Positions 1 to 41,517 of a stretch of 41,517 nt of DNA are shown here, in pieces; positions within the stretch are counted from its first letter, which is position 1, and each line of letters opens with the position of its first letter. The stretch is taken from the IMG/VR virus record IMGVR_UViG_3300049043_000026, positions 1 through 41,517 of that record; one strand, given 5' to 3'. This DNA is from a virus. The notes beneath the pieces are model-generated. The model worked only from the letters and a program-made list of their open reading frames with translations, made no database searches and was not told the DNA's origin. Position numbers and translations under genes: made by a program.

Positions 1-275
1 CAGGAAGGCAGAAAAGTCGACGCCCAGCCGGGAACGGTTCCGCTTCCTGTGCCGTAGACTTCGGTTCGGAAGGTGCAGGTGCCGCCGTACAGCTCGGGCA
101 CGGCAGGCAAGCTTGAGAAACTGCCTTGGCTAGGCCGCGGCGTCATGGCGATTGTTGGCGTCATCGTCAGGTCGAAGACGTTGAACGCAGCATCGGCCGC
201 AACGAGGCTCTCGGCCGTTCCGCTGGTGGTTTCAATCTTGGCGGCAAGGACGCTCTTTCGTCGAAGCAGTGGCAT
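1..275 (-). CDS. Tail tube protein, N-terminal part (gene continues at 41517)
   Basis: N-terminal 91 codons plus two bases of the phage tail tube protein, the subunit that polymerises into the tail tube. The ATG at 275-273 follows AAGGAG with good spacing. There is no stop before position 1, and the two leftover bases join the base at 41517 to make a Cys codon and continue in frame into the segment 40869-41517. The joined protein is 307 residues. The N-terminus (MPLLRRKSVLAAKIE) and the SLPAVPELYGGTCTFRTE stretch resemble the long-known family of siphovirus tail tube proteins, in which a compact N-arm precedes the tube beta-sandwich. It lies directly downstream of the tail completion genes, as in lambda-like tails. 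Confidence 0.85.
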   Translation of the reverse strand, partial: MPLLRRKSVLAAKIETTSGTAESLVAADAAFNVFDLTMTPTIAMTPRPSQGSFSSLPAVPELYGGTCTFRTEVYGTGSGTVPGWASTFLPS

Positions 276-292
276 GGTTATCTCCTTATTGG

Positions 293-1015
293 TTATTTCT
301 TTTTGCCGCGCATCATGTAACCGTCGGCATCAAACCGCATTCGAGTGTTTGGGTTGCTGCGTTCCAGTTCCTGAAACGCAACTTTTTTGGCAACATTCTC
401 GGCAAATCTTTTTTGCATGTACTCGCCGATTTTGGCTTGGTTTCCCAGTCCTGCGACCATTCCCCAAACGCTGATGCCTTGGACAAAGTAAAGTCTCGTT
501 TTTCCCGACCTGCTCGGCTGCACTTTGGCTTTTGACGGCTTGTCTTTTATGTTGACCGCGATCCACGTTTCGCCTTTTGTGCTGCGAATAAATGCGTTGG
601 GAATGACTCGCCGCCCGCCTTTTTTCAATACTTGGTAGCTGACAGATGTATGATTCTGGCCTTTCTTCAGTCCTTTGGTTGACGGTGGTTTTTGTTCTGG
701 CTGAAAGTAGTTCAGCCCAAGCCGTCGTTCTGGATTGACCGACAGCTTGCCTTGGTAAACGTCCTGTTCTCGGGACGCCCTGTGCATCTTGATTTTGTCT
801 ACAACGTCTTTTTGGCGGACGTTGTATTTGCCTTTTCCCTCGTCACGACCGGCTAGCAGTTTGGCCGTGTAGCGTCTTCCCTGCGGCAGGGTTTGATTGA
901 TCGCCTGCAGCATCGCATTAGGCAATGCAGCGCTCCACTTACTCAGCCTTTCGGCATACTGCGACATGGCGCTGGCGTCGACGGCAAACGTGAGCGGGGC
1001 TCTTTGTTTTGGCAT
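293..1015 (-). CDS. Minor tail protein Z-like (tail completion)
   Basis: About 240 residues, basic, resembling the prophage minor tail protein Z family (lambda gpZ), which helps complete or attach the tail. The visible signature is an N-terminal helical segment, then a central basic region with LGLNYFQP and a later NAFIRSTKGETWIAV block of the kind where these proteins keep conserved Phe/Ile-Arg residues, and a C-terminal helix. Two starts are possible, GTG at 1018 or ATG at 1015; GAGG sits 5 bases before the ATG and only 2 before the GTG, so the ATG is preferred. It overlaps the stop of the upstream gene by one base (TGATG), so translation is probably coupled. The family call rests on remembered pattern and on position between the connector/terminator genes and the tail tube. 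Confidence 0.7.
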   Translation of the reverse strand: MPKQRAPLTFAVDASAMSQYAERLSKWSAALPNAMLQAINQTLPQGRRYTAKLLAGRDEGKGKYNVRQKDVVDKIKMHRASREQDVYQGKLSVNPERRLGLNYFQPEQKPPSTKGLKKGQNHTSVSYQVLKKGGRRVIPNAFIRSTKGETWIAVNIKDKPSKAKVQPSRSGKTRLYFVQGISVWGMVAGLGNQAKIGEYMQKRFAENVAKKVAFQELERSNPNTRMRFDADGYMMRGKKK

Positions 1016-1500
1016 CACGTCCTCGACTGGTAAGGGTTGTTTTCAGTCGTGCGAAACGTCACGGTCAGCGACAGCTTAAAGCCGCTGGATTCCTCGGTCG
1101 TGATGTCCGTCACGTCGCCGACCTTGGTATCAATGGCCAGCGTGTCCCAGTTGTGCCAGCTGGCCGCTGGCGTGCAGATGGCTTTGATCGTGTCCGAGGC
1201 GAACGTGTTTCGCAGCGTGTCGATCTTAGACGTGCTGGACTCGGTCGGCATCAGCAGCCCGGCGATCGTGAACTCCAGATCGTAGGCCGTTGCTGGTGGG
1301 TTGCCCGGCACCGACAGTTCTTCGTTCTTTGAAAGATTCCCCTGCGTGACGATCAGTTGGTTGTTCTGCGGACGCCAGCCATCAAAACGAACCGGCCGAA
1401 CTACCTCGGACACGCTCAGTTCGTAACCGTTGGCAACCGTAATCGACTGCAGACGGGTCCGCACCTTGGCGGCGATCTGTTCGCTGATTGGGGTTGCCAT
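1015..1500 (-). CDS. Tail terminator-like protein (gpU position)
   Basis: 161 residues with an N-terminal helix (MATPISEQIAAKVRTRLQS) followed by an alternating beta-rich body and a C-terminal strand ending NNPYQSRT. This is the shape and size of tail terminator/tail completion proteins that cap the tail tube and join it to the head connector. It sits between a head-closure-like gene and the gpZ-like gene, the order expected for a lambda-type head-tail junction. ATG start at 1500 preceded by AAGG; six bases separate it from the upstream stop. The function is inferred mostly from position and fold-like features, not from a diagnostic motif. Confidence 0.6.
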   Translation of the reverse strand: MATPISEQIAAKVRTRLQSITVANGYELSVSEVVRPVRFDGWRPQNNQLIVTQGNLSKNEELSVPGNPPATAYDLEFTIAGLLMPTESSTSKIDTLRNTFASDTIKAICTPAASWHNWDTLAIDTKVGDVTDITTEESSGFKLSLTVTFRTTENNPYQSRT

Positions 1501-1506
1501 GTCGCC

Positions 1507-1858
1507 TTATCCGTTAAGTGCCAAAACGATCACGCCAGAATCGTCGCTGAGCTTGCGAGTGACCGTCATTCTGGTTGTTTGGGAATCATCAACCCGGCGT
1601 TTCAGGTCGACGTAGTCCTGTCCGCGATTGACCTCGTTGCTAAGCACGCCCTTGACGGGATGGCGTCGCACGCGAATCACCAGGTCAAACAGCATCGGGT
1701 TACCGGCTTGGTCGAAGACCGCCGGAGGGTTGCGTTCGATGATTGCGTCAATCGAACGGGAACCGCCACTAGAAAAAATAGACGACCGGCTCCGCGAACT
1801 CGGCGAGTAGTTGCGGAAGCGCGGCCGTCTGGAAAGCAGTGTCAAACCGACTCGCCAC
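1507..1858 (-). CDS. Head-tail connector, FII-like (frameshifted)
   Basis: Reads as a protein of about 117 residues resembling lambda FII-type head-tail attachment proteins: an N-terminal F-D-x-A-F helix, an Ile-rich region that handles a G-S-R-S-I-D-A-I-I strand, a VNRGQDYVDL segment, and a C-terminal SDDSGVIVLAL strand. GTG start at 1858 with AGAGG eight bases upstream; an in-frame GTG at 1867 is possible but too close to its SD. The reading frame changes at an A6 run (1773-1778 on the plus strand): removing one base joins PVVYF to SSGGSRS. One frame otherwise stops immediately after the run. A sequencing indel is the simplest reason. The gene follows the capsid gene, as head completion genes do. 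Confidence 0.65.
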
Positions 1859-1873
1859 GGTGCCCACCTCTCA

Positions 1874-2849
1874 CTAGGTGATGTTGGTGAGCAGGTGGCC
1901 CATTTCCGTGTAAAGCACAATTTCATCAACGTCGTGTCGGACGCGGATGATGTTGGCCCGAACGGATTCATCCCGGTAGCTCTCGACAGTGCCGCCGGGG
2001 CTGCTGCCGTCTTCGCTCCAGTGGAAAATCCGACCGATGCACGGTTCGGCCATGTCTTGGCTGGTTGCGACTTTGCAAACCATCGCGAAGTTGTCGCCCC
2101 AGATTTGCACCGGAGCCACGTTCTGTCCTTCGGTGGCGTTGTTGCGGCTTGCGCCAGCAACGATCACCATGTCCAAACCCATCGCTTCGGCAATCAAATT
2201 TGCAGTGATGTCGGACTGCTTGGAAGCCTGACCAGCACCGTTGCTTTCGATGGCGTCGATGACCTGCTCGATTGCGTCGCAGGTTATAGAATACCTTTTG
2301 ATTGATGACCAAAGCGTTCGGCCAGTGCCCGGTGTTGTCATAGACACGGTTTCGCGCCGAGTTCACGTTGTCCAGCGGAGTCGACGTTGCGGAAACGCTC
2401 CATTTGGTTCCGACTGCCGTGGTGAGGGCTGCACCGGTCCAGACGCTGGTGTTGAACACCGCATCAGCGACTCGCTGCTCCGCGTTGCGGAGAACGCTGG
2501 AAAACGCTCGCAGGGTGGCGATTTGCTCGGCGTCGAAGTAGTTGGCGTACATCTTTGCCTGGCGATCATCAACCGGTTCCTCGGCACCGTGCTCTTCGCA
2601 GGCGTAGGTTGCGGTTGTGAAGGTAAAGGTGCCGCGGCTGTAACCGCTGCCCGGTGCTCGGCGGGTGTTGCGCTGCTGCAGCAACTGCTCGACTGGGATG
2701 ATGCCATAGACGCCAGCATGCGAGGCCACGTCGATGATTGGGAACACCTTTGAGGCGATGAAGCCCGCCTTATCGCTTTCAAGATCAAACTCAAGGAACG
2801 ACGCCAAGTCAGGACGCAGCGTCGTCAGTGCACTGGTAGGGGCTGGCAT
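1874..2849 (-). CDS. Major capsid protein (frameshifted)
   Basis: About 325 residues, the main shell subunit. The N-terminal two thirds (IPVEQLLQQRNTRRAPGSGY, EEPVDDRQAKMYANYFDAEQ, then an A-V-F-N-T segment) and the C-terminal third (IWGDNFAMVCKVATS, CIGRIFHWSEDGS, GGTVESYRDE, VRHDVDEIVL) both match, by memory, a widespread group of siphovirus major capsid proteins of presumed HK97 fold. The frame changes near 2278, between VFYNL and DAIEQVIDAI; the change equals one extra base, or loss of two (or eight) bases at a CTGCG repeat. Relatives carry NLRN-C just here, so a small deletion is also plausible. ATG start at 2849. It follows the decoration gene and precedes the connector gene. Confidence 0.88.
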
Positions 2850-2891
2850 AGTCTAGGACTCCTGTATTTTGTCAAATTGGTTGGTTGTTGG

Positions 2892-3636
2892 TTAGCTTTC
2901 GAGGACGTAGGTCAAGAGCACGTCGATGTGGGTTGCGGTGGTCAGCGTGCCGTTGGCCGTGATGGTGATCGCGGTGTTGGCGTCGCACTGATTGAAAGAG
3001 GCACCGTCGGCCAGCACGCTGGAGTTGGCGGTCACACCAGCCAAAACGCGGGCGCTTTGGGTAAGCGCGGCAACCGTGTTGCTGACCAACTGCACCGCCG
3101 CTGCGGATTGAGTGCCGGTGATGCGAATTGCCGTTGCGCCAGCGGCGTTGCCGCCGATAGCGATCATCGAGGCGTCAACCAGCCGATAACGCCTGTTGGC
3201 GACCGCTGGAAGCAGCGTTGCACCAGCATTGACGTTGGCAGTGGTGACGCGGGTTCGCAGCGAGCGAACGACGCCGGGGTCTGCACCGTAATGCAAGACC
3301 TCGATGATATCGTTGTCGGCGGTGGCGGCTTCCAGTGCGACGCCGAAAGGAACGGTGCCGCTTGATCCGACCTTGCCAGCTGCGGCACAGTAGACCAAAG
3401 CACCCAAGCTGATCGCACCGTTGGCGACCACCTTGCGAGTGCCATGAGCACTGATCAAACGAACGCCGACCGGTTCGTCAACGAACGTGGCAGCGTTTTC
3501 AGTGGTTCCAAGTCCGACGTTGGTGGCTTCGGCAAGTGCCAAGCGACCGGTCGAAAGGTTGGTCACTCGAAGGTGCTGGCCAATTGCGGCTACCGGCGAG
3601 AAACTGCCGGACTGCGGATTCTACGTATTGAGACAT
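2892..3636 (-). CDS. Capsid decoration protein, DUF2190-like with extra C-terminal domain (frameshifted)
   Basis: About 247 residues. Residues ~1-115 look like the DUF2190 capsid decoration family: a short beta-barrel that starts with a conserved Gly-rich strand, has the GALVYCAAAGKV strand, and ends FGVALEAATADNDIIEV. Residues ~120-245 form a second, Ala/Thr-rich beta domain (ATAIRITGTQSAAAVQLVSN) not found in the minimal family. ATG at 3636 follows AAGGAA. The first five codons are in a different frame from the rest: deleting one base in TACGTAGAAT (3621-3626) gives a clean MSQYVNPQSGSFSP start. An alternative start is GTG at 3566, but that would cut off the conserved N-terminal strand. It lies between protease/scaffold and capsid, the standard place. 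Confidence 0.72.
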
Positions 3637-3669
3637 GTGCGTTTCCTTTGCGAAATGGTTTGTTGTTTG

Positions 3670-4197
3670 TTAGCTGTTGATTTCTTTGACAACGAGTTCC
3701 TGAAGACCAGGAAAATCACGATTCACCAGCTTTGCGGCCTGTGCCTTGTTTTTTCCCCGTCCCTTGGCGACATATTGATCGATCAAGTCGTTCCACTGCG
3801 ACTTTGCAGTCACAACTTGACCGACTGGACCTGATGGCTTGGCAACGGGTTTCAGGCCTGACTTGGCGCGAGCACCCGGAACAACGACAACCGAAGTGCT
3901 TTCCTCTTCGTCGTCTTCCTCTGGCGTGACAGGTCCAGGCTGCGATGGCATTTGCTCGGCGGCCTTGGCACGAAGTGCGACAGCCTCTTCCTGCATCTGG
4001 CACATCTTTTGTTCAGCTGCGGCCAATGCGGCCTTCAGCTGTTCGTTCTCCTGCTGCACGTCGGTCAGCAGTTTGTCGCCGACTTCGGCGTCGGTTAGTT
4101 CCGCCTCAAGTGCGGCGACAATGAAAGCAGGGTTGACGTTGCCGAAGCGAGCCTTAATTGACTTCGCAGTGGCGACGACTTTGGGGGCGCTGCTCAT
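3670..4197 (-). CDS. Nested capsid scaffold protein (internal start)
   Basis: An in-frame ATG at 4197 within the protease gene is preceded by AAGGAG with 9 bases between, a much stronger start signal than expected by chance, and it falls exactly at the boundary between protease and coiled-coil regions. The product would be 175 residues (MSSAPKVVATAK onward) containing all of the coiled coil, the acidic stretch and the basic C-terminal tail that in other phages binds the capsid protein. This is the lambda gpC/Nu3 arrangement. Use of this start has not been shown and rests on the SD and on the analogy. Confidence 0.65.
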   Translation of the reverse strand: MSSAPKVVATAKSIKARFGNVNPAFIVAALEAELTDAEVGDKLLTDVQQENEQLKAALAAAEQKMCQMQEEAVALRAKAAEQMPSQPGPVTPEEDDEEESTSVVVVPGARAKSGLKPVAKPSGPVGQVVTAKSQWNDLIDQYVAKGRGKNKAQAAKLVNRDFPGLQELVVKEINS

Positions 4198-4807
4198 ATG
4201 GTTTTTCTCCTTCTGGTCAGCAAGTTCGCCGCTCGGATGGTCGCTTGCGTTCAGCGACGAAAACACCCGCTCCGGCATGTTTCCTTTGAATCTGGCAACG
4301 GCCACGCTTGGACGGGCCTGCGGAAGCACGGAATCAACGAGGCCGCTGGCAACTGCATCCGCCGCGCCCAGCCAGGTTTCCGCCGCCATCATCTGTTCGA
4401 TTTCCTGCGTGCTCTTGCCAGTCTTCTTGGCGTAGGCCGCGATCATGTTTTGCTTCAGTCCGGCCAGCATGTCGGCTTGCTTGGACAGCTCGGCATCGTC
4501 GCCTTCCACCTGAGTCCAAGGGTTGTGCAACATCAGATAGCCGTTCTCGGTGATTTCTACTCGGTCGGCGGCCATCGCGATCAGACTGGCAATGCTGAAC
4601 GCACTCGACTCGACCACCGCACGAGTTGGACCAGACCACGCCTTGATGGCGTCGTAAATGCCGAACCCGTCGAACACGCTGCCGCCTTCGCTGTCGATGC
4701 GGATGACGAGTTCCTGCGACGGGTCGCACGATGCCAACTGGTTTTTGAATGCCTGCGCTGGTTACGCCGGGATACCCGATCGCTCCGTATAGCTTGATCT
4801 CATTCAT
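3670..4807 (-). CDS. Head maturation protease fused to scaffold, ClpP/S49-like (frameshifted)
   Basis: About 378 residues. The N-terminal half is a ClpP-like serine protease: the RIDSEGGSVFDG strand, a catalytic Ser in SSAFSIASLIAMAAD and a catalytic His in YLMLHNPW. The C-terminal half has the assembly-scaffold look: a long Gln/Glu/Ala coiled coil (DVQQENEQLKAALAAAEQK), an acidic EEDDEEES stretch and a basic tail. It cleaves scaffold and probably itself during capsid maturation. ATG at 4807 overlaps the portal stop by eight bases. The frame changes at about 4755-4762; removing one base gives GVTAQAFKNQL, matching the family strand order. An internal, strongly preceded ATG makes a separate scaffold protein (next entry). 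Together with the portal and capsid genes it forms the head module. Confidence 0.82.
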
Positions 4808-6618
4808 TGGTCAGCTGCTCCTGCGGCGTGTCCACCGTGCCATCGCTGGCGTCTTCGATGTAGATGTCTGCCTTTGCTGATGAAACTCCAAGGCTGTCAA
4901 GTTCCAGCCGCGCGCGGCGTTCGCTAAATGTTCCGTTGGCAAACTTTTGCAAAACGTCGTCGATTGCTTTTTGATTGTTCTGCCAGTTCTTCCTGCCAAC
5001 GCCGACCATTTCTCCGGTTGGTGGCGGCTGGCTGGAGTCAGAACCTGATGCGGCCGCAGCTGCGGCGAGTGCCTGCGGATCTTGCATGGTCATCTGAATC
5101 CCGGCAGGCATTGGCAAGCTAATCAGCTCGCGCCAGTGGACCGGTGCGTTATCGACGAACACGGCATTGATTTCCGCCGCCTTTCGTTTGGCTTGGATGA
5201 TGGCGTAGCTCATGTCACCGACAATTTCGTCGGCGATTTCTTCCCAGTCGCGGCCACCCTTGGCGTGCAATCTGCGAGGACTGGTCAATGCGTTTTGAAT
5301 CCGCAGGGCGTCGCCCTGGGCATCGGCCACCGGGTCAATGTACTGCCAAGTCGGCGCGTTCCACCGATGGCCAAAAATGTCGATGCCGTCCTGACGTGCC
5401 GCGACTCGCAGGGTGCGGTCTTCGGCAATCCACTGCCGAACCTTCCACTCGTAGACGGGTTGGTGTAGACGATTCAGTAGATTCTGCTGGTTGGCCTTGA
5501 ATCCCTTACGGGCTTCGTCAACCGCGCCACGCCAGCCGCTGAAGTTCGTTTCACTACCGTCCATCAGCACCAGACACAGCGGCAGGCCAAGGTTCACGCC
5601 GATGATTTGCAGCATCAACTTGACGTGATCGAAAAACTCAGCGTTCGGCACGTTCGGGCTAAAGCCTTGCAGTTCCTCGCCTTCGGCACCGATGATTTCC
5701 ATGCCGGGACCGATGTTTTCGATGTAGCGGGTTCCCTGTCCGGTCTGTTCGACCTGCGGCAGTCCGTAGCCGTCTGTCGATGGCAGCGGACCGCCGCCTG
5801 CGATGGCGTTGCGTTTGCGGAAGATGGCAAAACAACTGACGACCTGCTGCTGTACCAGCTTCGCAAAGTTGATGTCCTCAAACATTCCGGCGACGCTGAA
5901 GATCGGAGCCAGTGCCGTGACGCCGCGAGTCTGGTTGGTTCGCTTTGGGTTGTAGACGTGGAACAGGACGCGGTTGCCCTCCTCGTCTCGAACGTCAATT
6001 GGTACGGCCGTTTCCTTGAGGTTGGCAATAACGGACATCACGCCTTCACGCTTGTCTGCCGTGTACCAATACTGCGTTCGCTTGCCGTACTGGTCACGGG
6101 TGACGCCGAGAAACGTGTTTTCCTGCGGCGTAAGCGTTTGAATGCTGTGAGCTTCGATTAGCTGCAACTGTCCGCCAGCCGTTCCAAGTGCGACGATGTC
6201 GCCGTCCAGCAGCATCGACCGCATCACGTGCCGCTCGATGTCCTGAAACGTGAACTCGCCAGCCATGTCGCAGGCGTCGGGGCTGCTGGTCCAGTCTTGC
6301 CACCGCTGCCAGAGATCGAGGTCTAGCTGGCTGTCGCCGGTTCGCACGTCGAGCGTGAAACCGTCTTGCACAATATTGGCAACTGCCCGGTCGATGGTCT
6401 GCCCAACGATGGCGTCGTTGCGGTCCATGTCTCGAGCTTTCTCGATGTCGCGGTAATAAAACTCCTCGGTGCGGTAATGAAAATCAGCACCGCCGCCGCG
6501 AGGAGCTAGTCCCGTGCCGCTTGCGAATGAACCGGCTTTCGCGGCTCATGTCATAGTCGGCACGGATCGTATCGAATTCCGTGGCGATGGTTTTTCGCTT
6601 GCGTGGTGAGGCGGTCAT
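4800..6618 (-). CDS. Portal protein, lambda family (frameshifted)
   Basis: About 605 residues: the dodecameric portal through which DNA enters and leaves the head. Family marks are the ARDMDRNDAIVGQTIDRAV segment near the N-terminus, a central beta/wing region, and the long stem/crown helical part with the GSETNFSGWRGAVDEARKGF block; the C-terminus ends in an acidic, Gln-rich tail. ATG at 6618 overlaps the stop of the preceding small gene as ATGA. The first 35 or so codons lie in another frame; removing one base at about 6511-6520 gives IRKRTGLAPRGGGADFHYR, the expected family N-terminus. Without correction the next frame would begin near DMDRND at 6428. It sits downstream of the terminase and upstream of the protease, the canonical order. 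Confidence 0.9.
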
Positions 6619-6899
6619 CGGAATCCGTGATTAACCGACAGGAAACGAACGCGAGACGCCGCTGCCGAAGCCGTGTCCTTGGCCGCAACGAACGACTGAG
6701 CCCGAGCCAGCATCTGCATCACCTCGGCCTTGGACCGGCTGAGGCTGCTGCCTTGATTGCTGGCGGCTGGCCGCGGCGATGATCATCCACCGCTTGGCCG
6801 CTGTGATAAACAGTTTGCGCGGGAAACGCTGTCCGTTTCCTCGAAGTCGGCGTAATCGATCAGGTCGTTTTCGACATCCGAAAGGTCGTAAGTGGTCAT
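6615..6899 (-). CDS. Small head protein at the gpW position (two frameshifts)
   Basis: Reconstructs to about 94 residues: MTTYDLSDVENDLIDYADF..., an AKLFITAAKRWMIIAAASS amphipathic helix, and SKAEVMQMLARAQSFVAAKD followed by SRVRFLSVNHGFR. Three frames each hold one part; one missing A near 6815 and one extra C near 6760-6770 restore a single frame. The codon composition and the ATGA overlap with the portal gene support reality. Lambda-like phages place gpW, a head-completion protein, exactly between the terminase and portal genes, and the length fits, but I do not see a gpW sequence signature. ATG at 6899 has no strong SD. Confidence 0.5.
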
Positions 6900-6972
6900 G
6901 TGCAAATAGTAACCAACTGAACGCCTGTCACTATCAAGAAAACCGCCTTACAAAATTGCGGATTTTCCGCAC

Positions 6973-7305
6973 TTAGTCGGCAAGCTGTTCCAGCAGCCAA
7001 AGAACGGCTTGGCCCATCGTTCGGCATGGGTAGCCGGAGTGCAGGATGTCGCCGCGTGATTCCAGCGCGTAGTAAAGACCATTAAGTGCCTGTTTTTGTT
7101 TGGCACTGATGTTGCGAATATCCATCCGCTTTACCTTGGACATATGCAGCGGCTTGCCCTTGTAAACTGGAACGCGGATCGTTTTCCACTCAATTTCCAG
7201 CGTCGGGTCTGACTTAACCTCTACAGCCGTGTCCGCGTGAACTTCAACCGCTGGCACTTCGTCCACTGTCGGCAGTTCGTTTTTCTTTGCTACTTGCTTC
7301 GCCAT
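6973..7305 (-). CDS. Hypothetical protein between terminase and portal
   Basis: 110 residues starting MAKQVAKKNELPTVDEV, with an acidic/Val-rich N-terminal third, then EIEWKTIRVPVYKGKPLHMS and an amphipathic C-terminal helix region (GQAVLWLLEQLAD). ATG at 7305 follows AAGGAAG and lies two bases from the terminase stop, so it belongs to the head operon. I recognise no family. The position would suit a small terminase-associated or head protein. It does not show the helix-turn-helix expected of a small terminase. Confidence 0.7.
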   Translation of the reverse strand: MAKQVAKKNELPTVDEVPAVEVHADTAVEVKSDPTLEIEWKTIRVPVYKGKPLHMSKVKRMDIRNISAKQKQALNGLYYALESRGDILHSGYPCRTMGQAVLWLLEQLAD

Positions 7306-7307
7306 GC

Positions 7308-9430
7308 TTACTTCCTTTGGGTTGCCACGAATGCCTGTCCATGCGGCGTGCTGGCGACAATGCCAGGACGATTCCGAACGGTCGGTTTGGTTTCTGATTT
7401 TGCGATTGCCTTTTGCATCGCCTCGGCGGTGACGCGGGGAATCAGCCGCACGCCAAGACAGCCCGCCGCCGCACAGGCCAGCGCGGTGGCGTCCAAATAG
7501 TGGTTGTTTTTGCTCAACTCTTTCCACTTACGGACGACGCCCTTTCCCGGAACAAACTGCTCCTCTCGCATCTCGGCCACGATGTGGTGGCTGAACGCCA
7601 AATGCCGCTTCTTGTCGTGTCCGACGTACAAACTCAGACTCCCGTCGTTCCACTGGTGAGCCTCGTTAAAGGTGGCCGTCAGGAATCGCTCCTGCAGCCA
7701 GCCTTTCCAGTGCTCGACGTCGATGATGTACAGCCAGATGCGCTCCTGCGGCTGATGGTTGGCAAAGACATGGTTAAACAGCCGCCTAGTCGGTGACTCC
7801 GTGCCCATGTGGAACTTGCTCGAGGCGTAGCCCTTGCTGGCTGCAAACGGCGTCCCGCCAACCCGGCGGATAAACTCATACACGGCCGGCGAATAGTCGC
7901 CAGAATCAACAAGGCAAAAGTCCGGCGGATTCTTGGCCATGATGTCGGTCCGCCACAGAAGCAGGCTTTGCAGCAACGCAATCTCGACGGCCTGTGCATC
8001 GGTCGCCGCCTGCATTCCTGGCGTTTCCATGACGCCGTAATCGATCACAACGCCGGTGGCATTGCCGAACCATGCGATCTTGGTCCAGTGGCTGTAGTAC
8101 TTGCCGAGGTCGAGGCCGACGGTGATCTTCAGGTCTTCCATCTTCGGCAGCTCGTGCTGCTCCAGGCCGCTGACACGGCTGGCGACTTTGTGGGCTGTGA
8201 GTCCCAGCGTCTCGGCCTGCTCCTCCTCAGGCGGTGCGTTTTGGATTTCCGTCAGGACGTAGTTCAGGCCGTTATCGGCAACGAGGTTGTAGATTGACTG
8301 CAGGCGCTGTGTTCGATGGCGACGCCTTCGCGGGTCACGGCCCGGCTGTACCGTTCGGGGTTCAGCACCTCGCTGCCGCGTTCCATGTCTTCTCGGTTTG
8401 CCAGATAAAACGCTGTGGCGTTCAGCCCGCATCCGTCGCCGCTGCGCTGGTCTTCCTGACGCTGGTCGATGTACTGCTGCCAAAGGTCCGCACGCTCCGG
8501 CCACTGCTTGACGCCGCTGTATCTGCGTCCGTTCCAGCTGGGTGCCTTCGCCTGGTTGGTCAGCTTTTCGGCAAGGCAGCGATTGTTTTGGATGGTACAC
8601 AGCACCACTCGACTGAGCCGCTTGCGGCCGTCGGCCAGTCCCGCCACGTCTCGGTTGAGGATCACGTCTCGCGTCTCGACTTGGTTCTCGTGGAACGCAC
8701 TTTCCCGCGTCTCTGGATCATCGACCAGCACAAAGTCGGGACGATTGCCGCGGATGTTGATGCCACGGATGGCACTGTCCATTCCGGCCCACGCCATGCA
8801 GACAGCCGAATAGATGCTTACGCCGCCTTCGTGCCAAGGTTCGCCCTTGATGGTTGGCGGCAGGCCGTCAATCTTCGGGAAGACGACCTGATTGCTCGAC
8901 CACTGGATTTCGGTTGGCTTGCCGTTGTGCGTCTGCTTGGCGGCTCGCTGCGGCGTTCCTTCGAGTGCCGCACATGGCACGCACAGTTCTGGGAAGTCCT
9001 CGATCAGCTTTTCATTGCTGTCAAAATGCCGCCGGATGTCGTCGAAGATGCGGCTGGCAAACGTGCCACTGGCCGCAATCACCAGCGGAAAACGGACTAG
9101 CCCGCGGCAGATCAGATAAACGATCATCGCCTTGGTGATTTCCGTCTTGCCGTCGCCGCGTGGTGCCGCAATCGCCTGGTCACCGCCGAACTCGGCCACG
9201 TCGACAATCAGCTGGATCATCTCCTTCTGGTAGTCCGCAAACGGCGACCAGAACCGATCGGGAAAGTAGTATTTCAAAAACGCCACCGGGTCGCCCAACA
9301 AAGCTCGCCGTCTCTGCAGGTCGACCGGTGGCGGAATGACAATGCTGTTTCGCTCCAGCTGTTTCCGCTCGGCGTAGCGTGCTTGCTTAGACTGCTGCTC
9401 GCCGCTGTATTTTTTCACTGTTTGAATCAC
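7308..9430 (-). CDS. terL: Terminase large subunit, GpA family (frameshifted)
   Basis: About 707 residues: the DNA-packaging motor. The ATPase domain has a Walker A-type loop APRGDGKTE at about residues 89-97 and a Walker B strand FVLVDDPE at about 233-240. The nuclease domain shows the three acidic positions expected of the GpA type: VGLDLGKYYSHW, FCLVDSGDYSPAVYEFIRR and HYLDATALACAAA. GTG start at 9430, preceded by AAGGCGAG; an upstream TAG limits other choices. The frame changes at about 8312 (GAACACAG); restoring one A gives GVAIETQRLQSIYNLV. GpA-type terminases cut at cos sites, so cohesive ends are expected. No recognisable small subunit lies beside it. Confidence 0.9.
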
Positions 9431-9462
9431 TTGGCCGCTCGCCTTGGCCTATGTGGAGAAAA

Positions 9463-10182
9463 TCAGGTCGGTTGCTTGTAAACGTATGCCTTTCCAGTCG
9501 CGATCGTTTCCATGCTTCCAGACCAACTTGCCTGCAGTGTGTAGCCGCAGACCAGAACCGCAATTTCGCCCGTGTACTCGCCGCTGATGTTTATGGTTCC
9601 GCTAGTCGTGATTGACGTGGAACTTGCAACAACCGACGGCAGCGTCTGCAGCTCGGTTGCCGGATCGCCAAGCGTGAAGAGAACCAGTTCAACATAGGTC
9701 GCCGACGTGTAATTCTTTGCCACTGTGAATGCAATGGAAGAATGCGCCGCCCCGCCATAGGTTCGGCCGTTGAACACGACCAGCGTGCCGGTGTCAGTGA
9801 CCGGGGAAATCAATTGCACTGCAGAACCGGACAGGCCTGCATTAACGGCCGCTGCAATTTCAGTTGCCGCACTTGCGGCCAGTGCATTGGCATCAATTGA
9901 TTCTCGCCCAATTGCTCCAGATATTGACCCAAACTGAAATGTTGATGCGGTATCCGCCGCGTAACCCCACCAAGCCGCTACCGCATTTGCTCCCGACGTT
10001 GCAATGAGCTGATAATTGTTGGCGGCAACGTTTGCGAATGTCGCTTGATAGATGCCTTTTCGGTTTGTTTGCTCGACGACCGAGCTGGCCGTGTAGGAAA
10101 CGGTATCGCTTCCTCCGACAAACAGCTTTGCCGTGAGCGTCATTCCGCTGGGTGCCTCAAATTCGATTAGTTGGGTTGGCAT
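9463..10182 (-). CDS. Appendage/fibre-type structural protein
   Basis: 239 residues. The N-terminal ~80 residues form an Ig-like beta-sandwich pattern (GMTLTAKLFVGGSDTV, TNRKGIYQATF, NNYQLIA) that I have seen in phage appendage and tail proteins; the rest is Ala/Ser/Thr-rich beta with a short helical hinge (SASAATEIAAAVNAGL style). No signal peptide or transmembrane segment. ATG at 10182 has GGAG upstream, preferred over a longer in-frame start. It is the last gene of the fibre module before the terminase. A virion role is inferred from composition and neighbours; no receptor-binding fold is recognised. Confidence 0.6.
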   Translation of the reverse strand: MPTQLIEFEAPSGMTLTAKLFVGGSDTVSYTASSVVEQTNRKGIYQATFANVAANNYQLIATSGANAVAAWWGYAADTASTFQFGSISGAIGRESIDANALAASAATEIAAAVNAGLSGSAVQLISPVTDTGTLVVFNGRTYGGAAHSSIAFTVAKNYTSATYVELVLFTLGDPATELQTLPSVVASSTSITTSGTINISGEYTGEIAVLVCGYTLQASWSGSMETIATGKAYVYKQPT

Positions 10183-10184
10183 GC

Positions 10185-10493
10185 TTAGCTCCGCATTGCA
10201 ATCCATGCCTTGAGTTTTGGAACGGCAATGGCTAAGGCATTGAAAAATTCAGCAATCTCCGGCACCTCTCTGGCCGCCTCCAGAATGCGGGCCGTTTGGA
10301 CCGTATCTTCCTTGGCGTACAGATCACCGGTCGAACTCATCGGGCATACGCTGATCCGAAAGACAGACACGTCCTGAGGCTGATTCGGACCCGGCAAATC
10401 AATTGCCAGCCGACGAGTCCAGACAAGATCAAAGACCTGTTCAGGAACTGCAGGAACGACAACCGGATCGTCAATTGCAACTGGCTCGAGCAT
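10185..10493 (-). CDS. Small hypothetical protein in the fibre module
   Basis: 102 residues from ATG 10493 (MLEPVAIDDPVVVPAVPEQ), predicted beta-rich with a C-terminal helix (FFNALAIAVPKLKAWIAM). An alternative TTG start at 10523 would place the start inside the terminator hairpin, so the ATG is preferred. It lies downstream of that terminator and upstream of the 9463-10182 gene with 2 bases between stop and start. No family is recognised. Confidence 0.6.
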   Translation of the reverse strand: MLEPVAIDDPVVVPAVPEQVFDLVWTRRLAIDLPGPNQPQDVSVFRISVCPMSSTGDLYAKEDTVQTARILEAAREVPEIAEFFNALAIAVPKLKAWIAMRS

Positions 10494-10505
10494 ACGTTCA
10501 ATTCC

Positions 10506-10534
10506 AAAAACACCGAGGCCCAATTGCCCCGGTG
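10506..10534 (-). terminator. Intrinsic terminator
   Basis: On the minus strand CACCGGGGC-AATTGG-GCCTCGGTG forms a 9-bp GC-rich stem with one mismatch and a 6-base loop, followed immediately by five Ts. It lies 19 bases past the stop of the upstream gene (10553-11194). It probably separates the tail-fibre genes from the terminase/head genes or attenuates read-through into them. Confidence 0.75.
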
Positions 10535-10552
10535 TAGCCGCAGAAACGAAAC

Positions 10553-11194
10553 TTAGACCGGAATCTCAGCCCACACCAGCGCACCGTCGAACGATGCACC
10601 AGTCAACGCCGCAGTTTGGCCCCAAGCCAGATAGCAACCAGGAGCAACGACAATTGAGCCGCGAAGGTCATCGGTCAGCAGCGTGACGTTGGTCACTGCA
10701 GTTGCAGCCGTTAAACCGCCCGAGGCCGAAGGCATCAGCAAGTTGCTGGCGAGCGCACCTGTGTTTGCCGTATTCACCATTGCGTAACCAGCGCCACCAG
10801 TCGCGGCGAGTGAGTACAAGTTACGCGAAGCGGTTTGTGTTCCGGTGACCGCAGTGCCGCCTTGGTTGACACCGTAAAAAGCCCAGTCGTAAGCGACTGC
10901 TGCCGTACCAGTGCTGCGAATTGCAAGCTTGCTGTAAAGAACAACGAGGTCAACACCGGAAGCGACTGGGTTGAACAGCCCAATCGCTGGCGTACCAGCA
11001 GCACCGCCGGTAAATGCCGAGGCATTGATTGCGGCAAAACCGACTTGGTAAACGCGACCAGCCTTGACCAGTTGGTAATAGTCTGGATTCAACTTGGTAT
11101 CCAGAATTTCACCAAAAGAACCGGCAGGCGCATTGGGTGTGCCTGCTGTCTGACGAGTCGATGGCAGCGCGCCTGCCTGTCCTTGAATAATCAT
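10553..11194 (-). CDS. Appendage/virion beta protein
   Basis: 213 residues, low charge, Ala/Gly/Thr-rich with repeated short strands: a compact beta domain such as those in phage head fibres or tail appendages (VYQVGFAAINASAFTGG, VAYDWAFYGVNQGG, SIVVAPGCYLAWGQTA). ATG at 11194 follows AGGAG with suitable spacing. Its stop is followed by the terminator at 10506-10534. No named family recognised; virion location is inferred. Confidence 0.6.
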   Translation of the reverse strand: MIIQGQAGALPSTRQTAGTPNAPAGSFGEILDTKLNPDYYQLVKAGRVYQVGFAAINASAFTGGAAGTPAIGLFNPVASGVDLVVLYSKLAIRSTGTAAVAYDWAFYGVNQGGTAVTGTQTASRNLYSLAATGGAGYAMVNTANTGALASNLLMPSASGGLTAATAVTNVTLLTDDLRGSIVVAPGCYLAWGQTAALTGASFDGALVWAEIPV

Positions 11195-11204
11195 GAAACG
11201 TCTC

Positions 11205-12527
11205 CTAGTTAGCCATGTTCGTGAACGAACTGGACTGACTCATGTAATCCGCAAGTAAAACGTCAGGTTCATCCGTTGCGGTGACCGGATTAACCCCTTG
11301 GTTGATTTGGTATTCGTAAGTCGCAATGACTCGCAGCGTTGCCAGAATTTGATAAAGCAGTTCTGGTATAGATTGGTCCGAGATGGTGCTTGGCGATTGC
11401 GTCACCACCGGCGAACCAAGCATTGTTGTGAGCATTGGCCGCGAAGCACTGGTCGCATCAAGTCCGCCGACCGTCACCGGGGGGAATGTCGATTGTGCGG
11501 CAGTTTGCGAGGCAAGCGTTTGAGTTGCTCGACCGTATGTCGCGTTAAACGTGCCGTACTGATAACCGACCGGAAGTGGTCCGACGATTTGCTGATTTCC
11601 TTGACCGTCTGCGGTGAAGCGTCGAGTCAAACCGGCGTAATCAGCACCACCTGTAGGCAGCGGGTTTGTCGTCGGGGCAACACCAACCGCCACGTTTCCG
11701 GCAACTGCTTGAACACCAGTCAAGCCGCCAGTGACAACAGCCGTTCCACCAATTTGCGAGACGTTCACGCTTTGGGTTGACGGAATGAAATTCGCCGGTG
11801 CAGCACGAAGCTGAACCTGAGTGGTGAGAATTTGCCCAGCGGTCAAAGCAGTAACGTAAATGCGAAAATATTTTCCCGTCACTGGAAATACCCAGACCGC
11901 ACCGCTGGTTGGGTTGGCTAAAGTGACTGCGGGTGCATTAGCACCAGTTACAGGCCAGCCTCCTGCATTACCACCAGCGACCGGATATTGAATGTCGTTG
12001 GTGGTTTGAAAAACAACCGTACACAAAGCACTTGTAGAAAACGTCACGACAATTGACTGGTAGCCCGTGGTGTTAATCCAGCCTGTCGGTGTCGTCAATG
12101 CCGCTTGAGAAATGCCGACAATTGGTTGCGGTGCATCTGTGAGTTGAAAACCGCCATCAGCACCGACCCTTGTTCGCAGATTCGCGCCGCTTGGCGACAC
12201 GCCGCCGACCATGACCGGCTGCGACTGGTCAAGCACAACGCTGGGCATTCCGTCATCGGCAACATCAAGCCAGATTTGCAACAAGTCGGTGTTGGCGAAT
12301 GTTGCGGAATTTGTGTTTAGGTCCAGCGTCAGGACGTTGTTGACTAGACTTGCTGCACCAAGCAAAGGGTCGCAAAAATTGTATAACAGCGTGTTTGCTG
12401 TCGCGTCGTTAATCAGCAGGATGTTGTCGAGCGTGATGCTCGTTGCAAGGTTGGAAAACGTAATCGTTTTCGCTACCTTGTCGAAGCTGTAACTTCCCGC
12501 AATGTCAACGCCGAGTAGTTTCTTCAT
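11205..12527 (-). CDS. Large appendage/fibre protein
   Basis: 440 residues starting MKKLLGVDIAGSYSFDKVAK. The first ~100 residues make a beta domain with Asn/Asp-rich strands; a middle region (GWINTTGYQSIVVTFSTSAL and a later VWVFPVTGKYFRIYVTAL) looks like a carbohydrate-binding or jelly-roll domain; the C-terminal part has Gly/Ala-rich linkers and a helix (PELLYQILATLRVIATYEY) that could trimerise. It lies between two other fibre genes, stop and start only a few bases apart. A receptor-binding or neck-appendage role is inferred from this; no enzyme motif is seen. Confidence 0.6.
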   Translation of the reverse strand: MKKLLGVDIAGSYSFDKVAKTITFSNLATSITLDNILLINDATANTLLYNFCDPLLGAASLVNNVLTLDLNTNSATFANTDLLQIWLDVADDGMPSVVLDQSQPVMVGGVSPSGANLRTRVGADGGFQLTDAPQPIVGISQAALTTPTGWINTTGYQSIVVTFSTSALCTVVFQTTNDIQYPVAGGNAGGWPVTGANAPAVTLANPTSGAVWVFPVTGKYFRIYVTALTAGQILTTQVQLRAAPANFIPSTQSVNVSQIGGTAVVTGGLTGVQAVAGNVAVGVAPTTNPLPTGGADYAGLTRRFTADGQGNQQIVGPLPVGYQYGTFNATYGRATQTLASQTAAQSTFPPVTVGGLDATSASRPMLTTMLGSPVVTQSPSTISDQSIPELLYQILATLRVIATYEYQINQGVNPVTATDEPDVLLADYMSQSSSFTNMAN

Positions 12528-12530
12528 GCT

Positions 12531-12977
12531 TTACCCCAAGGCCACTGCGGCAGCGATTGCAAACGGCTGAGTCGCAACTTGAGTCCCGTAATTTGTCAAA
12601 GAACCATCGACGTTAACCCTGCCATTGAATTGAGTTTTGGCACTCCCACCACCGGTTGTAACTTGAAAGTTTTGACCAGCGGTTGGGTTGACAAAAACCC
12701 CGCTTGATGTGCTTGCGATGTTGACCGCGGAACCGTTCAGGCTCAGGTTGTCGTTAGAAACAATCGCGATTCCCGCATAATCAGTTCCGACTGTGATGTA
12801 GTTGGAACTGTTATCCGTTGACAGCGTAAAGCCAAAAGTATCCGCAGTAAAAACGGAATTTGTTTGCGGTCCCGTAGTTGTGACCTGAAACGAACTGCTG
12901 GCGACCAAACTGGACGAGTAACCCGTCCAGTCGAGGTTGCCAATGATTGCCGATGATGGAAAGCCAAGGATTGCCAT
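12531..12977 (-). CDS. Small Ser/Thr-rich virion protein
   Basis: 148 residues of short polar strands (SSFQVTTTGPQTNSVFTAD, GQNFQVTTGGG), the pattern of a repeat-built fibre shaft or knob. The ATG overlaps the stop of the 656-residue gene as TAATG, so the two are translationally coupled. It ends three bases from the start of the 440-residue gene. No family is recognised. Confidence 0.6.
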   Translation of the reverse strand: MAILGFPSSAIIGNLDWTGYSSSLVASSSFQVTTTGPQTNSVFTADTFGFTLSTDNSSNYITVGTDYAGIAIVSNDNLSLNGSAVNIASTSSGVFVNPTAGQNFQVTTGGGSAKTQFNGRVNVDGSLTNYGTQVATQPFAIAAAVALG

Positions 12978-14947
12978 TAGCTCATCGCCTCTTGACCGAT
13001 GATTTGAGTGCTCACGTTCGCCGCAGTGGCCGAGGTGTTAGTCACCAGTGCGGTGAGAATATCTGTCGCATTTCCGCGAATGTTGTTGAGCAGCGGAAAC
13101 AAGTTGTCAATCTGCTGGTCAACCGGCTGGTTTGCTGGGACAAAAATTGAGTAAACAACCTCACCAGATGATGTAAACGCCGTCGCGCTGCTGTCGATAA
13201 CCGCAAACGAGTTTGGGCTTGCCGTATTTGCGACAAAACTCGCACCCGTCAGGTTGACTTGCGAAGTCGGCGTGCTTGTGACCAGCTCGACGTAAATCGC
13301 TTGGTCGCTGGTAATCTGCAATCGCCGAGGCAGCAATTGCCCGCGATTGATTTGGCCGATCGTGTAGCTGTTTCCAACGGCAGGAGCAGTTACGGTTCCG
13401 CCAGTGATTAAGTCAACAAGGTTCAGCGTGTTGCTGGTGTTCGACACGATGCGCGCTATATTTGGCAGCATGCCGCCGGATGGCGTTCCGTAGTTTACAA
13501 ACCGGCCAGCCCATTGGTCGGTTGTCCAGGGCGTTCCGCTAACCACCAGCGTCGAAGTCGTGCCCGAGCTGATGGCCGCAGACGCTTGCGTATATTCCTG
13601 CGTTCCCATCGTCCGGCCACGAACGCTGACCACCGGGATCCGGTTTGCCGAACCTGCGATCGAGCGACGACCGCCAGCTGACTGCGGATTGCCGTAGGCG
13701 TAGGTAAAACCACGTTGATCATCGACGCCGCCTTCGACGAGAACCGACACGCCATAGTGGAACATGTCGTTGGCTAGTGCGGTACCGAGGTTTCGCTGCT
13801 CGTAACGAACCGGCAAATTTCCTGTTCTCGCCCAAGGACGACCGGGAGTTGGAAGCACAAGAATCGCCCACTGGTGGCCAACGACCGGAGCCGACGAAAG
13901 TGGCTGGCCAGTCGTTACCGCAGAAAAAGTGAGCGTGTTGTTGGTGTTGCCGCTAATGCGTGCCAGCGTTGGCGACTGCGAAACGACGGACCCGCCGGTT
14001 GTCAAAGTTGCGTTGCCGCCTGTACAGCCCGTAAACGACGTGGCAGTCACGCCGGTGTAACTGACCAACTGGTTCTGAACAAGCAGTTGGCCGGATGACG
14101 GGAATCCGCTGGTAGACACTACGTTGATCGTTCCCTGAGGCATTGTCTGCCCATTGGAACCAGACGAAACCGTCGTTGTTGGAGTAACTTGCAGCGTAAA
14201 CGACTGCCATTGATTTGGAACCCAATTAGCCGCCGCGACTGTTAGCGTGCTGGTCGTTGAAGCAGTCGAAGGACCGCCGATTCCAAGCGATGATGAACTG
14301 CTTGCGGCGGGTGCGTTATTTCCCGATCCGACTTCGTGCAGAATATACGGTTCGCCGTCGATCAATACGCCCCACCGGAGAGCGCCGCCGCCGTACCAGG
14401 CGTACTCCAGCCAAAGCATTTGCAAGCGGTTCCAATTCATGGTTCCGAGAACGCCCTGAGGATCGGTCCAGCTGTAGGCTGGAATCTTGACGTCGGTTGG
14501 CCGTCCCTGCGTAAGAACCGAACCAACATCCGAGCGAATGACGGCAAACATTCCGGACGGATTGTTTAGGTCCAGCGGGTTTGCGCCCTGCTCGAAAAAG
14601 ATTCCGTTGTTGTCGTCAAAATAACCAATTCGCTGGACTTGGTTTTGATTGTTCACGCCGAAGTTTACCGCCGTAGCCATGAACATCGACTTGCCGGGTT
14701 GATACCGATGATAGGGTCGGCTCTGGCGAATGTTGGTGTCACCGGATGCCGTTCCAATTGACATGCGGATTCCGCCTTCACCCGGCAAGTGCGTGATAGA
14801 ACCCGTGCCAATGTTCAGCGTTTCCCATCGCAGCGGCTGCGGGCTGTACTCAAAGTCGGCGTCATAAACGTTCTGGCCGCGGCTCATCTTCACGCGGCCC
14901 ATTGCGTCTCGAACTCTTTTTGTGTTTACGAATTCGCGAATTGGCAC
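12977..14947 (-). CDS. Large structural protein with lectin-type insert (putative receptor-binding protein)
   Basis: 656 residues. The N-terminal ~210 residues carry a pattern I recognise from structural proteins in many marine and giant phages: VQRIGYFDDNNGIFFEQ, then a V-I-R-S-strand, then NRLQMLWLEYAWYGGG with RWGVLIDGEPYILHEV. A Ser/Thr-rich insert follows with a FPSSGQLLVQNQLVSYTG repeat-like strand pair, then the first domain resumes (YEQRNLG, GRTMGTQEY), and a beta C-terminus follows. GTG at 14947 is preceded by AGGAG. It heads the fibre module. Function is inferred; the first domain has no settled role. Confidence 0.65.
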   Translation of the reverse strand: MPIREFVNTKRVRDAMGRVKMSRGQNVYDADFEYSPQPLRWETLNIGTGSITHLPGEGGIRMSIGTASGDTNIRQSRPYHRYQPGKSMFMATAVNFGVNNQNQVQRIGYFDDNNGIFFEQGANPLDLNNPSGMFAVIRSDVGSVLTQGRPTDVKIPAYSWTDPQGVLGTMNWNRLQMLWLEYAWYGGGALRWGVLIDGEPYILHEVGSGNNAPAASSSSSLGIGGPSTASTTSTLTVAAANWVPNQWQSFTLQVTPTTTVSSGSNGQTMPQGTINVVSTSGFPSSGQLLVQNQLVSYTGVTATSFTGCTGGNATLTTGGSVVSQSPTLARISGNTNNTLTFSAVTTGQPLSSAPVVGHQWAILVLPTPGRPWARTGNLPVRYEQRNLGTALANDMFHYGVSVLVEGGVDDQRGFTYAYGNPQSAGGRRSIAGSANRIPVVSVRGRTMGTQEYTQASAAISSGTTSTLVVSGTPWTTDQWAGRFVNYGTPSGGMLPNIARIVSNTSNTLNLVDLITGGTVTAPAVGNSYTIGQINRGQLLPRRLQITSDQAIYVELVTSTPTSQVNLTGASFVANTASPNSFAVIDSSATAFTSSGEVVYSIFVPANQPVDQQIDNLFPLLNNIRGNATDILTALVTNTSATAANVSTQIIGQEAMS

Positions 14948-14959
14948 GAGAAGTTCTCC

Positions 14960-15157
14960 TTACTTGTTTTCGATTTTTCGATTGAGATCAGCCAAGCGTT
15001 CCCACAGTTTTTCGCGGTCTTTTCGGCATTCAACAACTTCAGCACGAACAGACTCGAACTGGGCCATGAACCATTTGCCCATGTATGCGACGACGCCGCC
15101 AAGCGTTGCAACAGCAGCTCCAAGGGCACCGATCAAACTCAAGTCAACGTTTTGCAT
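14960..15157 (-). CDS. Small membrane protein with coiled coil
   Basis: 65 residues: one transmembrane segment at residues 7-30 (SLIGALGAAVATLGGVVAYM) and a charged, heptad-like C-terminal half (RAEVVECRKDREKLWERLAD). The type fits a holin, antiholin or an i-spanin-like protein. ATG at 15157; SD weak (GGTGG). It sits directly downstream of the papain-like protease gene, with other membrane proteins a few genes upstream, which fits a lysis role. No signature assigns it. Confidence 0.6.
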   Translation of the reverse strand: MQNVDLSLIGALGAAVATLGGVVAYMGKWFMAQFESVRAEVVECRKDREKLWERLADLNRKIENK

Positions 15158-15167
15158 GTTGCCACCA

Positions 15168-17126
15168 TTAACTCAGCGGGTTTGGGTTTGGGAAACTCAT
15201 TCCTGCCGGTGCATAGCCGATCATCACCGTCCACTTGGCGGCCAGTGCCGCTTCGATGCTTTTGGTGGTCCACTCGTTGCAGCCATCGCCCGCCCAGCGA
15301 CTCGACCACGAGTTGATCATGACTACATTCCCGCCAGCTCGCCGCTGCCAGAAAACTGTGCTGTGTCCGCCGCCGCCGCGGCCGCTATAGCTGTCGACGA
15401 CTTCGCGGTCGCAGCTGCTATTCCAAGTCACTCCAATTTGGACGGGCAAGCCTTGGTCCAACCATTCGACCACTGAGTTCACGTCTTTGAATGGTTTGGT
15501 TGTCGCGAGTCGAAACAAGAACTTGCCCTGTGCGGTTGGCGGCATCGCCGGGTTATAACGGCCGGGATATGGCCAGTCCGATTCGAGGCACAGCCCGTGC
15601 TGAGTGGCCACGTATTGGCCGCCGCTGAGCGTGCTGCCCATGTCGCCGCGGATGCCGTCTTTTTGTTGGCTGAGGTAGTAGGCCGCGGCGCGGCTGAATG
15701 CCTGTTTACGGCCGGTTGCCAAGAAATAGCAGATGCTGAACACTTGCGCCAGCGCATGGCCTTGGCAATTATGCACGACCAGACCTTGTGCGACAAAGGA
15801 ATGGTCTTCGTCTACGGTGATGTCGTAAACTGGAAAATCGACAACTGCTTCACGTTCAATTGTCCGAATAGGTCGCAACTGCCCCTCGTCACACCAACTG
15901 TAGGCAGTTTTTGTGTTGACGGTTGCAAACGAATCAGCCGCATTGCCGACGAACTGAACAGCGTCACCGCTGTAAAGGTATGTTTGGTATGACGAAAACC
16001 GCTGATGGTCGCGTTTTTGAGTTATCGAACGGCCCGGTTTCATTCCAATTGAAACCAGAAGCGTTGACAGTTGCTGCGACAAAACACGGGACGCGGTTGC
16101 AGAATGCAGCTGTAACGAGCGAACACGATTGCCAGATGCTGCTACGCGCCCGGAATCGTATCTGGCACGACTCCCATCTCCGGCAAAATAACCGCGAGCA
16201 AATGCCAGTTTTTGTGAATTGCTGCCAGTCAGAATGAAAGGCGGAACGTGCTTTTTATTGCAAAATTTTCCACAAAGCTTTTCAAGCAATCGCCCAATCA
16301 CGCATCCTTGCAGGCGGATGTGTACAGCCTTTGACGCTTCACGCTTTTGGATGCTTACAGAAACGCCAATGCGTTCCGCGAAACTCACGATCTGTTCGTG
16401 TTCAAAATGCTCATCTTTGTGCATCGTGAATACAGCACGATTAACCAGCCCAGCACAGGTTCGATCTGTAGAGCCTTCCGCGACATACAGACCAAGCACA
16501 TAGCAGGTCAGATCGTCTGCAGGGATAAAACGAGGCACCCAGTCTGGCGAATGCTTTGCTGCAACCCTGTCGCCATCGCACTGCAAATTTTCTACATAAT
16601 CTGCAACGTCAATAAACTTCGCAGGCTGCTCTTGAACACCACGAGAAACAACCATCTTGTCGGTTTCAATCACTTCATCGGCACGCACCCAAAACAGGTT
16701 GCCGTCTCGCCATACACGGACGACATGATCCGCCGTCATTCTAATGGTGCCCCATCCTTTGACGAAAAACCGATACAGGTCACCGCTGTATAGCCGCTGC
16801 ATAGTGTCGATGACTTGACGTGTTCGTCCTTGGTGCGTCAGGACGCCATCGCCAAAACGAACGTCCTCGATGTTTTTCAGTTGCCCGTCGTGCATCGTGA
16901 CTTTGGTGCCAGCTGGAAAACAGGATCCCTGCTGACCTTGATCGAGGATGTCAACCACGCCTAGCGGGTCGGCTGCAGTGTTGAATTTTGGAAACGTGTC
17001 CTTGAACTGCTTCAGCACCAGCTCGGGCTCTTGACCGCGTGACTCCAGTTCGTCGTGCTGTTCCCAGTCGAATGCGTAGCCGAGTAGTCCCGGCGTCAAG
17101 TCGATCGGCCGTTTGTCTTTGCTCAC
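15168..17126 (-). CDS. Papain-like (C1) cysteine protease interrupted by an intein
   Basis: 652-residue precursor; GTG at 17126 with GGAGG seven bases upstream, overlapping the previous stop as GTGA. Residues 69-453 are an intein (separate entry), leaving a 267-residue protein after splicing. The mature protein reads DQGQQGS-C-QGHALAQ across the junction, the active-site strand of papain-type proteases. The spliced catalytic residues would be Cys69, His203 (GGGGHSTVFW) and Asn220 (INSWSSRWAGDG, the N-S-W pattern). The intein therefore splits the protein immediately before its nucleophile, and that nucleophile is also the +1 residue of splicing. No signal peptide is seen. The gene lies among exported and membrane proteins next to a holin candidate. 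Its role may be lysis or virion processing, as argued in the findings. Confidence 0.88.
   Translation of the reverse strand: MSKDKRPIDLTPGLLGYAFDWEQHDELESRGQEPELVLKQFKDTFPKFNTAADPLGVVDILDQGQQGSCFPAGTKVTMHDGQLKNIEDVRFGDGVLTHQGRTRQVIDTMQRLYSGDLYRFFVKGWGTIRMTADHVVRVWRDGNLFWVRADEVIETDKMVVSRGVQEQPAKFIDVADYVENLQCDGDRVAAKHSPDWVPRFIPADDLTCYVLGLYVAEGSTDRTCAGLVNRAVFTMHKDEHFEHEQIVSFAERIGVSVSIQKREASKAVHIRLQGCVIGRLLEKLCGKFCNKKHVPPFILTGSNSQKLAFARGYFAGDGSRARYDSGRVAASGNRVRSLQLHSATASRVLSQQLSTLLVSIGMKPGRSITQKRDHQRFSSYQTYLYSGDAVQFVGNAADSFATVNTKTAYSWCDEGQLRPIRTIEREAVVDFPVYDITVDEDHSFVAQGLVVHNCQGHALAQVFSICYFLATGRKQAFSRAAAYYLSQQKDGIRGDMGSTLSGGQYVATQHGLCLESDWPYPGRYNPAMPPTAQGKFLFRLATTKPFKDVNSVVEWLDQGLPVQIGVTWNSSCDREVVDSYSGRGGGGHSTVFWQRRAGGNVVMINSWSSRWAGDGCNEWTTKSIEAALAAKWTVMIGYAPAGMSFPNPNPLS
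15768..16922 (-). other. Intein with LAGLIDADG endonuclease (385 residues)
   Basis: Starts with Cys (CFPAGTKVTM, the N-terminal splicing block), has a block B-like TADHVVRV with Thr and His, two LAGLIDADG motifs (LGLYVAEGS at intein residues 143-151 and ARGYFAGDGS at 242-251), a block F-like VYDITVDEDHSFVAQG, and ends VVHN before an extein Cys. All splicing residues are present, so it should be active. It would be a homing element that inserts in the most conserved codons of the protease gene. The exact ends follow from the extein reading naturally as QGS-C-QGH once it is removed. Confidence 0.9.
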
Positions 17127-17893
17127 TTCACGGCCTCCAGTGCGGTCGCGATTTCCGTGAGTGCCCCGTACCAGTCTTGGCGGCTGAAGCTGCCACGCTT
17201 GGCCTGTTCGGCTTTGACTGCTGCGTCCAGTTTTGTTTTCCAGACGCCCCACTGTTCGCACTTGGCCTTGTCGACGCACTGCCTTGCGGCAACGGCTGTA
17301 TTGATGTCGGAAAGAATGCGTTCAATGCTCGCCAGACCGCCTTCGCCGAATAGCTGGCCAGCCTTGGCACGGTAGAGACCAGCCCACGCCTTGGCGTTTG
17401 CCGTGTCGCTAGGTGCATTCTCAAACGCCACCAGACCGACGCCGTACTCGTTCGGCACCACCGAGGGGTCAGGCGGTGGCGTTGGTTCCGGCGTCGGTCC
17501 AGGCGGAGGTGATGGCTTGCCTCCAATGGTGAACGTGACTTCCCGATCATCAATCCCACGCTCGGGGTCGAAGACGGTTATTTCCACTGAATACGAACCG
17601 GAACCGGCAAAAAGGTAAGTTGCCTCTGCGACCTTTTCCGGCTCGATGCGGTTGCCGTTTTGCTTGGCCTTCAGGCGAGTGAACTTGTAGTCCGTGCGAA
17701 TGTCCAGCAGCACGACATCGCTGACGGCAACGTTGCTGTCTTCGCCAACCAAAATCCGGTTGCCTTGGACTACTGGATTCGTCACGCCAAGCAGTGCCTT
17801 TTTGCGGGTCACCTGCGTCTCGACCTGTGCTGAGGCGATGCCGCAAAGCAGTAGGGTGACCGTAACGAAAATGGCGGCGAGTTTGTTACGCAT
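17123..17893 (-). CDS. Exported protein with PKD-like domain
   Basis: 256 residues. Residues 1-22 are a Sec signal peptide (basic start, LAAIFVTVTLLLCG core, cleavage after ASA). Next is a beta-sandwich of the PKD/Ig type (SYSVEITVFDPERGID), a Pro-rich linker (PPPGPTPEPTPPP), and a helical C-terminal domain containing CVDKAKCEQW, whose two cysteines might form a disulfide in the periplasm. ATG at 17893 overlaps the stop of the upstream gene (TGATG); its own stop overlaps the protease gene. It would act outside the cytoplasm and may help the neighbouring protease reach or bind its target, but that is a guess from gene order. Confidence 0.72.
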   Translation of the reverse strand: MRNKLAAIFVTVTLLLCGIASAQVETQVTRKKALLGVTNPVVQGNRILVGEDSNVAVSDVVLLDIRTDYKFTRLKAKQNGNRIEPEKVAEATYLFAGSGSYSVEITVFDPERGIDDREVTFTIGGKPSPPPGPTPEPTPPPDPSVVPNEYGVGLVAFENAPSDTANAKAWAGLYRAKAGQLFGEGGLASIERILSDINTAVAARQCVDKAKCEQWGVWKTKLDAAVKAEQAKRGSFSRQDWYGALTEIATALEAVK

Positions 17894-18216
17894 CAGATCA
17901 CCGAAAAGGCTTTTAGGATCAGCATCACAATCTCAATCACCTTTTCCCAGTCGACCTGCGACCAGTCGATCTTGGCCTGATGCGTCACCAACTTGTTGGC
18001 GACTTCTTCTTCGATAGTCGCCGCAAAGTCTGGATCTCGGCGGCATCGCTTGGCCAGCCATCGCAGGCCGACACGCCGAACCAGCGGTTCGTGTTTCGCC
18101 TTGTCTTCAAGCAGTTCAACGAACGTCATTCTTTCCCCGTGCAGCTCGGCCAGTACGCTGAGCGTGCTTATCACGACAATCGCCAGCAGGATAAACGCAA
18201 TCACTTCGCCGCTCAC
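17893..18216 (-). CDS. Small membrane-anchored protein
   Basis: 107 residues from GTG 18216, which overlaps the previous stop as GTGA. One N-terminal transmembrane segment (VIAFILLAIVVISTLSVLAE), then a charged helical region with a RWLAKRCRR basic patch and an amphipathic end (DWEKVIEIVMLILKAF). Topology N-out with a cytoplasmic tail, or the reverse, cannot be fixed. Likely a lysis or membrane-associated accessory protein because it is flanked by the holin candidate and an exported protein. No family recognised. Confidence 0.65.
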   Translation of the reverse strand: MSGEVIAFILLAIVVISTLSVLAELHGERMTFVELLEDKAKHEPLVRRVGLRWLAKRCRRDPDFAATIEEEVANKLVTHQAKIDWSQVDWEKVIEIVMLILKAFSVI

Positions 18217-18464
18217 TTGTGTGGTTCTCGGTACGTTGGCGCGACCTTGACCAGGAGCAGCGTTTCGAGAATCGGCCACTTCTTGGCAAGCAGGCCAATC
18301 ACTGCGTTTGCAAGTCCCGTCAACACGATGATGATGGCCGCTTGAATGGCCATCGACTGGTCTGGCGTGAATGCCACGCCGAGCTTGTTGAGCAGCCAAG
18401 CCGCCAGCCAAGCCCACAGGCTCGAGGCAGCAACCCGAATGAATCTTGTCACGATGTCAGACAT
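18213..18464 (-). CDS. Holin candidate, two transmembrane segments
   Basis: 83 residues from ATG 18464 (GGCGGG just upstream). Two hydrophobic helices are visible, AASSLWAWLAAWLLNKLG at about 12-29 and AIQAAIIIVLTGLANAVIGL at about 38-60, separated by a short polar turn, followed by a Lys/Trp-rich tail. This is the size and layout of a class II holin. A longer start at 18551 would add a polar, unconvincing N-terminus. It lies in a block of exported proteins. No sequence-level holin family is claimed. Confidence 0.55.
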   Translation of the reverse strand: MSDIVTRFIRVAASSLWAWLAAWLLNKLGVAFTPDQSMAIQAAIIIVLTGLANAVIGLLAKKWPILETLLLVKVAPTYREPHK

Positions 18465-18675
18465 AATCCCGCCAGTTCCTTCGATTGTGTGGTTCCCAGT
18501 ACTTTTCGGCGTAATAGCCACGCATCCACGCCACTCGCCTCGTGTTGCCACCCTGTCCCTTTTCGTGCGGACAATCCTGCGGCAACTGTCCGAGGTGGTA
18601 AGCCTTGCGGCCGTCCTTCTCGTCGGACTCGTACAATACCAGCGGGCTGTCTTCCCTGACCTTGTTGGTGGCCAT
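18457..18675 (-). CDS. Rmf/CrpP-like small basic protein
   Basis: 72 residues from the second of two adjacent ATGs (18675), five bases after GGGAGG. It contains G-R-K-A-Y-H-L-G, then L-P-Q-D-C-P and R-R-V-A-W-M-R-G-Y-Y-A, the spacing A/G...CP...R..W..GY..A seen in ribosome modulation factor (Rmf) and the related CrpP proteins. Rmf dimerises ribosomes into an inactive form. A phage copy could slow host translation at lysis or during lysogeny, but such a role has not been shown. The match is short, so this is tentative. Confidence 0.5.
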   Translation of the reverse strand: MATNKVREDSPLVLYESDEKDGRKAYHLGQLPQDCPHEKGQGGNTRRVAWMRGYYAEKYWEPHNRRNWRDYV

Positions 18676-18697
18676 CATGACCTCCCGCTGGCTTATC

Positions 18698-19364
18698 TCA
18701 TCGACGCAGCAGCCGCTTGATGGCTGCTACGCTGCCACAGCGAATTGGGGCCGTGACCGAGTGGACGGTGCCAGCCGCGCTTTTCAGCTTTGTTCGGCAC
18801 CAGACTGAACCGCCCGAAATAACCCCGACCACCTTGCCAGCGGCATTAACAACTGGCCCGCCCGAATCGCCAGGCACTGCAAAACTAAACAGGATGGACG
18901 ACTGCTCGCCGACAGCCGCCACTTTGCTTTTGAAACATCTAAGGGCCTGACCGCCACCGAAGCCGCAGACCTTGACCTCGTCACCTTCGGCCACGTCATC
19001 GGCCACTTCCAGCACGCTGCAGCCTTCCGGCGTGTCGCACTGGACGGTGGCAACGTCGGCGTCTCGGTTAAACCGGCGAATGATGCCACGCTTGGCACTG
19101 CCATCGTGAAAGCTCACGGTCAGCGTCTGATTACCGTCAACCACATGAGCCGCTGTTAGCACTTCGGGCTTCTGCTCGCCACGAATCACGCAGCCGGTGC
19201 CAGTGCCGCCGTTCTGGTCGCCGCGTACGATGACCACGCTGGTTTCGATTCCAGCTGGCTCGACAAATTCCCACAAACCGCTATCAACGCCGACCTGTGC
19301 AGCAGCAGGCTGCACCAAAGAAAAGGGACACCAAAGCAAAAACAGATAGCTTGGCGAGATTCAC
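18698..19364 (-). CDS. Secreted trypsin/HtrA-like serine protease (frameshifted)
   Basis: About 221 residues. Catalytic triad visible: His in LTAAHVVDG, Asp in DADVATVQ, Ser in VPGDSGGPVV. GTG at 19364 with AAAGGCAGG upstream opens a signal peptide frame (NLAKLSVFALVS); dropping one T in a run at 19321-19324 joins it to LVQPAAAQVG, a perfect signal peptide ending AAA. The later part of the protein is intact in one frame. It would degrade or process proteins in the periplasm or outside the cell. Several cysteines could form disulfides. A structured leader precedes it. Confidence 0.82.
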
Positions 19365-19380
19365 GGATCACCTGCCTTTC

Positions 19381-19426
19381 GTTGGTTCGCAGGACAACGG
19401 GACTTCCTGCGTGAATCGTAACCAAC
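19381..19426 (-). promoter_or_regulatory. Structured mRNA leader (long imperfect hairpin)
   Basis: GTTGGTT pairs with AACCAAC and CGCAGGA pairs with TCCTGCG: two perfect 7-bp stems stacked, with a 10-base loop and an 8-base bulge on one side. It lies immediately upstream of the SD and GTG of the secreted protease gene. There is no U-run, so it does not look like an intrinsic terminator. A role in translation control or RNA processing is possible. Confidence 0.5.
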
Positions 19427-19470
19427 TGGACCGGCGATCAGGTGACCTAATTTTGTATAACGAAATTTTG

Positions 19471-19671
19471 TCAGGCGTCGTCTCGCAGGACTTCCCGAGC
19501 CATCTTGTCCGCATGGCCGCAGCCATCGACTGGGCAGCGAAGGTAGGCGACCTCGCCGCAGCTGGTGCGGACGATCAGACGAACGCCGTGCTCAGGACAC
19601 CGCGGCCGGTTGTGCGGACTGGTCACCCAGCGACTGGCTTTCTGCGGCTGGTCGGTTGCTTCCGTGTTCAT
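19471..19671 (-). CDS. Small zinc-ribbon protein
   Basis: 66 residues with CPEHG, a single Cys in TSCGE, and LRCPVDGCGH: two Cys/His pairs consistent with one zinc ribbon. The remainder is polar. ATG at 19671; SD weak (GGAG 11 bases upstream). Small zinc proteins are common in phages, sometimes as transcription or recombination accessory proteins; no function is assigned. An AT-rich segment lies between its stop and the protease leader. Confidence 0.6.
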   Translation of the reverse strand: MNTEATDQPQKASRWVTSPHNRPRCPEHGVRLIVRTSCGEVAYLRCPVDGCGHADKMAREVLRDDA

Positions 19672-19909
19672 CGGCTTTCAGCTCCGTTGGCTAATGGCGG
19701 TTATTCTTCCATGCGTTTTCGGCAAAATTAGGCCGGGGGGTATCGGCGGACAAAAATCGCCCGCCGGTAGGTAAAATCCGACCCAGTTTTTCGAACTTTT
19801 TTCCCAACTCCAAGCTGCCAAACCGTCAGAAGGGACCCACAAGCCGGGGGTGGGGGGGGTACCTGTCCGCTTATGGGGCAGTTTACCCCGTTAGGCTTTT
19901 ACGTTTTCA
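19672..19909 (-). other. Intergenic region with G-runs
   Basis: 238 bases without a convincing gene. The plus strand holds G6 (19735-19740) and a GGGGG-T-GGGGGGGG tract (about 19846-19859), which could form a G-quadruplex in single strands. A weak stem GGCGGGC/GTCCGCC (about 19745-19765) is also present. No clear promoter or terminator was recognised. It separates the replication block from the exported-protein block, so a late promoter or cos site could hide here, but nothing shows that. Confidence 0.4.
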
Positions 19910-20272
19910 TCACCTTGCGCTCAGCCTCCGTTCCAGCCTGCTCACGTACTCGCTCACTTCGTCGGCTGTGCAGCCGGGATTTTTTAGCCGCCATTCACGC
20001 ACAGCCATGCCGATGTACTGCGACTGCTTGGTCGCTGCATCTCGCAGTTGGCCGCTGCTGCGTCTTCGGTCAAAGACCAGCCTCCGCACCGCCGAGGCAC
20101 TTGGAAACGATTCCGCCGACCTCGCCAGAACCAGCACCGCTTGCGATAGCTCGTCTTTCGGAACGTCGCCAAGCACCAAATGCCAGGCGTCCACGTCGAC
20201 CTGCGTTATCTCGCGGCCAAACGCCGAAAACAGCGCGGCCATCATCAATCCAAGTTCGTGCCGCGTTGTCAC
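19910..20272 (-). CDS. Helicase-loader-like replication protein
   Basis: 120 residues. The helical pattern (LGLMMAALFSAFGREITQ, DAWHLVLGDVPKDELSQAVL, FPSASAVRRLVFDRR) resembles the small phage proteins that load or regulate the replicative helicase (G39P-like/DnaC-substitute class), in which F-P-s-a-s-x-v-r is typical. ATG at 20272 overlaps the stop of the O-like gene by four bases. Gene pairs of an origin-binding protein followed by a loader are the lambda O-P arrangement. No ATPase motif is present, so it is not a DnaC ATPase. Moderate confidence. Confidence 0.55.
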   Translation of the reverse strand: MTTRHELGLMMAALFSAFGREITQVDVDAWHLVLGDVPKDELSQAVLVLARSAESFPSASAVRRLVFDRRRSSGQLRDAATKQSQYIGMAVREWRLKNPGCTADEVSEYVSRLERRLSAR

Positions 20273-21012
20273 TTGCCAGCCTCCTGTGCAATGCGTGCCT
20301 GCCCGCCTGCTTCGTCTTCAGCCTTGAGCTTGGCCAGAAGTTCAACCGTGTTCTGCTGACGTTGCTGGCCGAACGTCACTGGCTTGCCGCTGGGCTTGCC
20401 GTTGCCGCCTCGCAGGTCGTTGCGTTCCCATTGCCGCACCGCCGCCTTCCAGTCCTTCATGGGGTTCCGTCCGACCTTCCAGCCGTTGGCCGTGTAGTGG
20501 TCCATCCACGCCTGCGGGTCAACCTTGCCTCCTCTCTCGGAACAGTATGCCGTCAGCTCAGCCATCGTCGGTCGGTCCTTCCGGCCCGTTTCCTCCCCGC
20601 ACCCCTCCTTAAGAAGATCCTCTTCCTTTTCCTTTTCTTTTTCCTTAAGGGTATGGATACCCTTTGGATAGCCTTTGGATACCCTTTGGAGTTGATGTCG
20701 TTCCCACAGTCGAAACACCGGTGCGTGTGCCTTGCATTCCTTGCTCAGCTCCCCGTACTGGAACCCGATAAACCCGACCAGCCAAAGCTTTCCACCCGGT
20801 AAGGCTGCTACCCTATCGCCGCATGCCTTAACAAATTCGTCCCAATCGACGTTGCATCCAATGCGAAAGTTTGCCAGCCGCGGTGACAGGTCCAGAACGC
20901 CAGCCTGATCGCAGCAGTCGCAGCAGTATAGCCACGCCAGCTTGTGTTCAGCCTTTAGTTCGACGAACCAAGAATCATCCCACTTTGCTGTCTCAGTAAA
21001 CCGTTTTCCCAT
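20269..21012 (-). CDS. O-like replication initiator
   Basis: 247 residues from ATG 21012 with GGAGG five bases upstream. The N-terminal ~100 residues look like the winged-helix part of phage replisome organisers (DDSWFVELKAEHKLAWLYCC, FVKACGDRVAALPGG, LWLVGFIGFQYGELS). A low-complexity Lys/Glu linker (LKEKEKEKEEDLL) is followed by a C-terminal helical domain whose core is AWMDHYTANGWKVGRNPMKDWKAAV, a pattern shared with DnaD/DnaT-like phage replication proteins. It should bind the origin, which seems to lie inside the gene (repeat entry), and recruit helicase through the downstream gene. Confidence 0.72.
   Translation of the reverse strand: MGKRFTETAKWDDSWFVELKAEHKLAWLYCCDCCDQAGVLDLSPRLANFRIGCNVDWDEFVKACGDRVAALPGGKLWLVGFIGFQYGELSKECKAHAPVFRLWERHQLQRVSKGYPKGIHTLKEKEKEKEEDLLKEGCGEETGRKDRPTMAELTAYCSERGGKVDPQAWMDHYTANGWKVGRNPMKDWKAAVRQWERNDLRGGNGKPSGKPVTFGQQRQQNTVELLAKLKAEDEAGGQARIAQEAGK
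20607..20687. repeat. Iteron-like repeats plus pyrimidine tract (putative origin)
   Basis: Three tandem 11-bp units GGATACCCTTT, GGATAGCCTTT, GGATACCCTTT occupy 20655-20687, one helical turn each. They start within an inverted repeat AAGGGTA-TGGA-TACCCTT (20647-20664). Immediately to the left is a 40-base polypyrimidine/polypurine tract (about 20610-20650) bounded by CTTAAG. Iterons next to a one-sided AT-rich purine tract inside the initiator gene is the lambda origin layout. Period and perfect spacing make chance unlikely, though coding constraints on GYPK repeats contribute. Confidence 0.6.
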
Positions 21013-21452
21013 CACGCCCTCCATCCATGCGTTCGCGCCCATTCGGCCAGCAGCAAGCTGTCCGCAATTCGGTGCGTGACCTTGATGAACGGCCAACGCC
21101 GCTGGGCCTCGGCCTTGGTGCGGTTTTTGTCGCCGCCAGACATGCAGCCCATGTCCTTCTGCCACTTCTGCGGTCTGACCAGCAGATATGGCACCTCGTT
21201 GGCGTCAAGAATGCCCAGGACATGCCCGAAGCTCTGCCCGAAGGTAAACGCCGACTTCACACCCATCTGCGGCGAGCTGTGTACGTGTTCAAGCACGGCC
21301 TTAGCGCGGAACAGGTCGAACTGATGAAACCAATCCGCCACGTCCTTGCCAGTGCCGTCCAGCGGGCAGCTGCGGCCGTCCCAAGGCGTCCCGTCGTCCC
21401 AGATGGCAGACACGCTGCCGCTCTTGCCGGGGTCAATGCCGAAGTAGATCAT
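21012..21452 (-). CDS. RuvC-like Holliday junction resolvase/nuclease
   Basis: 146 residues from ATG 21452 (SD GGAGG, 5 bases). RNase H-fold acidic residues are visible: YFGIDPGKSGSVS (first Asp), AVLEHVHSS (Glu), and HRIADSLLLAEWA (last Asp), as in the RuvC family of phage crossover-junction endonucleases. These resolve branched replication/recombination intermediates before packaging. It overlaps the end of the methyltransferase gene by 20 bases and its own stop overlaps the O-like gene. Activity depends on all acids being in place, which appears so. Confidence 0.75.
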   Translation of the reverse strand: MIYFGIDPGKSGSVSAIWDDGTPWDGRSCPLDGTGKDVADWFHQFDLFRAKAVLEHVHSSPQMGVKSAFTFGQSFGHVLGILDANEVPYLLVRPQKWQKDMGCMSGGDKNRTKAEAQRRWPFIKVTHRIADSLLLAEWARTHGWRA

Positions 21453-22552
21453 GCTCGCCTCCAATCCGTTCTAATAGAATCCTGCCGACTACTTCCGCGA
21501 CTTGCGGGACGATTGCGTTTCCGAGGCATCTAAGCTTGTCGACCCTGTTTGGGATTCCATTTGCAACTCGCCCGGCAAATCGCACCAGTCCACCGGAAAC
21601 CCCATCAACCAACTCACCCACTTCGGGTTCAACTGCCCACCAATCTGACTGGAAGGTCCACCCTGAACGACAGTTGTTAGGCTTTTTTGTGTTCCCTTTT
21701 TTCCGTTGTTGCCGTTTTGAAATCCCTGACGTTCCTCTGTTCCCGTTGGTGTCGGCCACATCGTTTTCGACACAGCCCATCCTAGCTTGTTTGGCCTTTT
21801 CCGTCCGTCTCCACTGCAATTCAACTTCACGTCGTTGCTCGCGTTTGCTGCGTTTGGCGTCGGCCACATCGCCCGCTTCACCGCAGTCGTCAGCGTTCGC
21901 CGCGGCCCTGTGCCTTCCAACTGGACGTTCCGTCCGCCATTGCATCGGCTGCCCTGCCTTGGTCGTTCTCCGACGCCCGTGGCGTTGGCCAATACGCCGC
22001 CTCCGCTGGATTCGGTGTCCTGCCTTTCCTGAATGATTCGCTTCGCACTCGCATCGTCGCTGCCGGCGTTCCGATGATTGATTGCGATGACGAACACCCT
22101 GTCCCTGATATGCGGTGCACCAACGGCGGCAGCCGGTATGCAATGCCACTCCGCATCAAACCCGATCTCGGCCAGCGTCCCAAGTACTCGGTCCAGCCCT
22201 CTAGTAGCAGCCCTGCCACGTTCTCCAGCACAACCGCTCTCGGTCGTAGTTCGCGAACCAAGCGAATGGCCTCAAAGAACAATCCGCTCCGTTCTCCATC
22301 AAGTCCAGCCCCTTTCCCGGCATAGGAAATATCCTGACAGGGGAATCCGCCGCAGATGACATCGACTGGCTCAAGGTTGTGCCGTCCGCACTGTTTGATA
22401 TCCCGCTGGCGGTGAACGTCTGGCCAATGTCGCTCAAGGATTCTGGTTGCGTACTCATCGATCTCCACCTGCCATTTGCACTGCATGCCGCAGCGTTCAA
22501 AACCAAGATCAAACCCACCGATTCCGGCAAACAAACTGCCGAACGTGATCAT
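21433..22552 (-). CDS. DNA (cytosine-5) methyltransferase (two frameshifts)
   Basis: About 373 residues. Catalytic-domain motifs: SLFAGIGGFDLG (AdoMet binding), GGFPCQDIS with the catalytic Cys, and VVLENVAGLL; the C-terminal motif X reads LRCLGNAIVPQV. Two frame changes lie in the variable part: a missing base near 21896 joins AQGRGE to TLTTAVKRA, and another near 21556-21575 joins FPVDW...GEL to GIPNRVDKL. Three WPTP repeats in the target-recognition region are typical of phage members. It probably protects phage DNA from host restriction. ATG at 22552 follows GGAGGCGAGG. Its end overlaps the RuvC-like gene. Confidence 0.85.
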
Positions 22553-22588
22553 CCTCGCCTCCGTGTTTCGGTCTGCTGTGAAAATGCC

Positions 22589-22603
22589 TGTTTCAGTGAA
22601 ACA
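22589..22603. promoter_or_regulatory. Perfect palindrome upstream of the cytosine methyltransferase
   Basis: TGTTTCA-G-TGAAACA, 7-bp arms around one base, 37 bases before the methyltransferase start codon. Size fits an operator for a dimeric DNA-binding protein. There is no evidence which protein binds; the 142-base gap between the two methyltransferase genes is otherwise featureless. Confidence 0.4.
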
Positions 22604-22694
22604 AATCCCCGCCCGGTTTAGGTTGTGGGTGGGGTTGCGTTCTTGGCACTGGAGAATCGTTATGCAGATGCCTGTGTATTCGTTGTTATCCCGA

Positions 22695-23426
22695 TCAAAA
22701 CAGCACGCCTTGCGACAGTCGCTTGGCGGCTGCTTCGCAATACGCTTCGTTAATCTCGATCCCTATGGCCTGGCGGCCTTCCAGTTTTGCCGCTACGAGC
22801 GTTGCACCTGTTCCCATAAATGGATCAAAAACAACGTCGCCCCAATGCGTCAACTGGCAAATCAAATACCGCATCAATTTCACTGGTTTTGCCGCAGGAT
22901 GTTGCTTTGATAATGATGGATCCACCCAGTACCTAAGAACCGCCGAATCTCTTGATACCCTCAAAGGCGCATTTCTAACTACCTGAATCAACTCCCATGT
23001 TTGCTTCCAGCACCGTTTAACATCTCCACCACCGCCAACTGCTGGTCCTTTATCCCAAACCAAATAAGACGACCATTCGCCGGGCCACGGTTTTTTTGGT
23101 GAACCAAAAACCAAAGTGCAGACTTGTTTTTCTTTTGCCCATTTAAGTACGTCTAGTCCGACATCTTGCGAATGGTCCCCAACAATTTCCAATTGCCACG
23201 CCTTTTTTGATCGACCGTATCTTCCGCCTTTTGAGTTATCACTTAATGAAATACCGTATGGCGGATCTGTAACAACTGCATCCACATTGCCAACGCTTTC
23301 CAAAACTTTTCGACAATCGGCGTTGTATATTGTGATTCCTCCGCTGCTGTAGTACGGCTCAAACGGCATCGGCTGGATAACAAACGGTTGCATCGAAGCA
23401 ACGGTCGACTGTTTTTCTGTTGTCAT
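22695..23426 (-). CDS. DNA N-methyltransferase (adenine N6 or cytosine N4)
   Basis: 243 residues. Has the catalytic DPPYG motif in DAVVTDPPYGISLSD and the AdoMet-binding VFDPFMGTGATLVAA near the C-terminus, so motif order is IV...I (beta/permuted type). An N-terminal ADCRKVLESV strand precedes. DPPY with this layout is found in both m6A and m4C enzymes, so the base is not settled. ATG at 23426 follows GGAG. Likely works with the cytosine enzyme to protect phage DNA or regulate transcription. Intact in one frame. Confidence 0.85.
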   Translation of the reverse strand: MTTEKQSTVASMQPFVIQPMPFEPYYSSGGITIYNADCRKVLESVGNVDAVVTDPPYGISLSDNSKGGRYGRSKKAWQLEIVGDHSQDVGLDVLKWAKEKQVCTLVFGSPKKPWPGEWSSYLVWDKGPAVGGGGDVKRCWKQTWELIQVVRNAPLRVSRDSAVLRYWVDPSLSKQHPAAKPVKLMRYLICQLTHWGDVVFDPFMGTGATLVAAKLEGRQAIGIEINEAYCEAAAKRLSQGVLF

Positions 23427-23468
23427 TGTTTTTCTCCGTTGCTCGATGAACCGTAGCGTTCGGTGGAC

Positions 23469-23681
23469 TTAGCTGCATCCGTGGAGAGAATCGAAATCGT
23501 CGCCATCGTCCACTCGTTTTGGCTTCTTAGTTTGCTTGTACTCGTCCACTGCGTTTTTCAACGCTTGCAACCGTCTTGCTTCGTGCAACTCAAGCGGAAA
23601 CGCCAATTTGATCGGGACGTTTTCGGCTACTGCAATTGCCGCGTTTATCAACTCAATTGTTGCTTGTGCATGATCTTTCAT
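23469..23681 (-). CDS. Small hypothetical protein
   Basis: 70 residues, helical (TIELINAAIAVAENVPIKL, HEARRLQALKNAVDEYK) with an acidic C-terminus (DDGDDFDSLHG). ATG at 23681 with AAGGCG ten bases upstream. It overlaps the next gene by 29 bases. Early small gene of unknown function. Confidence 0.55.
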   Translation of the reverse strand: MKDHAQATIELINAAIAVAENVPIKLAFPLELHEARRLQALKNAVDEYKQTKKPKRVDDGDDFDSLHGCS

Positions 23682-23865
23682 TTTTCATCGCCTTCTCAAA
23701 AAGACCTTCCAGAACTGCCACCAGCAACGCGATGTTGCTTCGTTCACTGGCATTCTCAATCGTTACACCGCACTGCAAACCGTATTTGCCATCCGGTTCA
23801 AAATTCACTATCAATGTCGCCCGCGCCGTATCCAATTCGTACCGAGCACGCTCCAACTGTTTCAC
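23653..23865 (-). CDS. Small hypothetical protein
   Basis: 70 residues from GTG 23865. Helix-strand-helix composition (RARYELDTARATLIVNFE, GVTIENASERSNIALLVAVL). Overlaps the 23469 gene and is followed by it. SD is weak (GAGA). No family recognised; probably one of the accessory early genes. Confidence 0.5.
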   Translation of the reverse strand: MKQLERARYELDTARATLIVNFEPDGKYGLQCGVTIENASERSNIALLVAVLEGLFEKAMKNERSCTSNN

Positions 23866-23905
23866 GTTCTCAACGATCGATTCAAACAGCAGACATCGCT
23901 GGCGG

Positions 23906-24145
23906 CTATTCCGTAGCCGGTTGGTGCAGATACTCGCCGTTCACCTTCGTCTCATCCGTCAACACCTCGCTCCAGCAGCTGGCCCACTGGACCGGCTGGC
24001 CGTCACGTTCCTCGATGCAGATGCTGCACTGCTGGCTGATGGTGTCGTAGGCAACATCGGCAATGTCCTCGTTTGACATGTCGATGCCGTCGGGGATCGT
24101 CACGGTGACGACGACGGGAAATTCAACTTCTACTTCACGTGCCAT
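23906..24145 (-). CDS. Small hypothetical protein
   Basis: 79 residues: a beta strand pair (VEFPVVVTVTIPDGIDM) followed by a helix and CSICIEERDG, ending polar. ATG at 24145 with a strong AAAGGAGG at proper spacing. Unknown family. Lies between RecT-side genes and the methyltransferase block. Confidence 0.6.
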   Translation of the reverse strand: MAREVEVEFPVVVTVTIPDGIDMSNEDIADVAYDTISQQCSICIEERDGQPVQWASCWSEVLTDETKVNGEYLHQPATE

Positions 24146-24156
24146 ACTGGCCTCCT

Positions 24157-24465
24157 TTAGTTAAATGCTTGCTCAAGTTTTTCAAGTCGTGCTTCAAGTG
24201 CTTCAATGCGACGGGTATTGGAAGCGATCATTCCGCCAACTCCCGCCCCGTTTGACGACCTGACAAAGCAGCGTGTTGGAACCTCAATGTTGCTGCAAGC
24301 GGTCTTGATATGTGTTGGCCTGGGCGACCAGCCAAGGTGCTTGCCCAACCACTCAACTGCGGATTGATAATCCTTGAATGGTTCATTTTTTTCGTTGATG
24401 TATTTTTCGATTTCCCTTGCCAACTGAATTGCCATTTTTTGATTTAAAAAACGCTGCTCTTTCAT
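24157..24465 (-). CDS. Putative DNA-binding small protein with coiled coil
   Basis: 102 residues from the third codon ATG at 24465, six bases after AGGAG (two nearer starts lie too close to the SD). Possible winged-helix N-terminal part (YQSAVEWLGKHLGWSPR), then a Cys/Arg-containing middle, and a C-terminal heptad-rich helix (NTRRIEALEARLEKLEQAF) that would dimerise. Probably a transcription regulator of early genes, but no family is recognised. Confidence 0.55.
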   Translation of the reverse strand: MKEQRFLNQKMAIQLAREIEKYINEKNEPFKDYQSAVEWLGKHLGWSPRPTHIKTACSNIEVPTRCFVRSSNGAGVGGMIASNTRRIEALEARLEKLEQAFN

Positions 24466-24563
24466 CACCATCTCCTAATTAAAAAAAATGCGACAGATGC
24501 CCAGCGCTGTCGCACCGCTTGGGTTCAACGCAGCCGCTGGTCGTTTCCCAGCTGCGGCAGGGA

Positions 24564-25346
24564 CTATTCTTGGGATTCGCTTTCAATCGCCGGTGCATCG
24601 ATCACTGGCGACGGTTGCCATTCGTTCAGGGTGGAAAGCTGCATCGCTGGACGTGCTGGCCGGAATTGTTCGTCGTCCTTGTCGAATGCGTCAGCCACTT
24701 CAGCCGACAACTTCAGCCACTTGCTAGCGCGGCGGAACACGGTCTTCTTTGCCATTTCGCTCCACCAGTCCTTCCACGGCCCGCTGCCACCAGCTCGGCT
24801 GGACTGTCGCACCTTCTCGACTTCCTCGACGCTCATCACTTCCGACTTCGTGCCGCCATCGTTAAATACAACGTGGCAGTAGACGGCGATGATCTTTCCG
24901 GCCTTGTCTGGCTTGGTTGCATCAGTTCGCAGGAAGTGCGGCGTGTGCGACTTCACCTCGCCAAGGCTGTAATTAAACAGGTCGCCTTCGTGAACAACGT
25001 CGGCGTGAATCGTGCGGACGCTGCCACTACGAAGCACTAGGTCGACGATGCCTTTGTAGTCAAGGATGAGCGTACACTGGTCGCCATACGGAATCAGATG
25101 GGCGTGCCGTCCGTCTGGCTCGAGGCCCCACTGGCTCAGCTGCAGCATGCAGTTGAGAAAACTTTCCGGCGTGCAGGTTGCCAGCTTCGGCGTCTTCATC
25201 AGCGCCGTGAGGCCCGTCCGCACCATTCGCTCCGGCGTGCAATGCTTGGGCAGCACCCTTGCCACTTCCTGCTTGAAGGCGTCGCTATTCAGATGGTCCT
25301 TGATGGCCATCTTGCCGCCTGCTGGTTTCGATAGAACTACGCTCAC
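24564..25346 (-). CDS. recT: RecT single-strand annealing protein
   Basis: 260 residues. RecT family marks include LKTP/PKLATCTPESFLNCMLQLSQWGLEPDGR near the middle, then HLIPYG-x-x-CTLILDYKGIVDLVLRSG, and KDWWSEMAKKTVFRRASKWL. It anneals complementary single strands resected by the neighbouring nuclease, giving phage recombination and possibly replication fork repair. GTG at 25346 has GGAGGTGAC upstream and overlaps the nuclease stop as GTGA. The C-terminus is acidic. Intact. Confidence 0.92.
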   Translation of the reverse strand: MSVVLSKPAGGKMAIKDHLNSDAFKQEVARVLPKHCTPERMVRTGLTALMKTPKLATCTPESFLNCMLQLSQWGLEPDGRHAHLIPYGDQCTLILDYKGIVDLVLRSGSVRTIHADVVHEGDLFNYSLGEVKSHTPHFLRTDATKPDKAGKIIAVYCHVVFNDGGTKSEVMSVEEVEKVRQSSRAGGSGPWKDWWSEMAKKTVFRRASKWLKLSAEVADAFDKDDEQFRPARPAMQLSTLNEWQPSPVIDAPAIESESQE

Positions 25347-26140
25347 AGTGTCACCTCCGTCAATTCACCCGCAAACTTGCGAACCAGCCACGGTGGTGCG
25401 GTTGCCACCTTGATTGGCCGGTCCAGATACTCTTCTAAAACAAAAGTCGAAATGTCCTCAACGGCGCGGTGCATCCGTGCCTCGCTGTTCAGCTCTTCCA
25501 TCAAGACCGTAATCTCCAAAGGAAAAATTTCGTGCCCGCCGCCAGACTGAATGCCGACGACCAGAATCTTTGGCCTCTGAATGTTTTCCACGGCTTCAAT
25601 GCCGTGCCGGTAAAACGCCAGGCGAATGTCGTAGTGCATGCCGATTGCCTGATTGATAAACTCTTCCTCGCTGGCCGCACTGGTCGTCTTCCAATCAATC
25701 AGCACGCCGTCGCTGAGCTGATCAACCTTGGCACGGCAGTCGATGCCGCTGCGGCTGTGCCGCCAGAACAGCTCACGCTCAACGTGGCCATTGCCAAGGA
25801 ACTTTCGGACTTGGCTGCAGGCCTGCAGATGCGTCCAGACTCGCTCCAGCCGGTGCCAGTCGGAATCGCTGACGATTTCCTTACCGGCCACGGACTCACG
25901 CCACGCCTTGCCTTCCTTGGTTCGTAGGTCCAGCCCTTCCGGTCGCCGCACGATGTCCAGGCGATCAGGTCCGCCCAGTTCGATCATGCTGTGGACCAGC
26001 GTGCCAAACTGCATCGCCGGCGTTGGTTCGTCCTTCGGCCAGTCGCCTTCGACGCAAGTGTGATGGAACGTGATCGGGTCTTTCAGGAACAGTGCCAGCT
26101 GGCTGCTGGATAGTTCGGGCCGGGAATGGTAGTCGGTCAT
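25343..26140 (-). CDS. RecE-like exonuclease (PD-(D/E)XK)
   Basis: 265 residues. Nuclease core signs: FGTLVHSMIELGG, a GIDCRAKVDQL strand supplying the acid, and GVLIDWKTT with the Asp-x-Lys pair. A C-terminal helical part follows. By pairing with RecT it should be the 5'-to-3' exonuclease of a RecET-type system (the RecE domain alone, without the long E. coli N-terminus). ATG at 26140; its stop overlaps recT. Confidence in the nuclease fold is good; the polarity is by analogy. Confidence 0.85.
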   Translation of the reverse strand: MTDYHSRPELSSSQLALFLKDPITFHHTCVEGDWPKDEPTPAMQFGTLVHSMIELGGPDRLDIVRRPEGLDLRTKEGKAWRESVAGKEIVSDSDWHRLERVWTHLQACSQVRKFLGNGHVERELFWRHSRSGIDCRAKVDQLSDGVLIDWKTTSAASEEEFINQAIGMHYDIRLAFYRHGIEAVENIQRPKILVVGIQSGGGHEIFPLEITVLMEELNSEARMHRAVEDISTFVLEEYLDRPIKVATAPPWLVRKFAGELTEVTL

Positions 26141-26151
26141 GTGGTTTCCTC

Positions 26152-27590
26152 TTAAACTGCTTGTGCTTGCTCGCTGGTCTTCTGTAACGCATGAAACTTT
26201 GCAATGCTGTCCATTGAATTAAAGAATGCTGCGTTGCTGCTGTCACAAGAAACAATCGCAGACATAATCGGCTGGTCGCCGTCTGTTGTAATTGCATGGC
26301 CAACTAAAAATGCCATTGCCAAACCGAGCACCACATCTCGGTTTTCTTTGTAGAGTTCCCAGTACGGATGATTGCGCCCGAGATCACAACATTGCTCGTG
26401 CGATTTCCTGTTACGCTGGCAAGTTTGTTTGTGTCATCAAACTTAATGGCAAACTTCTTTCCGTTTAGCTTGCCTTTGATAATCAGGTTCTTGTCGCCTG
26501 ACTGAGCACTGGAAACTCTTCGCCGACGCTTGCCGGTGTCTCGCGGCACTGCACCCTCGCCATCCTCGTCCCTTTCTGATGACTTACGCTTCTCCCGAAC
26601 GTTGGGCGTAATTGAAATCGCCTCCTCAATCGAAGCGGCAACATCGTGTTCAATTTCGGCCTCTATGGTGAGGCTGTGCTCTGCTGCGCTCTGCTGCAGC
26701 AGGTGCTCAACGCTCGGAAATATCTCTTCGCACAAAGCCTCTAGTTCTTCTGCGTTTGTCTTGTGCTTGTTGACCGACCACTTTTCTGAACGGTCTGCAT
26801 CGTCTCGCTCGATAAGCGTTATGACACCATAAAACTTGCTGATGTCATGGCTTCCAGTTCCGAATGCTCGGTTTAATGATGTCTCCTCTAGCGTCCGATG
26901 CTTGAACTCGTAACGCCATCCGCCGCTGACGTTCTGTTCTGGAGCAATAATTCCAGCCAGAAAACGGTAGGCTTTTCCTTGAAACACGCCTTCGCCTTCC
27001 ACTGCGTGCTCAAGCTGGACTTGGCCAGGAGCGTCAACATCGACGCCGTCCACTGTGACGCGACGTCCAGATCGAAGTGCTGGCGAAAAAATAACAGCCA
27101 GTCGCTGCATGAGCGACTTGAGATAGAAATGCTTGGACACATTGCCTATCAATATCTCAGTACCTGATTCGTTTTGGTCGCAATCCTCCTCGGCCAGCCT
27201 GCAGACCCATTCACCACGCTGGATGATCTCATCAAAGTCAGCCTTCACTGTTTTCATCACGCCGCCACGACGCGAAACAATCGTGACCATTGTTCCGAGC
27301 GCAAGAATGCCGTCCTTTGCACCAATACCAAACTGACCACTGGTGTTGCGGTTTTCGTTTTCGTGATACCCAAACTGTACGATGCCCGTCGGATTTGGTG
27401 CTCCTGCACCGTTATCTTTGATTGAAACCGACTTGTGTTCTTTATTAAATTGCACCTCCACAATGCTCGCGTTGGCATCAAGCGAGTTGTCGACTAATTC
27501 GCTTATTGCCAGCCAGACTGGCATATCCTGCCTTTTGTGTGAATGTATCTGGTGTGTCAGCGGCTGAATCGCGATCTCCTTAAATTGCAT
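26152..27590 (-). CDS. GHKL-type ATPase (frameshifted near the C-terminus)
   Basis: About 479 residues. Bergerat ATP-binding fold: N box ELVDNSLDANA at about residues 31-41, G1 box DNGAGAP at about 59-65, G2 box SGQFGIGAKDG at about 84-94. The middle of the protein is a second domain with GVDVDAPGQVQL; the C-terminal region has a basic GKRRRRVSS nuclear-like stretch and a final GHAITTDGDQ segment reached only after a frame change near 26372 (one A missing, restoring HPYWELYKENRD). The ATG overlaps the ParB-like stop as TAATG. Such ATPases dimerise on ATP binding as in MutL/Hsp90/MORC. Its role here is unknown. Confidence 0.75.
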
Positions 27591-28408
27591 TAATTCGACT
27601 CCTTTAATTTGCTAATGTGATATTCCAGTTCTTTAATCAGCACCAACCTGTCGTATTTGCAGTAGCAGTAGTCGGTAATAAGCAATCGAACATCGTCAAT
27701 CATCTGCTCTTGAGTTCGGTCGCAATCATCCTCGCACGGCTTTGCCTTTTGCTTTTTCTGTTTTTGCTTCTTCGGCAAAACGTCCTTTAGCTTCTTCTTG
27801 CCAGCAACGATCTCTTTTCCGACCTCGACAGACATTTGCCCAGCTTCAATTGCCTTTTGAACTGCGATTGCCTGGCGAGCCTTGTGCATCGACGTGCCAG
27901 CCTTCTTGGCCACTTGGCCGACTGTGGAGCGTTCGTGCTTTTCTTTGACGTCACGCTCTGGCGTTGTCTGCGTTGGACACGAATCCGTGTCCAACGCATG
28001 CCTCGCCTTTGCAGCCTCGCTTGCCTTTGCACTATTAAACAATGCCGCCTTTTTTCGCTCTGCGTTCTCCTGGGCAATGATCTTGCAGATGGCTGACGAC
28101 ACAAAGACTCTGGCGTCTTCCGTCATGTGACGCCGAACGAAGTTGGTGTCGTAAATCCATTCAGTGATGCTTCTTCCGTCGTGCTTCCACTTTTCAATTC
28201 GCGGCTCGACATAATCGCCCTGCTCAACCAATCGCATAATTGCACGCAATCGGTTGCGTCCATCAATTAACACATCGCCATCAACGATGATTGGATGCTG
28301 CAGCCCGTTTGTTTTTATTGACTCAACCAACTCGTCAAACTCTTCGCCTTCAATTAAAGGAAAGACCGATGCTGCAGGGTGAACCTTGTAACCGCCAATT
28401 TCTTCCAT
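27590..28408 (-). CDS. ParB/Spo0J-like protein
   Basis: 272 residues from ATG 28408 (GGAGGG seven bases upstream), chosen over the longer in-frame start at 28453. The N-terminal ParB/Srx-fold domain shows VLIDGRNRLRAIM, the Gly-Arg turn of the ParB CTPase/DNA-binding family, and QHPIIVDGD. The middle has a helix-turn-helix-like region (GQVAKKAGTSMHKARQAI) and a Lys/Gln linker; the C-terminus is helical and acidic with CYCKYD. A partition or DNA-organising role is possible; many phage ParB-like proteins are instead transcription regulators or nucleases. Coupled to the GHKL ATPase. Confidence 0.75.
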   Translation of the reverse strand: MEEIGGYKVHPAASVFPLIEGEEFDELVESIKTNGLQHPIIVDGDVLIDGRNRLRAIMRLVEQGDYVEPRIEKWKHDGRSITEWIYDTNFVRRHMTEDARVFVSSAICKIIAQENAERKKAALFNSAKASEAAKARHALDTDSCPTQTTPERDVKEKHERSTVGQVAKKAGTSMHKARQAIAVQKAIEAGQMSVEVGKEIVAGKKKLKDVLPKKQKQKKQKAKPCEDDCDRTQEQMIDDVRLLITDYCYCKYDRLVLIKELEYHISKLKESN

Positions 28409-28728
28409 CAGAAAACCCTCCACCCTTCCGCCAGCTTCCCCGTAAACGGACACCGCCGCAGCTCGGCCAGCTCGATAAACTTCAGCCGCTCCAGTTCCGC
28501 CGCCCGTTTCCGCACGCTTTCCACATCGCCGTGCAGTCCCATCTCCTTTGCCCGCTCGCCGACTTCCCTCGCCGTGCGAATCCCGCCGAGATCCGCCAGT
28601 GCTTCGAGGAATGCCTGCTTCAGCTTGCCGATTTGCTTCCGCGTCTCCGCCGCTGCCATCTGACTCGTCACCGGGTCGCTCGCCCTGGCGATCTCAGCCG
28701 GCTCGTCAAATAGGTTCAATTGATTCAT
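28408..28728 (-). CDS. Winged-helix protein
   Basis: 106 residues from ATG 28728, six bases after AAGGAG; the ATG two codons earlier touches the SD. N-terminus MNQLNLFDEP, then a winged-helix arrangement (QIGKLKQAFLEALADLGG, AREVGERAKEMGLHG, SVRKRAAELERLKFIEL) ending CPFTGKLAEGWRVF. A DNA-binding accessory or initiator-type regulator is likely. It overlaps the previous gene by 23 bases and the ParB-like start by one base. Confidence 0.6.
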   Translation of the reverse strand: MNQLNLFDEPAEIARASDPVTSQMAAAETRKQIGKLKQAFLEALADLGGIRTAREVGERAKEMGLHGDVESVRKRAAELERLKFIELAELRRCPFTGKLAEGWRVF

Positions 28729-29041
28729 CGTCATCTCCTTCGTCTTGCAGTTCACGCAGTCGCCGTATCAGCTCGTCCGTATCCGCCCAAGGCTTCGGCT
28801 CTTTGGCAAACTCCTCGCTCATGCTGTCCAGCATCGTCAGCACCTTGCCGGTCGCATCGTTCAACTGGTAGCAAGGCGTCGTCACCAGCCACAGCGGAAA
28901 CCCGTCCAGCATTCCGCCGCTGATGTCGAACACTTGGCCAGCCCATCGCACGCGGCAAACCTGCTGCTCAAGGTGCAGCTGCTCAATCCAGCACCCCGGC
29001 AATGCGTGCTTGACGATTTGCACAAACTGGACGTTGTTCAT
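28706..29041 (-). CDS. Hypothetical early protein
   Basis: 111 residues with a strand-rich centre (CRVRWAGQVFDISGGM) and an acidic C-terminus (RELQDEGDDDES). ATG at 29041 with GAGGG six bases upstream, overlapping the preceding stop as ATGA. No family recognised. The acidic tail could mimic DNA, as some anti-restriction proteins do, but this is only a possibility. Confidence 0.6.
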   Translation of the reverse strand: MNNVQFVQIVKHALPGCWIEQLHLEQQVCRVRWAGQVFDISGGMLDGFPLWLVTTPCYQLNDATGKVLTMLDSMSEEFAKEPKPWADTDELIRRLRELQDEGDDDESIEPI

Positions 29042-29424
29042 TTCAATCCCTCGCCAACATAGGCGTCGACCTTGACCTCAACCCTGCACAAGCATGGCTC
29101 CTCGCAGCGACTGGCTTCGACCAGTGCTTCTTCCCAGTCCTTACGAAGCTGGCCGGGGCCGCTCGGGTAAATGTTCACCCAGAAGGTTTTCTTGATTCGC
29201 TGCCTTCGCTCAACACGCAGCTCGTCTTGCTTGCTCATTCCCCACTGGCACTTGCCGTCCAGCGTCCAGAACTTGGCGCACCAGTGCGGTGTGCGGCTGA
29301 GGTCTTCTTCCAGATTGATTCGCCCGACCAGCAACCCATCAGCAACCGCATCAACCACGGCCTGCAGTCCTTCCGCAGTCCAGTAGTACCCAACTCCGAA
29401 TTTCGTTTCAGTTGCCACGCTCAC
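29038..29424 (-). CDS. Hypothetical early protein
   Basis: 128 residues from GTG 29424 (GGAGG seven bases upstream), overlapping the preceding stop as GTGA. Features: VGYYWTAEGLQAVVDAVADG, a Cys/Trp-rich middle (HWCAKFWTLDGKCQWG), a basic helix (DELRVERRQRIKKTF) and CEEPCLCRVEVKV. The cysteines may bind metal. No family recognised. Confidence 0.6.
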   Translation of the reverse strand: MSVATETKFGVGYYWTAEGLQAVVDAVADGLLVGRINLEEDLSRTPHWCAKFWTLDGKCQWGMSKQDELRVERRQRIKKTFWVNIYPSGPGQLRKDWEEALVEASRCEEPCLCRVEVKVDAYVGEGLK

Positions 29425-29747
29425 AGCAAAACCTCCGTCAAAGAAACCAACATCACCGTCACAGACACCAACGCCACCGCAAAACAAACCCATGCAATCC
29501 GCTCGGCCATCACTGGCGGCAGTTCGCAGCCAGCACCCAGCTCGTCTTCCATGTGTGCCTCCTGCTGTTCAAGCCACGCCGCAATCTCCAGCCGTGTGTC
29601 CGTTGGCAAGTGTTTGGCATCTCGCAGATAGCCGCGCAGCCTTCCGATCTCCCATTCGTGCACGCTCCTGGTCCACCGGTATTCCGGCACGCTTACGCAG
29701 ATCACGCCGTACTGGCGGACTGCTTCCCATGTCTTCACCACGTCCAT
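29421..29747 (-). CDS. Small protein with C-terminal membrane segment
   Basis: 108 residues from ATG 29747 (TTAGGAGG upstream). Polar, helical body (LEIAAWLEQQEAHMEDELG) and a C-terminal hydrophobic helix (IAWVCFAVALVSVTVMLV) that could anchor it in the membrane as a tail-anchored protein. Unknown function. Such early phage membrane proteins sometimes give superinfection exclusion; nothing here proves it. Confidence 0.6.
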   Translation of the reverse strand: MDVVKTWEAVRQYGVICVSVPEYRWTRSVHEWEIGRLRGYLRDAKHLPTDTRLEIAAWLEQQEAHMEDELGAGCELPPVMAERIAWVCFAVALVSVTVMLVSLTEVLL

Positions 29748-29756
29748 CTCGCCCTC

Positions 29757-30197
29757 CTAAAAAATGAAGTTTGTCGGATTGCCAAAGTCGGTTTCGTTAA
29801 TCTTCTGCCAGTGCCGATTGGCTCGCTCCTTCTCGCTCCAGCCGCTGCGTATCTCTTCGCACTTAGCGTCGATCTCGTCCGGTGTTGGCAGGTAGACAGA
29901 CGGGTCGTCTTCTGGTTGCTCTGGCTCTTCTTTCTTGGCAGCGACTTGAGCCGGTCGCCTGCCGTTTCTGCTTGCCGCCTCGTACGCATGTCGCAGGTCG
30001 TCCAGCTTGGCTCGGCACAGCGCGAGCCCCTCGGCTTGCTCCCATGCTTCTGTTCGTCCATGCCTGTCGTTAACCTTGGCCCGCTGGCGAGCCTTGTAAC
30101 GCAAGTCAGATTCCGTTTTGATTAGCCACGCTCGCAGGTCATAGACGACCGAATGCAACCCGAGCTTGTCCATCTTGTTTGCGTCATCGTTTGCCAT
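29757..30197 (-). CDS. Hypothetical early protein
   Basis: 146 residues from ATG 30197 (AGGAACG upstream). Helical N-terminal half (KMDKLGLHSVVYDLRAWL, EQAEGLALCRAKLDDL), Lys/Glu/Pro linker (KKEEPEQPEDDP), and a C-terminal DEIDAKCEEIRSGWSEKER helix. An in-frame TTG at 30236 would add a weak N-terminus. Overlaps the next gene upstream by 14 bases. No family recognised. Confidence 0.6.
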   Translation of the reverse strand: MANDDANKMDKLGLHSVVYDLRAWLIKTESDLRYKARQRAKVNDRHGRTEAWEQAEGLALCRAKLDDLRHAYEAASRNGRRPAQVAAKKEEPEQPEDDPSVYLPTPDEIDAKCEEIRSGWSEKERANRHWQKINETDFGNPTNFIF

Positions 30198-30411
30198 TGG
30201 CGTTCCTGCCTTTTCTGTTTTTGCGTCCTTGATCAATTCGCTTTTTGCGAACTACATCACGCTCGGATCGCTCGGCCAGCAGGCGAAACACCCGCACCAT
30301 CTCGCGAACGCACAGGCCAGCCGCTCGGTTGATGCGTTCGTCGTCTGACCACTTCTCTCTCATCTCCATCACTCGAGCCATCTCGTCGTCAGTCAGTTCA
30401 AGCCCCAACAT
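30184..30411 (-). CDS. Small basic early protein
   Basis: 75 residues from ATG 30411 (AGGTG four bases before). Acidic N-terminal helix (LTDDEMARVMEMREKWS) and strongly basic C-terminus (RKKRIDQGRKNRKGRNANGKR split by neutral residues), suggesting nucleic-acid contact. Overlaps the HTH gene by 14 bases. Unknown. Confidence 0.55.
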   Translation of the reverse strand: MLGLELTDDEMARVMEMREKWSDDERINRAAGLCVREMVRVFRLLAERSERDVVRKKRIDQGRKNRKGRNANGKR

Positions 30412-30637
30412 CTGACACCTCCATGCCTTGCCGTTTCGCCGCTGGACGCCCAGCCGCTTGAATCCACCGAATTAACTCCTCGCCGCTGTACCAAAGCCGA
30501 TTGCCGAGGCTCACCGGATGAAGCCAGCCTCCCTGCCGGCCTTCATCAAGTGCTTTGACGCTCAGCCCAACTGCGGCGTTGATGCCGTCGGCCGTGTAGA
30601 GTCTTGCGGCGTCGATGTAGCCGTCGCGTCTGTTCAC
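30398..30637 (-). CDS. Excisionase/AlpA-like HTH protein
   Basis: 79 residues from GTG 30637, preceded by AAGGAGGTGG and overlapping the previous stop as GTGA. The pattern ARLYTADGINAAVGLS, HPVSLGNRLWYSGEELIRWI matches the MerR/AlpA-like helix-turn-helix of small regulators and excisionases. With an integrase in the genome it is the best candidate for a directionality factor. It could equally be an early activator. Confidence 0.6.
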   Translation of the reverse strand: MNRRDGYIDAARLYTADGINAAVGLSVKALDEGRQGGWLHPVSLGNRLWYSGEELIRWIQAAGRPAAKRQGMEVSDVGA

Positions 30638-30882
30638 CCGACCACCTCCTTAAATGGGTTGTCCGTGGTCAGTTCGCGAATGTGTCCAGCGGCCAGAACA
30701 TTTCCAGCCTTGATTTGGTTTGCCTCAAAGGCTCGCTGCTGATTCTTGGGCAGTGCCAGCATCGTTCGGCGGAACTGCATGTAGTGCCGAACGCACAGTC
30801 CACGCTGATGTTCTGTGGTTTCACAGTGCAGACAGATACCCGCCAGCACTCGCTCCTTCGTTGTTTCCTTTGTCTTTCCCAT
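30634..30882 (-). CDS. Zinc-finger protein, leftward paralogue of the pair
   Basis: 82 residues. CLHC and RGLCVRHYMQF give a Cys-x2-Cys...Cys-x2-His zinc knuckle; the helical part (LPKNQQRAFEANQIKAGNVL) follows. Its layout matches the rightward gene at 31072 residue for residue in spaced motifs (HQRGLC, F-R/T, LP-x3-Q-x-AFE, I-x2-G-x2-L). First gene of the leftward operon. ATG at 30882, SD GGGAG with spacing that is short. A transcription regulator is likely. Confidence 0.7.
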   Translation of the reverse strand: MGKTKETTKERVLAGICLHCETTEHQRGLCVRHYMQFRRTMLALPKNQQRAFEANQIKAGNVLAAGHIRELTTDNPFKEVVG

Positions 30883-30904
30883 GTCTCCCTGCCTGCGGAA
30901 TAAA

Positions 30905-30934
30905 TTGGACGTTTGCTCGACGTGGTGATATTAT
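30905..30934 (+). promoter_or_regulatory. Rightward sigma70-type promoter
   Basis: TTGGAC (30905-30910), 18-base spacer, TATTAT (30929-30934), directed at the rightward zinc-finger, small and integrase genes. Spacer is one base longer than ideal. It overlaps the leftward promoter back to back. Confidence 0.5.
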
Positions 30935-30949
30935 CGACCCGACAACGTC
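30919..30949. promoter_or_regulatory. Operator-like dyad between divergent promoters
   Basis: GACGT (30919-30923) and ACGTC (30945-30949) form an inverted repeat with 21 bases between, centred on the shared -10 region. A dimeric or tetrameric regulator bound here would cover both promoters. It is short, so it could be chance. Confidence 0.35.
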
Positions 30950-30956
30950 ATAACAA
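30928..30956 (-). promoter_or_regulatory. Leftward sigma70-type promoter
   Basis: On the minus strand TTGTTA (30956-30951), 17-base spacer, TAATAT (30933-30928). Close to the consensus, and placed 46 bases before the start codon of the leftward zinc-finger gene. The -10 hexamer overlaps the -10 of the rightward promoter on the other strand, so the two promoters should exclude each other. Confidence 0.55.
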
Positions 30957-31071
30957 TACCGTAACTGAGAAAAAACTATGGCTGACTTATCTATTGAGCC
31001 TGACGAAATACCGCAAGTTACCGACAGATATGGACTTGCAACGATTTCCCACAACTCACAAAATTGCCGAC

Positions 31072-31462
31072 ATGAACACAAAAACAAAAACGTGCTTGCA
31101 GTGCGACAACCCGATACACCAAAGAGGCCTTTGCTCTACCTGCTACGGCCGGTTTACTAGGTCAAAACAGCGGCTGCCTGACGAAAAACAAAAGGCTTTT
31201 GAGGAGGCTTTGATCGCAACTGGCAAACTGCTGCCGCCAGCAAAACGACCTCCATCGTCCCGTGACGAATACGCAGAACTCAGCCGACAGGCTGCAGGAC
31301 GCAACGCCGCAAGAAGTGCAGCAAATACTGGAAGAATTTCAGAAAGTGGAAAACAAGTCGCAGAAACCAAGTGTCCAGCAGGAAGCGGACGAAGTAGTCG
31401 AAAAGGCAAAACGTCGAGCAACCCGAAAAGGCATCACGCCACGGGATAAAAAGCAGCCCTGA
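31072..31462 (+). CDS. Zinc-finger protein, rightward paralogue of the pair (frameshifted)
   Basis: About 129 residues. CLQC and RGLCSTCYGRF give a Cys-x2-Cys...Cys-x2-Cys zinc knuckle followed by LPDEKQKAFEEALIATGKLL, parallel to the leftward gene at 30634. After about residue 60 the frame changes (31230-31262, one extra base); the other frame gives a coiled-coil-like C-terminus (QEVQQILEEFQKVENKSQK) and a basic end. ATG at 31072, with an earlier in-frame ATG at 31030 and no strong SD at either, so the start is uncertain. First rightward gene; in the place of a lysogeny regulator. Confidence 0.6.
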
Positions 31463-31556
31463 CCTAACGTGTCAGCATCGACGAAAAACTCAACCCGTTT
31501 GGAAAAGTCAATCGCGCCACGGACGGCCCCACCACTTATGACGGAGGCGGTCTTGG

Positions 31557-31994
31557 ATGTTCAAAAAGCTCGAGCAGTTGCTGCTGCATTACCCACACAC
31601 CACGCTGGTCGGCACACAGTGGCAGTTCCGACGCCGACGGCTTGAGGTCGTCAGCGTTCGCGACCTTCTCACCGAACCGCTGACGCCTGCGGAGTTCATG
31701 CGACGGCCTTTGGTGCATCGCGGTCGCTGGCTGGTAAAGGCTCGCGACCTCGAGCAGCAGCAAGTCAAGCAGTTTTATCTGGCGGCCACCCGTGAGTTCT
31801 GGCGACCGACCGGACTGCGTGCCGGTCTGTACTGGCCGGGTGCTGAAAGCGACGGCCCGGCCGAGCTGCTGACCAGACGATTCGGAACGACGCCGCGGGA
31901 ACGGATTGTCTTGGCGAACGCGCTGGCCCAGCTGCAGCAGATCGATTGGCAGGGATTCGACCTGCGAATCACCATCGACAGAAAGACCAGCTGA
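31557..31994 (+). CDS. Hypothetical protein upstream of the integrase
   Basis: 145 residues with an N-terminal LEQLLLHYPHTTLVGTQWQF and a basic RRRRLEVVSVRDLL patch, then FYLAATREFWRPTGL and LARLQQ-like helices, ending FDLRITIDRKTS. ATG at 31557 has GGAGG nine bases upstream. Its stop and the integrase start overlap (TGATG), so it is co-translated with the integrase and may assist it or control lysogeny. No family recognised. Confidence 0.6.
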   Translation: MFKKLEQLLLHYPHTTLVGTQWQFRRRRLEVVSVRDLLTEPLTPAEFMRRPLVHRGRWLVKARDLEQQQVKQFYLAATREFWRPTGLRAGLYWPGAESDGPAELLTRRFGTTPRERIVLANALAQLQQIDWQGFDLRITIDRKTS

Positions 31995-33139
31995 TGAAGC
32001 ACCGCGTTAACGTCACGGTTCGCAAACGCTCGGATACTGGCTTCTACCAGCTGCGGGCAATCAGTCCGCTCAACGGCCGCGAGTTGCGTCGCAGTGCAAA
32101 GACAACGAACCTGAAGGAGGCAATGAAGGCGGCCGCCGCATGGGAGGCGGAGTTGGAGCAGGGTGTTGTCTCACGCCGCATCACTTGGGAGCAGCTGGCC
32201 GTTCGGCTGGCCGACCAGTACTTGCCGAGGCTAAAGGCCAATTCCCAGACGACGATGCGGTCCACCGTCAAGGCGTTTGGCCAGTTTGTTCGGCCCGAGG
32301 CGAACATCGGCAGCATCACTGGCGGTACGGTATCCGAGTGGACAGCCAAGCTACGGCGTGATGGGTTGCGGGAAACGACCATTGCCCGGCATCTGCGTTG
32401 CCTCAAGGTGATCTTAAACTGGGCTGTATCAACGGAACTGATGGCACGCTGCCCTCCGATCACGATGCCAGCCAACGCGAACAAGAAACGATTCCTGAAG
32501 GGCAGGGCACTCACCGAGGAAGACTTTGAGCAGCTGTGCCAGAAATCGGACAAAATCAACCCAACATTCACGCCGCTGCTCAGGCTGCTGTGGCTGTCGG
32601 GCCTGCGCATCTCCGAGGCGTTTCGGCTGTCGTTTGACTCGCCGCCAAATCAGGTCGACCTAACTGGCCGCCGGTTCATCTTTCACGCTGAAGGTCAAAA
32701 GTCGGGACACGACGAGACGATTCCGCTGCTGCCTGAGCTGTGCGACTTCCTTGGCTCGCTAGGCCACCGCAGCGGCCCTGTCGTGCGTCCGTTGGTCAAT
32801 GGCAGGCCCGCCAGCCTCGACGCCGTAAAGAGGCAAATAAGTGCCATTGGCGAGGCGGCAGGATTGGTGGTGAATGCCGAGGCTGGCAAGTACGTCACCG
32901 CACACGACCTACGGCGTTCGTTTGGCACACGCTGGGCTTTGAAGGTTCATCCGCTGGTGCTCAAGAAGCTCATGCGGCACGAGACGCTAGACACGACGCT
33001 GCGGTTCTACGTTGACCTCGACGACAGCCAGATCACGGACGCAATTCTGAACCCGGCAGCGTACACGTCAACGTACACGGCGGCGTCCTCGGCTGACGAT
33101 TCACGGACGCTGCAGCGTCGAAAAACACGGGGAAAATGA
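31994..33139 (+). CDS. int: Tyrosine integrase
   Basis: 381 residues. Catalytic residues visible: Arg205 (SGLRISEAF), Lys236, His304 and Arg307 (AHDLRRSFG), His329 (MRHETLDTTL), and Tyr339 (LRFYVDLD). The N-terminal half has the SAM-like core-binding domain (TVKAFGQFVRPEANIGSITG, ARHLRCLKVILNWAV). It integrates the phage at attP, which lies just downstream. The 3' end of the gene contains the left pair of arm repeats. Intact in one frame; ATG at 31994. Confidence 0.92.
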   Translation: MKHRVNVTVRKRSDTGFYQLRAISPLNGRELRRSAKTTNLKEAMKAAAAWEAELEQGVVSRRITWEQLAVRLADQYLPRLKANSQTTMRSTVKAFGQFVRPEANIGSITGGTVSEWTAKLRRDGLRETTIARHLRCLKVILNWAVSTELMARCPPITMPANANKKRFLKGRALTEEDFEQLCQKSDKINPTFTPLLRLLWLSGLRISEAFRLSFDSPPNQVDLTGRRFIFHAEGQKSGHDETIPLLPELCDFLGSLGHRSGPVVRPLVNGRPASLDAVKRQISAIGEAAGLVVNAEAGKYVTAHDLRRSFGTRWALKVHPLVLKKLMRHETLDTTLRFYVDLDDSQITDAILNPAAYTSTYTAASSADDSRTLQRRKTRGK

Positions 33140-33297
33140 CGAACTTCTGGCGAGCTTCTGCCAGTCTCAGATTTTTAAGTCCTGAGCGTCTGCCATTCCG
33201 CCACTCGGCCAGCATTGTTTTTGTCGTGTTTTTGAGGGTCGCTGGGATTCGGCACCCGCCACCGTACACGTAACGTACACGGCGGCCGTCCTCAACG
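33060..33297. other. attP region with arm-type repeats
   Basis: CGTACACG occurs at 33060-33067 and 33072-33079 inside the end of int, and again at 33263-33270 and 33274-33281. Both pairs are followed by near-identical sequence (CGGCGG...TCCTC), making a duplicated ~33-bp block on each side. Midway lies the tRNA-Leu-like core (33166-33213). Paired arm sites flanking a tRNA-derived core next to int is the textbook attP layout. Since the core is unbroken, the genome is in excised form. From 33298 to 33468 I see nothing else. Confidence 0.75.
33166..33213 (-). other. tRNA-Leu(UAA) 5'-half-like segment, probable attP core
   Basis: On the minus strand 48 bases run GCTGGCCGAGTGGCGGAATG, GCAGACGC, then an anticodon-arm-like CTCAGG-ACTTAAAAA-TCTGAG with a TAA anticodon. 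That is the start, D-arm and anticodon arm of a tRNA-Leu. The variable arm, T-arm and 3' end are absent, so it is not a gene. The anticodon stem deviates slightly from a perfect tRNA. Confidence 0.7.
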
Positions 33298-33468
33298 TGT
33301 GGTATTGTAGCGAAATGCCGACATTTCAGCCAAACCCAAACGGCAACCCCGAACGGGAAGAAAAACGCCCAGAATATCGCCGTTTTACCGTGCAGGAAAA
33401 TTAACGAAACGTCCAGCCACGCCCAGCGTAAAATGACCAGGGCGAGCAGGTCAGGCAGGGAGGCAGGC

Positions 33469-33645
33469 ATGGTCGACGACGTAGAGGACGACGACGATAT
33501 CGAGTGCTGGCTTACGGTGCTTTGGGGTTATGCCAGGTCTAGCCGCTGCGGATGGCGTAGCTCGAATTTAGCCGCAGGTTCTGTACCGAGAACTGGCCGT
33601 CCTCGTCTACGTCAATCCAAGCCAGCCCGTGGTTGTGAGCGTTGA
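33469..33645 (+). CDS. Possible small acidic ORF (doubtful)
   Basis: ATG at 33469 with GGGAGG five bases upstream opens an acidic peptide (MVDDVEDDDDIECWLTVLWG). After 24 codons it runs antisense into the end of the metallophosphoesterase gene, so a short version with an indel at the G4 run is possible. The good SD is the only support. Confidence 0.2.
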   Translation: MVDDVEDDDDIECWLTVLWGYARSSRCGWRSSNLAAGSVPRTGRPRLRQSKPARGCER

Positions 33646-34540
33646 CCGGATTGTATTCTGGGTTTAGGTCTGCCAGACAGCCAACCGACCAGCAGACGAT
33701 CTCCTCGTGCTTCCAGTTGGGCTGCGTGTGCGTGCTGGTCCTGTGATGATGTCCGACCATCACACTAGCAGTTGTTCTTAAAAACGCCGATCGCGATGGC
33801 ATGGCAGGAATGAACGGGCCAGAAGTTAGCTCGTGGCCATGAAACACGGCCAACTTGCCAGCCATCACCGGCCGCTTGTCGCCGACAAATTCAATGCCAA
33901 GTTTCTTTGCGCCAAGGATCGATGGCAGCCTTGTGTTCGGAAGGTCGCAGATTTCGACCGCATGATTCCAAAGCCAGTGGTCGTATCTTTCATCGTGGTT
34001 CCCAAGTTTATACACAATGCGAGAGTTGGCGAACTGCAAACGCAGCCACGCCAGCCCCTCTCGCAGCAGCTTGACCTCCCGCTTAAAGTTCCGTTTCTTA
34101 GGGTTCTTCGTGTAGCGGCTAATCGTGTAGAAGTCGGCGAAGTCACCGTTGAGCAGCAGAACGTCGGGCTTGCGTTTACGCAGATACGCCACCGCCGCAG
34201 CCAGTGCCGCTTCGTCGTGGTACGGGATGTGGACATCGGACAAGATGCCGACGCTGATGCCGGTGCCCAGCTCAAACGGTTCCCACTTCTTGGCAAGACT
34301 CGGCGGCAGCTGCGGAGGCGTGCCAGCTTTGCCAGGCTTGCGGAACTGGCTTTTGTCGGTTGTCTTCTTGCGGTTCAATTCGCCGACATTGCCGCGAACG
34401 ATTCGCACAATGCTGCGGGCATGTTCAACGCTGATCTTGTATTCCGCCGCCAGCCGCTTGGCCAGCGTGCGACTGGGTGCGTCGGGAAATTTGCGGCACA
34501 GTTTCTCAGCCTCAAGTCGGGCAGGGCTTTTGTGAGTCAC
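33539..34540 (-). CDS. Metallophosphoesterase with N-terminal HTH-like region
   Basis: 333 residues from GTG 34540, preceded by AAGGAGG. Metal-binding motifs in order: LSDVHIPYHD, LLNGDFADF, LGNHDERYD, FHGHEL and VGHHHR, so a full binuclear calcineurin-type site. The first ~75 residues are basic and helical (DAPSRTLAKRLAAEYKIS) and look DNA-binding. Phosphatase or nuclease activity on nucleic acids or nucleotides is expected; the substrate is unknown. It is the last gene of the leftward late operon, overlaps its upstream neighbour and faces the integrase, a usual place for accessory cargo. Confidence 0.8.
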   Translation of the reverse strand: MTHKSPARLEAEKLCRKFPDAPSRTLAKRLAAEYKISVEHARSIVRIVRGNVGELNRKKTTDKSQFRKPGKAGTPPQLPPSLAKKWEPFELGTGISVGILSDVHIPYHDEAALAAAVAYLRKRKPDVLLLNGDFADFYTISRYTKNPKKRNFKREVKLLREGLAWLRLQFANSRIVYKLGNHDERYDHWLWNHAVEICDLPNTRLPSILGAKKLGIEFVGDKRPVMAGKLAVFHGHELTSGPFIPAMPSRSAFLRTTASVMVGHHHRTSTHTQPNWKHEEIVCWSVGCLADLNPEYNPVNAHNHGLAWIDVDEDGQFSVQNLRLNSSYAIRSG

Positions 34541-34724
34541 GATCAACCTCCTTGGCGTCGGGACAGCGTAAACAAACCATTTCGGACTGCGTGTGTGAAT
34601 AGGGCCGATAAGTACAAATGACGTGCAGTGAGCAGTAGTAGACGGGAACCTCTTGCCCGCGGTAGCCGCAAAGGCAACTGATCGCATTGCGCCAAATTTC
34701 GCCGCGATAAGTACAGGGAATCAT
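34512..34724 (-). CDS. Small Cys-rich protein coupled to the metallophosphoesterase
   Basis: 70 residues with many Cys/His/Tyr residues (CLCGYRGQE, YYCSLHVICTYRPYSHT, CLRCPDAKE), suggesting one or two zinc sites. The ATG overlaps the upstream stop as ATGA and its end overlaps the phosphoesterase start by 29 bases, so all three are coupled. No family recognised. Confidence 0.55.
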   Translation of the reverse strand: MIPCTYRGEIWRNAISCLCGYRGQEVPVYYCSLHVICTYRPYSHTQSEMVCLRCPDAKEVDRDSQKPCPT

Positions 34725-35776
34725 GGCGAAACGATCGTCATTGAGTAGTCATCGAACCACAGCTTGTCAGCGGGATTATTGGCGGCCAGCCAGGTCGTTG
34801 AGAAAATCATATTGTCAGGTCCAGATGCGTTGCCTGCAGCACGCAGCCAGTTGTATCCGTTCCAGTCCCACAGCGGAAAATAAGATTGGGCTGGGCTTGT
34901 TGCGTTCCGCCACGGCTCGTATGCCGCAAGCTGCACAATCGTGCCGCATGCGCTCACGCAGTCAGTCCCGCTTGTCGCCGGTGAAAAGAAAAAGCCATTG
35001 GCTGAAATTTGACGCTGAAGCACGTCGTTGACGTAGTAACTGCGAACGCCGATGCCTGTCTGCGGCTGGTAAGTGTATTCGAAACGCAGTTTCACCTGAC
35101 CGAATGGAACGGTCACCGTCTGCTCAAACGATGGGAGCCAATACGGGAATGCCTGGCTGTTCATGAGTTGCAACCCGACGTTCAGGACTGCTGACGAATT
35201 GTTATCAGTGCCAATTCCAAGTCCCGAGGGATAGATGTAAAAACTGCCCGCACCGACGGCAAAGATTCCAGTCATTCCGTGGTATGGCCGGTGGTCTGCT
35301 GATGCAATTCGCGGCAGCGTGTCGCTGGGATAATTTACGGTGACTTCAAACCGGTATTTTCTCGGTTGGTTTTTTGGAAAATACAGGTTTGCCCGGCGTA
35401 TGGCATTGAGCCACGGCTGGCGTCCGTTTGCCGTGTTTGGCAACGGAGCTGGCGGGACGGCTCTTGTCGTTAACGTCACGAACCGGTCGTACCAGGTAAT
35501 GAACGGTGAGCGAAAAAAATGCAGGCGGTTGCTGCGTAAATAATCGGTGATCGTGTTTGGCGGCACCGTGTCAACTGGCGTGGTTGGATGAGCGCCGTAT
35601 AACGGAATAATCCAGTTGAGCAGCAAACGCCAACCGGGATCGACCGCTGAAAAGTTGTCTGTGTAAGCCAACACGTCGGCCGGATAACCTGACCACAGCA
35701 GATCGCAAACCGTACAGCCGCCGGGGACTGGGCTGGGACTTGTTCCGCAGCATCCGCATCCAAGTTTGCCGACCAT
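34721..35776 (-). CDS. Putative tail/virion structural protein, Cys-rich N-terminus
   Basis: 351 residues from ATG 35776 (AGG upstream; longer start not supported). Residues 1-25 carry CGCCGTSPSPVPGGCTVC, a Cys-rich knot-like start. The rest is aromatic-rich beta (YRFEVTVNYPSDTL, VKLRFEYTYQPQTGIG, LRFEYTY) and ends WFDDYSMTIVSP, like a lectin or jelly-roll fibre domain. No signal peptide. It lies downstream of baseplate-type genes, so a tail fibre or tip protein is likely. Confidence 0.6.
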   Translation of the reverse strand: MVGKLGCGCCGTSPSPVPGGCTVCDLLWSGYPADVLAYTDNFSAVDPGWRLLLNWIIPLYGAHPTTPVDTVPPNTITDYLRSNRLHFFRSPFITWYDRFVTLTTRAVPPAPLPNTANGRQPWLNAIRRANLYFPKNQPRKYRFEVTVNYPSDTLPRIASADHRPYHGMTGIFAVGAGSFYIYPSGLGIGTDNNSSAVLNVGLQLMNSQAFPYWLPSFEQTVTVPFGQVKLRFEYTYQPQTGIGVRSYYVNDVLQRQISANGFFFSPATSGTDCVSACGTIVQLAAYEPWRNATSPAQSYFPLWDWNGYNWLRAAGNASGPDNMIFSTTWLAANNPADKLWFDDYSMTIVSP

Positions 35777-35783
35777 GTTGAGC

Positions 35784-36203
35784 CTAGGAGTAATAATACA
35801 GACCAGCCTGCTGGTCGAAATCAAACGTCACGGCTTGTCCGCTTGCAATGGTTACCGAATATGAATAATCCGCGTACCAAAGTAGTAAATCGTTTGTCGA
35901 AGTATCCGAGTAAATCACAGCGTATCGCCACGGACCAATCGACCCGCCGCTGGCCGTAATCGTCAGATCGGAAACGATAAGCGTATATAAGCCACTGGAC
36001 TGCGCCGAACTCGTAACGGTTAGCGTTTGCCCACCAGATGTATAACCATTTCCTGCACTGATTTCCGTGATATCTGTCTTTTGTGTGTTGCTCAAACTTG
36101 GAGCTGTGTTGGTCAGCATCAGCTTGAGAACATCCGTTGATAGGTCTATTTTCTTCTCGTGAATTGCCTTGCCGAAATTGTAGAACTTTTGAAATGTTGG
36201 CAT
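35784..36203 (-). CDS. Widespread phage ~140-residue beta protein
   Basis: 139 residues from ATG 36203 with AAGGAATTT upstream. The sequence (FYNFGKAIHEKKIDLSTD, LKLMLTNTAP, EISAGNGYTSGGQTLTVTSS, GPWRYAVIYSDTSTNDLLL) matches by memory a family found in very many tailed phages as a virion-associated protein of unclear role. Its place between baseplate-type genes agrees. Confidence 0.7.
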   Translation of the reverse strand: MPTFQKFYNFGKAIHEKKIDLSTDVLKLMLTNTAPSLSNTQKTDITEISAGNGYTSGGQTLTVTSSAQSSGLYTLIVSDLTITASGGSIGPWRYAVIYSDTSTNDLLLWYADYSYSVTIASGQAVTFDFDQQAGLYYYS

Positions 36204-36214
36204 AAATTCCTTTC

Positions 36215-37096
36215 TTACGCTGGACCGCCGCCAGTACCAGAACCCGACCAATTGAATGTACGCAGTCCGCCGATGCCGCTAGACGGCAATGTCTGCGGAT
36301 CGAACAGGTTGGGAACCAGACCGCCGCCGCCTTTACCAGTTCCCGGCTGAACGGTTGAGCCGGTGTCGTTGCAGTCGTCAGACGCAATCCGCCACTTGCC
36401 GTCGATATAGTTAGCCAGCCCGTAGCGGTCGCCAGTCGCGCATGCCGAAGTTGTTGCCCAGTTGTAAACCTTGACGGTCGAGCTGCTGGCCGCCAGCTGG
36501 TCATTGGTTTGGTTCATCACGATAATCGTGCAGGTCGCCGCGCCCATCAAACTGCCGACTCGGCCCGGAATCCCGGCAGCAGGTGCCTGAATCATCAGGC
36601 TGGAAAACGGAATCAGCCTTGCCCAGGCGAGCTTGTTGGTGGCGTCGATCACGTCTTCGATTAGGACTTGGAAATGCGGCTGGCCGTTTGGGTAGCTGCG
36701 TGCCCTGAAGCCGTCGATTCCGTACCAGTCGCGAATGCCGGGGCTGTCGCTGGTGTGATATAGCAACTGCACCAGCGGACCAGTTTGCAAAAGACCGTAT
36801 TCGCCAACCGCAACTTCTCTTGGCCCATTAGCCATGTACCACGAACCGGGGCCGGTCGAGGCGACTCCCGGCTTGCGAACTTTCAGCACGTTGCGATCAA
36901 ACGCCGAAAGGTAGCCCTGCACGCGAACGATGCCATACGCCGGGACCGTCTCGCCGCTGTCGTTGTAGAAAGCGACCGTCTCCGGCGAGTCATCGCGAAA
37001 CTGCGGCTCTCGCTGGTTGTGTGTGCCGCGCCGCATTCGCGAATGCTTGGCAACCCACTCGGCGGACTTCTGATCGAGAACGTAACGCTTCGGCAC
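36215..37096 (-). CDS. Baseplate/tail-associated structural protein
   Basis: 293 residues from GTG 37094-37096 with GAGG upstream. N-terminal basic helix (RYVLDQKSAEWVAKHSRM), then a beta domain with NDSGETVPAYGIVRVQG and a C-terminal Gly-rich and Asn/Thr-rich region (GTGKGGGGLVPNLF). A receptor- or fibre-linking role is possible; I recognise only the general type, common between distal tail and fibre genes. Confidence 0.6.
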   Translation of the reverse strand: MPKRYVLDQKSAEWVAKHSRMRRGTHNQREPQFRDDSPETVAFYNDSGETVPAYGIVRVQGYLSAFDRNVLKVRKPGVASTGPGSWYMANGPREVAVGEYGLLQTGPLVQLLYHTSDSPGIRDWYGIDGFRARSYPNGQPHFQVLIEDVIDATNKLAWARLIPFSSLMIQAPAAGIPGRVGSLMGAATCTIIVMNQTNDQLAASSSTVKVYNWATTSACATGDRYGLANYIDGKWRIASDDCNDTGSTVQPGTGKGGGGLVPNLFDPQTLPSSGIGGLRTFNWSGSGTGGGPA

Positions 37097-37099
37097 CGT

Positions 37100-37717
37100 T
37101 TAGCCTCGCACGGTTGGCAGCATGTAAAGCTTCATGATTCGGCCGATAACAGCGGTGCCAGTACCAACGTCGGTGATAGCGATGGTTACTCGAATATCCA
37201 GTTCGTCTCCGGCGACAAGTCCAGTCGGGTCGATGACAAACGCCTTTTCGGTTGCCGTAAGACTGTTGATTGTCGTCGGCGAGGTTGTAACCAAGTCGCT
37301 GCCGACCAGTGCAGTGCTGTCGTTTTTCTTATAGGCCTCAAAGTCAACGGTCGCCGTCGAGCTGGCAACGGTGGTTCGCATACCGGCCCAAGCGACGACG
37401 CTAATGGGCTGGCCGCTGGCGTAGTTCATGGGCAGGCGATAGACGAACCGAGCCCTTTGCGTAACGCTGGTATTTTTTGAGTCGCTTGTTTGAATCGTGA
37501 CGGCATCAGTTGCCCAAGTGCCTGTAATGAATCCCAGATCGTCGCTGCTGGCCGTGGTCGGAAGGCTGGTCTGAAAGGCGTCCCAAACGCGAACGTGCTC
37601 AAGCGGAATATTGTCCTTGAGCTGCTCCGCGGCCAGCTTGGCGCGGTCGATTGCCGCGTTGCTGTTGATTTGAGAATTGACGATTTCCCCGCTGGGGACG
37701 ATAACGGTGATCGGCAT
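37100..37717 (-). CDS. Tail-associated beta protein
   Basis: 205 residues from ATG 37717 (AGGAG upstream). Begins MPITVIVPSGEIVNSQINSN with a helix (DRAKLAAEQLKDN) and then a beta-sandwich of the jelly-roll type (FVYRLPMNYASGQPISVVAW, ELDIRVTIAITDVG). It could form a fibre trimer through the N-terminal helix. Two bases separate it from the 36215 gene. Confidence 0.6.
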   Translation of the reverse strand: MPITVIVPSGEIVNSQINSNAAIDRAKLAAEQLKDNIPLEHVRVWDAFQTSLPTTASSDDLGFITGTWATDAVTIQTSDSKNTSVTQRARFVYRLPMNYASGQPISVVAWAGMRTTVASSTATVDFEAYKKNDSTALVGSDLVTTSPTTINSLTATEKAFVIDPTGLVAGDELDIRVTIAITDVGTGTAVIGRIMKLYMLPTVRG

Positions 37718-37731
37718 TGTTTGCTCCTAGT

Positions 37732-38650
37732 TTAGAATCCCATGCTTGCGAAACTGACATCGGCGAAGACTTTAAACAGCAGCCAGTTCGCCTCGACGGA
37801 AAGTGGTGGTGGGTTAGAAATTGCCAGTTTCGTTCCATCTGGATTAAGCAAAACAGGTTTGCTAACTGGCATTTTGTTGTCATCAAATGCTTTGACGGGC
37901 TTGGTGTAACCGGCACCGCCAAAAGGATCTGGGTATCTGATGTAATACCCTTCGTGCCGGACTCGCTTATACCACGCCTTTTGGGCTGGCACCTGATACG
38001 GCTTGCGTGCGTGAATCTCAACGCTGACCGACCAGTAAGGCACGCTGTTTCCATCTTCGTCAGTGTAGAACTGCTCGTCTGCACTGATGTTGGCGATTCG
38101 CAGCGTGCCAGGAGGAAAGCCTAGAAACGTGTCGCTGTTCACGCAGTCGATGAACAGATAAAAGCTGGCCGGGTCAAAAGTTGCAAAATTCTTTTGCAGA
38201 CGAATTCCAAGGTCGCTGATCGGTCGGGTGATTCCCTCAATTGGCTCGCCGTTGACGGTGACGATCGCTTTGTTTTCGATGTCGTCCTCGATCGGCTCCT
38301 CGCTGGTGATCGTGAAGTAGCTAATCACGGTCGGCTGGCTGATTGGCGTCTGCGTGCTGTTTTCGTCGCCTTCCTTGTACGGCGGCGAAGCATAATCGGC
38401 GGTCACCTCAAACCGCAACTTGCCTCGGCGGCTGACATCCAATCTCAACGCACCGCAACTGGCGGAAGTACGGGTGCTGGCTTTTTTCGTAAGGCAGCAG
38501 CGACGAATCGCGAACAATTCCCTCATTGTCTTCAGGCGTCGAGCAAAAGACATTCCACCGCAACTGAGCCGTGGCCGTGGTCCAGCCCTTTTCGTCGACG
38601 GTAGTCTTGATGCCACTGGAGAACTGGAGATCGACAAACTGAACAGCCAT
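37732..38650 (-). CDS. Distal tail/baseplate protein following the tape measure (frameshifted)
   Basis: About 305 residues. N-terminal part from ATG 38650 (MAVQFVDLQFSSGIKTTVDE) and C-terminal part in another frame (RLDVSRRGKLRFEVTADY, ENKAIVTVNGEPIEGITRPI, PYWSVSVEIHARKPYQVPAQ). They join near 38445-38460 when one base is dropped. The ATG overlaps the tape measure stop as TAATG and has GGAGG. Position immediately downstream of the tape measure suggests the distal tail or hub. No family recognised. Confidence 0.6.
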
Positions 38651-40130
38651 TAGCCGCCCTCCATAGTTGCCAGTTCAAGCACGCCGCGGCGTTTCTGAAG
38701 CTCGAGCTGCTCACGCTGCAGCTTTTCAATTTCTGCGGTCAGTTCGGCCGTCTTCTCGCTGGCCTTGGCGACACGGTCACCGCCGCCGGTGCTTACACGG
38801 CTGAGCAGTCGCGACTGCATGGCCTGCAGCGGTGCGGTTGGCTGTGCAAGTGCTTTCTGCCGCTCCTCGTCTTTTTTCTTCTGCTCTTCGGCCAATTGTT
38901 TTTGAGCCGACAGCAGTTCGTTTTGAATGCTTAGCTCGCGACCTTGAAGAATCACTTCATCGCTGATTCCGGCCATGCTGGCTTTCATCTCGTCAGCCGC
39001 ACGTTTTCCGTTTTTCAATTCTTCGTTTTGTATTTGCAGTGCCGCCAAATAATCGTTTTCTTTTTCTGTTGTTCTTCTTGAGCTTTTTTCTGATCGTCCC
39101 AGCTCTTGGACCAATCTTGATATCGCTTCTGCTCGGCCTGCAATGCCTCGTCTGCGGCCTTTTTCATTTCTTCGTTGTTCTTGAGTCTGGCGTCCAGCAT
39201 TTGCTGCTCAGCCGACGGGTTGCGAATATCCTGAATCTCTTGGTTTTGCTCTTTTAGCAGATCAAGTTTTTTGCGTTCGTTTTCAAGGTCTGCCTTGGCC
39301 TTGTCGACATCTCCCTGCGTCATGCCAAACCAGTTGCCAGCCTCAGCCGATGCTAGTTCCTGCTCCCGCATTTTTACAAAGTCTTTTTGAAACTGGATGT
39401 CTCGCTGGATCTGTTCCTGCAGCGTCTTCAGTTCCTGTGCTTTTTGGTCGTCCGTCGCAGCCGCCTCGGCGATTTTCAGACGTAACTGAAACTGCTTGTC
39501 CAGTTTGTCGCGGACTTGCTGCTCGCCTTTATTGGCTTCGTCCAGTGCGTCCTTCAGTGCCTGCTTCCACTTCTCGGTCTCGAACACCCACTCGCCGATC
39601 ATCTTGCCGATGTTAAACGCAGCAACAGCAGTTGCTACGGCCATGCCAGCCGCGGCCAAACCCTTGAATGCGTCGCCGCCTTTTTTTCCGGCTTCTTCTA
39701 GTTCTTTTACTTGACCAGAAAGACCGCCCATTTGATCAGTAAACGCAGCAAGCTCGCCAAGTCCCAACGCTCCGAACGCCTTAGAAAATACACCGCTGAC
39801 CTTTTGCGATGCTTCGCTGGTGTCCTTGAACGACTGGCCAGTCTTCTGCATTTGATCGCCGGTCTGCTCAATTTGCTGATCGGCCTGTTTTAGTGCTTCG
39901 ATCTGCTGCTTAATCGCCATCGCCGAATCGATGGTTTCTTGAGCGAACCCCATTTCGGCCAGCTTAAACCGCTCGGCGGCTTCGGTTCCTTGCTGCAAGG
40001 CAATGAGCTGTTCTTTCAGCTTGCTGATGTATTTGTTTTCATTGTCGACGAGCTTCTGCGTCACCTTGTCCATGACAGGCGTGGCGTTGTCGACGCCGTG
40101 CAGAACGATCTCGACTGATTCCGCTGCCAT
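38650..40130 (-). CDS. Tape measure protein (frameshifted)
   Basis: About 493 residues, long helical and Gln/Lys/Glu-rich with many heptads (KYISKLKEQLIALQQG, EALKQADQQIEQTGDQM), one hydrophobic patch (AAAGMAVATAVAAFNIGKMI) and further coiled coil. It sets tail length, so the tail should be short for a siphovirus. The frame changes at an A5 run (39061-39065); adding one A joins the halves (QKKENDYLAAL). The run is followed by G, so a -1 programmed slip could also give this, but the gene is not a usual place for one. ATG at 40130 overlaps the chaperone stop. Confidence 0.82.
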
Positions 40131-40841
40131 TAGATTCGCCTGTAGGCTTCCGCCTCCGCCCGGTTTTGTTCCGAACGGAAGCACTCGTAAAACGACACAA
40201 ACCACGCCGATTGGTCGAGAACGCCGCCAGCCACCGGCGGCAGTCCCTGCTTCATCAGGTCAGCCATCCGAATTGCTCGCAACAATCCGCGATCAATCAT
40301 CTCCTTTGGACATCCGGTCAGTTCCACGTAACCAGTCTGCCCGCACTCGTCACACCCGGCTTCGTTGCAGCTGCTGCAGGCAATCGACACGCTGGCCAGT
40401 TCGCTTGGCCGGTCGTGGCACTTGCCCGCCGTGCAGCTGCCGCACAGCAGCCCCTGCCGGATCAGGGCTGCGATGCGGAGTTTTTTCGTCGGCCTTGCTC
40501 GTGCTGCCGCCTGCCAAAACCTTGCGATAAAGCTCGTAGGCTTCGGCTGTCGTGAACACGTCCAAGATCGCCTCGGGGCTGTAGGGAATCTCGCCGCCCG
40601 TTGCCGGGTCGCGAAAGTTCCGCCAGCCGGTAATCACCTCGGCTAGTCCCTGCTGAAGCTGTGCGAACAGCTCGCGGCTGCTCTGGCAGTTCTTCAAGCC
40701 GTCCAGCAGGTCGCCGAGGCGTTCCTGCCGTCGCATCGACAAGGCAACCGTGTAAACGGTCGGCCGCTGGTCTTCTGGCTTGTCCATGTCCCAGTCGAGA
40801 ACAATCGGAAACTTCTCGCCTGGTTCCAATGCTCGCCCCAT
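40130..40841 (-). CDS. Tail assembly chaperone G/GT, possibly by programmed frameshift
   Basis: Between tail tube and tape measure, where lambda-like phages have the G/GT pair. Frame one (from ATG 40841, AGGAGG upstream) gives 163 residues ending at 40350. A change by one base at an A6 run (GACGAAAAAACTCC, 40481-40486) reads on in another frame to 40130, giving a 236-residue fusion with LRIAALIRQGLLCGSC, CSSCNEAGCDECGQTGYV and an acidic/helical end. Three Cys-x2-Cys pairs suggest a zinc fold. Both outcomes may be made (a -2 or +1 slip), or the run may contain an extra base. Chaperones of this type hold the tape measure during tail assembly. Confidence 0.7.
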
Positions 40842-40868
40842 TGGTTCCTCCTAATTAAGTTGGTTTGA

Positions 40869-41517
40869 CTACGGTACTGAGAAAGTAAAGGTTAGCTCGT
40901 CGTTGCCAGCCGCCGCCGACTTGTTGCACTGGAAGGTGATCTCATCGGTGACGACGCCGTTGCGGTCGCCGAGAGCGACGTTTGTTCGCTGTAGCTTTGG
41001 CGCGGCGATCGCAAACTTGTCCGTTGCGTTGACAAGACTGAACGCAAACGCCTCTTCAGTCATCGCCGTCCAGATGCTGTAGTTGTCCTTCGTTCCGGCG
41101 GCTTCCATTTCAGGATTGATCGTTCCGGTGACCGCTCGATCGGTGATGATGGCCGCTGCGTATCCGCTTGCATCGGTATTGGTCGCACACTCGCGCAAGA
41201 CAACCGTGTTTCCTGCATCGATAGTCAGCGACTGGAAGCAGGGCGACCAGCTGCCGATCGTGAAGGTGGCATTGCCAACTCGCAGCGGCAGGGCAGTCGG
41301 ATAGGTCGGCGACAGCAGGGCAGTTGGCGAGTTTCCAGCCCAGACGCCGGTAAACGTCCAGTTGATAGACGCAATTTTTCCAGTTTCAAAACTGAGCGAG
41401 AACGTCCCGGCACAGCCTCGCATTAAAAAGCGGTTGCCGTCGATGTAGCCGCCGAGGGTCAGCGTCTTCACGTTGCTGCCAGGCGTCTCGCTTTTCGGGC
41501 TGAACGTGCCCGCTGAG
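40869..41517 (-). CDS. Tail tube protein, C-terminal part
   Basis: Continues from position 1 in the same frame: the codon split over the junction reads TGC (Cys), followed by SAGTFSPKSETPGSNVKTLT and the tube-type fold (GGYIDGNRFLMRGCAGTFSL, LPLRVGNATFTIGSW). The last 216 residues of the 307-residue protein are here, ending in LTFTFSVP. The GRC/RGCAGT loop is typical of tail tube proteins. A separate start at 41471 (GTG) exists by chance only. The next gene downstream is the tail assembly chaperone. Confidence 0.85.
   Translation of the reverse strand, partial: SAGTFSPKSETPGSNVKTLTLGGYIDGNRFLMRGCAGTFSLSFETGKIASINWTFTGVWAGNSPTALLSPTYPTALPLRVGNATFTIGSWSPCFQSLTIDAGNTVVLRECATNTDASGYAAAIITDRAVTGTINPEMEAAGTKDNYSIWTAMTEEAFAFSLVNATDKFAIAAPKLQRTNVALGDRNGVVTDEITFQCNKSAAAGNDELTFTFSVP

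Follow-up and report, generated by a model that had tools for sequence, protein, structure and literature searches.

In tailed phages, cassettes of the holin-endolysin-spanin type bring together compact small membrane proteins and a soluble enzyme devoid of a signal peptide, and adjoin structural genes. The phage locus described here is alike in these features, yet its enzymes are proteases, no peptidoglycan hydrolase is recognised, and its spanin-like piece is a weak match. In baculoviruses, the papain-family protease V-cath has a role in host liquefaction; the likeness, namely that of a viral papain-family protease which would act late on host structure, is an analogy only, virus and host being unrelated and no membership being implied. 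The papain fold, the Gln-Cys-His-Asn catalytic set and the best structural match connect the protease of this locus to the xylellain-type bacterial C1A peptidases (MEROPS C1; 3ois), which are reported as acquired by Myoviridae and Siphoviridae (PMC10380794). It differs from them in being about 22% identical, in its coupling to an exported partner with Ig-like and helical domains, and in the presence of an intein at the catalytic cysteine. Inteins typically insert near active sites (PMC3359363, PMC5050341), and those of phage and bacterial active centres (mycobacteriophage TerL, TOPRIM and others) are likewise class-1 elements with a LAGLIDADG domain placed in a conserved catalytic motif; here, however, the interrupted protein is a protease of the papain family, whose own nucleophile serves as the +1 residue. 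A literature search covering few subscription journals returned neither an intein within a papain host protein nor a paper on lysis by planctomycete phages.

The window, namely the whole stretch of 41,517 bases that was analysed, is an IMG/VR virus record classed as linear. Its head genes occupy 1,968-9,430 and comprise a lambda-type portal, a ClpP-type protease, a major head protein and a GpA terminase. RecT and exonuclease VIII, for recombination, share the region of about 21,400-26,140 with DNA methyltransferases, and an integrase is encoded on the other strand at 31,946-33,139. The homologues of the two genes at the window ends are adjacent in the relative G001 (42,119 bases); therefore, the record is near-complete and circularly permuted, and a missing piece of the genome is ruled out as the cause of the absent hydrolase (see below). 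With respect to its relatives, the window has frame breaks in the terminase, in the trypsin signal peptide and in a pair of small membrane-protein genes, plus a further, probable one in a C5-methyltransferase, which suggests either indel errors or the early decay of a provirus; functional conclusions are therefore drawn from the relatives. Promoter and terminator scans yielded no signal above that of shuffled sequence.

The cassette (14960-19364, minus strand) is sited between the recombination genes and the terminase and encodes, in the order of transcription, a trypsin-like protease, a small protein resembling the ribosome modulation factor (RMF), a two-TM holin-like protein, a TM/C-tail pair, an exported partner, a papain-like protease and a TM/coiled-coil protein, after which comes a 656-aa virion-type protein (phrog_1645). 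From the holin-like gene up to the papain gene, stop and start codons overlap at every junction. By motifs (TAAHVV, DADVA and GDSGGP, with the His-Asp-Ser set present) and family score (Pfam Trypsin_2, 2.2e-18; 67.8 bits versus a cut-off of 27.6), the gene at 18698-19364 encodes an exported trypsin-like (chymotrypsin-fold) serine protease. Its body is open from 19339 (18698-19339), while the signal peptide, starting at about 19364, is in another frame; this break is absent in the relatives, whose signal peptide is in-frame. The 73-aa RMF-like protein (18457-18678; Pfam RMF 4.6e-4, under the curated cut-off) is kept in the cassettes of the relatives at 54-70% identity. The 83-aa holin-like protein (18213-18464), a member by score of phrog_10742 (1.4e-7), a family with no assigned function, is 71-80% identical in the relatives, with a dN/dS of about 0.15-0.22 in pairs involving the window, and its stop overlaps the start of the next gene. 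As indicated by frame comparison, the stretch at 17893-18216 comprises a small TM segment (GTG at 18216) and a 78-aa protein with a hydrophobic C-terminus (ATG at 18129), being two overlapping genes in L008, L018 and L027 that are joined in the window by a frame break. C-tail-hydrophobic proteins stand before the exported partner in distant phages too. At the far end of the cassette, the 65-aa TM/coiled-coil protein (14960-15157), 46-62% identical across relatives, has an architecture reminiscent of i-spanins or XhlA, its PHROG matches being both weak (phrog_462 'lipoprotein', 6e-4; phrog_739 'Rz-like spanin', 0.13).

The exported partner (17123-17893, minus strand) consists of a signal peptide, an Ig/PKD-like beta-sandwich (residues about 25-123), a proline linker and a C-terminal helical domain (about 150-253), as modelled by AlphaFold2 (pLDDT 79.9, pTM 0.45). 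A fold search with the whole model gave Ig-like matches for residues 19-125 only, generic and with Z scores of about 7-8, and reported no match for the helical part, which is conserved beside the papain down to about 30% identity. A papain inhibitor would be compatible with the Ig-like fold, yet such matches are of a generic kind and only the partner, not the papain, is exported; an inhibitor is a weak candidate.

The end of the partner gene overlaps the start of the papain gene (GTGA), which encodes, from a GTG at 17126, a precursor of 652 aa (15168-17126, minus strand) with no signal peptide. Removal in silico of an intein leaves an extein of 267 aa that scores 24.3 bits against Peptidase_C1 (PF00112), versus a curated cut-off of 20.7. 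The catalytic set of the spliced protein is Gln63, Cys69, His203 and Asn220, all invariant among 16 homologues and all present in the spliced sequence of the window, and its joined cysteine aligns to the active-site cysteine of actinidin. The modelled, intein-free papain of a relative (L084, pLDDT 82.8) has xylellain 3ois as its best match, followed by cathepsins (1e-11 to 1e-8). Thus, catalytic residues, Pfam score and the modelled fold of a relative identify the protease as a member of papain family C1A. A wall hydrolase of NlpC/P60 or CHAP type is disfavoured, sequence and fold being those of C1A and the NLPC_P60 profile being silent, an activity on wall peptides remaining conceivable all the same. 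The initial annotation had rightly called this frame a papain-like protease, having missed the intein at its active site.

The insertion, of 385 aa (15768-16922, minus strand), is by its motifs and Pfam score a class-1 intein with a LAGLIDADG homing endonuclease (Intein_splicing 44.8 bits, cut-off 35.8; LAGLIDADG_3 25.0 bits, cut-off 22.5), predicted to splice and to home. It is located between Ser68 and the catalytic Cys69, with QGQQGS/CFPAGT and VVHN/CQGHA as junctions, and shows Cys1 (CFPAGT), the TxxH of block B (TADH), the C-terminal His-Asn and the +1 cysteine (VVHN/C); acidic residues are retained in its LAGLIDADG motifs. Since the +1 nucleophile of the intein is the catalytic cysteine of the papain, the precursor would, by the splicing mechanism, be inactive until the intein is removed. 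No intein is present in the 69 other phage homologues with a full frame (211-339 aa; 71 phage contigs, retrieved with a broad profile), a result that rules it out as a conserved regulator of the papain family, and the viral collection held no close copy of it. Given this absence and a lower GC3 (0.48, versus 0.71 in the extein), it is most simply read as a mobile element. An intein sitting at the catalytic cysteine of a papain would offer a clean natural model of splicing-gated protease activity.

The cassette is no chance assembly: in about ten relatives its genes recur in an unchanged order, at 50-80% identity, and pairwise dN/dS is about 0.05-0.3 for the papain, partner, trypsin, holin-like and metalloprotease genes, which places the cassette under purifying selection. 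In several of the pairs compared the terminase is 95% identical; therefore, the cassette evolves faster. Where papain identity is 45-60%, the phages keep a core of only a C-tail-hydrophobic protein, the exported partner and the papain. In G006, DNA-metabolism genes come after the papain. Most close relatives add, directly after the TM/coiled-coil gene and between the cassette and tail-like genes, a gene for a 170-aa zinc-protease-like protein, a candidate metzincin by its motif of the HExxHxxG type (HEVGHFLG, a later His and a CIMN turn; Astacin E 8e-4, below the cut-off), 91-96% identical among those compared, of which the window and L002 have no copy. The components named in the initial annotation, namely a papain-like protease, a secreted trypsin-like protease, an exported PKD-like protein, a two-segment membrane protein and two further small membrane segments within one cassette, were all recovered, its end at 19364 fitting the start of the trypsin signal peptide, with the breaks at the trypsin start and in the TM/C-tail pair as corrections.

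The same annotation had seen no peptidoglycan hydrolase motif in any gene, and this holds for the window. Pfam searches of all major ORFs, PHROG searches of about 40 ORFs, and six-frame searches with SLT, Amidase_2, NLPC_P60, M15_4, Phage_lysozyme and M23 were all empty, so that the search for a hidden endolysin of these families gave none in the window. Pooled Pfam searches of ORFs of about 95-420 aa found no wall hydrolase in the papain-positive relatives G001, G006, G007 and G008, nor in the papain-negative relatives G012, G013 and G015, the larger ORFs of the relatives being covered by six-frame searches only; the absence therefore characterises the group at large, independently of the papain. 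In G014, a relative with no papain cassette, there is one M15_4 match (E 0.0015), below the cut-off. The papain-negative phages also gave one Pfam match (2.8e-6) to a C92 permuted papain, a candidate substitute for the papain in these phages, which a six-frame search did not locate.

A further line of evidence comes from very distant phage papains. Among 36 non-redundant loci, a wall hydrolase is found within 3.5 kb in 5 of the 12 most distant and in none of the 24 closer ones, a comparison biased by hydrolase queries that were picked by eye from the distant group. The identities of these hydrolases are secure (a T7-lysozyme-type amidase, an Amidase_3 type, a PGRP-type amidase, an M15 endopeptidase and a GH25 lysozyme), and some distant loci also have two-TM holin-like genes close by. 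The phage papain family is thus tied to lysis modules, in distant phages as the companion of a wall hydrolase.

As to the host, relatives of the portal protein (36-62% identity) are found in MAGs of Planctomycetaceae, Pirellulales, Phycisphaerae and other Planctomycetota, with a few from other phyla. The binning of phage contigs into MAGs is weak evidence for a host; stronger is a prophage of a planctomycete genome (L157) that has a distant version of the papain module, flanked by recombination genes on one side and terminase genes on the other. The hosts of the window virus are probably planctomycete bacteria. Twenty planctomycete terminase loci were also surveyed and proved too mixed for a census of lysis genes.

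The best single explanation of these data, with an even chance of being correct, is that the cassette acts late in the cycle of temperate planctomycete phages as a module that breaks the host envelope, with a role in lysis. The small membrane proteins (holin-like, C-tail-hydrophobic and TM/coiled-coil) would open or bridge membranes; the papain, devoid of a signal peptide, would be released through the membrane lesion; together with the secreted trypsin and, in most relatives, the zinc-metalloprotease-like protein, it would cleave envelope proteins; and the exported Ig/helical partner may work with it in the periplasm. Late expression, a papain that leaves the cytoplasm, cleavage of envelope proteins and lysis of the cell by the module are all presumed in this scheme. 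In its favour are the conserved and coupled block, the dN/dS values, the site between recombination genes and terminase, the zinc-metalloprotease-like gene of relatives, the thioredoxin of distant planctomycete members, the planctomycete link of portal and prophage, and the wall hydrolases (amidases, M15, GH25) that neighbour very distant papains, with no hydrolase in the window itself or by Pfam in the screened ORFs of the papain-positive relatives. Against it stand the wall hydrolase that accompanies the papain in very distant phages, where the protease may be accessory, the equal absence of Pfam wall hydrolases in papain-negative relatives, the peptidoglycan sacculi of the planctomycete species tested, which are lysozyme-sensitive (PMC4432640), the possible decay of the provirus, and a papain homologue (L155) that is seemingly a chromosomal copy, in a region with no obvious phage genes.

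There are also rival readings. A lysis module whose proteases merely assist, for instance by removing S-layer or wall proteins, while an endolysin of unrecognised family encoded elsewhere in the genome cuts the wall, is unlikely but deserves consideration: some 20 ORFs of the window match no Pfam or PHROG family, the sacculi can be lysozyme-sensitive, and very distant papains have canonical hydrolases beside them, yet the searches of the window and of the screened relatives came up empty. Less probable still is a function of proteases and partner in lysogenic conversion or host interaction, the prophage expressing them for envelope remodelling, phage exclusion or attack on competitors. The integrase, the signal peptides of trypsin and partner, and the L155 homologue would suit such a function; not so the tight coupling of these genes to holin-like ones on the same strand, their conserved site before structural and terminase genes, and the occurrence of very distant homologues in lysis cassettes. 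Very improbable is a virion-associated or morphogenetic role, be it as tail or entry proteases or as maturation enzymes. To be sure, the cassette adjoins structural genes (phrog_1645), and the zinc protease of the relatives lies next to tail-like ones; however, the genome already has a head protease of ClpP type next to its portal gene, the papain of G006 precedes DNA-metabolism genes, and an exported trypsin with holin-like genes is a poor fit.

If the cassette is indeed a lysis module, it may be asked whether proteolysis suffices. The initial annotation had proposed that proteases may do the lysis, in hosts with envelopes of protein such as those suggested for some planctomycetes. The lack of a known wall hydrolase in the window and the screened relatives and the coupling of proteases of two or three classes to holin-like proteins bear out part of it, as do the portal relatives in Planctomycetota MAGs and the prophage module for the planctomycete link; lysis by proteolysis alone is not borne out, for the papain of distant phages accompanies a wall hydrolase and may therefore be accessory, nor is a purely proteinaceous envelope, in view of the lysozyme-sensitive sacculi. 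On the other hand, most Planctomycetales are devoid of peptidoglycan genes, and this order has cysteine-rich YTV proteins of the wall (PMC8567305). Such a setting would suit a combined attack of thioredoxin and proteases on a wall of disulfide-linked protein. It is a tentative and rather doubtful proposal that proteases of several catalytic classes, helped in some lineages by an exported thioredoxin opening the disulfides of cysteine-rich wall proteins, degrade a protein-based wall in place of a peptidoglycan hydrolase, the key protease being, in the window, a self-splicing zymogen as well.

The nature of the planctomycete cell wall is disputed, and the exit tools of phages are an independent witness to it; with a conserved protease cassette, a handful of genes would be enough to put the question to the test. 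Should the proteases perform lysis, phages would have a mode of exit for which the literature searched offers no description, and their enzymes could be used to open planctomycete cells. An exported thioredoxin-like protein comes after the papain in planctomycete genomes and in phage G016, and in G013 a thioredoxin is fused to a trypsin, immediately upstream of the terminase.

The papain-family protease is interrupted by a class-1 LAGLIDADG intein (window 15768-16922, minus strand), the +1 residue of which is the catalytic cysteine of the protease; no intein occurs in any of the phage papain homologues having the full frame (69/69). In the nearest papain relative (L002:2-646, 87%) the approach to the active site is strongly altered (NQQAQCACQGAAL vs DQGQQGSCQGHAL), and the altered stretch coincides exactly with the surroundings of the intein site; it is possibly a homing-resistant allele.

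Judged against intact homologues, frames are broken in the window in the terminase (8264-8600, minus strand), the trypsin signal peptide (about 19300), the gene pair encoding a small transmembrane segment and a hydrophobic C-tail (18129) and, probably, a C5-methyltransferase (21890-22149); these would be either indel errors or signs of a provirus in decay.

A zinc-metalloprotease-like gene with the motif HEVGHxLG...H adjoins the cassette in most close relatives (L116:19226-19738, L008:3892-4404, L092-L094 and others; 91-96% identity among those compared). The window is without it, having either lost the gene or never had one. Loci in planctomycete prophages, phages and one chromosome (L155:10354-11337, L157:10178-10723, L146:7500-8648, L137:10848-12572) encode exported thioredoxin-like proteins, either as neighbours of papain or in fusion with a trypsin-like protease. 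The papain-carrying phage G008 (L124-L127) has a Pfam Evr1_Alr (sulfhydryl oxidase) match.

Canonical wall hydrolases adjoin very distant phage papains at L283, L287, L295, L298, L299 and L300, the L298 amidase also bearing S-layer-homology-like sequence.

Small proteins resembling ribosome modulation factor (RMF), with weak Pfam matches, are encoded in the window (18457-18678) and in G008. A metallophosphoesterase (33539-34687, minus strand) adjoins the integrase; such a domain occurs in mycobacteriophage excision factors (RDFs; PMC5050341).

Follow-up and report, generated by a model that had tools for sequence, protein, structure and literature searches.

The chemistry of intein splicing is established step by step (PMC10663303), and the sites at which inteins are inserted lie on average 8.3 Å from active sites (PMC3359363). 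In the part of a mycobacteriophage survey considered here, phage inteins are placed within the catalytic motifs of TerL, RecB-like and TOPRIM proteins (PMC5050341). In archaeal MCM, a proline at the +1 position blocks splicing and gives rise to resistant alleles (PMC10643990). Class 1 LAGLIDADG inteins, such as PI-SceI/VMA, PI-PkoII and those of phage ribonucleotide reductase, portal and methylase, share with the intein described here blocks A, B, F and G, Cys1, an HN end, a +1 nucleophile, two LAGLIDADG motifs and a site within a conserved motif. The present intein differs from them in sitting within a papain-like protease and in having the host's own catalytic nucleophile as its +1 residue, and the sequence identity is only about 25-31%.

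This intein is encoded in the window, the stretch of 41,517 nucleotides from an IMG/VR virus record that was analyzed here. The precursor gene (15168..17126, minus strand; 652 aa) encodes a papain-like (C1) peptidase together with the intein, and its GTG start overlaps the stop of the upstream gene in a coupled arrangement. Also on the minus strand, the N-extein comprises residues 1-68 and ends in DILDQGQQGS (16923..17126), the intein comprises residues 69-453 (15768..16922; 385 aa, CFPAGTKV..LVVHN), and the C-extein comprises residues 454-652 and starts with CQGHALAQ (15171..15767). The end of the N-extein is defined by a gap-free alignment with intein-free orthologues, and the predicted spliced product is 267 aa long. 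The original prediction had proposed a 385-residue intein with a Cys start, two LAGLIDADG motifs and a VVHN end, separating QGS from CQGHALAQ. These lengths, coordinates and junctions were confirmed by the open reading frame, by Pfam and NCBIfam matches, and by the orthologue alignment; the match of intein and junction is far past chance. The third-position GC content is 0.48 in the intein vs 0.69-0.72 in the exteins.

Judged by its motifs, the insert is a canonical class 1 intein of the kind that carries a LAGLIDADG homing endonuclease, and the intein type itself is ordinary. The class 1 motif set is complete, with Cys69 as Cys1, TADH in block B, VYDITVDEDHSF with its Asp in block F, HN in block G and Cys454 at +1, and intein-free homologues with a gap-free junction exist, as is characteristic of this class (18 orthologues). 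On the minus strand, the motifs run from splicing block A (CFPAGTKVTMHDG; 16884..16922; PF05203 residues 1-40) and block B (MTADHVV, TxxH; 16719..16739) through the first (YVLGLYVAEG; 16473..16502) and second (AFARGYFAGDG; 16173..16205; PF14528) LAGLIDADG motifs, both of which keep their acidic residues, to block F (VYDITVDEDHSFVAQG; 15783..15830; TIGR01443) and block G (LVVHN, with the penultimate His and terminal Asn453; 15768..15782). The intein scores above the cut-off for PF14890 (1.7e-12), PF05203 and LAGLIDADG_3 (PF14528), matches the TIGR01443 intein_Cterm model at 1.2e-9, and matches the solved inteins PI-PkoII and PI-SceI. It is real and intact-looking, and it is probably active.

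The evidence for a papain-type host comes from the joined extein. Peptidase_C1 (PF00112) was matched by the joined extein only (E 3.9e-5, 24.3 bits, cut-off 20.7), while a PF00112 search of the intact window, where the gene is interrupted, gave no match. The joined extein also matches phrog_16701 'peptidase' at 6e-8, and its best solved relative is xylellain (3ois), whose QGxxGSC motif aligns with that of the family profile. Four residues correspond to the catalytic set of papain, all encoded on the minus strand: Gln63 (codon 16938..16940) to the oxyanion-hole Gln19, Cys454 (15765..15767) to the nucleophile Cys25 by alignment, profile and motifs, His588 in GGGHSTV (15363..15365) to His159, and Asn605 in INSW (15312..15314) to Asn175. 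In spliced numbering these are Q63, C69, H203 and N220, and they are invariant in an 11-sequence alignment of the orthologue family. Thus both the joined-extein profile match and the Gln-Cys-His-Asn set that define the C1 family are present. Foldseek with a model of the intein-free orthologue L004 returned 212 PDB chains at E <= 0.001, with xylellain first (4.8e-7) and then cathepsins, which is the papain fold, albeit from a low-confidence model. The precursor model retrieved the inteins PI-PkoII and PI-SceI, then cathepsins. The AF2 models have low confidence (pLDDT about 60) and served for fold recognition only, not for precursor geometry or active-site access.

Because the orthologues align gap-free over Ser68/Cys454 and QGxxGSC is aligned with that of xylellain, the catalytic Cys is the +1 residue. 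The proposal that the intein lies directly before a papain-type catalytic Cys that doubles as the +1 splicing nucleophile therefore stands, upheld by the invariant residues, the xylellain profile match and the L004 model; by alignment, the insertion point in this phage C1-type peptidase falls between papain positions 24 and 25. The window protease shares with xylellain and the cathepsin-type C1A peptidases the QGxxGSC motif, the His and Asn, and the papain fold. It differs from them in being phage-encoded, lacking an obvious signal peptide and being interrupted by an intein.

Searches of viral contigs recovered 18 close orthologues, and all 18 lack the intein and align gap-free over the junction, which fixes the insertion point with certainty and shows that the protease can do without the intein. 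Their identities are 87% for L001 (a partial sequence), 69-71% for L004-L014 and 49-61% for L015-L020. With terminases that are 96-99.5% identical, L001 and the window represent closely related phages, one lacking the intein and the other carrying it. At the DNA level, they are 85-93% identical at distances of more than 24 codons, but identity falls to 46% over the 8 codons that precede the site. In this flank L001 is the outlier against all relatives (33-50%), and over the 8 codons that directly follow the site the window is 92% identical to L004. The target site of L001 (L001:2-646) reads KNQQAQCAC vs DQGQQGSC, with the catalytic Cys (Cys25) kept. The flank divergence may reflect co-conversion during homing or, since L001 differs there from every relative, a target change in L001; both are possible, and the altered target could represent an escape from homing. 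The extein dN/dS of about 0.2 between the window and L001 fits a functional spliced product.

The remaining genes of the window include those for a portal, a ClpP-like head protease, a major head protein, a terminase, RecT and an integrase, so the virus is likely a temperate tailed phage. The terminase large subunit is split over overlapping frames 8264-9430 and 7308-8600 (minus strand) that join near 8279-8303, while in L001 it occupies one frame at the identity given above; the split is a frameshift or a sequencing error. The C1 protease belongs to a conserved cassette, which runs from a trypsin-like protease through short ORFs that encode membrane segments to a secreted-type protein, the C1 protease itself and a membrane-type protein of 65 residues. 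On the minus strand, the neighbor at 17123..17893 adjoins the protease even in distant relatives and by eye possesses a signal-peptide-like N terminus and a proline-rich linker. The small conserved membrane-type neighbor (14960..15157, minus strand; 65 aa) weakly matches phrog_462 and spanin-like families, and the trypsin-like protease (18698-19339, minus strand; PF13365, 2.2e-18) is conserved in closer relatives. A role of the C1 protease in head maturation is unlikely given the ClpP-like head protease, and a role in lysis, considered from the neighbors, or in virion entry is conceivable.

Inteins at the same site were sought by two routes: a degenerate DNA scan of viral contigs for papain motifs with an intein-like start behind them, and scans with intein alignments in which the host was not constrained. 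Single-sequence patterns had found none, and the degenerate DNA patterns and alignments were then used. Together with that of the window, 19 full inteins and one partial (L180) were found in viral contigs directly ahead of this cysteine; at least 18 other uncultured phages thus carry a related intein there, in papain-like peptidases that are highly diverse. In many members, the intein portion matches phrog_36001. PF00112 is matched above cut-off by the hosts L168, L174 and L177, and by L183 once both of its inserts are removed. With hhalign against the window family, the +1 Cys falls on the catalytic Cys in 11/14 exteins, some at low probability, and by BLASTP 16/18 of the other exteins match intein-free phage peptidases with QGxxGxC. 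The L174 extein, for instance, matches L057 with 59% identity across 301 residues (BLASTP), while L175 and L176 are assigned as papain-like by motifs only. On these matches, the papain catalytic-Cys site is a recurrent intein target. Among INPHARED isolates no intein was found in a C1 gene, and scans of genome_contigs with window-family motifs returned remote peptidases only.

Several other insertions were observed. In L183, the catalytic Asn motif is immediately followed by a second intein-like insert (LAGLIDADG_3, 5.4e-7; NSWG|CYDDKTEIL..SGN|SDWG), whose removal restores the PF00112 match (9e-8), and L288 carries one after INSWG (NSWG|CFDEQTEIL..). A clade A-like intein in L179:3001-4029, truncated by the contig end, interrupts another cysteine motif, GNDVHGDCT|C. 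LR756511 and OP559178 were rejected as protease inteins, as their matches ran beyond the junctions and translation revealed ribonucleotide reductase hosts. Likewise, L142, L143 and L145 matched the DNA pattern but proved not to be peptidases, the matches being either out of frame or in Hint domains of tail-type proteins. In two of these phages (L143:5700-8894 and L145:827-3799), large tail-type proteins have, close to their N terminus, a short Hint domain that ends in HNKGG and lacks a +1 Cys/Ser/Thr.

Trees were built from 64 and 65 inteins; those at the papain site form two groups, and no intein from another host falls within either. Clade A comprises L168, L169, L170, L171, L172, L174, L175, L176, L177 and L178; clade B comprises the window intein, L183, L189, L201, L231/L253, L250, L255, L267 and L288 (L231 is unlabelled in the first tree of this set). 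Only 2 label changes are required on the tree, vs 16.5 in shuffles, and a single origin of all papain-site inteins is neither demonstrated nor rejected (AU p 0.44). The window intein likely belongs to clade B, in which it is the deepest branch, with support of 99/91 and 88/89 that varies with model and sampling; it is a long branch, with about 28-31% identity to its kin. Median identity in clade A is 43% for the inteins vs 24% for the exteins, which argues that the element moves between hosts; the corresponding values in clade B are 30% vs 24%. The extein of L174, which bears a clade A intein, has its nearest relatives in L253 and L255, which bear clade B inteins. Intein and host relationships thus disagree, and both intein types have reached one peptidase subfamily at one site.

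The reading to which we assign a probability of roughly 0.87 is that of a selfish, mobile class 1 LAGLIDADG intein that exploits a motif its host cannot change, activation of the protease being an unavoidable by-product of splicing. It draws on the exact insertion, the intact splicing, endonuclease and catalytic residues, the intein-free orthologues and the two lineages found only at the papain site over divergent hosts, all of which are read from sequence. Cys69 would form the first thioester, Cys454 would attack it to give the branched intermediate, Asn453 would cyclize, and an S-N shift would seal the extein with a Ser68-Cys454 peptide bond, after which the freed Cys454 would serve as the protease nucleophile. 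The endonuclease is envisaged to target the DNA codons of the QGxxGSC catalytic motif, which would allow homing into very different phage papain-like peptidases. Because one cysteine would be both protease and splicing nucleophile, the host could alter flanking bases only, as loss of the catalytic Cys would be loss of the enzyme. A +1 Cys that cannot be exchanged without enzyme loss would be a simple reason for the repeated use of this site. Splicing, precursor inactivity, endonuclease activity and an origin of the flank divergence in homing are all inferred. The inactivity of the precursor is a reasonable expectation because the oxyanion Gln and the catalytic Cys are 385 residues apart and the central helix starts at the Cys.

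Other explanations question the host, the state of the intein or its purpose. The family match of the extein is modest at 24.3 bits, and the blank PF00112 search of the uncut window, although due to the interruption of the gene, could suggest an extein other than a papain-type peptidase, or one with its catalytic Cys elsewhere. This is scarcely credible, however, given the invariant Q-C-H-N tetrad, the aligned QGxxGSC of xylellain, the xylellain and cathepsin structures that head the Foldseek matches, and the phrog_16701 match. The intein could also be decaying, with splicing lost and the protease dead. Decay at this site may happen, as in the host of a sister intein, L171 (L144:1143-2966), the C-extein seemingly lacks the catalytic His region, a possible case of host-enzyme decay. 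In the window, however, the splicing residues, both LAGLIDADG motifs and the four catalytic residues are all intact, and the extein is under purifying selection relative to L001, which makes decay very improbable here.

A further alternative is that the intein is kept as a switch or timer, so that a harmful protease stays inactive as long as redox state, metals, temperature or the stage of infection do not permit splicing. An insertion at the catalytic nucleophile would in principle make activity depend on splicing; some inteins are reported to splice conditionally, and a 2023 review presents inteins as candidate environmental sensors (PMC10663303). On the other side, the close orthologues are uniformly intein-free, the endonuclease motifs are kept, the distribution is sporadic and the element moves between hosts, and a 2014 review found no intein with a physiological role for conditional splicing (PMC4031507). 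The last 10 residues of the N-extein contain no cysteine that could form a redox trap. The suggestion of the original prediction that redox, metals or temperature control activation was therefore not borne out, and a retained switch is improbable. A broader idea is that phage papain-like proteases are a dedicated intein target class, with two lineages specialized for the catalytic Cys codon and another intein type for the catalytic Asn motif, since the shared nucleophile would be indispensable to the host, and that in some phages this yields a splicing-gated, delayed-action protease; it is speculative and seems unlikely as a whole.

The locus extends the range of proteins that inteins have invaded by an apparently undescribed host class, the phage papain-like peptidases. 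The open-access literature yielded no report of an intein that occurs naturally in a papain-like protease, and the host family, the insertion site and the coincidence of two nucleophiles appear to be undescribed. It would be a clear-cut example of a splicing nucleophile that is also the catalytic nucleophile of the host, so that neither can be lost separately. With about twenty natural inteins, divergent hosts and many empty-site relatives, the system could test whether active-site clustering reflects target conservation, the lack of host escape, or regulation. In addition, as the protease probably has no activity before splicing, it would make a very sensitive splicing reporter.

The archaeal MCM-a and VMA-b inteins, which occupy the same Walker A position (PMC10643990), share with the window intein a recurring insertion at one catalytic position in different host proteins. 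Their host is a P-loop ATPase, whereas that of the window intein is a cysteine peptidase. The conserved Lys of Walker A is not known to be the splicing nucleophile in MCM-a and VMA-b. The phage active-site inteins of TerL, RecB-like and TOPRIM proteins, as far as the considered part of the survey describes them (PMC5050341), and the general active-site bias (PMC3359363) have in common with the window intein a conserved functional site, a need for splicing before function and spread among phages. In contrast, no papain-like protease is among the host groups named in that part of the mycobacteriophage survey (PMC5050341), and in the window the distance between the intein and the catalytic nucleophile is zero.

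Follow-up and report, generated by a model that had tools for sequence, protein, structure and literature searches.

A tRNA-Leu(UAA) 5' half as the predicted attachment site of a phage linked to planctomycetes, and apparent switching between 5' and 3' capture in its integrase family

Introduction

Integrative elements that target tRNA genes may carry either end of the gene. In the Islander collection of 3919 islands, 3760 have a 3' fragment and 159 a 5' tDNA fragment (PMC4383910), and the cores of mycobacteriophage attachment sites include the 3' half (PMC10865867). Use of the 5' half, described as seldom encountered in bacteria, is known for the archaeal pTN3-like integrases, which thereby part the tRNA from its promoter (PMC8371274; PMC5495485); pTN3 itself uses nt 2-44 of the tRNA, and its system works in vitro (PMC5495485). 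Integration of the phages P-SSP7 and S-TIP37 into tRNA-Leu has been demonstrated by junction PCR and, for S-TIP37, also by deletions of int and attP (PMC8776855).

Here we analyze a 41.5-kb virus record (IMGVR_UViG_3300049043_000026, 41,517 nucleotides; the whole stretch is hereafter called the window) in which portal, head protease, major head protein and terminase genes are present. Our reading of the region 33060-33333, with a probability of roughly 0.9, is that it serves as attP for integration into tRNA-Leu(UAA) by a temperate phage whose hosts are Pirellulales-type Planctomycetes.

Results

Integrase gene and other genes of the window

A tyrosine integrase gene (397 aa) lies on the plus strand at 31946-33139, with a Pfam Phage_integrase match (E = 3.4e-12) and SAM-like N-terminal domains. 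The protein belongs to PF00589, and the R..H.LR..H..Y motifs of tyrosine recombinases are kept in the family alignment. Two relatives in IMG/VR, from loci L007 and L008, are 76% identical to it and the best genome match (G080) is 40% identical, while tblastn searches of phage and plasmid collections with the window integrase gave no match.

Two other regions of the window were recorded. A 703-aa ORF on the minus strand (15168-17279) contains Intein_splicing, Hom_end_hint and LAGLIDADG_3 domains. The match to the terminase large subunit (ORF 8264-9430, within 7308-9430, minus strand) spans just profile positions 263-499 of 760, and a long ORF at 7308-8600 overlaps this terminase ORF; the terminase gene may be split or frameshifted.

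Attachment site core

Beginning 33 bp past the integrase stop at 33139, the minus strand from 33210 to 33173 reads GGCCGAGTGGCGGAATGGCAGACGCTCAGGACTTAAAA and is identical at 38 of 38 positions to nt 1-38 of a tRNA-Leu(UAA) gene on a Blastopirellula MAG contig (JAJTFE010000259.1, 5418-5501; locus L006), that is, to the tRNA from its first base to the end of the anticodon loop. Because the identity stops at nt 1 and after anticodon-loop A38, with zero further matching bases on either side, the core is exactly the 5' half. The initial annotation had described a core that starts as a tRNA-Leu and stops past the anticodon arm, which agrees with this result; it had placed the core at 33166-33213 of the minus strand, where the tRNA-Leu 5' half is indeed found, but the true copy occupies 33173-33210 and positions 33166-33172 are the phage's own half-site ATCTGAG. 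In L007 and L008, the 38-nt core and these next seven bases are unchanged, though the sequence on both sides has diverged. The contig of a 28-kb relative (L330, IMGVR_UViG_3300037517_000770) terminates exactly at the end of ATCTGAG, as if the assembly had forked there.

A 37-nt core query matched exactly in only one of 84,980 species genomes; in other members of the matching MAG's family, nt 8-38 are found in near or exact form inside full tRNA-Leu genes. On sequence grounds, the exact core links the window phage to planctomycete hosts. The initial annotation had proposed a search for bacterial genomes with an identical tRNA-Leu(UAA) and an att-flanked prophage: the former was found, as an empty attB in L006, but the genomes searched contained no lysogen of the window phage or of the two relatives with 76% identical integrases. 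The matching host MAG, whose matching contig is short, is without an integrase of the window's family.

Considering that tRNA-Leu genes are carried by many phages, one might take the half for the remains of a phage-borne tRNA-Leu gene that has lost its 3' half and has no integration role left. We regard this as hardly credible, because the half is 100% identical to the host gene with exact limits at nt 1 and nt 38, does not vary among three phages whose flanking sequence diverges, sits at the integrase between arm repeats, and recurs beside int in dozens of unrelated phages.

Crossover region and arm repeats

Tyrosine integrases are known to cross over at the anticodon loop (PMC8371274). From this and from the end of the identity, the 7-bp overlap region is probably CTTAAAA (33173-33179, minus strand), which is the anticodon loop. 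Around it, the core-type half-sites CTCAG (33182-33186, tRNA-derived) and CTGAG (33166-33170, the phage's own) form inverted arms 11 nt apart (33166-33186, minus strand). When 70 distinct 5'-half cores were tested for inverted arms, an excess was seen at a gap of 11 nt only, with arms at least 4/5 complementary in 19 of the 70 attPs as against 5% in permuted pairs. The arrangement CTCAG-11 nt-CTGAG is what one would expect if a tyrosine-integrase core had its centre at the anticodon loop.

The sequence CGTACACG has four copies in the whole window, all of them at attP (shuffles: mean 1.0, maximum 3) and all on the plus strand, forming a left pair (33060-33067 and 33072-33079) and a right pair (33263-33270 and 33274-33281); this paired form occurs twice in the window and never in shuffles. 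All four copies point the same way, and the distance from each pair to the crossover region is about 95-110 bp, so the two arm pairs at about equal distance on both sides that the initial annotation had pointed out are indeed there. The left pair falls within the 3' end of the integrase gene, and its first copy is kept in L007/L008 as CGTACACG/CGTACATC. These repeats are putative arm-type sites flanking the core on both sides.

Just past attP, a 58-codon ORF on the plus strand (33469-33645) has a strong ribosome-binding site, GGGAGG, and starts MVDDVEDDDDIECWLTVLWGYARS; by eye, its start region seems to be kept in L007 and L008. Its size and location would suit an excisionase, for which it is a candidate.

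Proposed integration outcome

In the integration that we propose, the integrase would bind the core half-sites, CTCAG of the tRNA and CTGAG of the phage, together with the CGTACACG arms, two per side, and strands would be exchanged inside the anticodon-loop sequence. At the int-distal end, a phage promoter (33333-33304) would then be followed by the phage 5' half and the host 3' half, forming an intact tRNA-Leu that would be expressed from the phage, and at the int-proximal end the host promoter and host 5' half would run into the int 3' end in antisense, giving a truncated tRNA. Since the core is the 5' half of tRNA-Leu(UAA), integration would rebuild the gene from its front end and swap its promoter. 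Such a rebuilding from the other end with a changed promoter context had been suggested in the initial annotation, and it is plausible and consistent with what is seen in relatives (see below). When the phage 5' half and the host 3' half were joined in silico, tRNA-Leu(taa) was restored, and the other junction gave no tRNA.

A crossover at the anticodon loop might also take place with no restoration of the tRNA, either in tRNA-dependent lysogeny or at an unneeded tRNA copy, the 5' half then being kept only as integrase binding sequence. A short core suffices for tyrosine integrases, and 10-bp cores work in mycobacteriophages (PMC10865867); the match, however, runs 38 nt to the first tRNA base, far past the core site, and then stops, ARAGORN detected no tRNA gene of the phage's own over the whole window, and restoration in silico is complete, all of which makes this alternative improbable. 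We infer that the window phage integrates with restoration of the tRNA, at the cut sites given above.

Promoter upstream of the 5' half

Motif search and conservation point to a sigma-70-like promoter, TTGGCT-18-TACAAT (33304-33333, minus strand), which reads into the tRNA half and is proposed to serve the rebuilt tRNA. The attP region contains two sigma-70-like sites (0.1 in shuffles), the best promoter score in the upstream 130 nt was reached in 1 of 100 shuffles, and both CGCTACAAT, the -10 region, and the 18-nt spacing are kept in L007/L008. The distance from the promoter to the tRNA half downstream of it is 92 nt (92-94 nt in the window and its relatives), which is exceptional because the right arm sites lie between them. 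For 12 of 25 dereplicated 5' halves adjacent to int, the end of the best sigma-70 match was 12-30 nt ahead of the first tRNA base, compared with 4.6 (sd 1.8, maximum 10) in 200 shuffles. Promoter scores upstream of 5' halves showed no clear overall excess (median shuffle percentile 0.30, vs 0.40 for 3' halves); the enrichment in 5'-half attPs is confined to the position of the best match, not its score. P-SSP7 has a promoter match TTGTTA-16-TATAAT ahead of its 5' half.

Given 92 nt against the typical 12-30 nt, the window promoter may serve another transcript. It reads over attP toward the int 3' end and the minus-strand gene array and, at that distance from the tRNA half, could produce an antisense RNA against int or transcribe downstream minus-strand phage genes, with tRNA expression as a by-product. 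We consider this possible but doubtful, since 5'-half attPs as a group have the match just upstream of the tRNA half and since TTGCAA-16-TATACT ends about 10 nt ahead of the rebuilt tRNA in G080; in addition, an antisense role and a tRNA promoter role are compatible with each other. We infer that the promoter at 33333-33304 drives the rebuilt tRNA.

5' halves in other viral contigs

In P-SSP7 and the pelagiphage HTVC109P, too, attP is a tRNA-Leu(UAA) 5' half; it ends in CTTAAAA and is located downstream of int. Scans in which complete tRNAs were avoided by a non-T at nt 39 located a tRNA-Leu(UAA) 5' half in at least 119 viral contigs, in most cases beside an integrase and in the P-SSP7 orientation, and a 3' half, by a stricter pattern, in 27. 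We discarded a reading of these counts as frequencies, as the 5' count is a lower bound, the patterns are unequal in strictness and related marine podophages make up most of the 5' set. Viewed overall, the initial annotation was right to regard carriage of the 3' half as the majority case (3760 vs 159 islands). For tRNA-Leu(UAA) in viral contigs, however, 5' halves are a common finding, and they are common in the integrase family of the window as well. Nor is the 5' half an unprecedented reversal, as the same half is found in P-SSP7 and other marine podophages, and 5' fragments in 159 Islander islands and in pTN3-like elements.

A half convergent with int, as in the window, is also present in L334 and its relatives. 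Two loci with other integrases (L003 and L005) have the 5' half upstream of int and divergent from it; over nt 8-38 their cores agree with planctomycete tRNAs, by which their carriers are probably linked to planctomycete hosts.

Element ends in genomes

For relatives of the window integrase, both ends of an integrated element could be observed. In G080, where int is at 42214-43401, a tRNA-Leu(TAG) lies 24 bp beyond it in the same direction, from which 5' mode was predicted; a displaced 41-nt 5' fragment, not a tRNA, was then found at 33434-33474, 10 kb from the rebuilt tRNA, ahead of which TTGCAA-16-TATACT ends about 10 nt before the gene. G073 and G049 have the opposite configuration, 3' mode was predicted, and displaced 3' fragments were then found 10-12 kb away. 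G439 comes from the family of the matching MAG. One of its contigs carries a full tRNA-Leu(UAA) and, 10.5 kb from it, a displaced 5' half with which an integrase gene is convergent, as in the window; the window integrase and this one are not closely related. The layout of Islander 5'-fragment islands (displaced 5' fragment and complete tRNA with the integrase between) is thus seen in G080 and G439; the window record is without host flanks. Among int loci that have no tRNA, an Rfam scan identified nothing that was clearly a tRNA half.

On contig C40 of G439 (L300, L301), both sides of a single tRNA-Leu(UAA) gene seem to be in use, with an integrase gene (90351-91913) directly at its 3' end and the 5'-mode element upstream of it. 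The full gene and the 5' fragment on this contig are preceded by terminator-like sequences that resemble each other.

Capture mode in the integrase family

The family set comprised 57 related integrases, from 28 viral loci (two of which repeat L007 and L008), 30 genome loci and the window, with near-duplicates left out. Capture mode could be assigned for 44 of them, 13 in 5' mode and 31 in 3' mode, genome loci except G080, G073 and G049 being assigned by the orientation of the adjoining tRNA; the 5'-mode isotypes are Leu, Ser, Arg, Lys, Met and Thr. On the integrase tree, which was built quickly and includes some long branches, 7 mode changes are needed, at least 4 of them forced by starred branches, compared with 11 on average for shuffled labels, so the modes are clustered yet labile. 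The cleanest switch is the sister pair L009 (5' mode) and L013 (3' mode), with the fragment found in both.

G099 (L020) could not be confirmed as a 5'-mode case, since its second copy is a complete tRNA-Leu, which makes the pair L020/L035 weaker than L009/L013. Two contigs of G099, C56 (L479) and C109 (L480), have complete tRNA-Leu(TAG) genes with an identical 5' half and differing 3' halves, and the C56 copy abuts an integrase.

Discussion

It is probable that this planctomycete integrase family repeatedly switches between 5' and 3' halves across tRNA isotypes and that those of its members in 5' mode come with a tRNA promoter of their own. Such switching may be possible because the anticodon stem-loop core is symmetric. 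As 5'-mode members would bring their own promoter, the essential tRNA of the lysogen would be transcribed from phage DNA, and the prophage, not the host, would control its transcription; loss or silencing of the phage promoter would therefore be lethal. This control could make lysogeny more stable or offer the phage a means of influencing translation. Switching over several isotypes, in some cases between well-supported sisters, makes the acquisition of attachment sites testable, and such a family also allows the dominance of 3' capture elsewhere to be tested.

Compared with described systems, the window shares with P-SSP7 and HTVC109P the use of the 5' half of tRNA-Leu(UAA) as attP. However, P-SSP7-type integrases are only about 23% identical to the window integrase and have the half in the same direction as int, whereas in the window the half and int converge, with the promoter on the far side. 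Elements of the pTN3/TKV4 type also resemble the window, in that their 41-bp att is the 5' part of tRNA-Leu and the rebuilt tRNA is parted from its original promoter; their attP is inside int, which is split by integration ('suicidal'), whereas the window core lies after the int stop and int would stay whole, with one arm pair in its 3' end. Islander islands of either the 5' or the 3' type have their ends marked by a full tRNA and a displaced fragment, and 5' fragments account for 159 of 3919 islands there as against 13 of 44 assignable loci in the window's family. The mycobacteriophage Fionnbharth, an example of tRNA-dependent lysogeny, likewise has a tyrosine integrase with attB at a tRNA anticodon loop (PMC10865867), but phages of this type carry a whole tRNA gene and do not restore the host tRNA; the window phage, which has no whole tRNA gene of the same isotype, would do the opposite. 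Anyhow, a 5'-half attP is in itself of a known, less common kind, and the new part is the apparent switching of mode within one integrase family.
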